DNA from: Rhodanobacter lindaniclasticus
Lineage (GTDB): Bacteria; Pseudomonadota; Gammaproteobacteria; Xanthomonadales; Rhodanobacteraceae
DNA length: 64,000 bases
Assembly: GCF_004799035.1 (NCBI RefSeq)
Contig: NZ_MWIO01000030.1
Location: 62,001-126,000, forward strand
Direction of reading: 5' to 3'
Translations under genes and position numbers: made by a program
Shown here: one piece after another, positions 1 through 64,000 of the stretch
How the letters are laid out: every line of letters starts with the position of its first letter
How positions within the stretch are numbered: the stretch's first letter is position 1
The notes under the pieces: generated by a model
Told to the model about the DNA's origin: nothing
Databases searched by the model: none
What the model saw: the letters and a program-made list of their open reading frames with translations, nothing else

Positions 1-1
1 C

Positions 2-232
2 GTCACCGCCAGGCAGGCGGGCGTCATGGGCCTCGTGGCCGGTGAGTCCGTCTGCTACATCGGCTGCCATCTGCTGGAAAGCTCGGGCGGCGATTGGGGC
101 TACAAGTCCCTCGATGAGTCCGTGCATCCGTACTACTACTCGTGCCCGCTGCGCTATCTCGACATGGCGCCGGTGCAAAGCCCCGAGTGGCGCGAGCGGG
201 TTCACCGCTTCCACGCGGGGCGCGCTGTCTAG
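2..232 (+). CDS. ICE accessory protein, 3' end only
   Basis: An open frame runs in from the left edge of the window and stops at 232, leaving 76 codons. The ATG at 26 is internal to the frame and need not be the start. The visible C-terminus is rich in Tyr, His and Cys, with the stretch SVHPYYYSCPLRYLDMAPVQ and a charged tail. I do not recognise a functional domain. Codon use matches the following ICE genes, and the position beside the 317 gene suggests a conserved accessory gene of this ICE family. Confidence 0.6.
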   Translation, partial: VTARQAGVMGLVAGESVCYIGCHLLESSGGDWGYKSLDESVHPYYYSCPLRYLDMAPVQSPEWRERVHRFHAGRAV

Positions 233-257
233 CGGCACGCATCTTCCTTCACCCAAC

Positions 258-276
258 CGGGGCGAGCACGGCCCCG
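258..276 (+). promoter_or_regulatory. Leader hairpin before the 317 gene
   Basis: Inverted repeat CGGGGC (258-263) / GCCCCG (271-276) with a 7-base loop, 41 bases before the next start codon. It is one of five comparable hairpins in leaders of this element (also before 1033, 2244, 2650 and 40079), each preceded by a pyrimidine-rich TTC(A)CCCA-like run. Confidence 0.5.
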
Positions 277-316
277 CGGGCTGTGGTTGCTCCTTCATTT
301 CCAAGAGGACATCACC

Positions 317-967
317 ATGCCTGCACCTTCTTCCGCGAAACCGCTGTACCGCATCGACGAATGCCCCGACCTCATGGCCGACGGTTGCGTCGGTGACGAG
401 CAGGGCAATCTCGTCTTTCTCTCGATCTGGGCGCGCGACACCGCCGTTCAGGAGTTCCTCGCCCGCCTGACCCTCGGCCGGGATGAACAGGGACTGGATC
501 AGTTCCACGTCATCACCGAGCAGGGCGCATCCATCTCGGTCTTCGTCGGCAACGTCGAGAACCTGGAAAAGCGCATCACCCGCGCCTATCGGCGAACGCT
601 GTTCGGTTCGCTGACGAACGTGTGGCTGTTCGATCGTCGCTGCGTGAAGCCAGACAAGGCCAACGCCAGCGCGCTGGCGCTTCTGCCCAGGGATTCCGCT
701 CACCGGCTCGACCGGCTGTGGACGCTGGTGCAGGACACCTGCCCGCTGCCACTGCTCGACCACTGGCGCGACACCGTGCTGGAGCTGTTGCAGACACGGC
801 GGATGCTGACCGGTCTTCCCTTGGCCCTCGGGCCGCTGGAAGGCCATCGGCTGGCCCTCGATGTCCCGGCGCTGACGAAGGCGTTGGGCGAGCTGATCCG
901 CAACGGCACCCTTGGCGCCACGCAGTACGAACTGGCCGCGAACGCACCGCTTCGGCGTGTGGCGTGA
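317..967 (+). CDS. Conserved ICE protein of unknown function (216 aa)
   Basis: The start at 317 is preceded by AAGAGGA at a good ribosome-binding distance; an in-frame ATG at 287 lies upstream of that site and is less likely. The protein is soluble, with no signal peptide or membrane segment. Its central part alternates hydrophobic strands and charged turns, and its C-terminal half is helical and Leu-rich. No catalytic motif is recognisable. It is monocistronic in appearance, with its own leader hairpin. It resembles the conserved hypothetical proteins that accompany the DUF6094 and helicase genes in related ICEs; function unknown. Confidence 0.8.
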   Translation: MPAPSSAKPLYRIDECPDLMADGCVGDEQGNLVFLSIWARDTAVQEFLARLTLGRDEQGLDQFHVITEQGASISVFVGNVENLEKRITRAYRRTLFGSLTNVWLFDRRCVKPDKANASALALLPRDSAHRLDRLWTLVQDTCPLPLLDHWRDTVLELLQTRRMLTGLPLALGPLEGHRLALDVPALTKALGELIRNGTLGATQYELAANAPLRRVA

Positions 968-978
968 GCCATCCCCAC

Positions 979-1001
979 GGGCATGCGCGCCGCGCGTGCC
1001 C
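979..1001 (+). promoter_or_regulatory. Leader hairpin before the DUF6094 gene
   Basis: GGGCATGCGCG (979-989) pairs with CGCGCGTGCCC (991-1001) with one G-U pair. It lies between the stop at 967 and the start at 1033, and is followed by a CTTCCCTCATCC pyrimidine run and the ribosome-binding site AGGAG. Confidence 0.45.
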
Positions 1002-1032
1002 GCCTTCCCTCATCCATCATCAGGAGAAATCC

Positions 1033-2142
1033 ATGGCACTCATGTTTCCGCGCCTGGCGCGCAATTTCATCCGTAACGGCTACTTCCCCACCGACGAGCC
1101 GACGCTGGAGCGGGCCTTGTCCGCACTGGCGCCGTCTCCCGGCTCCATGTCCATCCTCGATCCCTGCGCCGGCGAAGGCGTGGCGATTGCCGAAGCCGCC
1201 CACGCCCTCGGGCGCGAGCAGGTCCAGGCCTTCGCCGTCGAGTACGACGCTGAGCGTGCCCGCCACGCACGGCAACTGGTCGATCGCTGCATCCACGGTG
1301 ACCTGATGGACACACTGATCTCGCGCCAGTCCTTCGGGCTGCTGTGGCTGAACCCGCCGTATGGCGACCTGAGCAAGGACGTGAACGGCAACATCGGCTA
1401 TCAGGGCCAGGGCCGTGCGCGGCTGGAAAAGCTCTTCTATCAGCGCGCGCTGCCGCTGCTGCAGTACGACGGCGTGCTGATCTTCATCGTGCCGTCCTAC
1501 GTGCTCGACCCCGAGCTGGTCGGATGGCTGACGCGCCACTTCGCCGACCTACGCATCTACCGTGCGGTGGAAACGCAGTTCAAGCAGGTGGTGATCTTCG
1601 GCCGCAGGATTCGTCAGCGCGACCAGGCGTCGGAGTCGGTCAAGGCCGTGCGTGGTCTGCTGCTGCAGATCGGACAGGGCGACGCCGAAGCCGAGGAGCT
1701 GCCGCTCGAATGGCCGTTCCTGCCGTACACCGTCCCTGCCAGCCCGGCCGAGCCGGAGCACTTCTATCGCGTGACGATGGAGCCCGAGCAGTTCGCCGAT
1801 GAAGTCGGCCGGCTGCAAGGTCTCTGGCCGGCGCTCGATACGCACCTGGGCGCCGCGCAGCAATCGCTGCGTCCGCCCGCGCGGGCCTTGTCGCACTGGC
1901 ATCTCGCCTTGGCCTTGGCCGCAGGCGCGATCTCTGGCGTAGTGAAGTCCAAGAGCGGGCGCGTGCTCGTCGTCAAAGGTGATACCCACAAGGAGAAGAC
2001 CCTCCAGACGGAATACACCGAACGCGACGACGGCTCCGTGGCCGAGACGCGCATCCTCACCGACAAGTTCGTGCCGGTCATTCGTGCATGGGACTTGACG
2101 CTGGGCTCGCCTACGTGGGGCGAAGTGCTGACCATCCGCTGA
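1033..2142 (+). CDS. DUF6094-type N6-adenine methyltransferase-like protein
   Basis: 369 aa. It has the Rossmann methyltransferase signature DPCAGEG at residues 43-49 (SAM binding, motif I) and NPPY at 107-110 (catalytic motif IV of N6-adenine methyltransferases). The second half has no evident target-recognition repeat. The start at 1033 follows AGGAG. An upstream extension of the frame would overlap the previous gene and is rejected. Its place between small ICE genes and a helicase, without a nuclease partner, suggests a core ICE gene, perhaps modifying the element's own DNA so that it escapes restriction after transfer. That role is inferred; the fold and motifs are seen. Confidence 0.8.
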   Translation: MALMFPRLARNFIRNGYFPTDEPTLERALSALAPSPGSMSILDPCAGEGVAIAEAAHALGREQVQAFAVEYDAERARHARQLVDRCIHGDLMDTLISRQSFGLLWLNPPYGDLSKDVNGNIGYQGQGRARLEKLFYQRALPLLQYDGVLIFIVPSYVLDPELVGWLTRHFADLRIYRAVETQFKQVVIFGRRIRQRDQASESVKAVRGLLLQIGQGDAEAEELPLEWPFLPYTVPASPAEPEHFYRVTMEPEQFADEVGRLQGLWPALDTHLGAAQQSLRPPARALSHWHLALALAAGAISGVVKSKSGRVLVVKGDTHKEKTLQTEYTERDDGSVAETRILTDKFVPVIRAWDLTLGSPTWGEVLTIR

Positions 2143-2184
2143 TCGCTGTTCCCTGACGGTTCGCCGTCGCTTTCATCCACCCAC

Positions 2185-2202
2185 CGGGGTCACGTTGCCC
2201 CG
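2185..2202 (+). promoter_or_regulatory. Leader hairpin before the 2244 gene
   Basis: CGGGG (2185-2189) pairs with CCCCG (2198-2202). An alternative pairing of GGGG (2205-2208) with CCCC (2217-2220) follows at once, so two exclusive folds are possible before the AAGGAG ribosome-binding site. Confidence 0.4.
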
Positions 2203-2243
2203 ATGGGGTGCCGTGGCCCCTTCTTCCAGAAGGAGAAACCACC

Positions 2244-2549
2244 ATGGCACTCGCAGTCCTCAACCTCGCGTCACAAGCACGCTTTTCGCCAGGGCAGGTG
2301 GTCATGACCGCCGGCGTCGACGAGCTGGTCCGACAGGGCCGGCTCAACCCCTCGCCGTACCTGCGCCGCCATCTTCATGGCGATTGGGGCGACCTGGACG
2401 ACAGCGATCGACGGCAGAACGACGCCGCGCTGAAGTCCGGTGAGGATCGTCTGTTCTCGTCCTACCAGGTCACGCGCGACCTGAAGCTCTGGATCATCAC
2501 TGAATGGGATCGCAGCGTCACCACGCTGCTGCTGCCCAGCGAATACTGA
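2244..2549 (+). CDS. Small conserved ICE protein (101 aa)
   Basis: The start follows AAGGAG eight bases upstream. The protein is soluble and acidic, with a conserved-looking core (residues ~33-60: arginine-leucine turn, HGDWGDLDDSDR) and a C-terminal strand ending in LLLPSEY. It resembles the short proteins that related plasmids and ICEs carry beside helicase genes, sometimes labelled as restriction-modification related without evidence. No catalytic residues are recognisable. It lies between the DUF6094 methylase and the helicase, each with its own leader hairpin. Confidence 0.75.
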   Translation: MALAVLNLASQARFSPGQVVMTAGVDELVRQGRLNPSPYLRRHLHGDWGDLDDSDRRQNDAALKSGEDRLFSSYQVTRDLKLWIITEWDRSVTTLLLPSEY

Positions 2550-2591
2550 TCCGCATCCCGCGGTCTCGCGCCGCTTCATTCTTCCCACCCA

Positions 2592-2630
2592 GGGGCATGT
2601 CACCGCCCCGTGAGGGAGGTGACATGCCCC
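2592..2630 (+). promoter_or_regulatory. 13-bp perfect inverted repeat before the helicase gene
   Basis: GGGGCATGTCACC (2592-2604) is exactly mirrored by GGTGACATGCCCC (2618-2630) with a 13-base spacer. The right arm ends 19 bases before the start at 2650. As RNA it would make a strong hairpin just ahead of the ribosome-binding site TTGGAG; as DNA it is long enough for a dimeric regulator. Confidence 0.65.
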
Positions 2631-2649
2631 ATTGCCTTGGAGCATCACC

Positions 2650-4923
2650 ATGTCCCTCGATCTCGAAACCGTTCCCGAAACCGCTGTGCAGGGCGACCTG
2701 CTCGAAGCGGCCGCTTCACCCCTCACGCTCAGCCTGCAGGACTTCGTAACGGAGTTCGGCGACGAGTTGCTCGATTCGCTCAACCGTGCCAATCCGCCGG
2801 TCTACACCGGCCAGGTGCGGGTGCATCGGCAACTTATCCTCGCCGCGCTTAAGCGCAAGCTGTTCCCCGCGCAAGCCGATGTGGTCCATGCCGTCACCGA
2901 GCTGCTGGTCGACCGCGGCGAACGCGCCGCGATCGTCAACGGCGAGATGGGCTGCGGCAAGACGACGGTGGGTATTGCCACCGCCGCCGTGCTCAACGCC
3001 GAAGGCTACCGCCGCACCCTGGTGCTCTCGCCACCCCACCTGGTCTACAAGTGGCGGCGCGAAATCCAGGAGACGGTGGCCGGTGCCAAGGTCTGGGTGC
3101 TCAATGGCCCGGACACGCTGGTCAAGCTGCTGAAACTGCGCGAGCAGTTGGGCGTGCCGGCCCAGGGCCAGGAGTTCTTCGTCCTGGGCCGCGTGCGGAT
3201 GCGGATGGGGTTCCACTGGAAACCTGTCTTCGTTCGACGGCGCACTCCTCACGGCGACGTGGGGGGCTGCCCGGATTGCGGGCATGTCATCACCGACCTC
3301 GACGGCGAGCCGATCAACCCGGTCGAACTCGAAGCCGAAGAGTCCCGCCGCAAGTGCAGCCACTGCCATGCACCGCTGTGGTCCTTGATCCGTCCCAGAG
3401 GCCTGTCCGCCAGCGACCAGTCCTCGACCGTGCTCAAGGCGCTGAAGCGTATTCCAACCATCGGGGAAGTCACCGCGCAGAAGCTGATGCAGAAGTTCGG
3501 CGACGCTTTCCTTGCGTCGATGCTCGGGGACAACATCCACGAGTTCATCAACCTGATGGATGGCAACGGCGAGCTGGTCTTCTCGGACCGGCAAGCCCAT
3601 CGCATGGAACGCGCGATGGCCAACATGGAGTTCGGCTTCGGCGAGGGCGGCTACCAGCCTTCCGAGTTCATCAAGAGGCAGCTTCCCCAAGGCACGTTCG
3701 ACCTGCTCATCGCCGACGAGGCGCACGAGTACAAGAACGGCGGCTCCGCTCAGGGCCAGGCCATGGGGGTGTTGGCGGCCAAGGCGCGCAAGACGCTATT
3801 GCTCACCGGCACACTGATGGGCGGCTACGGCGACGACCTGTTCCACCTGCTGTTCCGAGCCCTGCCGGGGCGGATGATAGAAGACGGCTACCGGCCGACC
3901 AAGAGCGGCAGCATGACCTCGGCCGCGATGGCGTTCATGCGCGATCACGGCGTGCTCAAGGACATCTATTCCGAGAGCACCGGCACGGCGCACAAGACGG
4001 CCAAGGGCACCAAGGTATCGGTGCGAACGGTCAAGGCGCCGGGGTTCGGTCCCAAGGGCGTGCTGCGTTGCGTCCTGCCGTTCACAGTCTTCCTCAAGCT
4101 GAAGGACATCGGTGGCAACGTGCTGCCGCCCTACGACGAGGAGTTCCGCGAAGTCGCGATGGACACGGCGCAAGCCGCGGCCTACCGCGATCTGGCGGGT
4201 CGGCTGACCCAGGAGCTGAAGCAGGCCCTGGCGAAGCGCGACACGACGCTGCTCGGTGTAGTCCTCAACGTGCTGCTGGCCTGGCCGGACTGCTGCTTCC
4301 GGTCGGAGACAGTGGTGCATCCGCGCACGCGCAACACCTTGGCGTTCGTTCCGGCTCAGTTCAACGAGCTGGAGGTGATGCCCAAGGAGCGCGAGCTGAT
4401 CGAGATCTGCAAGCAAGAGAAGGCAGAAGGTCGCAAGACCCTGGTCTATTCGGTCTACACCGGCACGCGCGACACCACGTCGCGTTTGAAGGTGCTGCTG
4501 GAGCAGGAAGGCTTCAAGGTGGCGGTACTGCGCGCGAGCGTGGATGCCTCCCGCCGCGAGGACTGGATCGCCGAGCAGTTGGACCGTGGCATCGACGTGC
4601 TCATCACCAATCCCGAGTTGGTGAAAACCGGCCTGGACCTGCTGGAGTTCCCGACCATCGTGTTCCTCCAGTCGGGCTACAACGTGTATTCGTTGCAGCA
4701 GGCCGCGCGGCGCTCATGGCGCATCGGCCAGAAGCAGCCGGTGCGCGTGATCTACCTCGGCTACGCCAACTCCTCGCAGATGACCTGCCTGGGGTTGATG
4801 GCCCGGAAGATCATGGTGTCGCAAAGCACGTCGGGCGACGTGCCGGAGTCCGGGCTCGATGTCCTGAATCAGGACGGCGACTCGGTGGAGGTGGCACTGG
4901 CACGGCAGCTTGTCACGGTCTGA
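2650..4923 (+). CDS. SNF2/DEAD-like superfamily 2 helicase with internal zinc ribbon
   Basis: 757 aa. Helicase motif I (GEMGCGKTT) lies near residues 98-106, the DEAH box at 356-359, and a SNF2-like motif VI (RRSWRIGQ) near 687. Between the two RecA lobes is a four-cysteine zinc ribbon (CPDCG ... CSHCH), followed by a segment resembling a helix-hairpin-helix (TIGEVTAQKLMQKFG). The start at 2650 follows TTGGAG; an in-frame ATG at 2632 lies inside the preceding inverted repeat and is less likely. Related ICEs carry this helicase beside the DUF6094 gene. Its job, perhaps remodelling or processing element DNA, is not established. A terminator follows. Confidence 0.85.
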   Translation: MSLDLETVPETAVQGDLLEAAASPLTLSLQDFVTEFGDELLDSLNRANPPVYTGQVRVHRQLILAALKRKLFPAQADVVHAVTELLVDRGERAAIVNGEMGCGKTTVGIATAAVLNAEGYRRTLVLSPPHLVYKWRREIQETVAGAKVWVLNGPDTLVKLLKLREQLGVPAQGQEFFVLGRVRMRMGFHWKPVFVRRRTPHGDVGGCPDCGHVITDLDGEPINPVELEAEESRRKCSHCHAPLWSLIRPRGLSASDQSSTVLKALKRIPTIGEVTAQKLMQKFGDAFLASMLGDNIHEFINLMDGNGELVFSDRQAHRMERAMANMEFGFGEGGYQPSEFIKRQLPQGTFDLLIADEAHEYKNGGSAQGQAMGVLAAKARKTLLLTGTLMGGYGDDLFHLLFRALPGRMIEDGYRPTKSGSMTSAAMAFMRDHGVLKDIYSESTGTAHKTAKGTKVSVRTVKAPGFGPKGVLRCVLPFTVFLKLKDIGGNVLPPYDEEFREVAMDTAQAAAYRDLAGRLTQELKQALAKRDTTLLGVVLNVLLAWPDCCFRSETVVHPRTRNTLAFVPAQFNELEVMPKERELIEICKQEKAEGRKTLVYSVYTGTRDTTSRLKVLLEQEGFKVAVLRASVDASRREDWIAEQLDRGIDVLITNPELVKTGLDLLEFPTIVFLQSGYNVYSLQQAARRSWRIGQKQPVRVIYLGYANSSQMTCLGLMARKIMVSQSTSGDVPESGLDVLNQDGDSVEVALARQLVTV

Positions 4924-4936
4924 TCCATGTGCTCAT

Positions 4937-4970
4937 GCCGGCGGCCCCTCGGGGTCGCCGGCTTCTTTCC
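4937..4970 (+). terminator. Rho-independent terminator after the helicase gene
   Basis: GCCGGCG (4937-4943) pairs with CGCCGGC (4956-4962), extended inside by CCCC/GGGG around a two-base loop, and is followed by TTCTTTCC. It isolates the helicase gene from the SIR2 cargo gene. Confidence 0.75.
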
Positions 4971-5028
4971 ACGGCCCTTCGGGGCTGCCTTCTGTTAGGT
5001 TATCTTCGATCTCTTTATGAGGCGGGTA

Positions 5029-6237
5029 ATGAACAAGAACGGTAAGCAGAGGGCATTGGTCGTGATGGGGGCCGGAGCCTCGGTGGAGCTGGGCATCCCC
5101 GCTACGATTGGATTCGGGAATCTTATCGATGACGCCATCAAGGCCGACAAATACTGTGCCCATGTGGGAGGAACGGAGGTCTATTTCGACATTCGAGACA
5201 AGTTGCGCACCTACTATGCCAGCGAGGCCGAAGCCCACTTTGAGCGCATCTATCACGTCATGCACGAACTCAGCCAGTTGCGCGCAAAGCAAGGCGCGGT
5301 TCCCAAGTTCCTACCCGTGATGTATCCGTTCCTGGGCACCGCTGTGACGCACCCTGAGCAAGCACTCAAGGCCGCCTGCAGCGCGATGCTTGATTTCATC
5401 TATGCGAAGGTCTCGGAAGTCTGCGACAACCCAGCCCTACCATTGAATCCCTTGTCTGCGTTCTTCGAGGTGCTGGAGCAGCAGTACGTCCCTCGCGTGT
5501 ACACGACCAACTACGATGATTTCGTCGCCCAGGCGACCCAAGGGCGCTACTTCACCGGCTTTACGCAGCGACATGGCGATCACTCGGACTTCGACGGAAA
5601 GGCTTTCTGGGCGGAGTGGGGCAAGCCGGCCTTGTTCCATCTACACGGATCAGTCCATATGGGATTCTCCGTGCCCGGCGAGCATCAGATCGGTGACATC
5701 GTTTGGTTCGATGACAAGGCCGTGGCACGTCGGCAAGCCAGATTCAATGGCTCGGGCGTTGACAGGATGGATGGCACCCACGTCGAGCGGGGCGCGATCA
5801 TCACCGGATTGGACAAACTCGGCCGCCTTCAGCAGTCGCCCTATGCGTTCTACTACTCGGCGCTCAACCGGGAGGCCATGGAGGCAGACCTGATTCTGGT
5901 GCTAGGCAGCGGGCTAGCGGATCTCCATCTGAACACGTTCCTGAAGGCTGCCCGGCGTGCCAGACCCGACGTGCCGATTCTCTACGTCGGCTATTGGGGG
6001 CGAGAGGCGCTGGACTTCTACAGCACCATCCATTTCGAGTTGGAAGATCGTGACATCGCGCTGTTCCATGAACTAGGCATCGATCTGGTAAACGTCGCTG
6101 AAGCACGCTTCAAAGCGGACGACGGCTGGACTGTGGATGCCCGTGGCAAAGCGGCGGTGTGGGCTGATGGCTTCCAATCGTTCCTCCTTGCACCAGAAGC
6201 ATTCACGAAGGTATTGCTGAAAGTCGCTGCCACGTAG
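5029..6237 (+). CDS. SIR2-family (SIR2_2-like) protein, putative NAD-consuming defence effector
   Basis: 402 aa. The NAD-binding glycine motif MGAGAS is at residues 13-18. TTNYDD is at 159-164, matching the conserved T(T)N(Y)D of the family. FHLHGS at 203-208 holds the expected catalytic histidine. A late LGSGLADLHLN motif closes the Rossmann fold. There is no transmembrane segment and no second effector domain, so it is a stand-alone SIR2 protein. The start at 5029 is preceded by GAGG; 5017 is an alternative. SIR2 proteins of defence systems deplete NAD+ on phage or plasmid sensing; that role here is inference from family and location. Its codon use is less GC-biased than the flanking ICE genes, consistent with cargo. 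Confidence 0.85.
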   Translation: MNKNGKQRALVVMGAGASVELGIPATIGFGNLIDDAIKADKYCAHVGGTEVYFDIRDKLRTYYASEAEAHFERIYHVMHELSQLRAKQGAVPKFLPVMYPFLGTAVTHPEQALKAACSAMLDFIYAKVSEVCDNPALPLNPLSAFFEVLEQQYVPRVYTTNYDDFVAQATQGRYFTGFTQRHGDHSDFDGKAFWAEWGKPALFHLHGSVHMGFSVPGEHQIGDIVWFDDKAVARRQARFNGSGVDRMDGTHVERGAIITGLDKLGRLQQSPYAFYYSALNREAMEADLILVLGSGLADLHLNTFLKAARRARPDVPILYVGYWGREALDFYSTIHFELEDRDIALFHELGIDLVNVAEARFKADDGWTVDARGKAAVWADGFQSFLLAPEAFTKVLLKVAAT

Positions 6238-6364
6238 GTACCTGTCCAGGGCAACGATTTCTTGACCCACCGCACTAATCGGTCGGCGTCCAGTTCCCTT
6301 TGTTTGCTGCCAGCGCTCGTCACGGCAGCGATGGTGACGGCTCCACATTCTGGGGAGCCGAACC

Positions 6365-6931
6365 ATGCGACTGTTCGCCCGTTTTCGTAGCCCTCCCACA
6401 ATCTACGGCGCGATAGCCAGCTCCGTCCTGGCCGCCGGCTGCGCCACGACCGCCACGCCGTCTGTGCCAGCGGTGCCGGCCGCATCGCCAACCGCCGTCG
6501 CGCCGGAGCCAGGTTTCGTTCCGGTGGCCCGCTACGGCCGCTACACCCTGGTCGAGCTGGTGCCGGAGCCCGCGCAGCGTGATCTCTTGCAGCAGGCGGT
6601 GGAGGTCTCGATTCCGCCCATGCTCGATGCCAGCGTGGGCGATGCCATGCGCCATGTGCTCCTGCGCTCGGGCTACCGGCTCTGCGATGCGGCCGAGGCC
6701 GCCGCGCTCTACGCGCTGCCGCTGCCTGCCGCACACCTGCGCCTGGGCCCGCTGATGCTGCGCGATGCCTTGCTGACCCTTGCCGGCCCGGCCTGGGAGC
6801 TGTCGGTCGATGACTTGAGGCGCCAGGTCTGCTTCAGCCGGCACGGTGCTCCCACCTTCCTTTCCGCTGACCCGCCCGGCACCGCCACGCCCGTGCCGGA
6901 CGCCGACCGGCCCGAGGAGATGCAGCCATGA
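6365..6931 (+). CDS. PilL N-terminal domain lipoprotein of the ICE transfer region
   Basis: 188 aa. The N-terminus has a signal peptide with lipobox AAGC, so the mature protein starts at about Cys26 and is anchored in a membrane. After a low-complexity Ala/Pro/Val linker the folded part shows the periplasmic pattern of the ICE PilL family (paired repeats with YRLCDA and a final FSRHG). The start has GGGGAG upstream. It opens transfer block A and overlaps the next gene by 4 bases. In this ICE family PilL is linked to type IV pilus or mating-apparatus assembly. Confidence 0.85.
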   Translation: MRLFARFRSPPTIYGAIASSVLAAGCATTATPSVPAVPAASPTAVAPEPGFVPVARYGRYTLVELVPEPAQRDLLQQAVEVSIPPMLDASVGDAMRHVLLRSGYRLCDAAEAAALYALPLPAAHLRLGPLMLRDALLTLAGPAWELSVDDLRRQVCFSRHGAPTFLSADPPGTATPVPDADRPEEMQP

Positions 6932-7575
6932 CCTTTCCCCAAGCGCCATCCGAGCGCCATTCCCGCACGCGCTGGCTCAAGATCGCCGCAGCCTTCTGGC
7001 TACTGCTCATCAGTGCCGTGGCACTCATCAACAGCGTCGGCCTGTCGCGGCTCGCCGAACAGACCCAGGGCAGCGCACAGGATGCGCAGGTCAACGCGCT
7101 GGGCCTGCGCGTGGCCGATCTCGAACAACAGGCCGATGCGGACAAGCGCCGGCCGGCGCCGATCAGCCAGGCCGAATTCGCCACCGCGCGGCAGGCGCTG
7201 GACAAACGGATGACGCGTCTCGAAGAGGCCGATGAGGCGAAGGCTCTGGCCATCGACCTGCAGACGCTGCAGGCGCGCGTGAACGCAATCGAAACCCGCC
7301 TGGAGAAGGCCCGGCAGGTGGCATCCGCCGCTCGCCCGCGCATTCCGGTTGCGACGAAGCCCAAGGTGCCGGAGCCGCCGTTCCGGGTGCTGGGCGTGGA
7401 GCTGCGTGGCGGCGAGCGCTTTCTGTCGATCACCTCCACCGCCGCGGCCTCGCTTGCGGGCGCCCGGCTGCTGCGCCAGGGCGATGCCGAGGGCGGCTGG
7501 CAACTGCAGTCCATCGAGGCGCAGGCCGGCGTGTTCCAGGTGAACGGCCAGACGCAGCGCGTTGCGGTGCCGTAG
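6928..7575 (+). CDS. ICE transfer-region membrane protein with coiled coil and PilP-like C-terminus
   Basis: 215 aa. One transmembrane helix lies near residues 18-40. A heptad-rich coiled coil spans ~50-125 (VADLEQQ, RMTRLEE, VNAIETRLEK). The C-terminal domain of about 65 residues (FRVLGVELRGGERFL to the end) resembles the PilP/type II secretion C-type periplasmic fold. Topology is probably cytoplasmic N-terminus, periplasmic C-terminus. It is translationally coupled to the PilL gene by ATGA overlap and precedes the PFL_4693 gene. Likely a structural part of the transfer apparatus. Confidence 0.75.
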   Translation: MTFPQAPSERHSRTRWLKIAAAFWLLLISAVALINSVGLSRLAEQTQGSAQDAQVNALGLRVADLEQQADADKRRPAPISQAEFATARQALDKRMTRLEEADEAKALAIDLQTLQARVNAIETRLEKARQVASAARPRIPVATKPKVPEPPFRVLGVELRGGERFLSITSTAAASLAGARLLRQGDAEGGWQLQSIEAQAGVFQVNGQTQRVAVP

Positions 7576-7583
7576 GAGGTGCC

Positions 7584-7661
7584 ATGACCCCCACGCTCAC
7601 TTCGTTCGCAGCCCCCCGAGGGGGCTTCAGCCTCCTTGAGGCGGCTCGGCGGAGGCTGACC
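7584..7661. repeat. Intergenic palindromic repeat of betaproteobacterial type
   Basis: The 86-base gap between two transfer genes contains CGCTCACTTCGTTCGCAG, then the hairpin GCCCCC(7611-7616)/GGGGGC(7620-7625), then CTTCAGCCTCCTTGAGGCGGC. This arrangement resembles the CGCT(C/T)ACTTCGTTCGC...CCCCCGAGGGGG intergenic repeats I recall from Comamonadaceae and Alcaligenaceae. It happens to keep an open frame with the next gene from an ATG at 7584, but the signal peptide and ribosome-binding site at 7662 argue against use of that start. Confidence 0.45.
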
Positions 7662-8381
7662 ATGAACCTGCGGCCGTTGCTCGCTACCGTCGTTCTGTTC
7701 GCCGCTTTCGGCGCATCCGCCCAGCCGGCCCCGGTGACGAACTCGCGCATGGTGCCCGCCCAGGTGCAGCCGGGCGCTGATGCCGCGCTCGACGAGAGGC
7801 AGGCGCGGGAGTGGGGGCTTCAGCCCGAGGAGTGGGCACGTTACCGCCAACTGATGCAGGGGCCGCTCGGGGTCTATTCGCCCCAGCTCGATCCGCTCAC
7901 GGCGCTGGGCATCGAGGCCCGCAGCGACGAGGAGCGCAGGCGCTACGCGGAGTTGCAGGTGCAGGCCGAGGCCCAGCGCGTCGGCAAGACGCTGGCCTAC
8001 CAGCGCGCCTACGACGCGGCGTGGCAGCGCCTGTTTCCCGGCCAGCCGCGCGTGAGCCTGCCCGGCGCCAAGGCGCAGGGTGCCGGCAACACCGGCTCCG
8101 GGCGCCTGGCGGTCTTCGTCAAGGCCGACTGCGCACCGTGCGCGCAGCGCGTGCAGCAGTTGCAGGCGGCCGGCACGGCCTTCGATCTCTACATGGTCGG
8201 CAGCCGTCAGGACGACGCGCGCATCCGGCAGTGGGCCACCCAGGCGGGCATCGACCCGGCCAGGGTGCGCGCCCGCACCATCACGCTCAACCACGATGCG
8301 GGACGCTGGCTGTCGCTCGGCCTGCCCGGCGATCTGCCGGCCGTGGTGCGCGAGGTGAACGGCCAATGGCAGCGGCAATAG
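7662..8381 (+). CDS. Integrating conjugative element protein, PFL_4693 family (TIGR03759)
   Basis: 239 aa. A signal peptide (MNLRPLLATVVLFAAFGASA) marks it as periplasmic. The mature part has WGLQPEEWARYRQLMQG, typical of this family, and a thioredoxin-like C-terminal half with an FVKADCAPC motif and a cis-proline-like region near DLPAVV. The CxxC resembles disulfide exchange proteins but its activity is not shown. The start follows GGAGG. It overlaps the next gene by 16 bases. Confidence 0.88.
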   Translation: MNLRPLLATVVLFAAFGASAQPAPVTNSRMVPAQVQPGADAALDERQAREWGLQPEEWARYRQLMQGPLGVYSPQLDPLTALGIEARSDEERRRYAELQVQAEAQRVGKTLAYQRAYDAAWQRLFPGQPRVSLPGAKAQGAGNTGSGRLAVFVKADCAPCAQRVQQLQAAGTAFDLYMVGSRQDDARIRQWATQAGIDPARVRARTITLNHDAGRWLSLGLPGDLPAVVREVNGQWQRQ

Positions 8382-8986
8382 GTGCTCCGGGCCGGGAGCA
8401 CCGGCCGTCCCGCGTCGCCATCCGCTGCACCAGCGCCGCGCTGCTGCTCACCACCGTCGGCTGGGCGCTGGCCGCCCTGGCGCGGGAAGTGCCGCCGCCG
8501 GCCTATCAACTGGCGGCGCATCGTGCAGACGTGCCGGCGGCCGTGCTGTACGCGGTGGCCTTGCAGGAGAGCGGCGCCATGCTGCGCGGGCGCCTGATCC
8601 CCTGGCCGTGGACGCTCAACGTCGCCGGCTCGCCACAGCGCTACGCCACCCGCGTCGAGGCCTGCGCGGGGCTGCACCGTGCGCTCGCCCACACGCCGGC
8701 CAATCGCATCGACGCCGGCCTCGGCCAGGTCAATCTCGGCTACCACACGCATCGCTACACGCAGCCCTGCGAGCTGCTGGACCCGTACCGCAACCTCGCC
8801 ATCGCTGCGGAAATCCTGCGCGAACAGCACACGCCGGGCGAGGACTGGCTGCTTGCCATCGGCCGCTACCACCGGCCCGCCGGCGGGGCACCCGCGGCGC
8901 GATACCGGCGCAGTGTGCATCGGCACCTGACCCGCGTACTCGACCCCGGCGTTCCCGTTCCAACTCTCCAGGCCACCACGCCATGA
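8366..8986 (+). CDS. Lytic transglycosylase of the ICE transfer region
   Basis: 206 aa. An N-terminal hydrophobic segment (residues ~20-40) is a signal or anchor. The SLT-type fold is recognisable from AVALQESGAM (catalytic Glu in an ES pair), then GLGQVNLGYH and NLAIAAEILREQ. Such enzymes cut peptidoglycan so that the mating channel can pass. The start at 8366 lies inside the end of the PFL_4693 gene with GAGGTG as its ribosome-binding site, a translationally coupled arrangement. It overlaps the next gene by 4 bases. Confidence 0.85.
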   Translation: MAAAIGAPGREHRPSRVAIRCTSAALLLTTVGWALAALAREVPPPAYQLAAHRADVPAAVLYAVALQESGAMLRGRLIPWPWTLNVAGSPQRYATRVEACAGLHRALAHTPANRIDAGLGQVNLGYHTHRYTQPCELLDPYRNLAIAAEILREQHTPGEDWLLAIGRYHRPAGGAPAARYRRSVHRHLTRVLDPGVPVPTLQATTP

Positions 8987-9516
8987 ACCACACCGTCCTC
9001 ATCGCCGCCATCGGGCTGCTGTCCACGACCACCATCTTCGCCCAGACCGTCTCCGGGCCGCTGATCGTCGTCGAAGACCGCGGCGGCGACTCCGCGCTGC
9101 CGTACTACCAGTCGCTGAATCCTCAGCCGGATCAGGCCACACCGCCGGCCCCGATGCCGGCCCCTCGCGTGGGCAATGCGGCCGACGCCGAAGCCGCCAT
9201 GCTGCCGGTGCGCTCGACGCAACTGTCGCCGGGCGAGGTGCAGCGCCGCGTCAACCGGGCGCCGGGCCTGACGGCGCTGTTCCTGATCGGCGACGACGAG
9301 CGTTCGCGCGCCTGGCTGCGGCAGCGGCAGACCGCGCTGCGCGAGCTGCAGGCCGTGGGCCTGGTGGTCAACGTGGAGTCGATGGCCGCGCTGACGGCGC
9401 TGCGCAGCCTGGCTCCCGGCCTGAGCCTCTCGCCGGCCTCCGGCGACGACCTGGCCCAGCGCCTGGGCCTGCGCCACTACCCGGTGCTCATCACGTCCAC
9501 CGGCGTCGAGCAGTAG
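8983..9516 (+). CDS. Integrating conjugative element protein, PFL_4695 family (TIGR03765)
   Basis: 177 aa with a signal peptide ending near IFAQ, so periplasmic. A variable Pro-rich linker (residues ~45-65) precedes a folded domain with LFLIGDDERSRAWL and a C-terminal YPVLIT strand, as in this family. ATGA overlap with the transglycosylase gene; eight bases separate it from traD. Role within the transfer apparatus is unknown. Confidence 0.85.
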   Translation: MNHTVLIAAIGLLSTTTIFAQTVSGPLIVVEDRGGDSALPYYQSLNPQPDQATPPAPMPAPRVGNAADAEAAMLPVRSTQLSPGEVQRRVNRAPGLTALFLIGDDERSRAWLRQRQTALRELQAVGLVVNVESMAALTALRSLAPGLSLSPASGDDLAQRLGLRHYPVLITSTGVEQ

Positions 9517-9524
9517 GTGCGCAA

Positions 9525-11681
9525 ATGGCCCAACCGCATGCGGTCGAGGTTCTGCTGCGGCCAGCGGTGGAGCTTCATACCGTGGCGGTCTGCACCGGCG
9601 CCGCGATTCTGTGCCTGGTGGCACCGTGGTCGCTCGCGCTGAACCCGCTGCTCGGCCTGGGCTCGGCACTGGCCTTCCTGATCTTCGGCGCGATTCGCCT
9701 GCGCGATGCCTGGGCGATCCTGCGCTATCGCCGCAACATCCGCCGCCTGCCGCGCTACGTGATGACCAGCCGCGACGTGCCGGTGAGCCAACAGCGGCTG
9801 TTCGTCGGCCGAGGCTTTCGCTGGGAGCAGCGGCACACGCACCGGCTGATGCAGACCTACCGGCCGGGGTTCCGCCGCTATGTCGAGCCGACGGCGATCT
9901 ACCGGGCCGCCCGGCGGCTGGAGGAGCGGCTTGAGTTCGCGCCGTTTCCCGTCTCGACACTGGCGCGCGCGCTGGCCTGGGACAGCCCGCTCAACCCGGC
10001 GCGACCGCTGCCGCCGGTCGGCGGACTGCCACGCCTGCATGGCATCGAGCCGCACGAGGTCGACGTCACGCTGCCGCTGGGCGAGCGCGTCGGCCACTCC
10101 CTGGTGCTGGGCACCACGCGCGTGGGCAAGACGCGGCTGGCCGAGCTGTTCATCACCCAGGACATCCGCCGCAAGGTCCGCGGCGAGCACGAGGTGGTGA
10201 TCGTCTTCGACCCCAAGGGCGACGCCGACCTGTTGAAGCGCATGTACGTCGAGGCCAAGCGCGCCGGGCGCGAAGGCGAGTTCTACGTGTTCCATCTGGG
10301 CTGGCCCGACATCTCGGCGCGCTACAACGCCGTGGGCCGGTTCGGGCGGATCTCCGAGGTGGCCACGCGCATCGCCGGACAGCTCTCGGGCGAGGGCAAC
10401 AGCGCGGCGTTCCGCGAGTTCGCCTGGCGCTTCGTCAACATCATCGCGCGCGCCCTGGTCGAGCTGGGGCAGCGTCCGGACTACCTGCTGATCCAGCGCC
10501 ACGTCATCAACATCGACGCGCTGTTCATCGAGTACGCCCAGCACTACTTCGCCAAGAACGAGCCGAAGGCCTGGGAGGTCATCGTCCAGCTCGAAGGCAA
10601 GCTCAACGAGAAGAACATCCCGCGCAACATGATCGGGCGCGAGAAGCGCGTGGTGGCCCTCGAACAGTACCTGTCCCAGGTGCGCATCTATGACCCGGTG
10701 CTCGACGGCCTGCGCAGCGCCGTGCGCTACGACCGGACGTACTTCGACAAGATCGTCGCTTCGCTGCTGCCGCTGCTGGAGAAGCTCACCACCGGCAAGA
10801 TCGCGCAACTGCTCGCACCGAACTATTCCGACCTGTCCGACCCGCGGCCGATCTTCGACTGGATGCAGGTCATCCGCAAGCGCGCGGTGGTCTACGTGGG
10901 GCTGGATGCGCTGTCCGACGCCGAAGTCGCGGCAGCGGTGGGCAACTCGATGTTCAGCGACCTGGTCTCGGTGGCCGGCCACATCTACAAGTTCGGCATC
11001 GATGACGGGCTGCCCGGCGCCGCGGTGAGCGCCAAGATTCCGATCAACGTCCACGCCGACGAATTCAATGAACTCATGGGCGACGAGTTCATTCCGATGG
11101 TCAACAAGGGCGGCGGTGCCGGCGTACAGGTGACGGCCTACACGCAGACCTTGAGCGACATCGAGGCGCGCATCGGCAACCGTGCCAAGGCCGGCCAGGT
11201 GGTCGGCAACTTCAACAACCTGTTCATGCTGCGCGTGCGCGAGACCGCCACCGCCGAGCTGCTGACGCGACAACTGCCCAAGGTCGAGGTGTACGCCACG
11301 GCACTGATGAGCGGCGCCACCGACAGCTCCGACCCGCACGGCAATACCGCGTTCACGTCCAACACGCAGGACCGCATCAGCACGACCAGCGTGCCGTTGA
11401 TCGAGCCCGCGCATGTGGTGGCGCTACCGAAGGGGCAGTGCTTCGCGCTGATCGAGGGCGGCAACCTCTGGAAAGTCCGCATGCCGCTGCCGGCACCCGA
11501 CCCCGACGAAGCCATGCCGAAGGATCTGCAGGAGCTGGCCGGCTACATGCGGCAGCACTACGTCGAGGCAGGAGACTGGTGGGAGAACCAAGGCATCCCC
11601 GGCCTGCAGGACAAGGCGCTGCCCGACGACCTGCTGGACGACTTCAAGCGGATGGCCGCCGCTGAAGAGGCCGAAGCATGA
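9525..11681 (+). CDS. traD: Conjugative coupling factor TraD, SXT/TOL subfamily
   Basis: 718 aa, the usual length. Two hydrophobic segments near the N-terminus (residues ~20-60) anchor it in the inner membrane. The Walker A motif GTTRVGKT is at 196-203, and the RecA-type ATPase continues with VIVFDPKGD and VVYVGLDAL. The C-terminal part has NVHADEFNEL (Walker B region) and YTQTLSDIEARIG. It is the hexameric ATPase that links the relaxase-DNA complex to the secretion channel. Start at 9525; it overlaps the next gene by 4 bases. Confidence 0.95.
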   Translation: MAQPHAVEVLLRPAVELHTVAVCTGAAILCLVAPWSLALNPLLGLGSALAFLIFGAIRLRDAWAILRYRRNIRRLPRYVMTSRDVPVSQQRLFVGRGFRWEQRHTHRLMQTYRPGFRRYVEPTAIYRAARRLEERLEFAPFPVSTLARALAWDSPLNPARPLPPVGGLPRLHGIEPHEVDVTLPLGERVGHSLVLGTTRVGKTRLAELFITQDIRRKVRGEHEVVIVFDPKGDADLLKRMYVEAKRAGREGEFYVFHLGWPDISARYNAVGRFGRISEVATRIAGQLSGEGNSAAFREFAWRFVNIIARALVELGQRPDYLLIQRHVINIDALFIEYAQHYFAKNEPKAWEVIVQLEGKLNEKNIPRNMIGREKRVVALEQYLSQVRIYDPVLDGLRSAVRYDRTYFDKIVASLLPLLEKLTTGKIAQLLAPNYSDLSDPRPIFDWMQVIRKRAVVYVGLDALSDAEVAAAVGNSMFSDLVSVAGHIYKFGIDDGLPGAAVSAKIPINVHADEFNELMGDEFIPMVNKGGGAGVQVTAYTQTLSDIEARIGNRAKAGQVVGNFNNLFMLRVRETATAELLTRQLPKVEVYATALMSGATDSSDPHGNTAFTSNTQDRISTTSVPLIEPAHVVALPKGQCFALIEGGNLWKVRMPLPAPDPDEAMPKDLQELAGYMRQHYVEAGDWWENQGIPGLQDKALPDDLLDDFKRMAAAEEAEA

Positions 11682-12427
11682 GCGATCCGGCCGTCGCTGC
11701 CCAGCGCCAGCAGCAACGACAGCAGGGGCTGATCGCCGGCCTGGTCACGCTGCCGTTCCGCTTCTTCGGCGTGCTGTGCGGCGCGCTGCTGCTGTGCATC
11801 CTGATCGAATGCGTCGGCATGCACTTCTTCTGGCCCGAGCAGGGCTGGCGCCACGCGCAGGGCATGCTGCACTACGAGCTGGATCAGCTCTCCACGCATT
11901 TCACGCGCAGCGCGCTGGTGCAGGAGCCGGGGCGCACCGCGCACCGGCTGGTCGAACTGGGCTACGACTGGCTGTTCGTGAAGAGCGGTCTGCTGGACTG
12001 GATACGCGACGCCTCGGCGCAGGCCGGCGCCGGCAGCCATCGCCCGACCAAGGATTTCCGCTACTACATCGGCTTGGTCTACGTGAACGTGGAGAGCTAC
12101 CTGATCGCGGCGGCCTACACGACGCTGGTCTTCCTCGTGCGGCTGCTGGTGCTGTGCCTGACCCTGCCGTTGTTCCTGATGACCGCCTTCGTCGGACTGG
12201 TGGACGGCCTGGTGCGCCGGGACATCCGCCGCTTCGGCGCGGGACGCGAATCGGGGTTCATCTATCACCGCGCCAGGGCCAGCCTGATCCCGCTGGCCGT
12301 GCTGCCGTGGGTGACTTACCTGGCACTGCCGGTCAGCGTGAACCCGCTGCTGATCCTGCTGCCCAGCGCCGCACTGCTCGGCGTGGCGGTGTGCATCGCG
12401 GCGGCGACGTTCAAGAAGTACTTGTGA
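11678..12427 (+). CDS. Integrating conjugative element membrane protein, PFL_4697 family (TIGR03747)
   Basis: 249 aa. Hydrophobic helices lie near residues 18-45, 145-175 and 205-245. Between them is an amphipathic region with the family pattern HFFWPEQGW. It is coupled to traD by ATGA and closes transfer block A. In related ICEs the RAQPRD gene follows soon after; here an ~19 kb island is inserted. Confidence 0.9.
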   Translation: MSDPAVAAQRQQQRQQGLIAGLVTLPFRFFGVLCGALLLCILIECVGMHFFWPEQGWRHAQGMLHYELDQLSTHFTRSALVQEPGRTAHRLVELGYDWLFVKSGLLDWIRDASAQAGAGSHRPTKDFRYYIGLVYVNVESYLIAAAYTTLVFLVRLLVLCLTLPLFLMTAFVGLVDGLVRRDIRRFGAGRESGFIYHRARASLIPLAVLPWVTYLALPVSVNPLLILLPSAALLGVAVCIAAATFKKYL

Positions 12428-12541
12428 AACACCCAGGAGCGTCACTCACGCCGGTTCAGTGGGGCGAACGCGCAGCGGTGCGCCGGGCGCACTGTTGCGC
12501 GTGTACCGGCTGGGCTGCGAACTGACCGGGGGATTCTGTCG

Positions 12542-12611
12542 CTAATTTCGCCGGACAAAATCAGCCGCAAGTGCTTGTCACGGCACTAATTTCACTGGTT
12601 CCGCTAGTTTC
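12542..12611. repeat. Three CTAATTTC-type repeats in the gap at the left edge of the defence island
   Basis: CTAATTTC at 12542-12549 and 12586-12593 and CTAGTTTC at 12604-12611, each preceded by G/A and followed by a GC-rich stretch. The array resembles the repeated terminal sequences of IS21-family insertion sequences, but no transposase or mate end is present. A GTGCGC(12478-12483)/GCGCAC(12487-12492) hairpin lies just before and may end the traD transcript. The rest of 12428-12709 shows no gene. Confidence 0.35.
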
Positions 12612-12709
12612 TCCTTGTGCTTTCGTCGAGTGCTGTACCATCTGAAATCAGCAGGGGTTGCCCAAGGCACGCGGCGCGACTCGCACCTACAGCTTCGGAG
12701 GCAGGCCAG

Positions 12710-13402
12710 ATGCAGCAGCTGCGATGCTACGGCGACGACAGAAACAATGGGTTCTGCGTGCATTGCGGCGGGCCAAGCGAAACCATCGATCACGTCCCGT
12801 CGAAAGTTCTCTTGGATGAGCCGTATCCAGAGAATCTCATGGCGGCTCCGGCGTGCCGTGAATGCAACAACGGCCTTTCACTCGAGGAAGAATATCTGGC
12901 CTGTTTGCTCGAATGTGTCATCGCCGGGGACATCGCACCCGAAAAACTGCACAGGGCCAAGATTGGCCGTATCTTGCGTGCGAACTCCTCGCTGTTGACC
13001 CGATTGCAGCGGGCACGCACAGATGGTGCAGAAGGCCCTGTCTGGGCAGCCGAAAACGACCGCGTGAGTCGCGTCATCCTCAAATTGGCTCGATGTCATG
13101 CCGCATTCGAACTCAACGAGCCACAACTCCACGAACCATCACGCCTCGGATTCAAGCCGCTGTCGCTCATGACGGAAAAAGAGCGCACCGCATTCGAAAG
13201 CGATGACGACGCGTTCGATGTCTGGCCGGAAGTCGGGAGCCGTGCGATGCAGAGGCTGCTTGTGGCGGGCACCGACACTTTCACCGAGGGATGGTTGGCC
13301 GTGCAAGAAGGAAACTATCGCTTCCATACCAGCCAAGCCAATGGGCTGACCGTGAAAATCGTCCTTCGGGAATATCTCGGCTGCGAAGTCGTCTGGGACT
13401 GA
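12710..13402 (+). CDS. HNH-type endonuclease-like protein
   Basis: 230 aa. The N-terminus has two CxxC zinc pairs (CVHCGG near residue 16 and CRECNN near residue 51) around TIDHVPSK, the pattern of HNH nucleases of the HNH_5 type. The rest of the protein is mixed alpha/beta without a clear second domain. The start at 12710 follows CGGAGG; the frame stays open upstream but lacks such a site. It points toward drmC, with a 51-base gap between the stops, and sits on the outer edge of the DISARM island. It may be an island component or separate cargo. Confidence 0.7.
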   Translation: MQQLRCYGDDRNNGFCVHCGGPSETIDHVPSKVLLDEPYPENLMAAPACRECNNGLSLEEEYLACLLECVIAGDIAPEKLHRAKIGRILRANSSLLTRLQRARTDGAEGPVWAAENDRVSRVILKLARCHAAFELNEPQLHEPSRLGFKPLSLMTEKERTAFESDDDAFDVWPEVGSRAMQRLLVAGTDTFTEGWLAVQEGNYRFHTSQANGLTVKIVLREYLGCEVVWD

Positions 13403-13453
13403 TCCGGCAGGACGCATTCGTTTCGGCAGGCAGATGGATTTCGAAGTAGCGAT

Positions 13454-14215
13454 TCAGACGGGTGAAACCGTCTTCGTGTCTACCAGCGCCTGCAAATGGT
13501 CTAGTAGCAGCTTGGGAATCTGCCCGCCGGTGAGAAGCACACCGGCCTCCATGTTCTGCTCCATCGCGTGGCCGGTCAGGTTGGCGCTGGTGATGAAACA
13601 CATCTTGCCATCGGCAACGGCGACTTTGGCGTGAACGCGCCCGTCAGAGAACGGGGCGGCTTTGTCTCGCCAGGAATAAAGCCTCGCAGCGGAGACCAGC
13701 GTGCTCATCTTGCCAATCGCGTCAAACGAGATGCTGCCGCCGTGGTCCTGAGACAATTCGAGCAGCATGGAGATGACCACTCCGCGATCACTTGCCGCAT
13801 TCAGCGCCTTGACGATGGTCGAGACGTTGTAGGCCACGAAGCTGGTGATGAACAGGGTCTGCTCAGCGGCGTTGATGACCTGCAGTAGCGTCTGCTCGGT
13901 TCGTCGAGCCGAGACGAAGGGTGTCGTCGGTCCCGTCCACACGAGTTCGGTGGATTGTTGATTCGTAGCCTTGGTGAAAACATGGCCGGCGGCGAGCAGC
14001 ATCGATGCAAGCTCATCGGCGCTGACCTCACTGGCTCGCCAAGCATCGATGAGCTGATCCACAACCTCAGCAGCAACGGGGGTGCTGACCACGCCCGACA
14101 GCGCACCGGCTGCTTTGCTGGCATCGGTCCGACGAATCCGGCTAGCTATGGCCTGTACCTTCTCAGGAGAGACCAGACAGACCACAGCTGCGACGGCGTC
14201 CAAGAGCCTCTCCAT
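13454..14215 (-). CDS. drmC: DISARM protein DrmC, phospholipase D-like
   Basis: 253 aa. The phospholipase D signature HxKx4D appears as HAKVAVAD, followed by FITSANLT and a conserved MEAGVLL strand. Only one full HKD motif is clear, so a dimer would form the active site as in PLD-type nucleases. The start at 14215 is one base after the drmB stop (TGACATG), giving tight coupling. DrmC is a core gene of both DISARM classes, though reported as dispensable in one system. It is the last gene of the operon. Confidence 0.9.
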   Translation of the reverse strand: MERLLDAVAAVVCLVSPEKVQAIASRIRRTDASKAAGALSGVVSTPVAAEVVDQLIDAWRASEVSADELASMLLAAGHVFTKATNQQSTELVWTGPTTPFVSARRTEQTLLQVINAAEQTLFITSFVAYNVSTIVKALNAASDRGVVISMLLELSQDHGGSISFDAIGKMSTLVSAARLYSWRDKAAPFSDGRVHAKVAVADGKMCFITSANLTGHAMEQNMEAGVLLTGGQIPKLLLDHLQALVDTKTVSPV

Positions 14216-14216
14216 G

Positions 14217-16076
14217 TCACAAGCCCTTGAAGAAAGCCGCGTCGATACGTTCCAGGGTCGGAACCAGCAATGACCGATCCAGGTAGCGATTGCCGCGCTC
14301 GCAGGAGGTCTCGGCCACCAGGCTACAAGCGTGGCACGCCGCAGCATGAAGTGAGCGATCTTTCTCGGGATCGTGCTCGGAGCAAAGCGGGTCAGAGGAG
14401 CAGATCTTCGAGCGATTCAAGGCTTGTTCCAATAGGCGACCCAGATTCTCCGGCTTGCCGAGATCGACGAGACCGCCCAGCGTTCCATCGGAGTCCGCCG
14501 CTGCCGTGTAGATGAGGATACCGGCCTGCGGACTCTCGCCCGAGGTGTCGGCATAGATTCGCTCGCGGATACTCGCTGCGTTGTAGCCGCACTCCAACGC
14601 CAGCTCACGAATCAGCAAGTGCGATAGCGTGTGGAGCAGGGCGTAGCGAATGCCGGGGTAGCCCTCGTCAGGATCGAGATGACGTGAATTGCGCCATCCC
14701 CTGTGGCCGCCCCGGAGCATCTTGTCGACCTGCGCGACGGCAGGTAGTGCTTCCCAAGCGACGAGCGCCGGTTCATCGAACTGGATGAAGATACCCTCAC
14801 CATGTACCTGGTTCGCGGGAACCCAATCCGGTTTGCTTCGTGAGAGGTTGGCCATCTGGGGCCGTTCGTTCGGGTCGCCAGTTTCTTCGGGCGCCTCCAC
14901 CCGAGTAAAACCGAGCAAGGCATTGACCTCTCGCAGTCGCTCCAGAAGCAGCACTCTGCCGATGTGCTTCGCAAAAGCCGGTGGCGTGCCGACCTTCTTG
15001 CTCATGAAGTGCGGGTAGTCCGTGGGCGGATTCGCTTCTGTCAGCACGTCCCATTCGGGGCCCTTGATATCGGCCTCACCCACGACCTCCTGTCCGCCAC
15101 CGCTACGGTGCGCCTCGATAGCCGACCAGATCGACGCCGCAGGATATTTGTCGATCCCTGGCAGCGCTCCGGTCTTTTTAAGCGTCTTCGCCGTCACCAA
15201 CACTTCCGCTTCGGACTCCAGCTCTTCAAAGAACTCCCAGCCATCCTGGATCAGTTGACTGAGTGGGTCCTTGGTCTGGGGAATCGCGAGCGCCGAAAGT
15301 GTGATTGGGAACCAACTGTTCGTGGCGCCCAACAGAACCGCCCGCGCTTCCTCGTCACATTCGTTGTCGAAGTGGTCGAGGTGGGGATGTCGTCCTCGGC
15401 AACCCGGCAGATTCTCTTTTCCGGCCTTGCCGAAGGCGTGGGCCATGCTCCTCGACGCACCACACGTATCGCATTTCGCCCATAGATTCTCCGTCTGCAG
15501 CGAGGCGCCGCTCTCGAAGAAGCGTAGCGTGCCCTTGCATGAACTGTTTCCACCGTGGACGAAGTAGTGCCAAGGGAAGTCGTCGAGGTGACCATCGCGA
15601 CAGGCCAACAGGAAACGTGCCGGTACGGCATCGGCGTCCTTGGCGGGTTGATCGCCCTTCGAACCCCGACATCCTTTGTGGACGAACCGGGTTCGCTCGG
15701 GCCTGAAGCGGTTCTCCTTGATCTCGAACAGTCCGGCATCGAAGGGGGACAGCAGGCCGCATTTCACGCAGCGCATCCAGCGCGGGAATGGCCGGACGGG
15801 AACGCCGATGTTGGCCTCGGCCGACCAGACATCGACGAGCTCGCTTTTCTGGAACGGCGGCATCCGCAAGTTCTCGACCTGTGCTCCAAGCACCTTCCGA
15901 ACGGCGGCCAGCAGTCTGGCTTCCTGGATCGGTTGGCAGCGGTCCTTTTCCCATCGGTCGATGCCAAGCGTCACGACGGACAGGCTCGGCAGATCGATCA
16001 ACGCCCCTGGCCCGTAGGTCCAGAGCAACTGGCTGGGTCTTACTTCTCCGACTGGAGTCTTATTACTCGTCGTCAT
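14217..16076 (-). CDS. drmB: DISARM protein DrmB, DUF1998 domain
   Basis: 619 aa, usual length. The N-terminal region begins with GEVRPSQLLWTYGPGALIDLP, typical of DrmB. Cysteine clusters CVKCG, CDTCG and a late CHACSLVAETSCERGN group predict several zinc sites. The DUF1998 part lies in the C-terminal third (YALLHTLSHLLIRELALECG). DrmB forms a complex with the DrmA helicase and contributes to DNA binding. Start at 16076, two bases after drmA ends. Confidence 0.93.
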   Translation of the reverse strand: MTTSNKTPVGEVRPSQLLWTYGPGALIDLPSLSVVTLGIDRWEKDRCQPIQEARLLAAVRKVLGAQVENLRMPPFQKSELVDVWSAEANIGVPVRPFPRWMRCVKCGLLSPFDAGLFEIKENRFRPERTRFVHKGCRGSKGDQPAKDADAVPARFLLACRDGHLDDFPWHYFVHGGNSSCKGTLRFFESGASLQTENLWAKCDTCGASRSMAHAFGKAGKENLPGCRGRHPHLDHFDNECDEEARAVLLGATNSWFPITLSALAIPQTKDPLSQLIQDGWEFFEELESEAEVLVTAKTLKKTGALPGIDKYPAASIWSAIEAHRSGGGQEVVGEADIKGPEWDVLTEANPPTDYPHFMSKKVGTPPAFAKHIGRVLLLERLREVNALLGFTRVEAPEETGDPNERPQMANLSRSKPDWVPANQVHGEGIFIQFDEPALVAWEALPAVAQVDKMLRGGHRGWRNSRHLDPDEGYPGIRYALLHTLSHLLIRELALECGYNAASIRERIYADTSGESPQAGILIYTAAADSDGTLGGLVDLGKPENLGRLLEQALNRSKICSSDPLCSEHDPEKDRSLHAAACHACSLVAETSCERGNRYLDRSLLVPTLERIDAAFFKGL

Positions 16077-16078
16077 GT

Positions 16079-19000
16079 TCAGTCCTCATCCTTCGTCGCG
16101 GGACGAGGCTTCCAATCGTGGTCGTCCGTGATGTGGCTTGTATTCATGATCAAACGCACGCCGGGCTCCACTTCGCGCATCGACATTGGTACGGTCCAGT
16201 TGTCCCAGGCCTGGATGCCCGGTGACCTGATCAATGCAACTGTCTTGTCCTTCTCGGGGCCGCGCTTCTCATAGGCCAGGATGCGGCCACCTTTGCCTAC
16301 TTCCTTGGCCCACTCATCTGCGCGCTCCTTGAGTTCCTGTTCGGCCAGGCCCTTGGTGCTGGACAGCTCGCTGACATTCCAGGCTCGTCTGACGAGCACA
16401 TCGATGGCATCGGTGATCTCGGTCTGGTCTGACTTGTCCAACTTGCCTGCCCCCTCGTTGGGGCTGAAAACATCGTTCTCCAGACGCATCAGGCTCAGCA
16501 GCGAGCCGGTCAGGCCACGGTCCATCGCGCGCGGCGAGAACGGCGTCACCGACTGCGCTTCGACGTGCTTGTAGAAAGTGGCGTGGTAATGCTCGAAGGT
16601 TTCGTAGTGCGAGAGATCTCGTGGTCGTGCCCAGGTGAGCACTGTGCAGACCAAGCCGGGGAAGGAACGACCCACTCGGCTGGTGGCCTGGATGTACTCC
16701 GCCGTGCCTTTGGGCTGGCCGTTGACCGCCATCAGTCCCAGCCGATTGACGTCGACCCCCACCGACAGCATGTTGGTGGCCAGCACCACATCGATCGCCC
16801 GGGTGTCGCCCTCTTGCCACTTGGTCACGTACTTGCCGGCTGCGGCATCGAACTCGGACTTGAACTTCACCTCGAGGTTGTCGAGGTACTTCGGGATGTC
16901 TTGGCTGGAGACCCGTGAGGTCAGCTCGCGGATGTTGCTGACGCTGCGTTGCGCCAACGCGGGCCGCTCGACCATGCTCATCTGCACCCGGTAGGAACGC
17001 GTCTGCACGTCGTCCTCGGCCAAGCGCTTCATGCCCCCCAGCTCGCGCAGCGAGTTGAAGTAGCCGACCATGGTCATGTACGGATCTGCTGGCTCGCCGA
17101 AGTGATCGAACAGTGCCTGAGCAGCAGTCAGGAACGCCGTGTAGACGCGGATCAGCATCGCAGGTCGTGAACTTCCGGGAGAGCAGACCCCGAGGTAGCG
17201 CCGTCCCGGCTTGTCCTCGATCGGTCGCTGGACCGAGAAATAGTTGTCTTCCACGTCCAGCCCGTGCGGCGGGAACACCGACACACGCCGCATGAAGACG
17301 TTGTTCACCTGCTCGCGGGCCTTACGCACCGTGGCGGTCGACGCGATGATCTTCGGCTTGACCATATGTTCGCCGAGCTTCCAGCCGCACAGCTCGTCCA
17401 CGGCCGTCTCGTACAGGCCAACCATGGTGCCGAGCGGCCCGCTGATCAGATGAAACTCGTCCTGGATGATCAGGTCCGGCGGTCGGATCGGGCTGATGTT
17501 CTTGACCTTGGTGGCAGCGAGCCCCTTTCCGGCCTGGTGGTTACCATGGCAGTCCGCGCCTTGCCATAGCAGGCCGTGCCGCTCGCATTCCTGGCCGACC
17601 CGACCGAACAGCGTGCGCACTTGGCCCCGCCACGCCATCATGGCGAACTTGTCCACGGTGGCGATCATCATCGTCGGGGGACGGTGGTAGATCTCCTCGT
17701 CCACGACCAGTACCGGAATGCCCGCGTGCGGGAGCTTGCTGGACTTGCCTTTCGAGAAGTCGCAACGGCCCTTCTTGTCGCCGCAGTAGACGAAGGTGCG
17801 CCCACGCCCCTTGTCGACCTCCACGTCGCGCCCTGGGGCGACTTCCGAGCCACACCAAGGGCAACTGGTCAGTTGCGCAGGAGACGCCGCGCCGGCGTTG
17901 TACTTACCGGGATTGCGGATGTCCTCGATGGCCCGATGACTGTCCTCGGTCGTGCCAGGGGTCACCTTGTTGCCCACCCACAGTCCGATGGTGAAGGGTT
18001 CGATGCCGAGCGATTCGTCACCCTTGGCCAGCGCCTCGCGACGCAGCACCTCCATCGCACAGATCAGTGCCGTGGCACGCTGAAACTGCTGCAGCGTCAG
18101 CAGGCGCAGGGTGTAACGCATGATCACGGCCAGACCGCGCGAGCCGTCGTAGCCGCCCAGGTTGCCCTGCATGCGCCGAATGGCCATGGTGAAGGCGGCT
18201 ACACCTAGGTACGCCTCCGTCTTGCCACCGCCGGTAGGGAACCACAGCAGATCGGCATAGGCTTCGACCGGTTGCACACGATCCGGGTGCGTCGGGTCGG
18301 CCAGCGATGGGATCGACAGCAGCAGGAAAGCCAACTGGAACGGGCGCCAGCTGCGGTTCTTCAGTACGTCGAACTGCTCGACGGTGACGTCCTTGCCACG
18401 CCGGATTTCGAGGGCGTATTGGCTACGCACGCGCTGCGTGGCCATTGCCCGGTTGGCGAAACGGAAGGCCGCCAGGGCATTCGCGTCGCTCTTCAGCGTA
18501 TCGATACCCTGCTGCAGGCGAGTGTGGATCTCCTGGCATCGATCCATTGCCTGTTGCGACTGCGCGTCGTAGCCAAGCACGTCGATGCCGACCCGAGCAC
18601 GCTGCTCATCGATCCACGCGGCGTAATCCTTGGTCAACAGGTTGAGGGCGTCGACCAGCGGATCGATGTCCAGTGTGGCGAGGCGCTGCATGTCGAGCAG
18701 GCCACTGCTCACCATTTCCTTCATCGCCGGCCGGTCGGCGGGGTCCAGCCCCGGTGTCTCGGTGACCTGCACCTCGTACTGCGGCATGACAGTGATGCGC
18801 ACCTCGGTGGCCAGCGTCACGTCATCCGCCGCTTCGGCATGGACGGCGACGCCGTGCCCCACCGCGAACTCCACCCGGTTGCGGTAGATCATCTCCAGCG
18901 ATTCACGCTCCGGGTCCATACCGTCCGCATCCAGCACAGGCCGGCGGCGGAAGATTGCGCGCTTGGGTGCTTCAGCTTCCGAACGCACGATCAGCTCCGG

Positions 19001-20098
19001 CTGGAAGACCCAGGCGGTATCGCGGTTGGTCTCGGGTTCTTCCTGTGCGTTGACCAGGAACAGCGTCACCAAGCGATCGCCATTCGCGTTCTTGGCGCGC
19101 ACGGAGCCCTGCACCCGCACTTCGGGATAGGTCTTGTCCGGCGCCTGATGAGGGATCACGCCTTCGGTGAGCGGCAGCACCAGCTTGCCGCCACAAGGGA
19201 TGCGTTGCCAGACCTTGGCCTTGGTCTGCTCCTCGGCGCCGGTCTCCTTGTTCTTGCGGATGCGGAAGATCTCGTGCTCATCGCTGCGCTCGTAGCGACC
19301 CCAGCGCACCTCGATTTCGATCCGTTCGGCGTCACCATCCACACAGAAGGTCATGCCCAGGCTGCTCGGTACCAACGATTGATTGCTGGCAGCGTCGATC
19401 TCATCGGCGGCGTCAGACTCGGGCTCGACACGCCCCGTCGCCGTGCCGAACTCCGCACCGGGTTCATGCTGGCCGGGCGCCTTCGGGTCGGTGGGCTCTT
19501 CGACCTCGTCGTTCGCCAGTGGCCCTTCGAGCCCTTCGATGCCACCCTGTGCCGCCTCACGCGGGGCGAGCTTGCCCACCAGATAGCGATCCCGCACACC
19601 CATGTCGACGATGCGCTCATGAGGGCCGCCAGCCGGGCCGAGCAAGTCGTCCATCACGGCCAGTTGCAGCAGTTCGCGGATGTAGGCGAGTTCCTGCTGA
19701 TGCTGGGGAGATCTGGGATCGGAACCGACCGTCGGCACTTCGGCGATGGTCTTGTGCAATGCCTTGGGCAGGGCTTCGACGAAATCGGTCCACTGGACCC
19801 GACCGATGCTGCTCGAAGACGGTGGCGTGAGTGCAGTGAGGCCGATCGAGACGGGGTCTGTGATCGACAGCAGTCGGTCGAAATAGAGCGTGGTGGTTTC
19901 GAGATCGGAACGAACCCGCAGCACACGCCCGACACGGGTGATGCTACCAACGGGGTTCAGGACCAGAACCCAGTCGTCCTCCTCGATGGCCTGATAGAGA
20001 GAACGCTCACCCTTCAGAACCAAGATATAGGGCGCGAGCCTGTGGTCGGTGCCGAGGCCATGATCGATGGCGATCCATGCGTTGGAAGTTTTCGTCAT
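16079..20098 (-). CDS. drmA: DISARM protein DrmA, superfamily 2 helicase
   Basis: 1339 aa. Helicase motif I (FPTGGGKTEAYLG) is near residues 618-630, the DEFH box (variant DExH) at 880-883, and motif VI (IQATSRVGRSFPG) near 1137-1148. A zinc cluster (CPWCG ... CGDKKGRCDF) is inserted in the first lobe. The long N-terminal ~600 residues are specific to DrmA and contain an acidic linker near 190-240. DrmA is a core DISARM subunit, paired with DrmB. It starts 12 bases after the GHKL gene ends. Confidence 0.95.
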   Translation of the reverse strand: MTKTSNAWIAIDHGLGTDHRLAPYILVLKGERSLYQAIEEDDWVLVLNPVGSITRVGRVLRVRSDLETTTLYFDRLLSITDPVSIGLTALTPPSSSSIGRVQWTDFVEALPKALHKTIAEVPTVGSDPRSPQHQQELAYIRELLQLAVMDDLLGPAGGPHERIVDMGVRDRYLVGKLAPREAAQGGIEGLEGPLANDEVEEPTDPKAPGQHEPGAEFGTATGRVEPESDAADEIDAASNQSLVPSSLGMTFCVDGDAERIEIEVRWGRYERSDEHEIFRIRKNKETGAEEQTKAKVWQRIPCGGKLVLPLTEGVIPHQAPDKTYPEVRVQGSVRAKNANGDRLVTLFLVNAQEEPETNRDTAWVFQPELIVRSEAEAPKRAIFRRRPVLDADGMDPERESLEMIYRNRVEFAVGHGVAVHAEAADDVTLATEVRITVMPQYEVQVTETPGLDPADRPAMKEMVSSGLLDMQRLATLDIDPLVDALNLLTKDYAAWIDEQRARVGIDVLGYDAQSQQAMDRCQEIHTRLQQGIDTLKSDANALAAFRFANRAMATQRVRSQYALEIRRGKDVTVEQFDVLKNRSWRPFQLAFLLLSIPSLADPTHPDRVQPVEAYADLLWFPTGGGKTEAYLGVAAFTMAIRRMQGNLGGYDGSRGLAVIMRYTLRLLTLQQFQRATALICAMEVLRREALAKGDESLGIEPFTIGLWVGNKVTPGTTEDSHRAIEDIRNPGKYNAGAASPAQLTSCPWCGSEVAPGRDVEVDKGRGRTFVYCGDKKGRCDFSKGKSSKLPHAGIPVLVVDEEIYHRPPTMMIATVDKFAMMAWRGQVRTLFGRVGQECERHGLLWQGADCHGNHQAGKGLAATKVKNISPIRPPDLIIQDEFHLISGPLGTMVGLYETAVDELCGWKLGEHMVKPKIIASTATVRKAREQVNNVFMRRVSVFPPHGLDVEDNYFSVQRPIEDKPGRRYLGVCSPGSSRPAMLIRVYTAFLTAAQALFDHFGEPADPYMTMVGYFNSLRELGGMKRLAEDDVQTRSYRVQMSMVERPALAQRSVSNIRELTSRVSSQDIPKYLDNLEVKFKSEFDAAAGKYVTKWQEGDTRAIDVVLATNMLSVGVDVNRLGLMAVNGQPKGTAEYIQATSRVGRSFPGLVCTVLTWARPRDLSHYETFEHYHATFYKHVEAQSVTPFSPRAMDRGLTGSLLSLMRLENDVFSPNEGAGKLDKSDQTEITDAIDVLVRRAWNVSELSSTKGLAEQELKERADEWAKEVGKGGRILAYEKRGPEKDKTVALIRSPGIQAWDNWTVPMSMREVEPGVRLIMNTSHITDDHDWKPRPATKDED

Positions 20099-20110
20099 AC
20101 CTTGGTCACC

Positions 20111-22066
20111 TCAAATCCTGTCCACGATCTTTTCGAGCTTGTCGAGTGACTTGCTCTTCTCGATGTATGCCGAATACGCCTCTTGAGCGCCCCGAATCAA
20201 GGTGTCGTAATGGACGATGCGGCTGCCCGGTGAGATCGATGTCATCGATGACTTGAGGCGGTCGGGGTTCGATGCCTCTTCGTTGACGGTCTTGCCAAGG
20301 ACGAAGATCACCTCGATATTGGGGCTGACATCGTTTTGCTCGCGCAGGATCTTTTTCAGCTTGTCGACGTAGGTCTGACCTTGCTCCACCAGTTCGAGCA
20401 ATCCCATCTTGCGGCCGACCTTCTTGAGCTCGACGATGACGTGCTTGCCCGCATTGGTGCGATAGGCGATGTCGACGCGGCCCAGGCGCTCTTTCTCGGT
20501 CATGTCTTCGATCAGCACGCCTTCCGTCGTCAGGCGCGATTCCATGATCGGGCTGCCCGTGGCACGCTCCCATGCCGGGTCCAATAACCAGAGGTGATCG
20601 AACAGGTACTTCTGGAGCACCCGTTCCTTTGCGTCCTCATCGATGATGGTCTGGAAATCCCGGATGGCATCCAGACGCGATTTGACGATGTCCCGGTAGA
20701 GGGATGCCTCAAGCGAGTCTCTGTCGGCGAGCACGGCCAGCAGCCTGTCGGCACTCTCGATGCTCGTCACAAACTCCTCGGTCGAGCCGCGCAGCTTCAT
20801 GCGCTCGAATGCCAGGATGCCGTGCCGGTACATGAGCTTCCGATCCTCTTCCTCATCGACCGGCAGCGCACTGAGTTTGGCGATCAGCGTCTCCGCGCTC
20901 TTTTTGTATCCCTCGGGGAGCGTATCGAGCCACTCGGCGAGGGCGGGCGATGTTTCCTTCGCTTTCTCGACCTCGTGCTTCTTGCGCCATTCCGTCCAGC
21001 GCTTCTCGACTTGCGTAAGACGTGATTTCAGGAAAGCGATCAGCTGCCCATATCGGGGGTCATCCTCCTGCACGCGCTGCCGATCGCTGGTCGCGATGTC
21101 TGGTGCGTCGTCGGCGTCTAGGAAATCGGCCTCGATCTGCCCGGTGAGGTACTTCGTGTAGAGCCGCCCGTCGTTCAGTTTGTCGAGGATGTTCTCGTGA
21201 AACAGGCGGCCACGGGCGAACACGACGATGCCATTCAGATTGCCGGCATCCTCACTATCCAGTTGTTTGGGGAACCTAGCCGTGCCGATCCAGCCACTGA
21301 CCTTCCACCCTGTATCCCAAGCATCGAAGCGGTTCGGAAGCGATTCCTTCTCCAGGAGCTGACCGGCGGGACTCAGGTCGAGTGCGTCGTCACCGAACTG
21401 CCAGAGGAACTGCACCATCGGCAGGTCGCCACGATCGGAGGGTGTGATGGGCTGCCCATCGAGATCGATCTTGAACCCGTGGGCCTCCCCGATCACAGAG
21501 AAGCGGCGCGCCAGGCGCTTGCGAAGAGCCAGCGCACCACGACCGAGCCGCTGGCGCTTGATATCGCGCAGAACGATTCGTGTTCCCTTGGTTACCGCGA
21601 TCTGATCGGCGGGCAGGGACTCGGGGCTGTAGAAGGGCTCCCTCTTCTGAACCGATTCGTGGATTCCGTCCACGGTCATGCGGAGGCCATGAGCTGAGCC
21701 ATCTCTGGCTGACTCGACTTCGATGACGTTAGCAATCGAGAACAGCGAGAGTTTTCCCAGCCCTTTGCGGCCCATCACCGGTCGGCCCTTGGCAGTCGTC
21801 TTGCCATGCTCGAGATCTTCATCTCGCCGTCGATAACCGACCCGCAGGTACTTGCCGTTCATGTCATCGACCGACATACCGATACCGTCATCGAGGATCT
21901 CGATCCGGTTGCCGTCCGAATCGATCTTGATGTCGACGGTCTCGGCGTCGGCATCCCAGGCGTTCGCGACGGCCTCGGTCAGAACGGCGGCGATGTTGCT
22001 GTAGAGGTTGATCCCGAGGTGGTCGAGCACGTTCAGGTCGACCGTCATTCTGTATTTGTCGCTCAT
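20111..22066 (-). CDS. GHKL ATPase fused to a Shedu/DUF4263-like PD-(D/E)XK domain
   Basis: 651 aa. The N-terminal ~250 residues form a GHKL (Hsp90/MutL-type) ATP site: E31AVANAWDAD40 (N box), DDGIGM at 59-64 (G1) and GRKGLGKLS at 99-107 (G2). The middle is helical, with a charged EKRWTEWRKKHEVEKAK stretch. Near residue 500 comes HLWLLDPAWE, then GRVD532IAY and VE546LK548, the D...ExK layout of PD-(D/E)XK nucleases in the arrangement of Shedu SduA (xPWLL, then D, then ELK, then a Q-x-x-Y helix). It overlaps drmMI by 4 bases and lies 12 bases before drmA, so it is made with DISARM. The nuclease assignment is inference; the GHKL motifs are clear. Confidence 0.8.
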   Translation of the reverse strand: MSDKYRMTVDLNVLDHLGINLYSNIAAVLTEAVANAWDADAETVDIKIDSDGNRIEILDDGIGMSVDDMNGKYLRVGYRRRDEDLEHGKTTAKGRPVMGRKGLGKLSLFSIANVIEVESARDGSAHGLRMTVDGIHESVQKREPFYSPESLPADQIAVTKGTRIVLRDIKRQRLGRGALALRKRLARRFSVIGEAHGFKIDLDGQPITPSDRGDLPMVQFLWQFGDDALDLSPAGQLLEKESLPNRFDAWDTGWKVSGWIGTARFPKQLDSEDAGNLNGIVVFARGRLFHENILDKLNDGRLYTKYLTGQIEADFLDADDAPDIATSDRQRVQEDDPRYGQLIAFLKSRLTQVEKRWTEWRKKHEVEKAKETSPALAEWLDTLPEGYKKSAETLIAKLSALPVDEEEDRKLMYRHGILAFERMKLRGSTEEFVTSIESADRLLAVLADRDSLEASLYRDIVKSRLDAIRDFQTIIDEDAKERVLQKYLFDHLWLLDPAWERATGSPIMESRLTTEGVLIEDMTEKERLGRVDIAYRTNAGKHVIVELKKVGRKMGLLELVEQGQTYVDKLKKILREQNDVSPNIEVIFVLGKTVNEEASNPDRLKSSMTSISPGSRIVHYDTLIRGAQEAYSAYIEKSKSLDKLEKIVDRI

Positions 22067-25000
22067 AGCTCTCCCTCACCGAACAGCCCGTCGAGGGTGG
22101 CGGGAGAGGCCGCCTTCGGTCTGCGTCCGCGTTTGGACTTTGTTGTTGTGGACGCGCCGCTGCTGCTACTCGCAGCTGCTTCGAAGCGTTCACGATTGAG
22201 TGCGGTCAGCCGTCCAAGGAGGTCAGCGGTAAGGTCGCTCGACAAAGACCAACGCCAAGGATCATTGGCGGAGCCTCCATCGATCTCACGGAAGTCGTAG
22301 ACGATCTCAAGGTCATCCCACCCATAGGCCGCTGTCACCTCGTTATCGATTACGACCAGTAACTGCCGCAGCTCGACGATCGTTGCATCCTCCTCGCCAG
22401 GGGTATGGATGGCGTTCATGACGTCGGTCAACCCGCATTCGTGCGCAGCGCCGAATGCAACCGCCAAGTCGTTGAAACGCTTTGCCGCATCGATGCCCGC
22501 CCGGGAGACTTCACTGCTCGGAACTGGGTACTTGGCGACCGACTCGCTGATGGAAAGCGATAGCGTCTCGCCCAGATTCCCACCGCTGAATCGTTCGAGC
22601 CACGCACGAAAGCCTGTGCTTAGCGAGATGGCATAGAGGTCATCCCGCTCCATTCCGATCAGAAGTACCTTGTTCGTGTAGATCCAATCGGACGGAGCGA
22701 GCATGCCAACCGGGTACTTTGTGTTCTTTGAGTAGCCGATGAAATTTCCGCGCTGCCGTATGCGCCGCATCAGGTCGGCGCGGTGGTTCCAGAATTGCCA
22801 CCAACGATCGATCAAACCTTTGTAACTCTTGAGAGCGGCGACCGTGCGAGTCGGTTGCACTTCTTCGACGATGAAGCGATGGGCGATCGGCCATCGTCTG
22901 GCGATCTCGTCCAAACTGCGATCACCGATATCCAGCGCCCATCGACCGATGCGATTGAGCGCCGAGCTCGTGATGTCGTCACCTGTGATGTAAGGACGGA
23001 GCAGGCTGTCCGGTTCATTCTGGAGTCGCTCAAACCAGGGGCTGTCCGGCGTGATGACGAATGCCAGACCTTTGCTGTTGTTTACACCTTCGAAAGCAAA
23101 GAGTGCATCCGGCAGGGTTTGTGGGGCCCAGACATCCGAGGCTTCTGGCTCCAGCCTCGGTCCGATGCGAGCACACTTCCGGCCATCGGCATCGCATTCG
23201 GCCGGCCATTCGCCCTTGATGAAACCAACGATGGCAACCACCACGGCTGCCGTGCCGGGCCAAGGCATGCCTTTCTTGGCGAAATAGATCATGCCGTTCT
23301 GAACCACTACACCGAGGCCGACATCGATGGCACTACCCTCGGCGATGTTGCTGGTCGCGAGCAGCCCATAACAGCCATCGGTTCGCAGCAGGTCGACGGC
23401 ACGACGATGGAAGACCACGCACAAGTCGATCTTGCCCGGAGATGCACCCAAGACCATCTGGCACTGCCATTGCAGCTTGTCACCCATTGCGCTTTTCCAG
23501 AGGCGGTTGCCCAGGAACGGCGGGTTGCCGACGAGAGCATCGAATCCGGAGAGCGATCTCGCAAAGACCTCTGGAAATTCCAGTGGCCAATGGAACGGCA
23601 AACGTCTTGTCTTTTCAGGAGGGAGATCGGCGCTCAATGCGTTGTGCGCTCGCCGAATCATGGTTTCTATCGCGTCGCGCTTACCATCGACGGCCTGCCC
23701 GGCGTGAATCGCGAGCGTGCCGACGGTACTGGACAGGACGTTGGCATTCCCTCCCGAAGAAAGCACTTCGGCGATGAACGCATCGGCGATGCGCTCCGGC
23801 ACGTCGAGCTTCTGGCGTGCATCGGCATCCAGTCGCGCCATAGCCTCGACGTCACGGATGTCCCGGATGGGCATCTGGCGCAGCGCTTGCCGCAATTCGA
23901 TCGCCTCGCGCACGGCTTGTTCGATGTTCTGCCCGAACAGGCGTTGCTGACCTTTCCCGGTCGGCGTCATGGTGAGTTCGGTGAGCTGATCCAGCCGATG
24001 AATACCGAGCAGGCTGTCGCCACAACGTAGGTTGTGGTCCAGAAAGCCGAACGGCCTCCCCTTGGCCAGCGTCACCAGCCAGATGGAGAGCTTGGCGAGT
24101 TCGACCGCCAGCGGATTTAGGTCCACGCCGTAGAGGCAGCGCTCGGCGATGAGGCGGCGGGCGATCACGGTGCGTGCCTCGGTGTCGCGGGGCAGAGGCT
24201 CCTTGGTGTGCGGCACATCCAGGACTTCGCCATCCACGCTCACCGGATTTCCACTGCCTTCAGCCAGTGACCAGGCCTCGACCAGGCGATCGGCCAGCCA
24301 GCGGCAGGCCTGCACCAGGAAGGCGCCTGAGCCCATGGCAGGGTCGCAGATCTTCAGGTCCAGCAGTTCGGCGGGTGACTTCAACACCCACTGCTCACGC
24401 GGGGTACCTTCGGATGGCCCTACGTACGCTATCGGCGTCAACGTCTCGGTGACGATGGTCTCGGTCAGCGATTTTGGGGTGTAGTGGGTGCCAGTCTCGC
24501 GACGGTCAGAGCCGGTGGTGACGATGAAGGCCCCGGCGGGGTAGACCAGCGGATAACCCCATGGATCGGTGCGTACCAGGTAGGCAAAAGGCTTGATGCG
24601 ATTACGGAGGTTGGTGTCCCCATGGCAGGCGGCCAGCAGACGGTCGGCGAGCGTATCGTCGACAGGCTTTACCAGATCGTTGCGCACGCGGCTGGCAGAA
24701 CTGCCGGAGCGCTCCTGGAGCAGTTCGGCAAGGCGTTCGGCACCGTCGAGGCGGGCGGATTCCAACTCGGCCAACTTGACCCAGGGGGCTTTGGCATTCT
24801 TGGTCCCATCCAGTTCCAGCGTGACCTCGGCGGTGCGCTTGACGGTGCGTTCCAGCAGGCCCTCGTAGACGTAACCGATCTGTTCGACGTCCAGCGCACG
24901 GTAGGACAATGTCCTGCCCTGAAACTGCTGGATGGCTTCGAGCAACAGCAGCACGGTGCGGTTGTCGATCGGCAGCGGCTTGGCCGGGTCGGTGCGCCAG

Positions 25001-26139
25001 TCGGAGCCCTTGGCGCGGCCCTCGAGGAAGGGAAAACGATCCGGGTCGAACAGCGAGCCGCCCAGCGCTGGAAGGCGCAGGTTCTCGTGTTCGATGCCAC
25101 CAAATACGGCACGGAAGATCGCCAGCAGGCGCGACCAGGCATCCCAGCGGCGTTCGAGGATCTCCTCGGATTCCTTGCGCAACTGCATGCGCAGGGTCGA
25201 GAGCGCATAGTTGGCCTCGTAGCGCTCGTCTCCGAGCAACAGCAAGCCGCGTTCCTCGGCGGAAAGCAGGAACACCAGCCGCATCATCACCGTCAGCGCG
25301 GCTTCGTAGAGCACCGGCTCTTTCACGTCGCGCAGCAACTCGCGGTCGCGGTCCTGGTCGGCTTTGTCGAGGGCCTGGATCAGCACTTCGACGGCGCGCC
25401 GCACCTGCTCACCGAGGGCGTCGGTGACTTCGTCCTGATATTTCAGCGAGCGGTCGAACAGTGCCGGCAGTTGCTCGGTTTCATCGACGAAGAAGCGACG
25501 AATACCCAGCAGGTGCACGAAGGCTTGCAGGGTGATGGGTTCCTGACTCCAGATGCGGGCGTACCAGCTGGCAAAGGTGGTGACGGCACCAACTGGGGCG
25601 TCGACCAGCATCCAGCGCTCGCCATTGGTCACCAGCCCGAGGCGGCAGCCGGTGGCGCGGCACAACTGAACCATGCGATCGGCCGGGGTGGCGGCCCATC
25701 CGTCCAGCTTCAGAGTGGCATCGAGATCGACATCCTGTCCGTAAGTGTGGATGAGCATCTGCGGCTTGTCGGCCCGTTGCTCGTCGATGACGGCGAGGTC
25801 CGGGGACAGCGTCACGCCGTGTTCTGGCAGGCTCACATTCAGTTCGGCCGCGCACCAGTCGGCGCGCTTCAGAACGTCGCCTTTGCCATCCTCGTCGAGT
25901 TCCAGCCCGCGCGCCAACACCTCATCAATCCACGCAGCGTGCAATTCGGCAAACTGCGGATCGTCCGTCTCCAGCGCCTCGCGCCATTCCTCGTAGGCCT
26001 GACGCAGCCGTTTGCGCTTGGTTCCGTCGAGTTCTTCCAGACCTTGGGGAAAGGCTTCCTTGAGAACGGGAACGGCGAGGAACGGGCCGGAGATCTCGAT
26101 GAGCGCCAGCCAGTCGTGGTGCAGGTCGTGATTGCTCAT
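22063..26139 (-). CDS. drmMI: DISARM methyltransferase DrmMI, N6-adenine type
   Basis: 1358 aa. SAM motif I DPAMGSGAFL is near residues 598-607, and the catalytic NPPF is at 872-875, placing it with class 1 DISARM adenine methylases and PglX/type IIG-like enzymes. The large N-terminal region (~550 residues) shows an AbiRM/type I-like helical architecture. The C-terminus has target-recognition-type sequence and ends in a basic Lys/Arg-rich tail. It would methylate host DNA to mark self. It overlaps drmD by 4 bases (ATGA) and the GHKL gene by 4 bases. Confidence 0.92.
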   Translation of the reverse strand: MSNHDLHHDWLALIEISGPFLAVPVLKEAFPQGLEELDGTKRKRLRQAYEEWREALETDDPQFAELHAAWIDEVLARGLELDEDGKGDVLKRADWCAAELNVSLPEHGVTLSPDLAVIDEQRADKPQMLIHTYGQDVDLDATLKLDGWAATPADRMVQLCRATGCRLGLVTNGERWMLVDAPVGAVTTFASWYARIWSQEPITLQAFVHLLGIRRFFVDETEQLPALFDRSLKYQDEVTDALGEQVRRAVEVLIQALDKADQDRDRELLRDVKEPVLYEAALTVMMRLVFLLSAEERGLLLLGDERYEANYALSTLRMQLRKESEEILERRWDAWSRLLAIFRAVFGGIEHENLRLPALGGSLFDPDRFPFLEGRAKGSDWRTDPAKPLPIDNRTVLLLLEAIQQFQGRTLSYRALDVEQIGYVYEGLLERTVKRTAEVTLELDGTKNAKAPWVKLAELESARLDGAERLAELLQERSGSSASRVRNDLVKPVDDTLADRLLAACHGDTNLRNRIKPFAYLVRTDPWGYPLVYPAGAFIVTTGSDRRETGTHYTPKSLTETIVTETLTPIAYVGPSEGTPREQWVLKSPAELLDLKICDPAMGSGAFLVQACRWLADRLVEAWSLAEGSGNPVSVDGEVLDVPHTKEPLPRDTEARTVIARRLIAERCLYGVDLNPLAVELAKLSIWLVTLAKGRPFGFLDHNLRCGDSLLGIHRLDQLTELTMTPTGKGQQRLFGQNIEQAVREAIELRQALRQMPIRDIRDVEAMARLDADARQKLDVPERIADAFIAEVLSSGGNANVLSSTVGTLAIHAGQAVDGKRDAIETMIRRAHNALSADLPPEKTRRLPFHWPLEFPEVFARSLSGFDALVGNPPFLGNRLWKSAMGDKLQWQCQMVLGASPGKIDLCVVFHRRAVDLLRTDGCYGLLATSNIAEGSAIDVGLGVVVQNGMIYFAKKGMPWPGTAAVVVAIVGFIKGEWPAECDADGRKCARIGPRLEPEASDVWAPQTLPDALFAFEGVNNSKGLAFVITPDSPWFERLQNEPDSLLRPYITGDDITSSALNRIGRWALDIGDRSLDEIARRWPIAHRFIVEEVQPTRTVAALKSYKGLIDRWWQFWNHRADLMRRIRQRGNFIGYSKNTKYPVGMLAPSDWIYTNKVLLIGMERDDLYAISLSTGFRAWLERFSGGNLGETLSLSISESVAKYPVPSSEVSRAGIDAAKRFNDLAVAFGAAHECGLTDVMNAIHTPGEEDATIVELRQLLVVIDNEVTAAYGWDDLEIVYDFREIDGGSANDPWRWSLSSDLTADLLGRLTALNRERFEAAASSSSGASTTTKSKRGRRPKAASPATLDGLFGEGEL

Positions 26140-29100
26140 GCTGCATCCCCTTGCATGGCTGACTCGGGAACCAAGAAGACGACGGCAACAGGGAAAGTGC
26201 GATCGTCGAGCTTGGAATAGCGGGTTTCGATGGCCTGGACCTCTTGGATGCGCTCGGCCGGGATGCGCGCGAGGCGTGCCTCCAGCGCGGCGGTATCGCG
26301 TCTGAGCTGAGTGCGCTCGTCCTCGGTGAACAGCGAAAGCTGCTCGGGCTGTTGGTCTTTCTTCAACTCGCTCTGGATAGCCTTCTCCAACTCGTCGAGC
26401 ACGGTACCGATGTCATCCATCTCTTGTTGCTTGCGGGTCTGCAGAGTATTGGCCAGAAACTTGAGTCGATCCTTCGAGCGGGCGTCGACCGCTTGCAGGA
26501 TGGCGGGCTGGGCGCGATCGAAGCGCACCCGAATGGCATCGAGTAGCGAATCGCTCGCAGTGACTGGCTGCGCCTCGTCCAGCCACTGCTGGACACGCGT
26601 GACACCCTCTTCGCGCCGGAACGACTGATCGCGCAGATAGCCGCCCGAGACGGTCAGTTCCTCGTGAAGGCGATGGTGGTTGCCACCGGTGATGACCAGC
26701 CGCGAGATGACGACCACAGCCGGGCCCTCGATGCTGCCATCCGGTAATGTGCGCACGGTGACGCGATGGAGTTTCTTCACGTCATCCTGCGCCCAGACCT
26801 CGGCGCGCAACAGCCTCAGGCACATCTGCACCAGTCGATGATTCAGGTGGACCAACACGACATCGTCTCGCCCCTTGGCCACAGCGTGGTCAAAGGTGAT
26901 GGGGCGTATCTGCTGGGTATGCGGGTGACGCAGGCCCTCCAGACAGCGCGCCCATGATCCCGATAGGGGTGGCATCCTGAATGCGCTGCCTTGGGGTGCA
27001 TCTGCGAGGGCGACGGGTTCCAACGGGGGGCGGCCCGCTAGCGCGAGACCAGTCTTCACCGCCATCTGGATGTGATCGGGCGTGAGGTGAAAATCCTGCT
27101 GGGTGGCGAGGAGTCGTTCATGGAGCTTGGCGACGCGCTCTTTCAGCTCGCGTTCGGCGCGCACGAAGCGCCTGGCCTTGGCAATCTTGGCCTCCGCGAG
27201 GCGGGTGTCCAGATCCTTCAGCGAGCCTTCGATGAGCCCGGACATCTGGGGCGCGATGACCGGATTGACGCTGCCCATGTCGGCGCGCATCGACTCCAGT
27301 TTGCGCAGCGCACGCAGAATGTCGTCACCATGGCCACCGACCGATGCATGGCTTTTGTCACCGCCGTCGACGGGGTGCCAGATCAGCACCTCTTTCTCGC
27401 GTTGTCCGTGACGGTCGATACGCCCGTTGCGCTGCTCCATCACGTTGGGGTTGTAGGGGATCTCCAGGTGGATGAGGCAATTGCAGTGGTTCTGCAGGTC
27501 GATACCTTCGGAGGCCGCATCCGTGGCGAGCAGGATGCGGACGGGGGAATCCTTGGGAGATGCCTGGAAGGCTGCCTTGATGGGCTCCCGCTCATCCTGA
27601 GTGAGTCCTCCGTGGAGCAGACCGAGTCGTTCGCCACCGAAACCATGGCTGGCGAGGATCTCGTGCATCCACTGGTGGGTGGTGCGGTATTCGGTGAACA
27701 GGATCACCCGGCGGTCATTCCACTGACCTCCCGGTTTCAGATTGGCTGAGAGCCAATCTAGGATGGCTCTGGCCTTGGAGTCGGTCTGGTTCTTGGCGCG
27801 CTGTGCCCATTGCCTCAAGTCGGCCAGAATCCGTTGTTGCTCTTGCGTAAGCGGTTGGGAACGGCGTGATGCCTCCTCGACGGCCTCCGATTGAGCATTC
27901 TCGACTTCCTGGTCGTTGGCGTAATCCTCGTCTGCTTTCAGGATGGCTTTGCGCAGGATGCGCTCGGCCATGGCATCTCGACCCTTGGGCTTGGCGCCAT
28001 TCGACAGCGAGGCGACGTGCTTCTCGAGCGTGGAAGCGAACGCGGCGGGCGACGAGAAGAGGCGCTTCTTGAGCAGTTGATTGACGAACGAAGTGCCGAA
28101 TGTGCTGCCGGTCTTCTCCGCGTCTTTTTCGCGGCTGGCACAGTAATCGTTCAGCTTCTGGTGGATCTCCCGTTCCTCGTCCGTGTGTGGGACCGCCAGC
28201 GCCTGGAGCTTTCGCTGGGCATACAGGGGCTTGCCGTCAGCATCGACGAGATCGCTCTTCAGGCGACGAATCATCACCTGGCTCAGCTGCTTCTCGTCGG
28301 GGAGGATGTTCCGGGCGAAGCGTTGATCGTCCAGCAACTCCAGCAGTGAGGTGAACGACTCGGTGTAGCCGTTGTGCGGCGTTGCGGTCAGGAACAGGCG
28401 ATGCTGGAAATGCGGGCTGATCGCGCGGATGAAGCGGGTCCGCTGACTCTCGAGGGCGTAATGCGCGCCGGCGGCGGGGGCGATGTTGTGCGCTTCGTCG
28501 ACGACCAGTAGATCGAACTTGCGCGGATGGCCGGCATGGGGCGGCAGGACATCGCGCATGGCGCGCAGCCCCTCGCCACTCTTGACCCAGTCCATCGAGG
28601 CGATGAGGCGCGGATGAGATGTCCACGGATTGGCGTGGATGCCGCGTTCGCGCCGCAATTGCTTGATGTAGGCAGTGTCGACCACGCGGAAGTCGAGGCC
28701 GAACTTCTCCAGCATCTCGATGCGCCATTTCTCCTGAAGGGATGCAGGACAGATGATCAAGACGGTGCGGGCACGGTGCCGGAGCAGCATCTCCTGGATC
28801 ACCAGCCCCGCCTCGATGGTCTTGCCCAAGCCGACGTCGTCGGCGATGAGCAGGTTGACGCGCGCCATGTCGATGGCGCGCACCAAAGGATCGAGCTGAA
28901 AGTCCTCGATGCTGACGCCACTGCGGAACGGTGCCTGCAGAAACCCTCGGTCTGCATTGGTGGCGGCGCCCCATCGCACCGCATCCAGGAAGGCTTCGAG
29001 CGTGTCGGAGTGGTCTTGCCCGGTAATGGAAGGCAGGCCCGCACGCTCGATGACTTGTGCGCCGGGTTCGATCTCCCAGATGACTTCCAGTTCTTCGCCG

Positions 29101-29288
29101 AGGCCGTCCTCGTCGATGGAAGAAAGCGTCACGCAGTTCTGCGACGCCGAAGCCGATTCCAATTTCGAGGAGGCGACATCCGCCACGACCCACTGGCGCC
29201 GGCGAACCTCGACCAGCTGGCCGGGCTCCGGACGGGTACGGTAGGTGTGGTGCTTCTGATCGTTCGAGATTTCCATGCAGTCTGCCAT
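26136..29288 (-). CDS. drmD: DISARM protein DrmD, SNF2-family helicase
   Basis: 1050 aa. Motif I DDVGLGKTIEAG lies near residues 150-161, DEAH at 263-266, and the motif V-VI block (TDAASEGIDL ... NGRIDRHGQ) near 585-628. The C-terminal third is coiled-coil rich (EMDDIGTVLDELEKAI). DrmD defines class 1 DISARM. The frame continues upstream to 29828, but that part is a shadow of the vsr gene; the start chosen at 29288 is 8 bases after the vsr stop. An alternative ATG lies at 29276. Confidence 0.92.
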   Translation of the reverse strand: MADCMEISNDQKHHTYRTRPEPGQLVEVRRRQWVVADVASSKLESASASQNCVTLSSIDEDGLGEELEVIWEIEPGAQVIERAGLPSITGQDHSDTLEAFLDAVRWGAATNADRGFLQAPFRSGVSIEDFQLDPLVRAIDMARVNLLIADDVGLGKTIEAGLVIQEMLLRHRARTVLIICPASLQEKWRIEMLEKFGLDFRVVDTAYIKQLRRERGIHANPWTSHPRLIASMDWVKSGEGLRAMRDVLPPHAGHPRKFDLLVVDEAHNIAPAAGAHYALESQRTRFIRAISPHFQHRLFLTATPHNGYTESFTSLLELLDDQRFARNILPDEKQLSQVMIRRLKSDLVDADGKPLYAQRKLQALAVPHTDEEREIHQKLNDYCASREKDAEKTGSTFGTSFVNQLLKKRLFSSPAAFASTLEKHVASLSNGAKPKGRDAMAERILRKAILKADEDYANDQEVENAQSEAVEEASRRSQPLTQEQQRILADLRQWAQRAKNQTDSKARAILDWLSANLKPGGQWNDRRVILFTEYRTTHQWMHEILASHGFGGERLGLLHGGLTQDEREPIKAAFQASPKDSPVRILLATDAASEGIDLQNHCNCLIHLEIPYNPNVMEQRNGRIDRHGQREKEVLIWHPVDGGDKSHASVGGHGDDILRALRKLESMRADMGSVNPVIAPQMSGLIEGSLKDLDTRLAEAKIAKARRFVRAERELKERVAKLHERLLATQQDFHLTPDHIQMAVKTGLALAGRPPLEPVALADAPQGSAFRMPPLSGSWARCLEGLRHPHTQQIRPITFDHAVAKGRDDVVLVHLNHRLVQMCLRLLRAEVWAQDDVKKLHRVTVRTLPDGSIEGPAVVVISRLVITGGNHHRLHEELTVSGGYLRDQSFRREEGVTRVQQWLDEAQPVTASDSLLDAIRVRFDRAQPAILQAVDARSKDRLKFLANTLQTRKQQEMDDIGTVLDELEKAIQSELKKDQQPEQLSLFTEDERTQLRRDTAALEARLARIPAERIQEVQAIETRYSKLDDRTFPVAVVFLVPESAMQGDAA

Positions 29289-29296
29289 CTTCCTGT

Positions 29297-29755
29297 TCAG
29301 TTCTTCTTGTGCGCGCCAGCAGGCGATGTGCAGTGCTTCGCTCTCGCCATGGCGACCGCCTGTGCGACGGTTTCCGTGGCTTCGATCGGGGACTCGTGTT
29401 CCCAGAATCGCAGTACCGTCCAACCGACTTCGAGAAGCCTCGAATTCGTGTCGGCGTCCCTGAGGCGATTCGTCTCGATCTTCTGCCGCCAGAACTCGGC
29501 GTTCTGCTTCGGCCAGGTGGCATGCTCGGGGCACCCGTGCCAGAAGCACCCGTCGACGAAGACGGCGATCCTCAAACCCGGAAATGCCACGTCTGCGACG
29601 CGGCGAGGTTTCTTCAGGACCTCGTAGTCGATCCGGTAACGCAGGCCCCTTCGGTAAAGCTCTCTTCGCAATGCGATCTCGGCATCGGTTCCCTTCTGCC
29701 GAACCTTCGCCATGCGGCGACTGGTCTCGGGGGACGAGGGCTGAATGCGCGACAT
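29297..29755 (-). CDS. vsr: Very short patch repair (Vsr-like) endonuclease
   Basis: 152 aa, the usual size. The Vsr core is clear: an N-terminal RRMAKVRQKGTDAE, then DVAFPGLRIAVFVDGCFWHG with the catalytic Asp and the HGCPEH zinc/active-site segment, then WTVLRFWEHE. Vsr nicks next to T:G mismatches left by deamination of 5-methylcytosine, and normally accompanies Dcm-type methylases, as here. It starts 20 bases after the methyltransferase stop and ends 8 bases before drmD, so it is inside the operon. Confidence 0.92.
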   Translation of the reverse strand: MSRIQPSSPETSRRMAKVRQKGTDAEIALRRELYRRGLRYRIDYEVLKKPRRVADVAFPGLRIAVFVDGCFWHGCPEHATWPKQNAEFWRQKIETNRLRDADTNSRLLEVGWTVLRFWEHESPIEATETVAQAVAMARAKHCTSPAGAHKKN

Positions 29756-29775
29756 CGGAAGCCCTCGTCAGCTCG

Positions 29776-30819
29776 TCATCGGGCCGTGACCGATGCGATA
29801 TGCGTGTTGATGCTGCGCGCGATGGCACGACCGAGATCGACGGGAACCGCGTTGCCGATGAGCCGCCCGAGAACCTTGAAGCTCACTTCGCCGTCATCCG
29901 GCACGAACGCGTAGTCGCGTGGAAAGCTCTGGAGGATCGCTGCCTCCCTCAACGAGATGGCTCGGTCCTGTTCTGGGTGCCCGAAACGGCCATTGCCAAA
30001 GCCGTAGCATTGCGTGGTCATGGTCGGGGCGGGTTTGTCCCACTCCATGCGGCCGTAGACGCCCGGGTAGGTGCGTCCGCTCTCGGCGCGGTGACAGTCG
30101 GCGACCAGATCATCCGGCCAATCGCGCCAGGTGCCACCGGGTTTCGATACCTTGATCCGTTTGAGATTCTTTTCCGATAGCGTCGAAGTGACGTGCAATT
30201 TGTCCCTCGGAGCCGCTTCACCAGCACTCAATGGGCGCAAGCGGCCAATGGCTTGACGAACCGTCTTCGGTTTTTCGTGGGTCGGTTCGATCATCGTGAT
30301 GTCACCATGTTTTGATGCCAGCAGCACCATGCGTCGCCGCATCTGCGGCACGCCATAGCGGGAGCTGTCCACGACATCAAACCAAACGTTGTAGCCGAGC
30401 CGTTTCAGCGTATCGACAAAGTCATGAAACACTTCGTGCTTCGCGACGGTAGGGACGTTTTCCATCGTGATGACATCGGGCTTGGCGCCTTTGGCGAGAC
30501 GCGCGAACTCATACAGCAAGCCCCACTTGCCATCCTTTCCGTCGAGTTCGTAGCGCTGTGCGTAGGTCGAGAAAGGTTGGCACGGTGCGCAGCCCGCGAG
30601 AATCGTCAAGTCGGCGTCGCCGAACAGCGCTTTCAGTTCAGACGCGGTGACCTTGCTGATGTCACGTTCGACGAATCGGGCCTGGTTGTTGGCTTCATAG
30701 GGAAAGCGGCAGGCCGGGTCCAGATCGATACCGGCAACCACGGGCAGCCCCTCCAGCACGAAGCCGTGCGTCAGCCCGCCCGCTCCGCAGAACAAATCCA
30801 CACAAGAAATCGTTGTCAC
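29776..30819 (-). CDS. DNA (cytosine-5) methyltransferase at the head of the DISARM operon
   Basis: 347 aa from a GTG start at 30819, preceded by GGAG seven bases upstream; the longer frame to 30876 lacks such a site. The C5 motifs are in order: DLFCGAGGLTHGF (I), GCAPCQPFS with the catalytic Cys (IV), ENVP (VI), QMRRRMVLLAS (VIII) and GNAVP (X). The target-recognition region is short, fitting a small recognition site. C5 methylases (drmMII) belong to class 2 DISARM, but class 1 genes follow here. It may therefore be a second self-marking enzyme or a solitary Dcm-Vsr pair captured upstream. Confidence 0.9.
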   Translation of the reverse strand: MTTISCVDLFCGAGGLTHGFVLEGLPVVAGIDLDPACRFPYEANNQARFVERDISKVTASELKALFGDADLTILAGCAPCQPFSTYAQRYELDGKDGKWGLLYEFARLAKGAKPDVITMENVPTVAKHEVFHDFVDTLKRLGYNVWFDVVDSSRYGVPQMRRRMVLLASKHGDITMIEPTHEKPKTVRQAIGRLRPLSAGEAAPRDKLHVTSTLSEKNLKRIKVSKPGGTWRDWPDDLVADCHRAESGRTYPGVYGRMEWDKPAPTMTTQCYGFGNGRFGHPEQDRAISLREAAILQSFPRDYAFVPDDGEVSFKVLGRLIGNAVPVDLGRAIARSINTHIASVTAR

Positions 30820-30885
30820 ATCAAATCTCCTGCTTCCACTTCGATACTTGAACGAAGTAGGCGAAACCCATGGCAAACCAGTACC

Positions 30886-31083
30886 TCATTCCTTGCCCTT
30901 GCTCTCGGCATCCGCCGCCCCTCCAGAACGGGCCCATTCATCCACTTCTTCGGTCTTGAATTTCCACAGCCGGCCGATACGGTGAGCCGGCATGTTCCGC
31001 TTGCTGATCCATGCATAGACGGTGTCCTTGCTGACGCCGAGATACTCTGCGATCTCCTCGACCGACAACCAGCGATCTGACAT
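30886..31083 (-). CDS. Small helix-turn-helix DNA-binding protein (AlpA/excisionase family)
   Basis: 65 aa. Nearly all of it is one winged HTH of the MerR-like/excisionase type: WLSVEEIAEYLGVSKDTVYAWISKRNMPAHRIGRLWKF. The start at 31083 has GGAAG upstream; ATGs at 31098 and 31101 are alternatives. It is the first gene of the DISARM operon, 66 bases before the methyltransferase. Such proteins act as excisionases, AlpA-type activators or repressors. Its position beside an inverted repeat at 31126-31144 suggests autoregulation of the operon, which is inference. Confidence 0.8.
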   Translation of the reverse strand: MSDRWLSVEEIAEYLGVSKDTVYAWISKRNMPAHRIGRLWKFKTEEVDEWARSGGAADAESKGKE

Positions 31084-31125
31084 GACATGAGCTTCCATCA
31101 CAGGGTGGGGCGGAGTACGGGCAAT

Positions 31126-31144
31126 GTTGAGATATTACATCAAC
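31126..31144 (-). promoter_or_regulatory. Inverted repeat overlapping a possible -10 box of the DISARM operon
   Basis: GTTGA (31126-31130) and TCAAC (31140-31144) flank nine bases. Read on the minus strand the centre holds TAATAT, a good -10 match, about 45-50 bases before the HTH gene start. No convincing -35 is seen. The rest of 31145-31390, between the divergent DISARM and RAQPRD transcripts, shows no gene. Confidence 0.4.
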
Positions 31145-31390
31145 CGGCCCACTTGAACAGCCGAATTAGCCCGATTGGACCTGGTTTGAGCGGATTTCAT
31201 CGGACTTGACGGCCTCATATCTCACCCGGGCTCAGCATGTAGACGCAGCCAGTCATGACGTGAAGCTTCGGGCCTGACATATGGAGGTGAGACCGGGAAT
31301 CCGGTACGGCACCGGTTCCGATTCTTTGCAGCATGGACATCCGCTCTTCCACACCATCACGCCATTGCCTTAGCTGGAAGGAATGGCACG

Positions 31391-31750
31391 ATGGGACAGA
31401 CCAACCGCCGCGCATCCGCATGGCCTTCGCTGGTCGTGCTGCTGGCCGTGTCGCTCTCGGCCCTGCAGCCCGCCATTGCCGACGACGCTCCTGAGCGTGA
31501 GCAGCTCGCTGCGCTCGCCCGCCAACTCGACCTGATCGACCGCATCGCCGAGCACGCCGCCAGTACCGCTCCCCAGGAACGCGCCCGCTACCACTTCGAC
31601 TACGCCCGGCTGCGCGCAGACCTGAAGCGCGTTCGCGCCGGCCTGCAGGACTACCTCGTGCCCCAGCGCGCCCAGCCGCGCGATCCCGTCCCGTTGGCCG
31701 GCGATTACGTCCGCCACGACCGCGCCGACGACGAGGCGCCATCGCCATGA
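31391..31750 (+). CDS. RAQPRD family ICE protein
   Basis: 119 aa. It carries the name-giving RAQPRD motif near residue 97. A signal peptide (hydrophobic 15-30, cleavage near AIAD) makes it periplasmic. The middle is helical, with an EREQLAALARQLDLIDRI pattern. The start has AAGGA upstream. First gene of transfer block B, overlapping the next by 4 bases. Exact role in transfer unknown. Confidence 0.92.
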   Translation: MGQTNRRASAWPSLVVLLAVSLSALQPAIADDAPEREQLAALARQLDLIDRIAEHAASTAPQERARYHFDYARLRADLKRVRAGLQDYLVPQRAQPRDPVPLAGDYVRHDRADDEAPSP

Positions 31751-31986
31751 CGCCCTCTGCCGATCAGGTCGCCGCCTTCCAGGCCAACGGCGGCTTTGCG
31801 CCTTCGGCCGTCGCTGCCGTGGTGCTGGGCTTCGTGTTCGCCGTGTTGCTGCTGTGGGGCGTGTGGGCCATGCGCACCGCCTACGTCGGCTGGGCCGAGC
31901 ACCGCATCACCGAACGTCAGTTCCTCGCCGTCGTCGTGCGCTTCGTGGCGATGTACCTGGTGCTGACGTTCTTCCTCCTCTCCTGA
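31747..31986 (+). CDS. Integrating conjugative element protein, PFL_4701 family (TIGR03758)
   Basis: 79 aa. Two transmembrane helices (residues ~20-40 and ~56-78) join through a short charged loop WAEHRITERQFLAV. It is coupled to the RAQPRD gene by ATGA and lies 22 bases before the pilin-like gene. Probably an inner-membrane component of the mating apparatus. Confidence 0.88.
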   Translation: MTPSADQVAAFQANGGFAPSAVAAVVLGFVFAVLLLWGVWAMRTAYVGWAEHRITERQFLAVVVRFVAMYLVLTFFLLS

Positions 31987-32008
31987 CCGTCACGAAGGGC
32001 CATACGCC

Positions 32009-32377
32009 ATGAACACGCCAACGACATCCCATCGCATTCCGTCCCGCATCGTCGCACCGCTGCTGCCGCTGGCGCTCGCGGGCCTGCCGCTGTCGGCCTT
32101 CGCGCAGGGCCTGCCGACCATGGAGGACCCTTCGCGCGGCCAGGGCAGCGGCATCCTGCAGACCTTGCAGAACTACGGCTACGACATCGTGCTGCTGATC
32201 GCGCTGCTCGTGGTCGCCTCGATGTTCGTCGGTGTCTGCTATCACGCCTACACCCGCTACTCGGAGATCCACACCGGCCGCGCCACCTGGGGACAGTTCG
32301 GCCTGACGGTCGCCGTGGGCGCGATCCTCCTGGTGGTCGGCATCTGGCTGCTCACCAAGGCCACCGGCGTGCTGTGA
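32009..32377 (+). CDS. Pilin-like ICE membrane protein, PFL_4702 family (TIGR03745)
   Basis: 122 aa. A long signal peptide ending near AFAQ is followed by a short extracellular segment and two hydrophobic helices (~48-70 and ~92-116) with a small basic loop. This is the plan of conjugative pilins such as TraA/VirB2. In type G systems this gene is the candidate pilus subunit. It is 12 bases before the next gene. Confidence 0.85.
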   Translation: MNTPTTSHRIPSRIVAPLLPLALAGLPLSAFAQGLPTMEDPSRGQGSGILQTLQNYGYDIVLLIALLVVASMFVGVCYHAYTRYSEIHTGRATWGQFGLTVAVGAILLVVGIWLLTKATGVL

Positions 32378-32389
32378 GGGCGGCAAGCG

Positions 32390-32800
32390 ATGGCCGTCCC
32401 TTCGGAGACCCCGCAAGACACGCTGGTGACCTTCCTGCCGCACCGGCTGAACCGCCAGCCGGTGGTCGTGCGCGGGCTGACCGCCGACGAGTTGTGGATC
32501 TGCACCGGCCTGTCGGCCGCAGCCGGATTCGCGCTCGGCCTGCCGCTGGCCTGGCTCACGCACAGCATCGCCATGGTGCCGACGCTGATCGTCGCCGGTA
32601 TCGCGCTGGGCGTCTTCGTCGGCGGCGGCTTCCTGCGCGCGCAGAAGCGCGGCCGGCCCGACACCTGGCTGTACCGGCAGCTCCAGTGGCGGCTGGCCCT
32701 GCGGTATCCGGCGCTGGCGGCACTCCTGGGCGGGCAGCGCCTCATCACCCGCTCGGGCTACTGGACGACCCGGCGCAACGCCGATCGAGGTGCGCCATGA
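32390..32800 (+). CDS. Conjugative transfer region protein TIGR03750 (TraL-like)
   Basis: 136 aa. The N-terminus (FLPHRLNRQPVVVRGLTADEL) is followed by two close transmembrane helices (~40-60 and ~65-85) and a basic cytoplasmic tail. It matches the family that sits between the pilin-like and TraE-like genes. It overlaps the next gene by 4 bases. Confidence 0.87.
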   Translation: MAVPSETPQDTLVTFLPHRLNRQPVVVRGLTADELWICTGLSAAAGFALGLPLAWLTHSIAMVPTLIVAGIALGVFVGGGFLRAQKRGRPDTWLYRQLQWRLALRYPALAALLGGQRLITRSGYWTTRRNADRGAP

Positions 32801-33489
32801 GCCGTTTCAAGAACGAGGTTGCGCACCTGCAGGCGCACGTGAAGACGCTGCGCCTGGGGGCCGGCGCGTTGTTCGTGGTAGCGCTGCTGCTCGGCTTCGG
32901 CTGGTGGAGTGCGCCGAAGAGTCTCACCATCCATGTGCCGCCGGACTTGCGCTCGGGCAGCACGCGCAAGTGGTGGGACGTGCCGCCCGAGAGCGTGTAT
33001 GCCTTCTCGTTCTACATCTGGCAGCAGGTGCAGCGCTGGCCCACGAACGGCGAGGAAGACTATCCGCGCAACCTACGCGCGCTGTCGGCCTACCTGACGC
33101 CGAGCTGCCGGGCCTTCCTGCAACAGGACTACGAGTACCGACGCGCCAGTGGCGAGCTGCGTCAGCGCGTGCGCGGCATCTACGAGATTCCCGGCCGCGG
33201 CTACGGCGATGATCCGGCCTCGCGCGTCAAGATGGTCTCCGACCGCGATTGGATCGTCATGCTCGACGTGAGCGCGGACGAGTACTACGGCTCCGAGCAA
33301 GTCAAGCGCGCCCTGGTGCGCTACCCCATCAAGGTCGTCCGGCTGGACATCGACCCCGAGCGCAACCCCTTCGGCCTGGCGCTGGACTGCTACGCCGGCG
33401 CACCACAGCGCATCGAACCGCCGCCGACGCCGACCCAGGCCGGCGCGCCCGCCAACGCCTCCGGCCACCTGCAGGGAGACTCTCCATGA
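32797..33489 (+). CDS. Integrating conjugative element protein, PFL_4703 family (TIGR03746; TraE/VirB5-position)
   Basis: 230 aa. One N-terminal transmembrane helix (~20-40) is followed by a periplasmic domain with the family core VYAFSFYIWQQVQRW and the dipeptide pattern near NPFGLALDCY. The C-terminus is Pro/Ala-rich. It is a TraE-like inner-membrane protein of the mating bridge. ATGA overlaps join it to both neighbours. Confidence 0.88.
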   Translation: MSRFKNEVAHLQAHVKTLRLGAGALFVVALLLGFGWWSAPKSLTIHVPPDLRSGSTRKWWDVPPESVYAFSFYIWQQVQRWPTNGEEDYPRNLRALSAYLTPSCRAFLQQDYEYRRASGELRQRVRGIYEIPGRGYGDDPASRVKMVSDRDWIVMLDVSADEYYGSEQVKRALVRYPIKVVRLDIDPERNPFGLALDCYAGAPQRIEPPPTPTQAGAPANASGHLQGDSP

Positions 33490-34400
33490 AGTCCGTTGCC
33501 TTGTCGGCCCTGGCCGGCGTCCTGCTGATCCTCGGTTTCGTGCCGGCCAGCCAAGCCGTGGAAATCCTGCGCTGGGAGCGGCTGCCCCTGCCGGTGCCGC
33601 TGGTGGTCGGCCAGGAGCGCGTGGTCTTCATCGACCGCAATGTGCGCGTCGGCGTGCCGGCCAGCGTTGGCGATCACCTGCGCGTGCAGAGTGCGGGCGG
33701 CGCGATCTACCTGCGGGCGAGCGAGCCGATTCCGCCCACGCGGCTGCAACTGCAGGACGTGGAATCCGGCGCGCTGATCCTGCTCGACATCGCCGCCGAG
33801 CCGGCGAAGGACGGCCAGGCGCCGCTGGAGCCGGTGCGCATCGTGGATGCGGAAGCCCCCGCCAAGCGCTACGGCGGCGGTGCAGCAAGCGGCGCGGACG
33901 AGCAGGCCGATGCGCCCGCGGGCAAATCCGTTCCCCGGCGCGAAACGCCGGTACCGGTCGTGCTGACGCGCCATGCCGCACAGAACCTGTACGCGCCGCT
34001 GCGCACCGTCGAGCCGGTCGCCGGCATCGGGCGCGTAAACCTGCGCCGCGGCCTCGCGCTGGACACCTTGCTGCCGACGTTGCCGGTGCACGCGCGGGCA
34101 CTGGCCGCGTGGCGCCTGGAAGACCAGTGGGTGACGGCCGTGCGACTCACCAATACCTCGGCGCGCTGGCTCGACCTCGACCCGCGCGCCCTGCAGGGGA
34201 ACTTCGTGGCGGCGACCTTCCAGCATCCGAACCTGGGGCCGGCCGGCACCGCGTCCGACACCACGGTGCTCTACCTGGTCACGCGCGGCCACGGCCTGGC
34301 CGAGTCGCTGCTGCCGGCGCTGAGCCCGATCGACGCCAGCGTGAACCTGCCGCCGGCCGCCGCGGCCGGCTCGACCGGAGGAGCGCGCGATGAAAAGTAA
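33486..34400 (+). CDS. Integrating conjugative element protein, PFL_4704 family (TIGR03749; TraK-like)
   Basis: 304 aa. A cleavable signal peptide ends near SQAVEILRW. The periplasmic part has beta-rich secretin-like/TraK sequence (VGQERVVFIDRNVRVGVP), a variable Gly/Ala linker near 120-140, and a second beta domain. It probably forms the outer-membrane core complex with the TraB- and TraV-like products. It overlaps the next gene by 11 bases. Confidence 0.88.
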   Translation: MKSVALSALAGVLLILGFVPASQAVEILRWERLPLPVPLVVGQERVVFIDRNVRVGVPASVGDHLRVQSAGGAIYLRASEPIPPTRLQLQDVESGALILLDIAAEPAKDGQAPLEPVRIVDAEAPAKRYGGGAASGADEQADAPAGKSVPRRETPVPVVLTRHAAQNLYAPLRTVEPVAGIGRVNLRRGLALDTLLPTLPVHARALAAWRLEDQWVTAVRLTNTSARWLDLDPRALQGNFVAATFQHPNLGPAGTASDTTVLYLVTRGHGLAESLLPALSPIDASVNLPPAAAAGSTGGARDEK

Positions 34401-35823
34401 TCCGTTGCTCAAGTGGCTGCTGATCCCGATGGCGCTGCTGCTGGTGTTCGTCGGCATCAAGCTGTTCTCCGGCGCGCCCGGCGGCCAGCCCGCTCCCAAG
34501 GGCGCGGCCAGTACGCTCACGCCCGAGGAGATGAAAGCCCTGGGCATCGCTGGCGACACGCCGCGCGATACCGTCGCCACGCTGGTGGCCCAGGTGAAGC
34601 AGTTGCGCACCGAGCTGCAGAGCGCGCTGGGCGACAACAAGCAGCACAAGGCCGAGAACGAGCGCCTGCGCGCGCGGGAAAGCGCGATCGACCAACGCAT
34701 CCAGAGCGCGCTGGAAGGCGAGCGCAGCCGCCTGGAGCAGGAGCGCAATCAGGTGGCCAGCGACAGGCAGCAGACCCAGGGGCTGCTGCAGGATCTGCAG
34801 CGGCAACTGGACGGCCTTTCCGGCAAGGGTGGCCCGTCCGATCTGCCCGTCGGGCTGGGGCTCGAAGAGGGTGACGGCCAGCGCTTCAACCGCGGCGTCG
34901 CTAGCACGCAGTGGGTCGAGCCCGACGATGCCAAGGTCGACGCCAAGAACAGCAGCAAGGAGCCGAGCTTTCCCCTGAGCTTCGGGCCGGCCCAGAAAAG
35001 CCTGTCGGCCGCAGTGGAATCCGTCGCCGACGTCGGCAGCCGCGCGGTGGGCGCATCCACGAAGGCTGTCTACACCGTGCCGTCGAACTCGACGCTCATG
35101 GGGTCGATTGCCATGACGGCGCTGATCGGGCGCGTGCCAATCGATGGAACCGTCAACGATCCCTATCCGTTCAAGGTGCTGATCGGCCCGGACAACCTCA
35201 CGGCCAACGGCATCGACATCCCCGACGTGGCCGGCGCCGTGGTCAGCGGCACGGCCTCGGGCGACTGGACGCTCTCGTGCGTGCGCGGGCAAATCCGCTC
35301 GGTCACGTTCGTGTTCCAGGACGGCACCATCCGCACGGTGCCGGAGGACAGCAGCAAGGGCGGCAGCAGCGGCGGCAACTCGGGGCACAACGGCGCCAGC
35401 ATCCAAGGCGGTCTGGGCTGGATCAGCGACCCCTACGGCATTCCCTGCGTCAGCGGCGAGCGGCGCAGCAACGCCCAGCAGTACCTGGGCAGCCAGGCGC
35501 TCATCACCGCGGCCGGCGCCGGCGCGGCCTCGCTCATCAAGTCCGACAACGGCAGCGTGGCCGTGGTCGCCAACAGCAACGGCTCGCTGGGCACCGTCGG
35601 CATCAGCGGCAACGAAGCGATGGGCCGCATCCTCGCGGGCGGCGTGCGCGACATGGCCGATTGGGTCAACAAGCTCTACGGCCAGGCCTTCGCGGCGGTC
35701 TACGTGCAGCCGGGCGCCAAAGTGGCCGTGCACCTGGAGCAGCCGCTCGACATCGACTACGACGCCAAGGGGCGTCGGGTCCACCACCGCACCGGAGAAG
35801 CCCATGCCTCGGATCTGGATTGA
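34390..35823 (+). CDS. Integrating conjugative element protein, PFL_4705 family (TIGR03752; TraB/VirB10-like)
   Basis: 477 aa. It has an N-terminal transmembrane helix (~8-25), then a coiled coil (~75-145, LRTELQSALGDNKQHKAENERL and following) that spans the periplasm. The C-terminal VirB10-type beta-barrel domain starts near VYTVPSNSTLMGSIAMTALI and ends in a long Gly/Ser-rich and barrel segment. It connects inner-membrane ATPases to the outer-membrane core. Confidence 0.92.
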   Translation: MKSNPLLKWLLIPMALLLVFVGIKLFSGAPGGQPAPKGAASTLTPEEMKALGIAGDTPRDTVATLVAQVKQLRTELQSALGDNKQHKAENERLRARESAIDQRIQSALEGERSRLEQERNQVASDRQQTQGLLQDLQRQLDGLSGKGGPSDLPVGLGLEEGDGQRFNRGVASTQWVEPDDAKVDAKNSSKEPSFPLSFGPAQKSLSAAVESVADVGSRAVGASTKAVYTVPSNSTLMGSIAMTALIGRVPIDGTVNDPYPFKVLIGPDNLTANGIDIPDVAGAVVSGTASGDWTLSCVRGQIRSVTFVFQDGTIRTVPEDSSKGGSSGGNSGHNGASIQGGLGWISDPYGIPCVSGERRSNAQQYLGSQALITAAGAGAASLIKSDNGSVAVVANSNGSLGTVGISGNEAMGRILAGGVRDMADWVNKLYGQAFAAVYVQPGAKVAVHLEQPLDIDYDAKGRRVHHRTGEAHASDLD

Positions 35824-36238
35824 CGCGGCCGCCGTGCTGCTGGCGGCCACCCTGCTCGGCGGCTGCGCCACCAGCAAGGAGAAGCTGCTGCCGCACGGCG
35901 ACAGCACCATGCTCGACATCTGGCATCAGGAGACCGGCGGCAGCGCAGGCGGGGGCCAAGCTGCGCGGCAACTGCTCGACGCGCGCCAGGGCCTGCGCCG
36001 GCCGCTGGCCGATGCCGATGTGCAGGCGGCGCCCGGCGTGCAGGCGCGCTACACCCGCACCGCGCAGAACGAGATTTACCGCCAGTTCCACCGCCTGCCG
36101 AACCCCGACCTGGTGATGTACGTGTTCCCGCACCTGGCGGGCACCGACCCGGTGCCGGTGCCCGGCTACAGCACGGTGTTCCCGCTCTACCAGCGCGTGC
36201 AGTACGCGATGCCGGGCGAGCGCGTGGAGGACTATTGA
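35804..36238 (+). CDS. Conjugative transfer region lipoprotein TIGR03751 (TraV-like)
   Basis: 144 aa. A lipoprotein signal with lipobox LGGC puts the lipidated Cys near residue 21. The mature domain has YTRTAQNEIYRQFHRLPNPDLVMYVFPH, characteristic of the family. It overlaps the TraB-like gene by 20 bases and shares one base with traC. Probably the outer-membrane lipoprotein of the core complex. Confidence 0.9.
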   Translation: MPRIWIDAAAVLLAATLLGGCATSKEKLLPHGDSTMLDIWHQETGGSAGGGQAARQLLDARQGLRRPLADADVQAAPGVQARYTRTAQNEIYRQFHRLPNPDLVMYVFPHLAGTDPVPVPGYSTVFPLYQRVQYAMPGERVEDY

Positions 36239-39126
36239 TGGCCTGGTCGCTGCCGTGGTCACGCAAGTCCGACGCATCGCCTGTTGACGCCGCGGATGCG
36301 ACCGATGATGCCTGGGCACGGCACGTAACGGCCTTGGCGGCACAGGGTGTCGCCGAGCCGGGCAGCGCGCTCGGCCGGGGCCGGCGCAGACCGGCCACCC
36401 AGGCCGACCACGATGCGCTCTATGGCGTCGCGCCGTCGTTCGCGGACTTGCTGCCCTGGGTCGAGTACCTGCCCGGCAGCAAGTGCATGTTGCTGGAAGA
36501 CGGCCAGTCGGTGGCGGCCTTCTTCGAACTGGCGCCGGTCGGCACCGAGGGCCGCGAGATGGCCTGGCTGTGGCAGGCGCGCGATGCGCTGGAGAACGCC
36601 CTGCAGGACTCCTTCGACGAGTTGGACGACAACCCCTGGGTAGTGCAGCTCTACGCCCAGGACGAGGCCGACTGGGACAACTATCTGCGCTCCCTGGCGA
36701 ACTATCTGCAGCCGCGTGCGCAGGGCAGCGCGTTCAGCGACTTCTACCTGCGCTTCTTCGCCCATCACCTGCGGGCCATCGCCAAGCCGGGTGGCCTGTT
36801 TGAGGACACCACGGTGACGCGCCTGCCGTGGCGCGGCCAGGTGCGGCGCGTGCGCATGGTGGTCTACCGCCGCACGTCCGCGGCCACGACCCCGCGGCGT
36901 GGCCAGTCGCCCGAGCAGGCGCTGACCACGATCTGCGACCGCCTCGCCGGCGGGCTGGCGAATGCCGGCGTGAAGGCTCGGCGTCTCGGCGCGGCGGACA
37001 TCCACGCCTGGCTGCTGCGCTGGTTCAACCCGAATCCGACCTTGCTCGGCACCACTGCCGAAGATCGGGAACGCTTCTACGCGCTGACCCGCTACCCGGA
37101 AGAGCAGGAGGAGGGCGAGATCGAACTCGCCAGCGGCACCGACTTCGCGCAGCGCCTGTTCTTCGGCCAACCGCGCTCGGACGTGCCCAACGGCCTGTGG
37201 TTCTTTGACAGCATGCCGCATCGGGTGATCGTGATGGATCGCCTGCGCACGCCACCCGTGACCGGCCATCTGACGGGCGAGACGCGCAAAGGCGGCGATG
37301 CCATGAACGCGCTGTTCGACCAGATGCCCGAGGATACGGTGATGTGCCTGACGCTGGTCGCCACACCCCAGGACGTATTGGAGGCGCACCTCAACCACCT
37401 CGCCAGGAAGGCCGTCGGCGAAACCCTGGCCTCGGAGCAGACCCGGCAGGACGTGCAGCAGGCGCGCGGCCTGATCGGCAGCGCGCACAAGCTCTACCGC
37501 GGCGCGCTGGCGTTCTACCTGCGCGGCCGCGACCTGGCCCAGCTCGATGCGCGCGGTCTGCAGCTCGTCAACGTGATGCTCAACGCCGGCCTGCAACCGG
37601 TACGCGAAGAGGACGAGGTGGCGCCGCTGAACAGCTATCTGCGCTGGCTGCCGTGCGTGTTCGATCCGGCTGCCGACAAGCGCCAGTGGTACACCCAGCT
37701 CATGTTCGCGCAACATGCGGCGAACCTGGCGCCGGTCTGGGGCCGCAGCCAGGGCACGGGGCATCCGGGCATCACGTTCTTCAACCGCGGCGGCGGCCCG
37801 ATCACCTTCGATCCGTTGAACCGTCTCGACCGGCAGATGAACGCGCATCTGTTCCTGTTCGGCCCCACGGGGTCGGGCAAGAGCGCGACGCTCAACAATA
37901 TCCTGAATCAGGTGACGGCGATCTATCGGCCGCGCCTGTTCATCGTCGAGGCGGGCAACAGCTTCGGCCTGTTCGGCGACTTCGCGGCACGGTTGGGCCT
38001 CACCGTGCATCGGGTGAAGCTCGCGCCGGGTGCGGGCGTCAGTCTGGCCCCGTTCGCCGATGCCTGGCGCCTGGTCGATACGCCGAGCCAGGTACAGACG
38101 CTGGACGCCGATGCGCTCGACGAGGACCAGACCGATGCCGGCATGGCCGTGGAAGGCGATGAGCAGCGTGACGTGCTCGGCGAACTGGAGATCACCGCAC
38201 GACTGATGATCACCGGCGGCGAGGACAAGGAAGAAGCGCGCATGACCCGCGCCGACCGCAGCCTGATCCGCCAGTGCATTCTCGATGCGGCACAGCACTG
38301 CGTAGCGGAGAAGCGCACGGTGCTGACCCGCGATGTGCGCGACGCGCTGCGCGAGCGCGCCCGCGATGCCACGCTGCCGGAGATGCGGCGCGCACGGCTG
38401 CTGGAGATGGCCGACGCCATGGACATGTTCTGCCAGGGCGTGGACGGCGAGATGTTCGACCGGTCCGGCACGCCGTGGCCCGAGGCGGACATCACCATCG
38501 TGGACCTGGCCACCTTCGCGCGCGAGGGCTACAACGCCCAGCTCTCGATCGCCTACATCTCGCTCATCAACACCGTCAACAACATCGCCGAGCGCGACCA
38601 GTTTCTGGGCCGCCCGATCATCAACGTGACGGACGAAGGCCACATCATCACGAGGAACCCACTGCTCGCGCCCTACGTGGTCAAGATCACCAAGATGTGG
38701 CGCAAGCTCGGCGCCTGGTTCTGGCTCGCCACGCAGAACCTGGACGACTTGCCGAAAGCGGCCGAGCCCATGCTCAACATGATCGAGTGGTGGATCTGCC
38801 TGTCGATGCCGCCCGATGAAGTCGAAAAGATCGCGCGCTTCCGCGAACTCAACGCTTCGCAGAAGGCGCTGATGCTCTCGGCCCGCAAGGAGGCCGGCAA
38901 GTTCAGCGAGGGCGTCATCCTGTCCAAGTCGATGGAAGTGCTGTTCCGCGCTGTGCCGCCCAGCCTCTACCTGGCGATGGCGATGACCGAGCCCGAGGAG
39001 AAGGCCGAACGCTTCCAGTTGATGCAGCAGCACGGCATCAGCGAGCTGGATGCCGCCTTCCGCGTGGCCGAGAAGATCGACCGTGCGCGGGGCATCGAAC
39101 CTCTGGCGCTGGACACGTTGGCCTGA
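36238..39126 (+). CDS. traC: Conjugative transfer ATPase, PFL_4706 family (TIGR03744; TraC/VirB4)
   Basis: 962 aa, usual size. Walker A GPTGSGKSAT lies at ~542-551, and Walker B with NVTDEGHI near 795-802. The last part (MLNMIEWWICLSMPPDEV, FRELNASQKALMLSARKE) is typical of VirB4-like ATPases. It energises pilus and channel assembly from the cytoplasmic face. The ATG shares its first base with the preceding stop (TGATG). Confidence 0.95.
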   Translation: MAWSLPWSRKSDASPVDAADATDDAWARHVTALAAQGVAEPGSALGRGRRRPATQADHDALYGVAPSFADLLPWVEYLPGSKCMLLEDGQSVAAFFELAPVGTEGREMAWLWQARDALENALQDSFDELDDNPWVVQLYAQDEADWDNYLRSLANYLQPRAQGSAFSDFYLRFFAHHLRAIAKPGGLFEDTTVTRLPWRGQVRRVRMVVYRRTSAATTPRRGQSPEQALTTICDRLAGGLANAGVKARRLGAADIHAWLLRWFNPNPTLLGTTAEDRERFYALTRYPEEQEEGEIELASGTDFAQRLFFGQPRSDVPNGLWFFDSMPHRVIVMDRLRTPPVTGHLTGETRKGGDAMNALFDQMPEDTVMCLTLVATPQDVLEAHLNHLARKAVGETLASEQTRQDVQQARGLIGSAHKLYRGALAFYLRGRDLAQLDARGLQLVNVMLNAGLQPVREEDEVAPLNSYLRWLPCVFDPAADKRQWYTQLMFAQHAANLAPVWGRSQGTGHPGITFFNRGGGPITFDPLNRLDRQMNAHLFLFGPTGSGKSATLNNILNQVTAIYRPRLFIVEAGNSFGLFGDFAARLGLTVHRVKLAPGAGVSLAPFADAWRLVDTPSQVQTLDADALDEDQTDAGMAVEGDEQRDVLGELEITARLMITGGEDKEEARMTRADRSLIRQCILDAAQHCVAEKRTVLTRDVRDALRERARDATLPEMRRARLLEMADAMDMFCQGVDGEMFDRSGTPWPEADITIVDLATFAREGYNAQLSIAYISLINTVNNIAERDQFLGRPIINVTDEGHIITRNPLLAPYVVKITKMWRKLGAWFWLATQNLDDLPKAAEPMLNMIEWWICLSMPPDEVEKIARFRELNASQKALMLSARKEAGKFSEGVILSKSMEVLFRAVPPSLYLAMAMTEPEEKAERFQLMQQHGISELDAAFRVAEKIDRARGIEPLALDTLA

Positions 39127-39139
39127 CGGGAGCGACACG

Positions 39140-39883
39140 ATGCGCATGCCTTCCTTCGCCCGCCGTCATCCCCGGATCGGTCTGCTGATCGTGGCGACGA
39201 TTGCGGTGGCCTCGTGGATGTTGCTGCGCGCGCCGCATCCGGCAACCGAGTCCATGTCCCTGGTCGCCGCCGGGTCCGAAGTGCCGAAACCGGCCGGCCC
39301 GCCCTGGCTGTATGGCCGTGCCGATGCGCGCTTCACGGTGGTCGGGTACGCCGACCTGGAGTGTCCGTACTGCCGGGCCTACTTCCCCGCGCTCAAGCGC
39401 TGGATCGACGCCCATCCCGAGGTGAACTGGCAGTGGCACCACCTGCCGCTGTCCATGCACGAGCCGGCCGCGACTGCCGGGGCGCGCTTGGCCGAGTGCG
39501 CGGGCGAGACGGGCGGACACGCCGCGTTTTGGCAGGCCGTGGCCTGGCTCTACGCGAACACCCGTGGCGACGGCCAGGGCCTGCCGGAAGGCCTGCGCTA
39601 TCCCGACCTCACACCAGCCATGCAGGGTTGTCTCGACAGCGATCGCCCCGATGCCGTCATCCGTGCCCAGGCGGCGGAAGCGGCACAGCAGGGCATCGCG
39701 GCCACGCCGGCCCTGCAACTGCGCGACCGCGAGTCCGGCAAGACCCTCCTGCTGCACGGCCCCGTCGAAGGCGACGCCTTGCTGTCGGCCATCGACCTGC
39801 TTGCCGCCGGCAGCACGACCGCAGCCGAACCCGCCCATTCCCCAGACATGCCCGCCGGCGTTGCCGGTGACATGCCCAGGTAG
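39140..39883 (+). CDS. DsbA/thioredoxin-like disulfide protein of the transfer region
   Basis: 247 aa. An N-terminal membrane anchor (~12-32) exports a thioredoxin-fold domain with the active site C75PYC78 (YADLECPYCRAYF) and a cis-proline region ATPALQL near 196-202. It probably helps fold the Cys-rich periplasmic Tra proteins. It starts 13 bases after traC. The C-terminal ~25 residues are low complexity. A CCACCGC/GCGGTGG hairpin follows at 39963-39980. Confidence 0.88.
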   Translation: MRMPSFARRHPRIGLLIVATIAVASWMLLRAPHPATESMSLVAAGSEVPKPAGPPWLYGRADARFTVVGYADLECPYCRAYFPALKRWIDAHPEVNWQWHHLPLSMHEPAATAGARLAECAGETGGHAAFWQAVAWLYANTRGDGQGLPEGLRYPDLTPAMQGCLDSDRPDAVIRAQAAEAAQQGIAATPALQLRDRESGKTLLLHGPVEGDALLSAIDLLAAGSTTAAEPAHSPDMPAGVAGDMPR

Positions 39884-40016
39884 CCATCGATCTTCAAGGC
39901 TGCGGCGCGGCTTGTCCGCGTTGATCGAAACCCGTTCGCATCGCATCCCTTGACGCGAACAGCCACCGCATCCGCGGTGGTGGATGCCCGCTCGTCACCC
40001 GTTCCATCCCCATCGT

Positions 40017-40042
40017 CCCCAGGAGGGTTTGCCCTCCAGGGG
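40017..40042 (+). promoter_or_regulatory. Leader hairpin before the RadC-like gene
   Basis: CCCC-A-GGAGGG (40017-40027) pairs with CCCTCC-A-GGGG (40032-40042) around a TTTG loop, with one A-A mismatch. It lies 36 bases before the start at 40079 and matches the hairpin style of the left-end leaders. Confidence 0.5.
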
Positions 40043-40078
40043 CAGGCGCCCTCCGATCTCATCCATTGGAGGTTCGCC

Positions 40079-40573
40079 ATGTCTCTCGTCATCGCCGACT
40101 CCCGCCCGGAGTCGCTCACCCTGATCGCCGCCCAGCACGAAGACTGGATCATCCAGCAGGCCATTACCCTGCTGGAGAACCGCGTGTTCAAGGCCGGTCC
40201 GGCGCTGGGCAGTCCCGCCGCCGTGCGCGACTACCTGCGCCTGAAACTGGTCGCGGAGCCGAACGAAATCTTCGCCGTCGTGTTTCTCGACAACCAGCAC
40301 CAGGTGCTCTCCTTCGAGCCGCTGTTCCAGGGCACGGTCGACCAGACTTCGGTGTATCCGAGGGTGGTTGTCCAGCGTGCGCTGGCGCTCAACGCTTCGG
40401 CGCTGATCCTGGCGCATCAGCACCCCTCGGGGAACACCGAGCCCTCGGCCGCTGATCGTGCGATCACCGAGCGGTTGAAGAGCGCCCTGGCCACCGTCGA
40501 TGTCCGGGTGCTGGATCACTTCATCGTCGGCAAGGGCAGCCCGTACTCGTTCGCCGAAGCCGGCTTACTGTAG
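40079..40573 (+). CDS. RadC-like JAB/MPN-domain protein
   Basis: 164 aa, shorter than chromosomal RadC because the N-terminal helix-hairpin-helix part is absent. The JAMM metal motif is complete: [16 protein letters not shown] with H113, H115 and D126. Start at 40079 follows GGAGG. ICE- and plasmid-borne RadC-like proteins are common, but their reaction is not established; a role in DNA repair is not supported by the motif itself. Terminator follows at 40578. Confidence 0.88.
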
Positions 40574-40577
40574 TCCG

Positions 40578-40609
40578 CAGGCGTCCCTCCGGGGGCGCCT
40601 GTTCCTCTT
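40578..40609 (+). terminator. Terminator after the RadC-like gene
   Basis: CAGGCG (40578-40583) pairs with CGCCTG (40596-40601), with extra CCC/GGG pairing inside, followed by TTCCTCTT. Confidence 0.65.
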
Positions 40610-40774
40610 GCCCCTCTCCACAAGAACTGCCATGAACGGTTCCGGTTGCCACCTTGGCGATGCGTTCTGATGGTCACGATTTCGGAAGCTTGCAAGCTTG
40701 CGGGATACGCGGCTGAACCGGCCTTTATTTGTTGAGAGGCACACCTTTACATGGCAGAATGTGCGTATTTTCTA

Positions 40775-40786
40775 GTTGCCAGCAAC
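40775..40786. promoter_or_regulatory. Short inverted repeat just before the MerR-like gene
   Basis: GTTGC (40775-40779) and GCAAC (40782-40786) are separated by CA and end four bases before the ATG at 40791. The position suits an autoregulatory operator. The region 40620-40774 upstream has AT-rich stretches suited to a promoter but no gene. Confidence 0.35.
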
Positions 40787-40790
40787 GCGA

Positions 40791-41267
40791 ATGTCTGCCG
40801 TCACCGCCATCCAGTACACTCAGGATCAGATGCGCACGCTAACTGGCGTGTCCGCCGAAACGGTGCGGCATTGGCGCAAGACCGTGCCCTACTTGGCGTC
40901 CAAGACCGGGAAGGCTGCCCGATTCACCTTCGCCGATCTCCTTGGCTTGGCCGTTACCAATGAGCTGGTCAGCTCATTGGGCGTGCACATCGCCACCGTC
41001 AGCGTCGGCGTGGACGCGCTTTTTCGGTTGCTGAGCACCAGTGGCGCGTTGGCGCTGAACGGGTCTGTGGCGTTCGTGACGCCCACTTTGGCGAACCTGT
41101 GCGATATCGGCCCCGAGGGGGTTGGGCCGGCGCCGGCCCAACCGACTCTCGTGATCCCGCTCGATCCGTTGATCATGCGGCTTCAGCAGCACATGCTGCC
41201 GATCGTCCCGACGCCGAGCCAGGCAGCGTTGCCGTTTCCACCCGAAGCTATCCGGAGTAGGGCGTGA
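40791..41267 (+). CDS. MerR-like HTH regulator of a methylase-nuclease cassette
   Basis: 158 aa. The N-terminal ~45 residues form a MerR-type winged HTH (YTQDQMRTLTGVSAETVRHWRK ... FTFADLLGLAV). The remainder is a small helical domain without the cysteine ligands of metal sensors, with a Pro-rich tail. The start at 40791 was chosen as the first ATG; a TTG at 40776 is possible. The stop overlaps the methylase GTG start by 4 bases. It probably represses or times the methylase and nuclease, like the control proteins of restriction systems, which is inference. Confidence 0.75.
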   Translation: MSAVTAIQYTQDQMRTLTGVSAETVRHWRKTVPYLASKTGKAARFTFADLLGLAVTNELVSSLGVHIATVSVGVDALFRLLSTSGALALNGSVAFVTPTLANLCDIGPEGVGPAPAQPTLVIPLDPLIMRLQQHMLPIVPTPSQAALPFPPEAIRSRA

Positions 41268-44227
41268 ACACTGCCACGCTGGAACAGGTGCTCGCCGCAA
41301 CCGGCTACCTGCCGGACGGGCGACCCGCGCCCGGCCTTCGGTTGGGGGCTGAGGCGCAGTCCTCGCGCCACGGCCGCGTTTTTGTTCCGGACGCATTGTG
41401 GCGCAGCGCGTCGTCGTTGACCGTCTACTTCAAGTTTGAGCAAAGCGCGCCTGCAGACGATCTGGTCAGCCAGTGGCGACGAGAGGTCTGGAACGAGGGG
41501 TTCGCGCCGTTGCTGTGGGTGATCTCGCCGCAGCGTATCGACCTGTACAACGGTTTCGGCACACCCGCGAAAGAAGGCGATGCCCAGAGACATTTGATTC
41601 GGCGTTTCGAGAACATCGAAGCTTCGCTTCATGAACTGGACGAGTTGGCCGGCCGACTGGCGATCGAGACGGGCCAATTCTGGGCCCAGGTGCCGGCCAT
41701 CGATCGCAAGACCAGCGTCGATCAGAAGCTCCTGTCTGACCTTGGATGTCTCGAACGCGATTTGGTCGCAGGCAATCTCGCGCGCGATGCGGCGCAGGCC
41801 TTGATTGGGCGCGTGATCTTCACCCAGTACCTGATTGACCGCGAGATCGTCAGTGCGGCGCGGTTGAAGCGGGTATGCGGCCGCACGGCGTTGCCGGCGA
41901 TCCTGCGCGACCGGCCAGCGACCAGCAAGCTGTTCGCATGGCTGGCCCAGACCTTCAACGGCGATATGTTTCCGCCCTCGTCGGTGAAAACGACACCAGC
42001 CGCTCACCATTTGACGCGGGTTGCGGAGTTCCTGGAGGCTGTCGATCCTGAAAGCGGGCAACTCAGCTTCTTCCCCTACCAGTTCGACGTGATTCCGGTC
42101 GAGCTCATCAGCTCGATCTACGAGCAGTTTGCACATGCTGAGCCGCAGACTGGAGGAAAGCGCACAGAAGCGTTGCGAAACGGCGTGCACTACACGCGAC
42201 TGTCCGTCGTCTCGCTGGTCCTCGATGAGGTCATGGATGGTCTATCTGGACGGGAGTCGGTGCTGGATTTGACGTGCGGCTCCGGTGTCTTCCTGGTCGA
42301 AGCGCTGCGGCGCTTGGTTCATCTTCGCTCGCAAGGTCAGCCGCCCACGAGGGAGCTGATCCGCTCGACGCTCTACGGGCAGGTGTATGGCGTAGACATT
42401 AGCGAAGCCGCGATTCGCGTCGCTGCGTTCAGCCTGTACCTGGCTGCGCTTGAGCTGGACCCTGACCCGCAACCACCGCAGTCCCTGAAGTTCCAGCCAT
42501 TGATCGGCAGGACATTGCTCGTCGGTGACGCTCGTACTGTCGAACGTGATGGAGATGGCAAGGCCGTGCTGGCGACGCCGACAGGGCTGAAGCAGTTCGA
42601 CCTTATCGTGGGCAATCCCCCTTGGAGCTTTAGGGGGCAGACAGGAACCGAAGCGCGGCGCAAGACCAGGGTTGCGGGCGTACCTGCGCAACCGCGCGGT
42701 GAAGGCTTGGATTTCGTGTTGCGAGCGGCGGAGTTCTCACATGAGAAGACCCGTTTCGGCATCATTCTTAGCGCGATGCCGTTCTTCAGCCGCAGCGGCA
42801 CCGGCATGGCAGCAGCTCAGCATGTGATGCGAGCCGTGGCTCCGATCACCTTGGTAAATCTGTCCAATTTGTGCAGTTGGCTCTTCGCGACAGCGGCTAT
42901 GCCCGCAGTGGTTCTCTTTGCCCGTCATCGACCGAAGCAGCGAACGGATCAGGTCACGGTCGTTCAGATCCCGTGGACGCCCAGCGGTGCAAGGACTCAT
43001 TCGTTCGAGGTGGCGCCGAGTGACGTCATCACTTTGACACTCGACGAGATCCAAGAACAGCCGTTGAAGCTCAAGGCAGCAGCCGTTGGCCGGCGCCGTG
43101 ACCTCCTATTGCTGGATGACTTGACTTCGGCCCACAGAAATCTGGGCGAGCAACTCTCATTACTCGACACTACCTTCCAGGTTGGATTGATTCGCGGGGC
43201 CCCAGAGAATCAGACGCGCGATGCTCGCCCGCTAAAAGGATTGGATGTACTGCAAGTCAAAGACATGCAGCACTTCAACATTCCCGATGATTTGCCGACT
43301 TTCAGCCAATCGAAGGCACAATGGCCACGATCGCGGGAGATATATCAAGCCCCGCTTCTCATCGTGAAGGAAATGCTTCTGGGGAGTCCACGCGTCTTGG
43401 CGGCCGTCTCCGAGCGGGATCTCGTCTTCACGAACTCATACTTCGCAGTGTCTCTTCCGAGAGGGCACACGCGGACGGCACATTTGCTTGCCACCGTGTT
43501 GAGTTCTGCTTTTGCGACATGGTTCTTCTATCTGACCGCTGCAGAGTTTGGAATCTACAAGAGGAAGCTGCTGGCTCGCGACCTCAGCTTCCTACCGGTG
43601 CCTAATTTCACGAGCGCAGTGAAATCTGAGGCTGGCCAGCGCCTGCTGCAGATTGAGAAGAATCTGCGCGCCAACGGCACCGACGAGAGGGGATGGGCTG
43701 AACTGGACGAAGCTGTCTTCGATCTGTACGAACTGAACGATGCCGACCGAACTGTCATTCGAGACGGCCTCCTTCGCGCCGGGTGGCAATGGGAAACCGG
43801 CCGCGAATCATCCGTGGAGCCATCGGACAGTCGTACTGAGGTCACGGCGTATGCCAAGACGTTCCTGTCCGTTATCGAGGATTGGCTTTCCGTTCGCAAT
43901 AAGCGGCACATGCGCGCCGAAGTGCTCGACTTGCCAAGCAGTTCGGCCTTGCGCGTCGTGCGCTTTGTCTTGGAAGAGGGGCCGGGTAATGCGAGCGTGA
44001 GCGTCGTGGCACCACAAGGCGAATTGGGTGAAGTACTGGCACGTATCGGCAGGCGCCTGAAAGTCAAGATTGCGACCGCGCTCAGTGCAGAGCGGGAATT
44101 GCGAGTACACGGACGCAACGAAGTCGTGATCATCAAGCCAGCAGCGCGGCGCTACTGGATGGGCATAGCGGCACTGGAAGATGCCGATGCAGTGGTCGCG
44201 GAGAGCTTTTCAGGGGGCAAAGTTTGA
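41264..44227 (+). CDS. N6-adenine DNA methyltransferase, large, with extended N- and C-terminal domains
   Basis: 987 aa from a GTG start overlapping the regulator stop (GTGA). SAM motif I D335LTCGSGVFL and catalytic N451PPW define a gamma-type N6-adenine methylase similar to type IIG/PglX enzymes. The N-terminal ~330 residues contain SQWRREVWNEGFAPLLWVISPQ, recalling the N-terminal region of type IIG enzymes, but no complete PD-(D/E)XK motif is evident there. The ~500-residue C-terminal part probably recognises the target (CDS-typical FTNSYFAVSL segment). It overlaps the downstream nuclease gene by 4 bases. The coding sequence is clearly less GC-rich at third positions than the surrounding transfer genes. 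Confidence 0.85.
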   Translation: MNTATLEQVLAATGYLPDGRPAPGLRLGAEAQSSRHGRVFVPDALWRSASSLTVYFKFEQSAPADDLVSQWRREVWNEGFAPLLWVISPQRIDLYNGFGTPAKEGDAQRHLIRRFENIEASLHELDELAGRLAIETGQFWAQVPAIDRKTSVDQKLLSDLGCLERDLVAGNLARDAAQALIGRVIFTQYLIDREIVSAARLKRVCGRTALPAILRDRPATSKLFAWLAQTFNGDMFPPSSVKTTPAAHHLTRVAEFLEAVDPESGQLSFFPYQFDVIPVELISSIYEQFAHAEPQTGGKRTEALRNGVHYTRLSVVSLVLDEVMDGLSGRESVLDLTCGSGVFLVEALRRLVHLRSQGQPPTRELIRSTLYGQVYGVDISEAAIRVAAFSLYLAALELDPDPQPPQSLKFQPLIGRTLLVGDARTVERDGDGKAVLATPTGLKQFDLIVGNPPWSFRGQTGTEARRKTRVAGVPAQPRGEGLDFVLRAAEFSHEKTRFGIILSAMPFFSRSGTGMAAAQHVMRAVAPITLVNLSNLCSWLFATAAMPAVVLFARHRPKQRTDQVTVVQIPWTPSGARTHSFEVAPSDVITLTLDEIQEQPLKLKAAAVGRRRDLLLLDDLTSAHRNLGEQLSLLDTTFQVGLIRGAPENQTRDARPLKGLDVLQVKDMQHFNIPDDLPTFSQSKAQWPRSREIYQAPLLIVKEMLLGSPRVLAAVSERDLVFTNSYFAVSLPRGHTRTAHLLATVLSSAFATWFFYLTAAEFGIYKRKLLARDLSFLPVPNFTSAVKSEAGQRLLQIEKNLRANGTDERGWAELDEAVFDLYELNDADRTVIRDGLLRAGWQWETGRESSVEPSDSRTEVTAYAKTFLSVIEDWLSVRNKRHMRAEVLDLPSSSALRVVRFVLEEGPGNASVSVVAPQGELGEVLARIGRRLKVKIATALSAERELRVHGRNEVVIIKPAARRYWMGIAALEDADAVVAESFSGGKV

Positions 44228-44895
44228 GGATCCCCTATGAGACACCTCCTGCACTGGGCAGAGAGTTCATTGAACTTGAGCCCGAGGTTGTGGCGGTCAT
44301 TCTGCTGACACTGGCCGCAGGTTGGCAGCGAGCATGCGCAGCCGAGGACGTGAATGCCAACGCTGGAGAGGTAATCATGACCGAGCGCCTGCGGGACGGG
44401 ATGCGCATTGCGCTGAAGAACTCCCCGTGGAAGCAGATCATGGTGCTGCCTGGCACGGAATCGCGATCTAAAAGCAACGTGATGCTGCCAGACGGACGTA
44501 CCGACATCCCGCTGGCGTTCGTCGAAATTTTCTTGCGCACGCAGGAGCATGATCCGCACGCGATCATCGAATGCAAACGAATCGCCGGGTCGGACACTCA
44601 CTTGTGTCGAGAGTACGTCGTCGAGGGCATGGATCGATTCATCCAGGAGAAGTACGGCGAGAACCATGCTATCGGCTTCATGGTGGGGTACGTTCTTGCC
44701 GGCGTTCCTTCGGAATCCGCGGATGGCGTCAACGCTTACTTGAGAAGAGTTTCGCGCTCGGTAGATCGCCTCGCCCCGAGCGACATCAGTGACGGGACTT
44801 GGCAGAGCCTACACGCACGCTCCAAGCCGTCGATGCCGATTCGCTTACAGCATGCGTTTCTTGGGTTCGCGGGCACCTCAGCGTCCCGCACCTGA
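44224..44895 (+). CDS. PD-(D/E)XK nuclease-like partner of the methylase
   Basis: 223 aa from a TTG start that overlaps the methylase stop (TTGA). An internal ATG at 44377 has a better ribosome-binding site (GGAGAGG) but would remove conserved-looking sequence. The nuclease signature is D94 in GRTDI, then E116CK118 in AIIECKRI, followed by a helix with REYVVEGMDRFIQEKYG and a hydrophobic GFMVGYVLAG strand, as in restriction endonuclease-like folds. It has no target-recognition domain of its own. It probably supplies the cutting activity of the cassette; the activity is inferred from the motif. Confidence 0.72.
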   Translation: MRIPYETPPALGREFIELEPEVVAVILLTLAAGWQRACAAEDVNANAGEVIMTERLRDGMRIALKNSPWKQIMVLPGTESRSKSNVMLPDGRTDIPLAFVEIFLRTQEHDPHAIIECKRIAGSDTHLCREYVVEGMDRFIQEKYGENHAIGFMVGYVLAGVPSESADGVNAYLRRVSRSVDRLAPSDISDGTWQSLHARSKPSMPIRLQHAFLGFAGTSASRT

Positions 44896-45038
44896 TCTCC
44901 GCCTCCGACAGGAGGCAATCACAACGCTCACAACGGCATAGGGTATGAAACCGGCAGGGGCCGGATGCGGTTTCTTTGTCGCGCTAGATCGGCACTTGAA
45001 GTCGACTGTGACTTTGATCGACTCCAAGGACGCCCGAT

Positions 45039-45482
45039 ATGCCGGCCCCCGTCTTCAAGGCTTCGCCCCGGCTGCCGACCATCAGCATTGCGCCCGGACT
45101 GTGGGCAGTGCTGTTCATGTTTACCCAGACTGCAGCAGCCGACGTGCTCGTCGTCACCGACAGCCGTCATCCGGTGCAGGCTCCAGCCGGCGTGCGGATC
45201 ATCGAGCTGGACCAGGCCACGCGCATCGAGGTCGAACTCGCCGCGCACCTACCGGCCGACCCGCAACAGGCTGCAGCCCTGGTGCGGCAGCGGTTGCATG
45301 ACGGCGGCGAGGCCCTTCAACGCCGCATCGGCCACGCCTACCAAGGTGTCGCGGATGCCTGGGGACTGGGCATCGCCAAGATTCCCGCCGTGGTGGTCGA
45401 TCGACGCTACGTGGTCTACGGCGAGCCCGACGTGCCCCGCGCCGTCGCGCGCATCAACGCCTACCGGAGCACGCAGCCATGA
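45039..45482 (+). CDS. Integrating conjugative element protein, PFL_4709 family (TIGR03757)
   Basis: 147 aa with a signal peptide ending near AAAD. The periplasmic part has VLVVTDSRHPV, a helical middle, and a thioredoxin-like end with AKIPAVVVDRRYVVYG. It restarts the transfer genes after the cassette and overlaps the next gene by 4 bases. The gap 44896-45038 shows no gene. Confidence 0.87.
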   Translation: MPAPVFKASPRLPTISIAPGLWAVLFMFTQTAAADVLVVTDSRHPVQAPAGVRIIELDQATRIEVELAAHLPADPQQAAALVRQRLHDGGEALQRRIGHAYQGVADAWGLGIAKIPAVVVDRRYVVYGEPDVPRAVARINAYRSTQP

Positions 45483-46423
45483 GCCTCCTGCTGGCACGCC
45501 GGCGCCTGCGCGCCACCGTCGCCTCGCTGCTGCTGAGCACGGCCACGTCGACGTTCGCCCTGGACACCGCCACCATCGTCTCGTCGGCGCTGTCCCCCGA
45601 CTGCCTCGAATACCGCGTGGTCGGTATCTGCTACTGGCTGTACTGCACGCCCTTCGGCTGCTCGGTTCGCACTTCCGTCAAGGTGCGCCACTACGTCCCC
45701 GATGCGGTGGTGTCGAGCTACTCGAACACTGGCGAAAACCCGTGGCTGGAGGTCAGAGCGATGAGCATGCCCAACCCGACCGCCAAGGCTGGCGGTGACG
45801 GCACGACCAATCACGACAACGAGAACAACCTCGCCAAGTTCAAGAACGCCGATGTCATCGGCCATCCGGCCGGGCTGGTGTTCAGCCAGTTCGCCAGCGC
45901 CTCCGGCTACACCTGCGAAGGCGCTGGCACGGCCTTCATGCCGTATCTGCTGAGCACGCTCGACACGATCGCCTGGCGCTACAACATCCCGGAAGCGTTC
46001 TACCCCGAAGCGCTCATCCCCGGCCGGCGCGAAATCGGTACGCGCACCGGCCTGAACCTCTGGGGCAACGTGTATCCCCGCGGTGGCTTCCTGCACCAGA
46101 CCGACGACCACAAGAGCGGCGCCGTGGTCGCGCAGCGCGCGGGCGACATCGTGACGCGCCGCAACCAGATTCACGTGTACCAGCCTCTGCTGGCCAACGC
46201 CCGCGACGGCTACTGGCCGGCCGGCGCGCTGATGGAGACCGACGCCTCGACGGGCAAGTGGCAGGAGCTGACGCCCACGCTCTCGAACAGTTGCGTGGTT
46301 TTCCCGCACAGCCGCACCCGCGTGCAGGCCCAGCAAGGCGACTACGCCTGGGCCTTGTGGCGGCCGTACTCCTGCTGCCGGCGCCGTGGCCAGGTCTTCC
46401 TCGGCAGCGTCGATTTCATGTGA
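45479..46423 (+). CDS. Integrating conjugative element protein, PFL_4710 family (TIGR03756; TraU-like)
   Basis: 314 aa. It has a signal peptide, then many cysteines (CLEYRVVGICYWLYCTPFGC, and a late CCRRRG) expected to form disulfides in the periplasm, which fits the DsbA-like gene in block B. TraU-like proteins help stabilise mating pairs and move DNA. Confidence 0.9.
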   Translation: MSLLLARRRLRATVASLLLSTATSTFALDTATIVSSALSPDCLEYRVVGICYWLYCTPFGCSVRTSVKVRHYVPDAVVSSYSNTGENPWLEVRAMSMPNPTAKAGGDGTTNHDNENNLAKFKNADVIGHPAGLVFSQFASASGYTCEGAGTAFMPYLLSTLDTIAWRYNIPEAFYPEALIPGRREIGTRTGLNLWGNVYPRGGFLHQTDDHKSGAVVAQRAGDIVTRRNQIHVYQPLLANARDGYWPAGALMETDASTGKWQELTPTLSNSCVVFPHSRTRVQAQQGDYAWALWRPYSCCRRRGQVFLGSVDFM

Positions 46424-46433
46424 GGAACCCACG

Positions 46434-47840
46434 ATGACCGCCTCCCTCCGTCACTTCCTGCGCCGCGCGAAGTCGCCCCTGCGGGCCACGCTGCTCGTGG
46501 CGGCCATCACGCTGGTCGTCAGCGTCGCCTGGGCGCAGACCCGCATCGATCCCAATGGCGTGAACGTCAGCGGCAGCGTGATCGGCGACGACGTGCTCTA
46601 CAGCATCGGCGGCGGCCGGGCCGTGTCGATGGGTGGTGCCGGCAACATGCAGAGCATCGGCGTCGGCGTCGGCTGGAACAGCAACCTGATCTGCGGCGAC
46701 ATGAGCATCACCACGACGCTGCAGAACCAGCTCAACGGCATCACCAACGGCTTCCAGACGATCATGAGCAACGTGATCCAGAACGCCACCAGCGCCGTGG
46801 CCTCGCTGCCGGCCCTGATCATCCAGCGCGCCGACCCGGGGCTGTACAACCTGCTCACCAACGGCATCCTCCAGGCGCGCCTGGATTTCGACCGCTCGAA
46901 GATGACCTGCCGGGCCATCGCCAATCGCATGGCGGACATGGCCGGAGGCCAGGCCGGCTGGGACCAGCTCGCCGAAGGGATGGCGCTGCGGGATGCGGTC
47001 AGCAGCACCGATGCCGTCTCCGCCATCGAGCAGGCCGAGTCCAACAAAGGGAACAACGGCGTGCCATGGGTCGGCGGCGGCAACGCGGGCGGCTCCGGTC
47101 AGAGTTCGATCAAGGTGGTCGGCGATGTGACGCGCGCGGGCTACAACCTGCTCAACGGGCGCAGCGCCACCGATACCTCGTCGATCGCGCGCAGCGCCTG
47201 CGGCAACCGCCTGACCTGCCAAACTTGGTCCTCGCCCCAGGCGGCCGCGGACTGGGCGACCCGCGTGTTGGGCGAACGCGAGCAGCGCACCTGCGAAAAC
47301 TGCACGAAGACCCAGACCACGCCTGGCGTCGGGCTGACGCCAATGATCCAGGAAGAGTACGAGACCAAGCTGCAGGCGCTGCAGGAACTGGTGACGGGCA
47401 CCCGGCCGACGACGCTGGCCAATCTCGACGCGGCCGGCAGCAGCTCGCTGCCGATCACCCGCGGCGTGATCGAGGCCCTGCGTGACGAACCCGACCAGGA
47501 CGTGCTGGGCAAGCGCCTGGCGTCGGAGGCGGCGCTGTCCAGCGTGCTGGAGAAGGCCCTGCTGCTGCAACGCACGTTGCTCACTGGCAAGAAGGAGCCG
47601 AACGTCGCCGCCAACGAACTGGCCGTGCAGGCGGTAGACCAGGAGAACAGCGCGCTGGAGCAGGAGATCAACAACCTCAAGACTGAGCTGGAGCTGCGGC
47701 GCACGCTGGCCGGCAACTCGGCGATGGCGATCATCCAGCGCCACAGCACCCGCGCTGCCGGTTCGCGCGGCGTCTTCGAGGGCGACACCACGCGCGACCG
47801 TCTGCGGGAAGTCCAGAGGCCGCGGAGCGGTACGCCATGA
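46434..47840 (+). CDS. Integrating conjugative element protein, PFL_4711 family (TIGR03755)
   Basis: 468 aa. Signal peptide ending near AWAQ, then a Gly-rich beta segment (SVIGDDVLYSIGGGRAVSMGG), a helical region, CENCTKTQTTPGVGL, and a C-terminal coiled coil (~395-440). Start at 46434 after GAGG. Periplasmic or outer-membrane part of the transfer system; overlaps the next gene by 4 bases. Confidence 0.9.
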   Translation: MTASLRHFLRRAKSPLRATLLVAAITLVVSVAWAQTRIDPNGVNVSGSVIGDDVLYSIGGGRAVSMGGAGNMQSIGVGVGWNSNLICGDMSITTTLQNQLNGITNGFQTIMSNVIQNATSAVASLPALIIQRADPGLYNLLTNGILQARLDFDRSKMTCRAIANRMADMAGGQAGWDQLAEGMALRDAVSSTDAVSAIEQAESNKGNNGVPWVGGGNAGGSGQSSIKVVGDVTRAGYNLLNGRSATDTSSIARSACGNRLTCQTWSSPQAAADWATRVLGEREQRTCENCTKTQTTPGVGLTPMIQEEYETKLQALQELVTGTRPTTLANLDAAGSSSLPITRGVIEALRDEPDQDVLGKRLASEAALSSVLEKALLLQRTLLTGKKEPNVAANELAVQAVDQENSALEQEINNLKTELELRRTLAGNSAMAIIQRHSTRAAGSRGVFEGDTTRDRLREVQRPRSGTP

Positions 47841-48190
47841 GCCGGCTGGCCTGGCTGCGGCTGCCATGGCTGTTCAACCGCCGCGTCGGTGTGGCGCTGC
47901 TGTGGACCTTGCTCGTGGTCGCCGCCGCGGTGGCGGTGAACATCGCCGGCATCCACGTGGTCGGCGGCGTCGAGGGCTGGCAGCACTGGCTGCAGGCGCA
48001 CGCCGGCCACTTCTTCGTGTGGCGGCTGTGCCTCTACGGAGCGACGGCTTACGGCTGGTGGTGGATGCGTCGGCGCCTGTTGCGGCGGGAGCCGTCCCGC
48101 GAGACGCATCAGCGCCTGCTGCGCACGGAGATCGCGGCCGTGATCTCCGTGGTCGCGCTGGAAGCCAGCCAACTGCTGCGGCACGGCTGA
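47837..48190 (+). CDS. Small ICE inner-membrane protein
   Basis: 117 aa. Two transmembrane helices (~16-36 and ~52-70), a basic stretch (WWMRRRLLRREPSRETHQRLLR) and a hydrophobic C-terminal helix. It sits between the PFL_4711 and TraG-like genes, as a short conserved membrane protein does in related ICEs. No enzymatic motif. Confidence 0.8.
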   Translation: MSRLAWLRLPWLFNRRVGVALLWTLLVVAAAVAVNIAGIHVVGGVEGWQHWLQAHAGHFFVWRLCLYGATAYGWWWMRRRLLRREPSRETHQRLLRTEIAAVISVVALEASQLLRHG

Positions 48191-48205
48191 GACCGGGAGG
48201 CAGGC

Positions 48206-49729
48206 ATGACGCTCTACACCACGGACTACCTGGAGTATTACCTGACCCTGGTGGCTTGGGTGGTCAACAACGGCATCTGGAGCATTCTCGTGGCCAGCGG
48301 CGTGTTCGCGCTGCCGTTCGTGGCCATCGTGATCCAGGAGTGGCTCAAGGCCCGCAGCGAAGGTGCGGACGAAGGCAACAAGGGCGTGCTGTCGTCGATG
48401 CGCATCGAGAACCGGGTGTGGGTGGCGATCGTGGTCATCATGTTCGCCGGCATCCCGTTCATCCCGGTGGATCTCGCCACGATCAGGTTCGACACCACGC
48501 GCTCCGCGCAATGCCAGGTCAGTGTCCCGCTGCCCAACGACACGGGCTGGTCCAACGTCTACACGGCGCTCAACGACCAGAGCGCGCTGGTGCCGGTGTG
48601 GTGGTTCTTCATGCACGCGCTGTCGAAAGCCGTGACGGGCTCCGCGGTGGCGGCGATTCCCTGCGGCACGGACCTGCGTCAGATTCGCATGGATGTGGAT
48701 GCCACGCGCATCGACGATCCGGTGCTGGCACAGGAGGTCGCCGACTTCACGCACGACTGCTACGGGCCGTCGCGCGCCAAGCTGTTCATGAACCGGCCGA
48801 CGCTCTCCGACGAGCAGATGAACGACGTCACCTGGATCGGGTCGAGTTACTTCCTCGACACGCCCGGCTTCTATGACACCTATCGCGCCAGGACCCCACG
48901 CACGGCCTGGCCCTACGACGCGACCCGCGATGCGGGGCTGGCACAGGTGGACAGCGGCGGCGGCTATCCGTCCTGCCGGCAGTGGTGGGCCGATGGCGGC
49001 CAGGGACTGCGCAGCCGGCTGCTGGCACAGGTCGACCCGGACCTGCTGACCCGCATCGGGCGCTGGGTGGGCTTCCTGTCGCAGAGCGAGGTCAATGACT
49101 CGGTGATCCGCGCCGTCGTCTCACCGCGGCAGCAGAAGATGAACCAGGGCGCCGTCTACACCGATTACGGCGGCCAGATCGACAAGACGCTGCCGAACAT
49201 CGTCACGCGCGGCGCGAGCGACCTGGGGCTGACCGTCGGCTCGCTGGGCTTCTTTCCGGCGATGGACGTGGTGCGCCAGGCGCTGCCGATGGTGCTGACG
49301 ATGCTCAAGATGGCGCTCGTCATCTGCATCCCGCTGGTGCTGCTGATCGGCACCTACGACCTGAAGACGGTGGTGACGGTGAGCTGCGTCCAGTTCGCGC
49401 TGTTCTTCGTGGACTTCTGGTTCCAGCTCGCGCGCTGGATCGACAGCACGATCCTGGACGCGCTCTACGGCTGGGGGTTTGGCGCCGACAGGCCGCACAC
49501 GAACTTCGATCCGCTGATCGGCTTGAACAACGCCTTTGGCGACATGCTGCTCAACTTCGTCATGGCGATGATGTTCATCGTGCTGCCGACGTTTTGGGTC
49601 ATGGCATTGGCTTGGGCAGGCGTTCGCACGGGAAATATCGTGCAGGGGTTGTCCACCGCCACCTCGGACGCCAAGGGCGCTGGGGGGCGTGGCGCTGGTA
49701 TGGCAATGAGCGCCGTATCGAAGAAGTGA
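48206..49729 (+). CDS. traG: TraG N-terminal-like conjugal transfer membrane protein
   Basis: 507 aa. Several transmembrane helices occur near residues 15-40, 68-88 and in the C-terminal half (350-420, 440-470). A large periplasmic loop between them carries Cys residues (ARSAQC, AIPCGTD). The pattern TLYTTDYLEYYLTLVAWVVN is the usual start of this family in type G ICEs. It takes part in mating-pair stabilisation and perhaps entry exclusion. Ends transfer block C; the next gene is convergent. Confidence 0.9.
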   Translation: MTLYTTDYLEYYLTLVAWVVNNGIWSILVASGVFALPFVAIVIQEWLKARSEGADEGNKGVLSSMRIENRVWVAIVVIMFAGIPFIPVDLATIRFDTTRSAQCQVSVPLPNDTGWSNVYTALNDQSALVPVWWFFMHALSKAVTGSAVAAIPCGTDLRQIRMDVDATRIDDPVLAQEVADFTHDCYGPSRAKLFMNRPTLSDEQMNDVTWIGSSYFLDTPGFYDTYRARTPRTAWPYDATRDAGLAQVDSGGGYPSCRQWWADGGQGLRSRLLAQVDPDLLTRIGRWVGFLSQSEVNDSVIRAVVSPRQQKMNQGAVYTDYGGQIDKTLPNIVTRGASDLGLTVGSLGFFPAMDVVRQALPMVLTMLKMALVICIPLVLLIGTYDLKTVVTVSCVQFALFFVDFWFQLARWIDSTILDALYGWGFGADRPHTNFDPLIGLNNAFGDMLLNFVMAMMFIVLPTFWVMALAWAGVRTGNIVQGLSTATSDAKGAGGRGAGMAMSAVSKK

Positions 49730-49736
49730 CCGCCGT

Positions 49737-50108
49737 TCAGTCGTCGTCGGTCACATGCGGGTCGATGCGCCAGTCGCTCTTGTCATAAAGCCCGAAGCCG
49801 TTGGGGCCTTCCCTCCACTCGGGTTGCGGTTCCTCTTGATCAGAGTCGTCGTGCTGCACGAGCCATGCAGCAGTCACCGCAAAGGCAAGCAGCAGGGCCA
49901 GCCAGAACGCGGAGTAGAGCAGCGCACCGAGCACGGCGAGCTTGACGATCCAGAGCACCGCCGTCGCCGCGCCCGCGGGCACCCCGCGCGTCACCAGCCA
50001 GCCGGCGACACGCTGCTCGCGGCGCAGGTATCCACGCCAGGCACGGCCAGCCCCCCGGCCCAGCCGGTGGCTCCAGCGCCCGTTGTGCGTGTTGGTGCTC
50101 ATGCTCAT
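49737..50108 (-). CDS. DUF3742 family protein
   Basis: 123 aa. Basic N-terminus (HRLGRGAGRAWRGYLRREQRV), two transmembrane helices (~40-85), and an acidic C-terminal tail with GPNGFGLYDKSDWRID, the family signature. The start at 50108 has GAGG upstream. It lies convergent to traG, eight bases apart, as in related ICEs. Function unknown. Confidence 0.88.
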   Translation of the reverse strand: MSMSTNTHNGRWSHRLGRGAGRAWRGYLRREQRVAGWLVTRGVPAGAATAVLWIVKLAVLGALLYSAFWLALLLAFAVTAAWLVQHDDSDQEEPQPEWREGPNGFGLYDKSDWRIDPHVTDDD

Positions 50109-50228
50109 ATGCCTCGGCTTCAGTGGTGCCTCACCTCGCGGAGCGGCCGGTCGTGGCCTGCCCTCCAGCATAGACCGCGATCAGGAGGGCGGGTTGCGGC
50201 CGGCAGAGCCGGGTTGGCTCGGGCCGCA

Positions 50229-50317
50229 GGTCGATTAGATTCTGAGCGATAAATCAAACCTTATGCTACTTTCCCTGCACGTTCTTGCAATGGCTCTAGG
50301 GTCGATTGGATTCTGTG
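50229..50317. promoter_or_regulatory. Direct repeat pair upstream of abiEi, possible operators
   Basis: GGTCGATTAGATTCTGAG (50229-50246) and GGTCGATTGGATTCTGTG (50300-50317) agree at 16 of 18 bases and are 71 bases apart. The second copy abuts an AT-rich TATTTTTATAGC that ends at the abiEi start codon, so it probably overlaps the promoter. AbiEi antitoxins are known to repress their own operon through paired upstream repeats. Confidence 0.5.
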
Positions 50318-50330
50318 TTATTTTTATAGC

Positions 50331-51089
50331 ATGAATGGAAATTCTCGGCACCAGGTAATCAAGCGACTGCAGGCGGGACTCCCCCGTGGGGCGCCGTTCG
50401 ACCTTGCCACCCTGAGCCAGTTCGGGGTGTCGCCCCAGCTCGCCGCCCACTATGCCGACGGCGGGTGGCTCGTGCGCCTGGCCCATGGCGTCTATGCCTT
50501 CCCGAACGATGAGTTCGGGGTCTACGGTGCGCTGAAGTTCCTGCAACAGCGCGTGCCCGGCCTGCACGTCGGCGGCAAGAGCGCCCTGGCCCTGCAGGGT
50601 GTGCGGCACAACCTGGGCAGCCGGGAGGCGCTGGTGCTGTGGGGCGACGGTCGTTTCGTGTTGCCAGCCTGGTTCACCTCGCGCTTTCCGGCCCGCTACG
50701 TCCACGCCCGCCTGTTCGACTGGCCGGACACGGCGCTGGCCGGCAAGACCCTGACCACGCCGCCTGGCCTGCCCGAGGATCTGCGGGTGGCAGCCCCCGA
50801 GCGTGCCGTGCTGGAGCTGCTGTACGAAGCCGGCGTCAAGCAGAGCCTCGAAGAGGCCCGCAACCTCTTCGATGGACTGCGTTCCCCCCGCAAGGACTTG
50901 CTCGGGCAACTGCTGTCCTGCTGCGCCAGCGTGAAGGCCGTGCGCCTGTTCCTGACCTGGGCGCGCGAGACCAGCCTCGTGGATGTGGATGCCCTGCTGG
51001 AGCAGTACCCGGTTCGCACCGGCAGCAACACGCGCTGGATGAGCCGGCTCGATGACGGCACCTTGCTGAGCCTGAGACCTCATGGATAA
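50331..51089 (+). CDS. abiEi: AbiEi-family antitoxin and transcriptional regulator (type IV toxin-antitoxin)
   Basis: 252 aa. The N-terminal ~70 residues form a winged HTH (LSQFGVSPQLAAHYADGGWLVRLAHGVYAF), followed by the AbiEi C-terminal domain with GKSALALQGVRHNLG and APERAVLELLYEAG. No ribosome-binding site precedes the ATG, and an AT-rich -10-like stretch ends at it, so a leaderless or very short-leader transcript is possible. It overlaps the toxin gene by 8 bases, as usual for AbiE pairs. Confidence 0.88.
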   Translation: MNGNSRHQVIKRLQAGLPRGAPFDLATLSQFGVSPQLAAHYADGGWLVRLAHGVYAFPNDEFGVYGALKFLQQRVPGLHVGGKSALALQGVRHNLGSREALVLWGDGRFVLPAWFTSRFPARYVHARLFDWPDTALAGKTLTTPPGLPEDLRVAAPERAVLELLYEAGVKQSLEEARNLFDGLRSPRKDLLGQLLSCCASVKAVRLFLTWARETSLVDVDALLEQYPVRTGSNTRWMSRLDDGTLLSLRPHG

Positions 51090-52002
51090 GACCTACGCGG
51101 ACACCGTTCGCCTGCTGCTGGCCGTCGCGCCCGACGTGTTCGCCAACGACATCTTCGCCATGAAGGGCGGCACGGCCATCAACCTCTTCGTGCGGGACAT
51201 GCCGCGCCTGTCGGTGGACATCGACGTGGTGTACCTCCCGTGGCAGACGCCGCGCGACGAAGCGCTGCAAGCCATCAACCAGGAGCTGGCCGCCATCGCC
51301 ACGCGCGTTGCGCCACTGGGCGTGCAGACACGCCTGGTTCGCGCCAAGGACCTGGGAGACACCAAGCTGATCGTCGAGAACGACGCCAGCCAGGTGAAGA
51401 TCGAGGTCAACGTCGTGTTCCGAGGCAGCGTGCTGCCCGTCGAGCGGCGGCCGCTGAGCGCCAAGACCAGCGATTTGTTCGGCGTCGAGTTCGAGCTGCC
51501 GGTTCTGGCACCGGACGAGCTGTACGCCAGCAAGCTGGTGGCCGCGCTGGATCGGCAGCACCCCCGCGACCTGTTCGACGTGTGGCAGCTCTACGAATCG
51601 GGCGACATCAGCGACGGCATGGTCGAGTGCTTCGTGATCTATCTGGCGGGCCACAACCGGCCGCCCCACGAAGTGCTGTTCGGCAACGACAAGGACATCG
51701 CCGGCGAGTACGAACGGGCCTTTGTCGGTATGGCCGAAGTGGACTGCCCCTTGGATACGCTGCTGGACGCTCGCGCGCAGTTGCGACGCGAGTTGCAGCA
51801 ACGGCTGACGAAGGCGCACAGGCGGTTCCTGAGCGGTCTGGTACGCGCAGAACCGGACTGGTCGCTGGTGCAATGCCAGCACGCCGCGCAACTGCCGGCA
51901 CTGCGCTGGAAGCTCAACAACCTGGAGACCTTTCGCAAGAAGCGCCCCAAGGACTTCGCCGCGCAAGCCGCTGCGCTCGATGCCGGCCTGGGCCAGATCT
52001 GA
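51082..52002 (+). CDS. abiEii: AbiEii-family nucleotidyltransferase toxin
   Basis: 306 aa. The nucleotidyltransferase core is visible: KGGTAINL at residues 28-35 and the metal-binding D46-I-D48 in RLSVDIDVVYL, then the KIEVNVVFRG strand and PDELYASKLVAALDR helix. Such toxins cause phage-abortive growth arrest by nucleotide transfer. The stop codon of abiEi lies inside its first codons. Cargo, placed between the DUF3742 gene and the relaxase. Confidence 0.9.
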   Translation: MDKTYADTVRLLLAVAPDVFANDIFAMKGGTAINLFVRDMPRLSVDIDVVYLPWQTPRDEALQAINQELAAIATRVAPLGVQTRLVRAKDLGDTKLIVENDASQVKIEVNVVFRGSVLPVERRPLSAKTSDLFGVEFELPVLAPDELYASKLVAALDRQHPRDLFDVWQLYESGDISDGMVECFVIYLAGHNRPPHEVLFGNDKDIAGEYERAFVGMAEVDCPLDTLLDARAQLRRELQQRLTKAHRRFLSGLVRAEPDWSLVQCQHAAQLPALRWKLNNLETFRKKRPKDFAAQAAALDAGLGQI

Positions 52003-52021
52003 AGCGGAGGCAGAAGTATTC

Positions 52022-52167
52022 CCGGCTTGCCGGGGTTGCCCCATGCCGCATTGATTGCGGCACGCGACACGCGCTGCCCCTATACCCAAAGGCTTCCGAA
52101 AAGGCCGCAAGGGCTGGGAAGGGGCAAGGGAACGGAGCCAAGGGGAAAGGCCCTACCCGAAAAGGCC
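52022..52167. other. Candidate oriT region upstream of the relaxase gene
   Basis: The 204-base gap before the relaxase contains TGCCGCA/TGCGGCA (52044-52050/52056-52062), a following CGCG-ACA-CGCG (52063-52073), CCGG-CTTG-CCGG near 52022-52033, and an 11-base direct repeat CCGAAAAGGCC at 52096-52106 and 52157-52167. Dense inverted and direct repeats beside the relaxase gene fit an origin of transfer, but no nic site can be named. Confidence 0.4.
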
Positions 52168-52206
52168 AAAAGGCACCCCTGAGCAGCCCCTCATCCGAGG
52201 TTCGTC

Positions 52207-54057
52207 ATGCTCTCGCTGTTCCAGCGCAAACGGGTGCCACCCACCGCCGGCACACCGCCCACATCCGCCATCGAAACTCCAAAAGGGTCGATGCGGCCGG
52301 AGTCGGCCGCATCGCTGCTGGCGACGCCGCGTCGACAGAAACTGCTGGAACACATCTGGCAGCGCACATCGCTCTCGCGCCGACAGTTCGCCACGCTCTA
52401 CCTCGCCCCACTGGAGCGCTACGCCGAGTTGGTCCAGCAGTTCCCGGCCTCCGAGAACCACCACCACGCCTATCCGGGCGGCATGCTGGACCACGGCCTG
52501 GAGATCGTCGCCTATGCGCTGAAGCTGCGGCAGTCATACCTGCTGCCTGCGGGCGTCACGCCGGAGGCACAGGCGGCCCAGGCCGAAGCCTGGACCGCAG
52601 GCACGGCCTACGCGGCCTTGCTGCACGACATCGGCAAGATTGCGGTCGATCTGCACGTCGAGCATGCCGACGGCAGCGTCTGGCATCCCTGGCACGGCCC
52701 GCTGCGAAAGCCCTACCGCTTCCGTTACCGAAAGGAGCGCGAGTACCGCCTGCACAGCGCCGCCACCGGGCTGCTCTACGTGCGCCTTCTCGATCGGGAC
52801 ATCTTCGACTGGCTCAGCGGCTATCCCGACGTCTGGGCCGCGCTGCTGTACGTGCTGGCCGGCCAGTACGAGCACGCTGGCACGCTCGGCGAACTGGTCG
52901 TGCAGGCCGACCAGGCATCGGTCGCCCAGGAACTCGGCGGCGATCCCAGCAAGGCGCTGGCGGCGCCCAAGCATGCGCTGCAACGCAAATTGCTCGACGG
53001 CTTGCGCTACCTGCTCAAGGAAGAATTCAAGTTGAACCAGGCCGGTCCGGCGGACGGTTGGCTGACCCAAGACGCTCTGTGGCTGGTGAGCAAGACCGTC
53101 TCCGACAAGCTGCGCGCACATCTGCTGTCGCAGGGCATCGACGGCATCCCGGCGAGCAATACGGCGGTGTTCAACGTGCTGCAGGATCACGGCATCGTGC
53201 AACCGACGCCGGATGGCAAGGCGATCTGGAAGGCTACCGTCACCAGCGACGCCGGCTGGTCGCACGCCTTCACGTTCCTGAAACTCTCGCCGGCCATGAT
53301 CTGGGATGCCGCCGACCGGCCGGCGCCGTTCGCAGGCCGTGTGCAGGTCGAAGAGGAACAGGCGGAGCCGCCGCCGCTAGCGCCGGCGGTGGCCGATGGG
53401 CCGCGCGTGGAAGGCACCGAAGCTGCACCCGCGAGCACGGCGCCGATCGCATCCATAGCCACAGACACCGGCGTGGCCGCGCTGCTCGATCTGCTGGGCG
53501 ACACCGCTCCACCCACAGCATCGGAGACCCCGACTTGCCCTGTTGCCGAGGCCGAGCCGGCCCCTTCGACCGTGCCCACGCCAGGAATGAGCCTCGCGCC
53601 TTCCCAGGATCGCGCGGAGCCCTCCGGGGCGCACTTCATGGCCTGGCTGCGCCAGAGCATCCAGACGCGCAAGCTCATCATCAACGACGCCAAGGCCCTG
53701 GTGCATACCGTCGCCGGTACGACCTACCTCGTCAGCCCCGGCGTGTTCCAGCGCTACGCGCAGGAGTACCTTCAAGTCGCCGCGCTGGCCAAGCAGGAGA
53801 AGCTGGAGGGGTGGCAGTGGGTACAGAAGCGCTTCGAGAAGCTGGGACAGCACCGCAAGCAGCCGAGCGGGCTGAACATCTGGACCTGCGAAGTCACGGG
53901 GCCGCGCAAGTCGCGCCGGCTGCACGGCTACCTGCTCGTCAGCCCGGATGCGCTGTTCCAGGAGACGCCGCCAGACAACCCATACCTGCGGCTCCTCAAC
54001 GAGGCCGCAAAGCGCGATGATTCAGCCCTTGGGGGCAAGGACGACGATCAGGCGTAG
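52207..54057 (+). CDS. traI: Relaxase, MobH family (TraI_2; PFL_4751 type, TIGR03760)
   Basis: 616 aa. The N-terminal TraI_2 domain has NHHHAYPGGMLDHGLEIV near 80-97 and the HD-type metal motif LLHDIGKIAVD (H140, D141), the MobH signature. A Pro/Ala-rich linker (~380-470) leads to the C-terminal DNA-binding domain (FMAWLRQSIQTRKLIIND onward). It nicks oriT and guides the transferred strand. Its start follows CGAGG. Confidence 0.95.
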   Translation: MLSLFQRKRVPPTAGTPPTSAIETPKGSMRPESAASLLATPRRQKLLEHIWQRTSLSRRQFATLYLAPLERYAELVQQFPASENHHHAYPGGMLDHGLEIVAYALKLRQSYLLPAGVTPEAQAAQAEAWTAGTAYAALLHDIGKIAVDLHVEHADGSVWHPWHGPLRKPYRFRYRKEREYRLHSAATGLLYVRLLDRDIFDWLSGYPDVWAALLYVLAGQYEHAGTLGELVVQADQASVAQELGGDPSKALAAPKHALQRKLLDGLRYLLKEEFKLNQAGPADGWLTQDALWLVSKTVSDKLRAHLLSQGIDGIPASNTAVFNVLQDHGIVQPTPDGKAIWKATVTSDAGWSHAFTFLKLSPAMIWDAADRPAPFAGRVQVEEEQAEPPPLAPAVADGPRVEGTEAAPASTAPIASIATDTGVAALLDLLGDTAPPTASETPTCPVAEAEPAPSTVPTPGMSLAPSQDRAEPSGAHFMAWLRQSIQTRKLIINDAKALVHTVAGTTYLVSPGVFQRYAQEYLQVAALAKQEKLEGWQWVQKRFEKLGQHRKQPSGLNIWTCEVTGPRKSRRLHGYLLVSPDALFQETPPDNPYLRLLNEAAKRDDSALGGKDDDQA

Positions 54058-54083
54058 GCATGCGACCGCTGTGCGGGCCGGCT

Positions 54084-54383
54084 TCAATCTGCGGATGGGG
54101 CCGACTCTGCCAGCTTGGCTTCGGTCAGAGTCATCAAGTGGGCGGAACTGCATTTCAGCGCACGGGCGATCTTGAGGATGAGAGGGAGCGTGGGGACATG
54201 CTCGCCGCGCTCGATCTTGCCCATGTGCGACCGTTCGATGCCGGCCATGTGGGCCAGCGTTTCCTGAGCGATACCCTGGTTGGTTCTTTCTTCCCGCACG
54301 GCAGCCCCAAACGCGATGGCTGGTTCCGCTTCGTAGGTAGTGGTGCCGGTGGGGCGGCCCCTTTGGATCGAACGCTTTGGCAT
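54084..54383 (-). CDS. XRE-family transcriptional regulator
   Basis: 99 aa. A standard lambda-type HTH covers residues ~26-85 (GAAVREERTNQGIAQETLAHMAGIERSHMGKIERGE). The start chosen is the ATG at 54383; a TTG two codons before is possible. It is divergent from the headless LysR-like gene, with a GTTAA/TTAAC palindrome in the 106-base gap. It probably represses itself or a transfer promoter, which is inference. Confidence 0.85.
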   Translation of the reverse strand: MPKRSIQRGRPTGTTTYEAEPAIAFGAAVREERTNQGIAQETLAHMAGIERSHMGKIERGEHVPTLPLILKIARALKCSSAHLMTLTEAKLAESAPSAD

Positions 54384-54420
54384 TGCCAAGAGCGTCGAAC
54401 ACGGTCACGATTTAAACCAC

Positions 54421-54432
54421 GTTAAACTTAAC
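54421..54432. promoter_or_regulatory. Palindrome in the XRE / LysR-like divergent promoter
   Basis: GTTAA-AC-TTAAC lies in the AT-rich centre of the gap between the divergent starts, a typical place for an XRE operator. Confidence 0.35.
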
Positions 54433-54489
54433 TCATTCAACGGATTCGAGATCAGTTGCCACGAGTTCACCGCCTGGGGGGAGCTGGAC

Positions 54490-55116
54490 GTGGAATCGAG
54501 TGACATCACCGCCGAAATTCGCATGGCCGTCCTCGGCGAATGGGTGCCTCCCCAGCTCGCCGACGTGCTCGCCCTGCAGCGTGCCGAAGAGCCGGAGACT
54601 CATGCCGTCCTGGCCGGCTGGACAGATCCCGGTCGAGGCGCGGAGCTGCCGGACGACGGCTTCGACTTCGCCTTGTCTGCGGTTGCCCGGCAGTGGCCTG
54701 GCTGGGTATGCGAACCGCTGTGGCATGACACGCTGGCGGTCGCCGTGGCCAAGCGCTCCCACCTGCTGGCCTACCGTGAAGTGCCGTGCCAGGAAGTGCT
54801 CAAGCAGCCCTTGATCTGCGCGCAGTCCACGACCGATGAACCATGGCGCATGACCGTGCAGCGTGTGTTCGAGAACGCGCTGCAAGAGCGAGAGCAAACG
54901 GTGGAGACATTCGATGTGGCGATGACGCTGGTTGCCGCCGGGTACGGGATCGCCATTGCGCCTGCCGCGAGACTGGCGAGCTACCTACGCCGAGGCATCG
55001 CCGTGCGGCCGCTGGCCGGCGCACCAACGATCGTGATGGCTTACCTGCTCCGCCGCGATGCTTCCTTGTCGGACACCCAGGCAAGATTCGCCCGCCGCGC
55101 GCGCCTGGTGTCCTGA
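54490..55116 (+). CDS. LysR substrate-binding domain protein lacking the HTH
   Basis: 208 aa from a GTG start preceded by GGGGGAG. The protein is the periplasmic-binding-like effector domain of LysR regulators (subdomains ~10-90 and ~90-190, with VAVAKRSHLLAYREV and GYGIAIAPA). No DNA-binding HTH exists upstream in any frame: the open frame extends only to 54340 and that part overlaps the XRE gene start. Either the gene is a remnant, or it works as a stand-alone ligand-binding partner. Similar genes occur next to the integrase in related ICEs, so it may be conserved. Confidence 0.7.
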   Translation: MESSDITAEIRMAVLGEWVPPQLADVLALQRAEEPETHAVLAGWTDPGRGAELPDDGFDFALSAVARQWPGWVCEPLWHDTLAVAVAKRSHLLAYREVPCQEVLKQPLICAQSTTDEPWRMTVQRVFENALQEREQTVETFDVAMTLVAAGYGIAIAPAARLASYLRRGIAVRPLAGAPTIVMAYLLRRDASLSDTQARFARRARLVS

Positions 55117-55163
55117 CAGACGCGCGGGGATCGGGGTTTCGCCACGATCCCGCATTCCTGCTG

Positions 55164-57017
55164 CTAGGCGACCCCGACTCGCGGCGGGGTCCATTCGCTT
55201 TCCTTCACGGCTGTGCTCACTGCCATGACGAGCTTGTCGAGATTGCTGGCCGTCACGCCCTCCAGTGCCGAACGCCCCCGCAGCATCGAGCGCGGCTGCA
55301 GCAGTGCATGGTAGATCTGCCAAGGGTCGGCACCCCTGGTCAGCTTGAGGACGGACTGGATCAGCTCGTGCTTGAGTGGGTCGAGGTGCCAGTCCGGCAC
55401 CCGCTGGCCGCGGTTGCCCACGTTCAACGCCAGCAAGTTGCCCGCCTTGATCTCGTAGCTGATCCACCTGCGGGACTTGCCCGCCATCTTCGCAAACGCA
55501 GCGACGGGAAGGTTGTGCGGCGCCTCGAAGACATCGAACAGCTCCATCCTCTCGCGCTGAATGTCCGAAGGCACCAGCGGCGCGGCCGATCGAGGGGGCG
55601 GAACCGCCGGCAGCCGATGTGCGGCGGCAGAAACCAACGGCATGGCGTCGCCGGGCTTCGTCACGAGCAGGATTGGCGAAGCGGCAACCGGCGTGGAGGG
55701 TGCGCTTGCGGTTTGCTCATTCGGGAACGCGGGAACGCCTTCCAGATGCACGGTGAGCGGCATGCTGGCCGCCTCGACCTGGTTCTGCTCGAAGAGGTCG
55801 AGCCGATCGGCCCAGTCCTGCATCATGCGGCGACGCTGCTCCACGTACTCGGCATGGTTGTAGGTCGCGCTGACCTTGTTGGGATCGACATGCGAGAGCT
55901 GTGCATCCACCCAGACCTTCGGGTAGCCGATCTCGTTGAGCGCAGTGGACATCGTGCCGCGGATACCGTGTCCGGTCAGGCGTTCCTGATAGCCCATGCG
56001 TTTGAGCGCACCATTGAGCGTGTTCTCGCTGATGCGCTTCTTCAAGTCGCTGTCGTGTCGGAACAGGTGGCGCTGGGCCGGCTTGAACTCATCCAGCAGG
56101 TGCCGGACGATCTCCATGGCCTGAATCGACAGCGGCACGATGTAGGGCGGGATGTCCTTTGGCTGCTGGCGCTTCTTGCGCATATCCAACTGGAGTTGCT
56201 TCACGACGTCGGGCGGGATGATCCACAGCCCGCGGTCCAGATCGAATTGATCCGGCGTCGCCTGTCGCAGCTCGCCGGTTCGCACGCCGGTCAGCAGCAA
56301 TAGCCGCAGCCCGAGCTGGGTCTGCCGCCTGCCGCGATAGCTGCGCAGCCTCTGCAACAGCTTCGGCAGCTCGGCCATGCGCAGGAACGGGTTGTGGTTG
56401 ACGGGTGGCAGCGGCAGCGCCACCACATCGAGATCGGAGGCAGGGTTCTGCTCCAGGCCCGGCACGATCACCAGCGCGTAGCGGAACAGTTGGTTGAACC
56501 ACGTCCTGACTTTCTCGGCGACGGAGAGCGCCCTGCGCTTCTCGATCTTGGCGATCACCTCCAAGAGGTCGGGACGCTTGATCTCATAGATCGACCGTTT
56601 GCCCAAGGTGGGCAGCACATCCTTGTCGAAGATGCGCGGAAGTATCGAGAGGGTCGTCTGCCGGCCTTCCTTGAGGCTGAGCCCGCGATGCTTGAGCCAC
56701 TTGCGATACACCGCCTCGAAGGTGTTTTCGTCGGCGAGCCGGACAGCAGTGCGTTTCTGCTTGCGGTGTACGCGAGGATTGGTGCCTTTGGCCAGCAGGG
56801 CGCGCGCTTCGTCGCGCAGGCTGCGGGCCTCGCGAAGCGTCACCTCCGGGTAGGTGCCGAGCGACATCCGCTTCTGCTTGCCCGCCCAGTAGTAGCGGAA
56901 GTGCCAAGTCCTGCCCCCTGCAGCGGTGACGGCCAGGGAGAGGCCATCCAAGTCAGGGAGGGTGTATGCCTTGCCTGTTGCCTTGGCCTGTCGAACGGCC
57001 AGGTCTGAGAGTGCCAT
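55164..57017 (-). CDS. int: Tyrosine integrase with long C-terminal extension
   Basis: 617 aa. The start at 57017 has AGGAG at the right distance; an ATG at 57035 is less likely. An N-terminal arm-binding domain (DUF4102-like: LPDLDGLSLAVTAAGGRTWHFRY) is followed by the core-binding and catalytic domains with R246 (TGVRTGEL), H350-x-x-R353 (HGIRGT), H376 and the nucleophile Y386. About 230 residues follow the tyrosine, ending in a separate helical segment; P4-type integrases usually end soon after it. It inserts the ICE in the adjacent tRNA-Gly. Confidence 0.95.
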   Translation of the reverse strand: MALSDLAVRQAKATGKAYTLPDLDGLSLAVTAAGGRTWHFRYYWAGKQKRMSLGTYPEVTLREARSLRDEARALLAKGTNPRVHRKQKRTAVRLADENTFEAVYRKWLKHRGLSLKEGRQTTLSILPRIFDKDVLPTLGKRSIYEIKRPDLLEVIAKIEKRRALSVAEKVRTWFNQLFRYALVIVPGLEQNPASDLDVVALPLPPVNHNPFLRMAELPKLLQRLRSYRGRRQTQLGLRLLLLTGVRTGELRQATPDQFDLDRGLWIIPPDVVKQLQLDMRKKRQQPKDIPPYIVPLSIQAMEIVRHLLDEFKPAQRHLFRHDSDLKKRISENTLNGALKRMGYQERLTGHGIRGTMSTALNEIGYPKVWVDAQLSHVDPNKVSATYNHAEYVEQRRRMMQDWADRLDLFEQNQVEAASMPLTVHLEGVPAFPNEQTASAPSTPVAASPILLVTKPGDAMPLVSAAAHRLPAVPPPRSAAPLVPSDIQRERMELFDVFEAPHNLPVAAFAKMAGKSRRWISYEIKAGNLLALNVGNRGQRVPDWHLDPLKHELIQSVLKLTRGADPWQIYHALLQPRSMLRGRSALEGVTASNLDKLVMAVSTAVKESEWTPPRVGVA

Positions 57018-57111
57018 GCTCTTGCTCCTGAACATGAGTCAGGAACCAGATGCTGGTCACGTCGACCTCGCCCCTCCATCAACAATCCGGAATCAGCCGC
57101 GCCCGCAAAAA

Positions 57112-57242
57112 TGGACTTGTTTGTGGACTTAAAAGTCCCGGCTGTAGGCGGATCGCAGTGGACTACGGCAGAACATCAAAGAGAGGAAAAGTCCTTGTGA
57201 GGCAACGACTTGTAGACTCTCTTGGACTTCTGCGGAAGTCCG
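57112..57242. promoter_or_regulatory. Six GGACTT/AAGTCC repeats in the attachment region
   Basis: GGACTT at 57113-57118, 57125-57130 and 57224-57229; AAGTCC at 57133-57138, 57189-57194 and 57236-57241. Two pairs form close palindromes. The position between integrase gene and tRNA fits arm-type integrase or excisionase sites. 57036-57111 shows nothing else. Confidence 0.6.
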
Positions 57243-57255
57243 CAGATTGATGCAG

Positions 57256-57329
57256 TGGAGCGGGTGAAGGGAATCGAACCCTCGTCAGTAGCTTGGGAAG
57301 CTACAGCTCTACCATTGAGCTACACCCGC
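57256..57329 (-). tRNA. tRNA-Gly(CCC), integration target of the ICE
   Basis: Acceptor stem GCGGGTG (57323-57329 on the minus strand) pairs with CACCCGC; U73 at 57259; CCA is encoded at 57256-57258. The anticodon loop TTCCCAA is closed by GTAGC/GCTAC, giving CCC. The T-arm GGTTCGATTCC is present. Its 3' end faces the integrase gene, so its last ~20 bases serve as the attachment core. Confidence 0.95.
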
Positions 57330-57523
57330 GGCGGGTCCGCGCATGGTAACCCGGGTGGCGCGCGCTGGGAACTGGCCGCGCGACCCAATGGCGGCTTAAC
57401 CGGAGATGGCCCGCAGGTGAACCGTTCCGGCCGCCGTGCGTTGGATAAGGCATGGATAACCCGCCCCATGCGCATAATCGACCCGTGCCACTGCCGCACC
57501 CACCGTCCCCAGGGGAGACCGCC

Positions 57524-59653
57524 ATGCGGATCTTGACCAAACTGTTCGTTTCGCGCTCGTGGCACGCCGCGGCGCTGGCCGTGCTGCTGGCCGCCGGCGG
57601 TGTCGCCCACGCGCAGGCCGCCGGCGACGACGACTACGCGCCGCCCAGCCGGGTGGCCCGGCTGTCGTGGTCCAGCGGCGAGCTCGGCCTGCTGCCGGCC
57701 AGCGCCCGCGACTGGAGCGACGCCAGCGTCAACCGCCCGCTGACCACCGGCGACAAGCTTTCCAGCGGAGACGATAGCCGCGCCGAACTCGAACTGGGCG
57801 GCGCCACCCTGCGGCTCGACCAGCGCACCGACATGGGCGTGCTCGACCTGGACGACCAACTGGCCCAGATCGAACTGACCCAGGGCACGCTGAGCCTCAG
57901 CGTGCGCCAGCTCGAGCAGGGCCAGAGCTACGAGATCGACACGCCCACCGTGGCGCTGGTGATCGACCAGCCCGGCCGCGTGCGCGTGGACATCGACGGC
58001 AACGAGACCCGCGTCACCGTGTTCGACGGCAAGGCCACCGTATACGGCGAGAACGATGCGCAGCGCGACGTGTTCGCCGGGCGCAGCTACCGCTTCGTCG
58101 ACTCCGATCTGGCCACCATCGCGATCAGCGACATCGACGGCGGCGACGATTTCGACGCCTGGGTGGACCAGCGCGACCAGCGCTACGCGCAATCGCGCAG
58201 CGGCCAGTACGTCTCGCCCGACGTGGTCGGCTACCAGGACCTGGACCAGTACGGCGAATGGCAGGACGACAGCGACTACGGCGCCGTGTGGTACCCGAGC
58301 AACGTCGCCGTGGGCTGGGCGCCGTATCGCGACGGCCACTGGGCCTACATCGCGCCGTGGGGCTGGACCTGGATCGACGCCATGCCGTGGGGCTACGCGC
58401 CGTACCACTACGGCCGCTGGGCGCACACCCACCGCGGCTGGGGCTGGGTCCCCGGGCCGCGCTACGCCCGACCGATCTACGCGCCGGCGCTGGTCGCCTT
58501 CGTCGGCGGCGGCGGCTTCTCGGTGGGCATCGGCAGTGGCCCGGTCGGCTGGTTCCCGCTCGGCCCGGGCGAGGTCTACAACCCGTGGTACCGCTGCAAC
58601 CGCGACTACTACCGCCGCGTCAACGTCAACAACATCCGCGTGACCCGGCACATCACCCGCGTGGCCGTCGACGATCGCGTCGCCCGCCATTACGACCGTT
58701 ACCGCAACAACCGGCCGTTCGACGAGCACTATGCCAACCGCTACGCACCGCGCGGCATCACGGCGATGTCGTCGCGCGAATTCGCCGCCGGCGCCGGTGT
58801 GCAACGCCACCTGGTCAAGCTCGACCCGGCCCGGCTGGCATCGACCAGGGTGGCGCCGCGCGGCGTGGACATGATCCGCCCGCTGCCGCGCAACGCGGTC
58901 AACCAGCGCAGCGCGCACGTGCGCCAGCTGCCCACCGGTGGCTTCCAGCGCACGGTGGTCGCGCGCCGCGCGCCACCCGTGGTGGCCGCCGACCTCGCCG
59001 TTCGACCGGGCACTGCGCGGACAGGATCGAACGTGCGCGTGCTGAATCCACGCCGCGCCGAGCTGTCCGCGCGGAACGTCACCGAGCCGAGCCGCCCGCC
59101 CGCGCGCAGCGCCGGCGCCACGGCCGCAACGCTGCCAGTGCCTGGCCGGGTAACGTCGGCCGCGCCCGCGCCACGCGAGGAACTGCGTTCGGCACGCTAC
59201 GCCCATCCGCAGGATCGCCGGCGCGACACCCCGGCCGCGATGCCGCGGCCCGGAGTCAGCTACATCAGCCCGGCGGCGCGCAGCGAACCGTCGCTGCCGC
59301 GCGTGGCGCCGATCCGCCGCGCCGACGCCGGCGAGCCGGCCGTGCGGGAACGCCCCGCAGGCGTCTCCAGGCCCGTGGCCGATCCGCCGCGCGTGCGCAC
59401 CGAGCCCCGCGTCGAGCGCCCGGCAACAAGCCGCCCGAACATCATGCGCCAGCCGCCACGCGAAATCGCCCGCCCCACCGCGGTGCGCGAGGCGCCACGG
59501 CCGCAACCGATCCAGCGCCAGGCGCCACGACCGATGACCCAGCCGCGTGCGCCGACGCCGCGCGCCACGCCGCCCCAGCGCGTGGCCCCGCCGGTGCGCG
59601 CCGAAGTGCAGCGCGGGCGGCAGGTCGACCATCGCCAGCAGCGCGAGCAGTGA
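57524..59653 (+). CDS. FecR-domain / DUF6600 protein, exported
   Basis: 709 aa from 57524, preceded by AGGGGAG. Signal peptide ends near AHAQ. A FecR-like domain (~45-215) is followed by a DUF6600-like region rich in Trp, Tyr and Gly (WAPYRDGHWAYIAPWGWTW) and an extended Arg/Pro/Ala-rich tail (~450-709). Such proteins are usually envelope proteins; no TonB or sigma factor gene accompanies it here. First chromosomal gene after the tRNA. The low-complexity tail makes long shadow frames on the other strand, which are not genes. Confidence 0.8.
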   Translation: MRILTKLFVSRSWHAAALAVLLAAGGVAHAQAAGDDDYAPPSRVARLSWSSGELGLLPASARDWSDASVNRPLTTGDKLSSGDDSRAELELGGATLRLDQRTDMGVLDLDDQLAQIELTQGTLSLSVRQLEQGQSYEIDTPTVALVIDQPGRVRVDIDGNETRVTVFDGKATVYGENDAQRDVFAGRSYRFVDSDLATIAISDIDGGDDFDAWVDQRDQRYAQSRSGQYVSPDVVGYQDLDQYGEWQDDSDYGAVWYPSNVAVGWAPYRDGHWAYIAPWGWTWIDAMPWGYAPYHYGRWAHTHRGWGWVPGPRYARPIYAPALVAFVGGGGFSVGIGSGPVGWFPLGPGEVYNPWYRCNRDYYRRVNVNNIRVTRHITRVAVDDRVARHYDRYRNNRPFDEHYANRYAPRGITAMSSREFAAGAGVQRHLVKLDPARLASTRVAPRGVDMIRPLPRNAVNQRSAHVRQLPTGGFQRTVVARRAPPVVAADLAVRPGTARTGSNVRVLNPRRAELSARNVTEPSRPPARSAGATAATLPVPGRVTSAAPAPREELRSARYAHPQDRRRDTPAAMPRPGVSYISPAARSEPSLPRVAPIRRADAGEPAVRERPAGVSRPVADPPRVRTEPRVERPATSRPNIMRQPPREIARPTAVREAPRPQPIQRQAPRPMTQPRAPTPRATPPQRVAPPVRAEVQRGRQVDHRQQREQ

Positions 59654-59809
59654 GCTGACCCGATACCGCTCGCGGCGGCCACGGAAGGCCGCCGGCGACC
59701 CGCCGCCAGGCCGACCTGCTAAAGTCTGCCGCCCGCGACGGGCACGCGCCCTCGCCCGGCTCCGCCGGCGACCCCACGCCGTCGGCCCCCTGGTTGCCCG
59801 GACCCTCGC

Positions 59810-60514
59810 ATGACGGCTGACGATACCGACAACTTGCCGGCGCACCTGCGCCGCATCCGCAGCTTCGTGTTGCGCGAGGGGCGCATGACGCCGGCGCAGC
59901 AACGCGCGTTCGACACCTTGTGGTCGCGCTACGGCCTGGACTACACCGGCACGCCGCGCGACCTCGACGCCAGCTTCGGCCGCAGCGCGCCACGCGTGCT
60001 GGAAATCGGCTTCGGCAACGGCGAGGCGCTGGCCTGGGCCAGCGAGCACGACCCGGCGCGCGATTACCTGGGCGTGGAAGTGCACGGCCCCGGCGTCGGC
60101 CGCCTGATGAACGCGCTGGCCGCGCGGGACGCCGGCAACGTGCGCATCTACAAGCACGACGCGGTCGAAGTGCTGGAACACGAAATCGCCGTCTCCGCAC
60201 TGTCCGAGGTGCGCATCTGGTTTCCCGACCCGTGGCACAAGAAACGCCACCACAAGCGCCGCCTGGTCCAGCCCGAGTTCGTCGCCCTGCTCGCCTCGCG
60301 CATGGCTCCCGACGGCCTGCTGCACCTGGCCACCGACTGGCAGCCCTACGCCGAGCACATGCTGGAGGTGATGGAAGCCGCCCCCGGCTGGCGCAACGCC
60401 ATCGCTCCCGGCGCATACGCCGACAAACCCGAGTGGCGCATCGAGACGCACTTCGAACGGCGCGGCCTGAAGCTGGGGCACGGGGTGCGGGATCTGCTGT
60501 ACCGAAAAGCGTGA
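59810..60514 (+). CDS. trmB: tRNA (guanine-N7-)-methyltransferase
   Basis: 234 aa. Clear TrmB: SAM motif EIGFGNGE near residue 67, VEVHGPGVG, the conserved [14 protein letters not shown] with catalytic/tRNA-binding residues, and a C-terminal T-x-F-E-x(3)-G pattern (THFERRG). It makes m7G46 in tRNA from SAM. Its last 169 bases overlap antisense with the DUF559 gene. Confidence 0.96.
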
Positions 60515-60849
60515 CCCCACCCCAGCACCCGAAAAATCTCCGCCACCACGTCATCAGTGCGCAGCAACACATCATCGTTCCAGAAACGCAGCACCCGATA
60601 CCCTTCGCGCCGCAACGTCTCGGTACGTCGCTCGTCGTACGCCAGCGCATCGAGATGCTGCCCGCCATCCAGCTCGACCACCAGCCGCGCCGGAATGCAG
60701 ACGAAATCCACGATGTAGCCGGCCAGCGGATATTGCCGACGGAATTTGTGGCCGCCCAGTTGCTCGTGGCGCAGGCCACGCCACAAGCGGCGTTCGGCGT
60801 CAGTGCCGTGGTTGCGCAGTGCGCGGGCGCGAATCCATTTGCGCTGCAT
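60346..60849 (-). CDS. DUF559 (restriction-endonuclease-like) protein
   Basis: 167 aa from the ATG at 60849, preceded by GAAGGA. The DUF559 core ([40 protein letters not shown], then VVELDGGQH) is complete, with the D...ExxGGQ variant of the nuclease fold. The last ~55 residues (after VLGWGHAF) are encoded antisense to trmB and look like run-on translation rather than domain. Function of DUF559 proteins is unknown. Confidence 0.8.
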
Positions 60850-60897
60850 GGCGAATCCTTCGCTGGAGTCGGGACAAAGAGCGTAACCCCCTCCCAA

Positions 60898-61000
60898 CCT
60901 CCCCCTGCAAGCAGGGGGAGGAGCAAAAACTGGTACGCCTACGCCGTCGCGCAGTGCCCCCTGCCGCGCCTTTGTCCCCTCCCCTGCTCGCAGGGGAGGG
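60898..61000. repeat. Two related palindromic intergenic repeats
   Basis: CCTCCCCCTGC/GCAGGGGGAGG (60898-60908/60911-60921) and CCCTCCCCTGC/GCAGGGGAGGG (60977-60987/60990-61000), each an 11-bp stem with a two-base loop. They lie between the DUF559 and SLC13 genes and resemble REP-type repeats of Xanthomonadales. The gap 60850-61147 otherwise shows no gene. Confidence 0.65.
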
Positions 61001-61147
61001 TCGGGGTGAGGCCCGCCTTTCGCCCTCGATTCACCGAGCCCGCTTATACTCGTCGCCTACCAGCCAGGGACGAATCGACCGCAGCGTGAAGCTTCCACTG
61101 CCCCGCCGTACCCACGAACGCCGGCTGCACTGCCGGGGCGTCAGCTA

Positions 61148-62989
61148 GTGGCACTCTCGCTCACCCCGGAAATGATCCTGGTGCTCGGCCTGGTGGGCTT
61201 CACCATGCTGATGCTGGTGCTGGAGTGGATCCGCGCCGACATGGTGGCGCTGCTGGTGGTGGTGGCCATCGGCCTCATCGGGCTGCTCCCCGCCGACAAG
61301 GTTTTCGACGGCTTCGCCGGCAACGCGGTGATCGCGATCATCGCGATCATGATCATGGGCGAGGGGCTCGATCGCGCCGGCGTGCTCAACCTCACCGCGA
61401 ACTTCGTGATGCGCATGGCACGCGGCGCGGAATCGCGCCTGGGTGTGGTGATCAACCTGGTCGCCAGTCTGTTCAGCGCGGTGATCCCCAGCCAGGCGCT
61501 GGCGGCGATCATGATCCCGGTATCGAGCCGGCTGGCGGCGCGCACCGGCGTGCCGCTGTCGCGGCTGCTGTTGCCGATGGCGTTCTGCATCCTCACCGCG
61601 ACCAACACCACGCTGATCGCGAACTCGCCCCTGATCGTGCTGAACGACCTGATCGCCAGCGCCAATCTCAACCTGCCGGCGGGTGCGCACACGATCCCGA
61701 AGTTCGGCCTGTTCAGCGTCACTCCCGTGGGCCTGGCGCTGGCCATGGTCGGCGTGGCTTATTTCTATTTCTTCGGCCGCAAGCTGCTGCCTGGGCACGA
61801 GGACGAGCGGCTGAAGGTAACGCCGGGGCGCACCGAGAGCTATTTCGCCGAGACCTACGGCATCGGCGGCGAGACCGCCGAGCTCACCGTCACGGCGGAG
61901 AGCCCGCTGGTGGGCATGAGCATCGGCGAGGCCGAATCGTTGCACCAGGCGCCGCTGATCCTGGCGATCAAGAGCGGCAACGAGGCGCGCATGGCGCCGC
62001 CGGCCGATCACGTGATCTGGGTCGGTTCGGTGCTCGGCGTGCTCGGCCCGCGCGACCAGCTCAACCAGTTCGCCAACAACCAGCTGTGCCGGCTGTCCAC
62101 CCGCATGCGTCAGCTGGGCGAGTTGTTCAACCCGACGCGTGCTGGCATTTCCGAAGTGGTGATCCCGCCGGTGTCGCGCTTCATCAAGCACACCGTGGCG
62201 GAGCTGCGCCTGCGCAAGCGCTTCGGCATCTCGGTGCTGGCGGTGAACCGCGGCGACCAGGTGTTTCGCGACGACGTGCGCGGGGTCAGCCTGCGCGCCG
62301 GCGACACCGTGGTGCTGCACAGCAACTGGCGCGACCTGGCGCTGGCGGCCGAGGACAAGGACCTGGTCGTGGTCACCGACATCCCGAAGGAGGAGCAACG
62401 CCCCGGCAAGATCTGGCAGGCGGTGGGCTTCTTCCTGCTGGCCAAGTGCCTGGCCTTGTTCACCAATCTCGACCTGTCGATCGCGATGATGACCGGTGCG
62501 ATCGGCATGCTGCTGTCCGGCGTGCTGAACATGGACGAGGCATACAAGGCGATCAACTGGAAGACCATCTTCGTCACCGCCTGCCTGATTCCCCTGGGTT
62601 GGTCGATGGATGCCACCGGCACCGCCGCGTGGCTGGCGCAGGTGGTGCTGGAGCATCTCGGCAGCGCGTCGCCGTGGGTGTTGCAGCTCAGCCTGGCGGT
62701 GCTGACCCTGCTGTTCTCGCAGGTGATGTCCAACGTGGGCGCCACCGTGATGATGGTGCCGATCGCGATCAGCGTGGCCGTGGCCACCGGCGGCAATCCG
62801 TCCGCCTATGCGCTGATCATCGCGGTCTCCTCGTCCAACACCTTCCTGCTCAGCTCCGGCCATCCGGCGCTGATGATGATCACCGGTCCCGGCGGCTACA
62901 AGGGCAAGGATTTCCTGCGCGTCGGCCTGCCGCTGACCTTGACGGTGCTGGTGGTGACCCTGGTCGCGGTGAACCTGTTGTTCCGGTGA
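61148..62989 (+). CDS. SLC13-family transporter with RCK_C (TrkA_C) domains
   Basis: 613 aa from a GTG start. Hydrophobic helices occur in residues 5-190 and ~410-610. Two regulatory TrkA_C-type segments lie between (~225-300 with VTAESPLVGMSIGEAE; ~310-395). Helix-hairpin signatures TNTTLIANSPLIV and SNVGATVMMVPIAIS match the SLC13/DASS family, which imports dicarboxylates or sulfate with sodium. Substrate cannot be told. The RCK_C part may bind a nucleotide second messenger. Confidence 0.88.
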   Translation: MALSLTPEMILVLGLVGFTMLMLVLEWIRADMVALLVVVAIGLIGLLPADKVFDGFAGNAVIAIIAIMIMGEGLDRAGVLNLTANFVMRMARGAESRLGVVINLVASLFSAVIPSQALAAIMIPVSSRLAARTGVPLSRLLLPMAFCILTATNTTLIANSPLIVLNDLIASANLNLPAGAHTIPKFGLFSVTPVGLALAMVGVAYFYFFGRKLLPGHEDERLKVTPGRTESYFAETYGIGGETAELTVTAESPLVGMSIGEAESLHQAPLILAIKSGNEARMAPPADHVIWVGSVLGVLGPRDQLNQFANNQLCRLSTRMRQLGELFNPTRAGISEVVIPPVSRFIKHTVAELRLRKRFGISVLAVNRGDQVFRDDVRGVSLRAGDTVVLHSNWRDLALAAEDKDLVVVTDIPKEEQRPGKIWQAVGFFLLAKCLALFTNLDLSIAMMTGAIGMLLSGVLNMDEAYKAINWKTIFVTACLIPLGWSMDATGTAAWLAQVVLEHLGSASPWVLQLSLAVLTLLFSQVMSNVGATVMMVPIAISVAVATGGNPSAYALIIAVSSSNTFLLSSGHPALMMITGPGGYKGKDFLRVGLPLTLTVLVVTLVAVNLLFR

Positions 62990-63017
62990 GTTGCCGGGAC
63001 TCGGGATTCGGCGAACT

Positions 63018-63389
63018 TCAGGGCAGCGCCGCGGGATCGATGCAGACGATGCCGTCGATCACGCGCAGCGGGACCGCATGCAGCGACTGGCCGCGGCAGG
63101 GCCCGCCGGTGCACAGGCCGTCGGCCTGGTTGAACACCGCGCCGTGCACCGCGCAGATCAGGCTGTCGTTCTTCAGCAGGAACTTGCCCGGCGCGTAGTC
63201 GAGCCGGTTGCCGGCGTGCGGACAGATGTTGAGGTAGCCGCTGACCTGCCGGCCCCGGCGCAGCAGGATCAGGCTCTCCTCGCCACCGGCCAGCATCGCG
63301 TCCACCGCGGTGGCGCCACCATCGGGCACCTGCTCCAGCGCACACACGGCATGCGCCTGCGACGACCCGGTCTGGTTCACTGTATCCAT
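63018..63389 (-). CDS. Rieske [2Fe-2S] domain protein
   Basis: 123 aa from the ATG at 63389 with GAGG upstream. The two Rieske motifs are present: CPHAGN (CxH) and CAVHG (CxxH). The size and order suit a small soluble ferredoxin such as NirD-like or bphA3-type electron carriers. No partner oxygenase is in view, so it may act as a stand-alone electron transfer protein. Confidence 0.9.
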   Translation of the reverse strand: MDTVNQTGSSQAHAVCALEQVPDGGATAVDAMLAGGEESLILLRRGRQVSGYLNICPHAGNRLDYAPGKFLLKNDSLICAVHGAVFNQADGLCTGGPCRGQSLHAVPLRVIDGIVCIDPAALP

Positions 63390-63466
63390 CGGCACTTGCC
63401 TCACGGTTCGCGAGGCCCCATCGTGATAACGTAAGTCGTTGATTTTAACACACGAGTTTTTAACAC

Positions 63467-63757
63467 ATGCGTCTCTACCTGCATTCCATGCGCCGTCCAC
63501 GCCACCCGCTGGCGCGCTTCCTGTCGTTGCTGCTGGGGCTGGCCGTGATCGGCGTGCTGCTGGTGTTCGGCCTGGTGGTGGCCGGCGTGTTGCTGATCGG
63601 CGGCGTGATCGTGCTGGCGATCCGCCAGTGGAAGCAGGCGCAGGCTCCGGCGACGACGCCTGCGGGCGCGCCGAACCCGGGCGCGGCAAAAGCCCAGCCG
63701 GCGGTGCTGGAGGGCGAGTTCCGCGTGATCCACCAGGGGCGTCCCGTCACCCATTGA
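63467..63757 (+). CDS. Small membrane protein of unknown function
   Basis: 96 aa. A basic N-terminus is followed by one long hydrophobic region (~18-50, LLLGLAVIGVLLVFGLVVAG) which could form a two-helix hairpin, then a Pro/Ala-rich tail. No domain recognised. Divergent from the Rieske gene across a 77-base gap. Confidence 0.65.
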   Translation: MRLYLHSMRRPRHPLARFLSLLLGLAVIGVLLVFGLVVAGVLLIGGVIVLAIRQWKQAQAPATTPAGAPNPGAAKAQPAVLEGEFRVIHQGRPVTH

Positions 63758-63810
63758 GGCGCGCGCCCGCGACACGGGGATAATGCGGCTTCCCCATCCG
63801 ATTCTTCCCC

Positions 63811-64000
63811 ATGTCCGATACCTCTGTCTCCCTCGCGGTCGACGCGCCGCGCCGCCTGACTGATCCCCGCGTCCTGATCCCGCTGGCGCTGTTCGCGCTG
63901 TACGTGATCTGGGGTTCGACCTATCTGGGCATCCGTTTCGCGCTGGAGAGCTACCCGCCGTTCCTGCTCGCCGGCGTGCGCTTCCTCGGCGCCGGCATCG
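63811..64000 (+). CDS. EamA/DMT-family transporter, 5' end
   Basis: 63 codons are visible before the window ends. After a short soluble N-terminus the first transmembrane helix contains LYVIWGSTYLGIRFAL, the signature of EamA (RhaT/YedA-like) drug/metabolite transporters, and a second helix begins. Substrate unknown. Confidence 0.85.
   Translation, partial: MSDTSVSLAVDAPRRLTDPRVLIPLALFALYVIWGSTYLGIRFALESYPPFLLAGVRFLGAGI

Follow-up and report, generated by a model that had tools for sequence, protein, structure and literature searches.

A BbrUII/HgiDII-family restriction enzyme gene and its likely partner methylase gene within a class 1 DISARM operon of Rhodanobacter lindaniclasticus

Restriction–modification systems of the BbrUII/HgiDII type are directed at GTCGAC, and both M.BbrUII and M.HgiDII are given as m5C methylases of this sequence in the consulted parts of two reports (PMC5005818, PMC5867850). 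A GHKL ATPase joined to a nuclease was also described in the paraMORC3 proteins, which were predicted to belong to restriction–modification systems (Iyer et al. 2008) and which combine a GHKL and S5 module with a C-terminal nuclease of the restriction endonuclease fold bearing an E-D-ExK motif; the accessible part of this account does not mention DISARM (PMC2292703). Another fusion of this kind is VcSduA of V. cholerae, a type I-D GHKL–Shedu protein published in 2025, in which, according to the available part of the report, an ATPase mutant and a nuclease mutant each lost defense (PMC12137116). As to DISARM itself, the PADLOC definition of the type I system, as excerpted, requires five genes only (PMC9252829). 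DrmC is dispensable, and the way in which DISARM degrades DNA "has remained a mystery", in the words of the portion of text consulted (PMC9142583). The restriction family, the GHKL–nuclease fusion and DISARM are already known. In the literature searched there was no work tying the BbrUII/HgiDII family to DISARM, while a mention in the original DISARM paper is possible. What is apparently new is a branch of the restriction family that resides in DISARM operons with a methylase gene at the operon front.

The DNA analyzed here is a 64,000-nt stretch from Rhodanobacter lindaniclasticus (contig NZ_MWIO01000030.1, positions 62,001 to 126,000, forward strand), called the window below. On its minus strand, eight genes follow each other along transcription in the order M, Vsr, drmD, drmMI, R, drmA, drmB, drmC. 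The first of them, M (29776..30876, start codon uncertain), encodes a cytosine-5 DNA methyltransferase (PF00145, 5.5e-57), likely the partner of R, which also matched the PADLOC profiles DrmMII (PDLC02651, 298.8 bits) and MTase_II (PDLC03378, 291.3 bits). Between M and drmD lies V (29297..29755), the gene of a 152-aa Vsr mismatch endonuclease (TIGR00632, 109 bits versus a cut-off of 97.85; PF03852, 2.8e-15). The SNF2-like helicase gene drmD (26136..29276) has an inferred first base, as the listed open reading frame opens at 29828 and is matched by NF038317 from its residue 200 (1430.8 bits versus 610). It is followed by drmMI (22063..26139), encoding an MmeI/PglX-like adenine methylase with Eco57I and MmeI domains (PADLOC DrmMI PDLC02643, 1772.8 bits), and by R (20111..22066), an intact open reading frame with an ATG start. 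The operon ends with the helicase gene drmA (16079..20098; NF038325, 1496.8 bits versus 950), drmB (14217..16076; NF038324, 769.5 bits versus 240) and the PLD nuclease gene drmC (13454..14215; NF038319, 253.4 bits versus 133), the start of which was placed at residue 45 of the listed frame, where the PADLOC DrmC match begins.

All five core genes of class 1 DISARM (drmA, drmB, drmC, drmD and drmMI) are therefore present in one operon by NCBIfam and PADLOC profiles, which bears out the proposal of a first-pass annotation of this DNA that the gene sits in a DISARM operon, overlapping drmMI by 4 bases and stopping 12 bases short of drmA. No DrmE was present among the PADLOC matches listed for eight scanned window proteins (the best 25 for four of them). 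The five core genes are what the operon has in common with described class 1 systems, and M, Vsr and R are what it adds. Since M and Vsr head the same operon as R, a complete type II set of methylase, Vsr and restriction enzyme is interleaved with DISARM. In this the locus shares with the BbrUII/HgiDII systems a full-length family match of the restriction enzyme and an m5C methylase, and it differs from them in that M and R stand apart inside a DISARM operon, with Vsr, drmD and drmMI between them. The operon is flanked by conjugation genes (TraD at 9525-11681; TIGR03746, TIGR03749 and TIGR03752 genes at 32785-35823) and is carried by an integrating conjugative element. A sigma-70 consensus scan of the minus strand between 13400 and 31500 gave no site, a result of little weight. 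Just 3' of drmC, on the plus strand, lies a gene (12617-13402) that resembles HNH proteins weakly (PF01844, E 0.082) and was not counted as part of the operon.

The 651-aa R protein was matched by NF050001, the NCBIfam model of the BbrUII/HgiDII family, over residues 5-651 with 865.5 bits versus a cut-off of 550, and by PADLOC REase_II (PDLC03419) with 373.7 bits. The same NCBIfam model matched all 20 members of the R alignment, and by these profiles R is a BbrUII/HgiDII-family type II restriction enzyme over its whole length. The N-terminal part matched Pfam HATPase_c_3 (PF13589, 7.1e-17, residues 25-141), and in the alignment of 20 sequences of at least 37% identity E31, N35, D59, G61, G63, G99, R100, K101, G102, G104 and K105 are invariant. 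These data agree with the GHKL motifs first noticed at residues 31-107. We take E31, N35, D59/G61/G63 and G99/G102/G104 to be residues of the GHKL N, G1 and G2 boxes. In the comparison of a full-length model of R (mean pLDDT 72.3) with solved structures, Hsp90 and TRAP1 chains came first among the best 50 matches listed, with TM-scores of about 0.3 by query length, and MORC2, MORC4 and SMCHD1 chains were also among them. The best 60 matches listed for the full R profile against solved structures were Hsp90-, MutL- and kinase-type ATPases. The invariance of the GHKL residues suggests that ATP binding matters for R, by analogy with VcSduA.

The C-terminal part had been described at first as a Shedu-like nuclease domain with the elements HLWLLDPAW, D532, E546-L-K548 and Q-x-x-Y. 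In 20 full-length sequences H491, L492, W493, L494, D496, P497, W499, E509, R530, D532, E546, L547, K548, Q562 and Y566 are invariant, and the last of the described elements is in truth Q562-x-x-x-Y566. Of these residues, W493, D496, W499, E509, R530, D532, E546, K548, Q562 and Y566 are also invariant in 44 C-terminal rows, and in this alignment the constancy of the E-D-ExK set over 44 sequences exceeds chance. The SduA_C (DUF4263) profile was matched by 25 of the 44 family members (best 5.4e-5), and the NucS_C profile by nine. The window protein itself scored 14.4 bits with SduA_C, under the Pfam cut-off of 27, and 17.7 bits (E 4.7e-4) with PADLOC SduA. Membership of R in the Shedu (SduA) family was consequently rejected at the Pfam cut-off, and only an affinity at the superfamily level was retained.

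The predicted fold was compared as well. For a separate model of the C-terminal part (mean pLDDT 67.7) a second aligner placed the B. cereus Shedu protein on top (8ti8, Z 8.0, 161 aligned residues, rmsd 4.3), followed by Shedu 8ti9 (Z 7.8) and NucS/EndoMS (5gke, Z 7.7; 2vld, Z 7.6), the Shedu and NucS/EndoMS scores being tied within 1. E. coli SduA reached Z 7.3 and 7.2, the nucleases FokI, BspD6I and Bse634I ranked below it, and RNA polymerase subunit E chains appeared from Z 6.1 down. Foldseek returned zero matches for this model at 0.001, and the C-terminal profile found nothing useful up to E 5 among the sequences of solved structures. As values of this aligner below Z 8 can be background, the claim of a PD-(D/E)XK fold leans on the agreement with the independent SduA_C and NucS_C profile hits. 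The affinity of the predicted nuclease to Shedu and NucS is consistent but weak: a PD-(D/E)XK-type domain was retained from the early description, and SduA_C membership was given up. The suggestion that the gene offers DISARM a candidate nuclease besides DrmC is supported, and so is that of a real class 1 DISARM operon.

To place the family outside DISARM, R loci on viral contigs were sampled with an alignment, which gave 40 loci. In 34 of them an M homologue was located 460 bases or less from R, and a Vsr gene was found in between wherever the gap exceeded 240 bases; in two of these M–R loci (L138 and L139) R is merely 25-27% identical. One further locus (L107) is a DISARM locus with an R 96% identical, and the five remaining ones (L142-L146) have only a partial match to the ATPase domain, with M not adjacent. 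On plasmids, R lies within about 140 bases of M in 13 of 28 records with M, and these 13 close pairs include eight of the 12 plasmid records with a near-full-length R. A scan of 369 genomes with NF050001 gave matches in 346, nearly all of them weak and to the ATPase part. The cut-off was passed in three genomes, one being that of the window, and both others have M–R pairs with no DISARM within the 16 kb read. Within M, the identity of the target-recognition region is at most 11 points off that of the rest of the protein (window versus 65 rows, at least two repeats), so that the M of the window resembles those of the stand-alone pairs to a similar degree in this region and outside it.

These pairings make it most likely, as we infer, that M protects the host at the site cut by R. 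The recognition site of R is predicted to be GTCGAC by analogy with the characterized family members, a prediction rather than a result, as this site is given only by the reports on M.BbrUII and M.HgiDII. A predicted GTCGAC m5C methylase can pair with a different restriction enzyme, as in Chania, where, according to the consulted part of the report, the partner gene has just about 735 bases (PMC5005818). Counts of GTCGAC were also considered. The genome has 3051 sites versus 2842 in the reversed control; the window has 32 versus a Markov expectation of 51.9 (mildly low, rank 32 of 64 palindromes), and 20 related DISARM loci pooled have 246 versus 337.9 expected (rank 22 of 64). As the counts gave no clear signal, avoidance of this site as a sign of restriction was dropped.

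Close relatives of R, 63-100% identical, were found in 25 genome loci using exact peptide words of the window protein, which biases this sample to close kin. In 21 of the 25 loci R is inside a DISARM operon. The remaining four are a locus with a decayed DISARM (L020) and three M–R pairs away from DISARM (L021, L023 and L024). DrmA had no match in the genomes of L020, L021 and L023, with the genome of L026 as a positive control, and the genome of L024 has a distant DrmA (39-45%) on contig C12, away from R. The loci inside DISARM belong to five named phyla (Pseudomonadota, Thermodesulfobacteriota, Chlorobiota, Myxococcota and Planctomycetota) and to one unplaced deltaproteobacterial assembly; the set includes several MAGs. 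Most of the 21 DISARM loci (17) have R in the drmMI–drmA interval, at times along with extra genes. In three others (L012, L015 and L019) R follows drmC, and in L010 it precedes drmD. Twenty of the 21 have a relative of M upstream of drmD with nothing or Vsr alone between; in L012 and L013 the M–drmD piece is on a contig separate from that of R, and for L002 the stretch covers just the 3' part of M. Vsr was found between M and drmD in 11 of the 21 loci and at the 3' end in six, and was not found in four. In L010 (10001-11956) R, 81% identical, lies upstream of a distant drmD; its genome gave no relative of M at 1e-60, and the sole cytosine methylase found there, on contig C5, shares 26% identity with M.

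In related DISARM operons the drmMI–drmA interval is a hotspot of accessory genes (L003:7850-9991; L004:11967-16736; L022:11963-13177; L097:22205-24622; L018:8128-9996), the contents of which comprise a KAP NTPase, a second SNF2 helicase with a 547-aa protein, an AspBHI/Mrr-type restriction gene, a GHKL and Methyltransf_35 pair, and a DUF7380/DUF4209 protein. A Deinococcus plasmid (L096, NZ_CP044987.1) has a class 1 DISARM with a separate Vsr–M–R cassette just 3' of drmC. The R of this cassette is distant (about 41%), which marks a second, separate meeting of an M–R system and DISARM.

A tree of R was built from 55 rows by a quick search, with SH-aLRT support only and with long-branch warnings. 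It included 21 of the 35 viral loci L107-L141; 12 were omitted as near-duplicates, partial or distant, and L133 and L137 because of a broken frame. The DISARM-resident R sequences, together with the three pairs and L020, formed one 27-row set (SH-aLRT 98) nested in M–R pairs, and the tree required three changes between DISARM and pair labels versus 17.9 in shuffles, with none of 500 shuffles as low. This nesting, together with the three label changes, fits one main recruitment of a stand-alone M–R system into DISARM, with some exits. Wide occurrence away from DISARM, which the first-pass annotation had named as counting against its proposal, is found for the family (34 of 40 viral loci beside M) but not for the branch of the window protein, which is mostly in DISARM operons (21 of 25), and for this reason the link of R with DISARM is regarded as genuine.

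The similarity of M, R and DrmD was compared among 20 genomes (L096 omitted; DrmD of L015 partial, 648 aa). The identity of M followed that of DrmD (Spearman 0.89; partial 0.81 given R), and R correlated with M at 0.64 and with DrmD at 0.66, with partial values of 0.16 and 0.25. Because M tracks DrmD, and tracks R weakly after correction for DrmD, M may be of use to DISARM no less than to R. The R of L012 is 80% identical to that of the window and 77% to that of L019, while its DrmD is 62% identical to that of the window and 85% to that of L019, a mismatch which suggests that R has probably passed from one DISARM locus to another. The searches via DrmD also gave three DISARM loci (L086, L097 and L104) that have kept M and V and have no R; no match to R was present in the L086 and L104 genomes, searched in full with a query that matches the genome of the window, nor in the L097 plasmid. 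Since M stays beside drmD even without R, M in this lineage behaves like part of DISARM, and R like an optional addition. Conversely, at L020 (9184-10000) a single open frame joins the start of drmD to the end of drmMI, and M, V and R are intact, so that by its sequence this locus is a DISARM deletion derivative. As its genome has no drmA match, the M–V–R set can persist without DISARM. Surveys with DrmD found DISARM in four of 398 genomes (that of the window included), in two of 385 (one already known) and on 26 plasmids, of which H36 and H37 were read and the other 24 compared by accession with the R records, with none in common; with so few loci, the share of DISARM loci that have R is poorly known.

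Taken together, R is probably a site-specific restriction enzyme of the BbrUII/HgiDII type that was recruited into class 1 DISARM, with a methylase that is likely shared. A stand-alone M–R system would have been taken into the operon, where M, upstream of drmD, would have turned into part of this DISARM lineage, and R would have settled in an accessory position, most often the drmMI–drmA interval. Opening the operon, M most likely shields the host at the predicted GTCGAC, and Vsr, between M and drmD, would mend the T:G mismatches that arise by deamination. Most likely R would cut DNA at a specific site, with the 5mC set by M blocking it, and its targets would be incoming DNA without this mark; the DISARM helicases would act on the same DNA. 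The ATPase of DrmAB is lowered by 5mC-containing DNA, as stated in the consulted part of the report (PMC9142583), hence one mark could serve both DISARM and R.

A serious alternative, which we put a little short of an even chance, is that R and M are an ordinary, independent type II system that occupies a slot for defense genes in DISARM with no interplay between the two. This would be consistent with the other genes carried by that slot in relatives (KAP NTPase, second SNF2 helicase, GHKL and Methyltransf_35 pair, AspBHI/Mrr gene), with the retention of M–V–R in L020 after DISARM loss, and with the lack of R in L086, L097 and L104. However, M and R are separated by drmD and drmMI and have been retained by DISARM loci in five phyla, R occupies three different positions in these loci, and M stays beside drmD even without R, all of which argue against this alternative. 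A more far-reaching version of recruitment, which we consider rather unlikely, is that DISARM absorbed R as an optional effector that reads the 5mC of DISARM itself, with a GHKL dimer that may clamp DNA engaged by DrmAB, and that R moves between lineages with a matching methylase; if true, one methylase would serve two readers, DrmAB and the GHKL nuclease.

We regard it as improbable that R is an ATP-gated Shedu-type DISARM effector like VcSduA, with cleavage triggered by DISARM sensing and not by an unmethylated site, even though SduA_C affinity is found in 25 of 44 members, Shedu heads the fold matches, VcSduA has the same domain order and needs its ATPase and a nuclease residue by the available part of its description (PMC12137116), the R branch is tightly linked to DISARM operons and L010 has R without a close M, because R matches the restriction family over its full length, other family members stand beside a cytosine methylase, 20 of the 21 R-bearing DISARM loci also have M, the window protein is under the SduA_C gathering score, L020 has an intact M–V–R in a genome without a drmA match, and three M–R pairs outside DISARM fall within the R branch. 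R and VcSduA both begin with a GHKL domain and end in a PD-(D/E)XK part that has affinity to DUF4263, and R is set apart from the VcSduA description, as far as the consulted text goes (PMC12137116), by its SduA_C score below the cut-off, its restriction family and the methylase in its operon. Seventeen loci from the NF050001 genome scan (L030-L046) gave a frame in 11 cases; none of the ten frames scanned matched SduA_C at 0.01, and so no VcSduA-like comparator was obtained.

Recruitment of a restriction enzyme with a likely shared methylase would have several consequences for DISARM. As the likely partner methylase of R is located at the operon front, two defenses that are usually separate are merged in one operon, and two systems of self/non-self discrimination would be joined in this way across five phyla. 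A definition of class 1 DISARM by five genes, such as that of PADLOC in its excerpted form, would miss the restriction–modification system inside such loci. A conserved restriction enzyme resident in DISARM, possibly sharing its methylase, would be a concrete candidate nuclease in one DISARM lineage.
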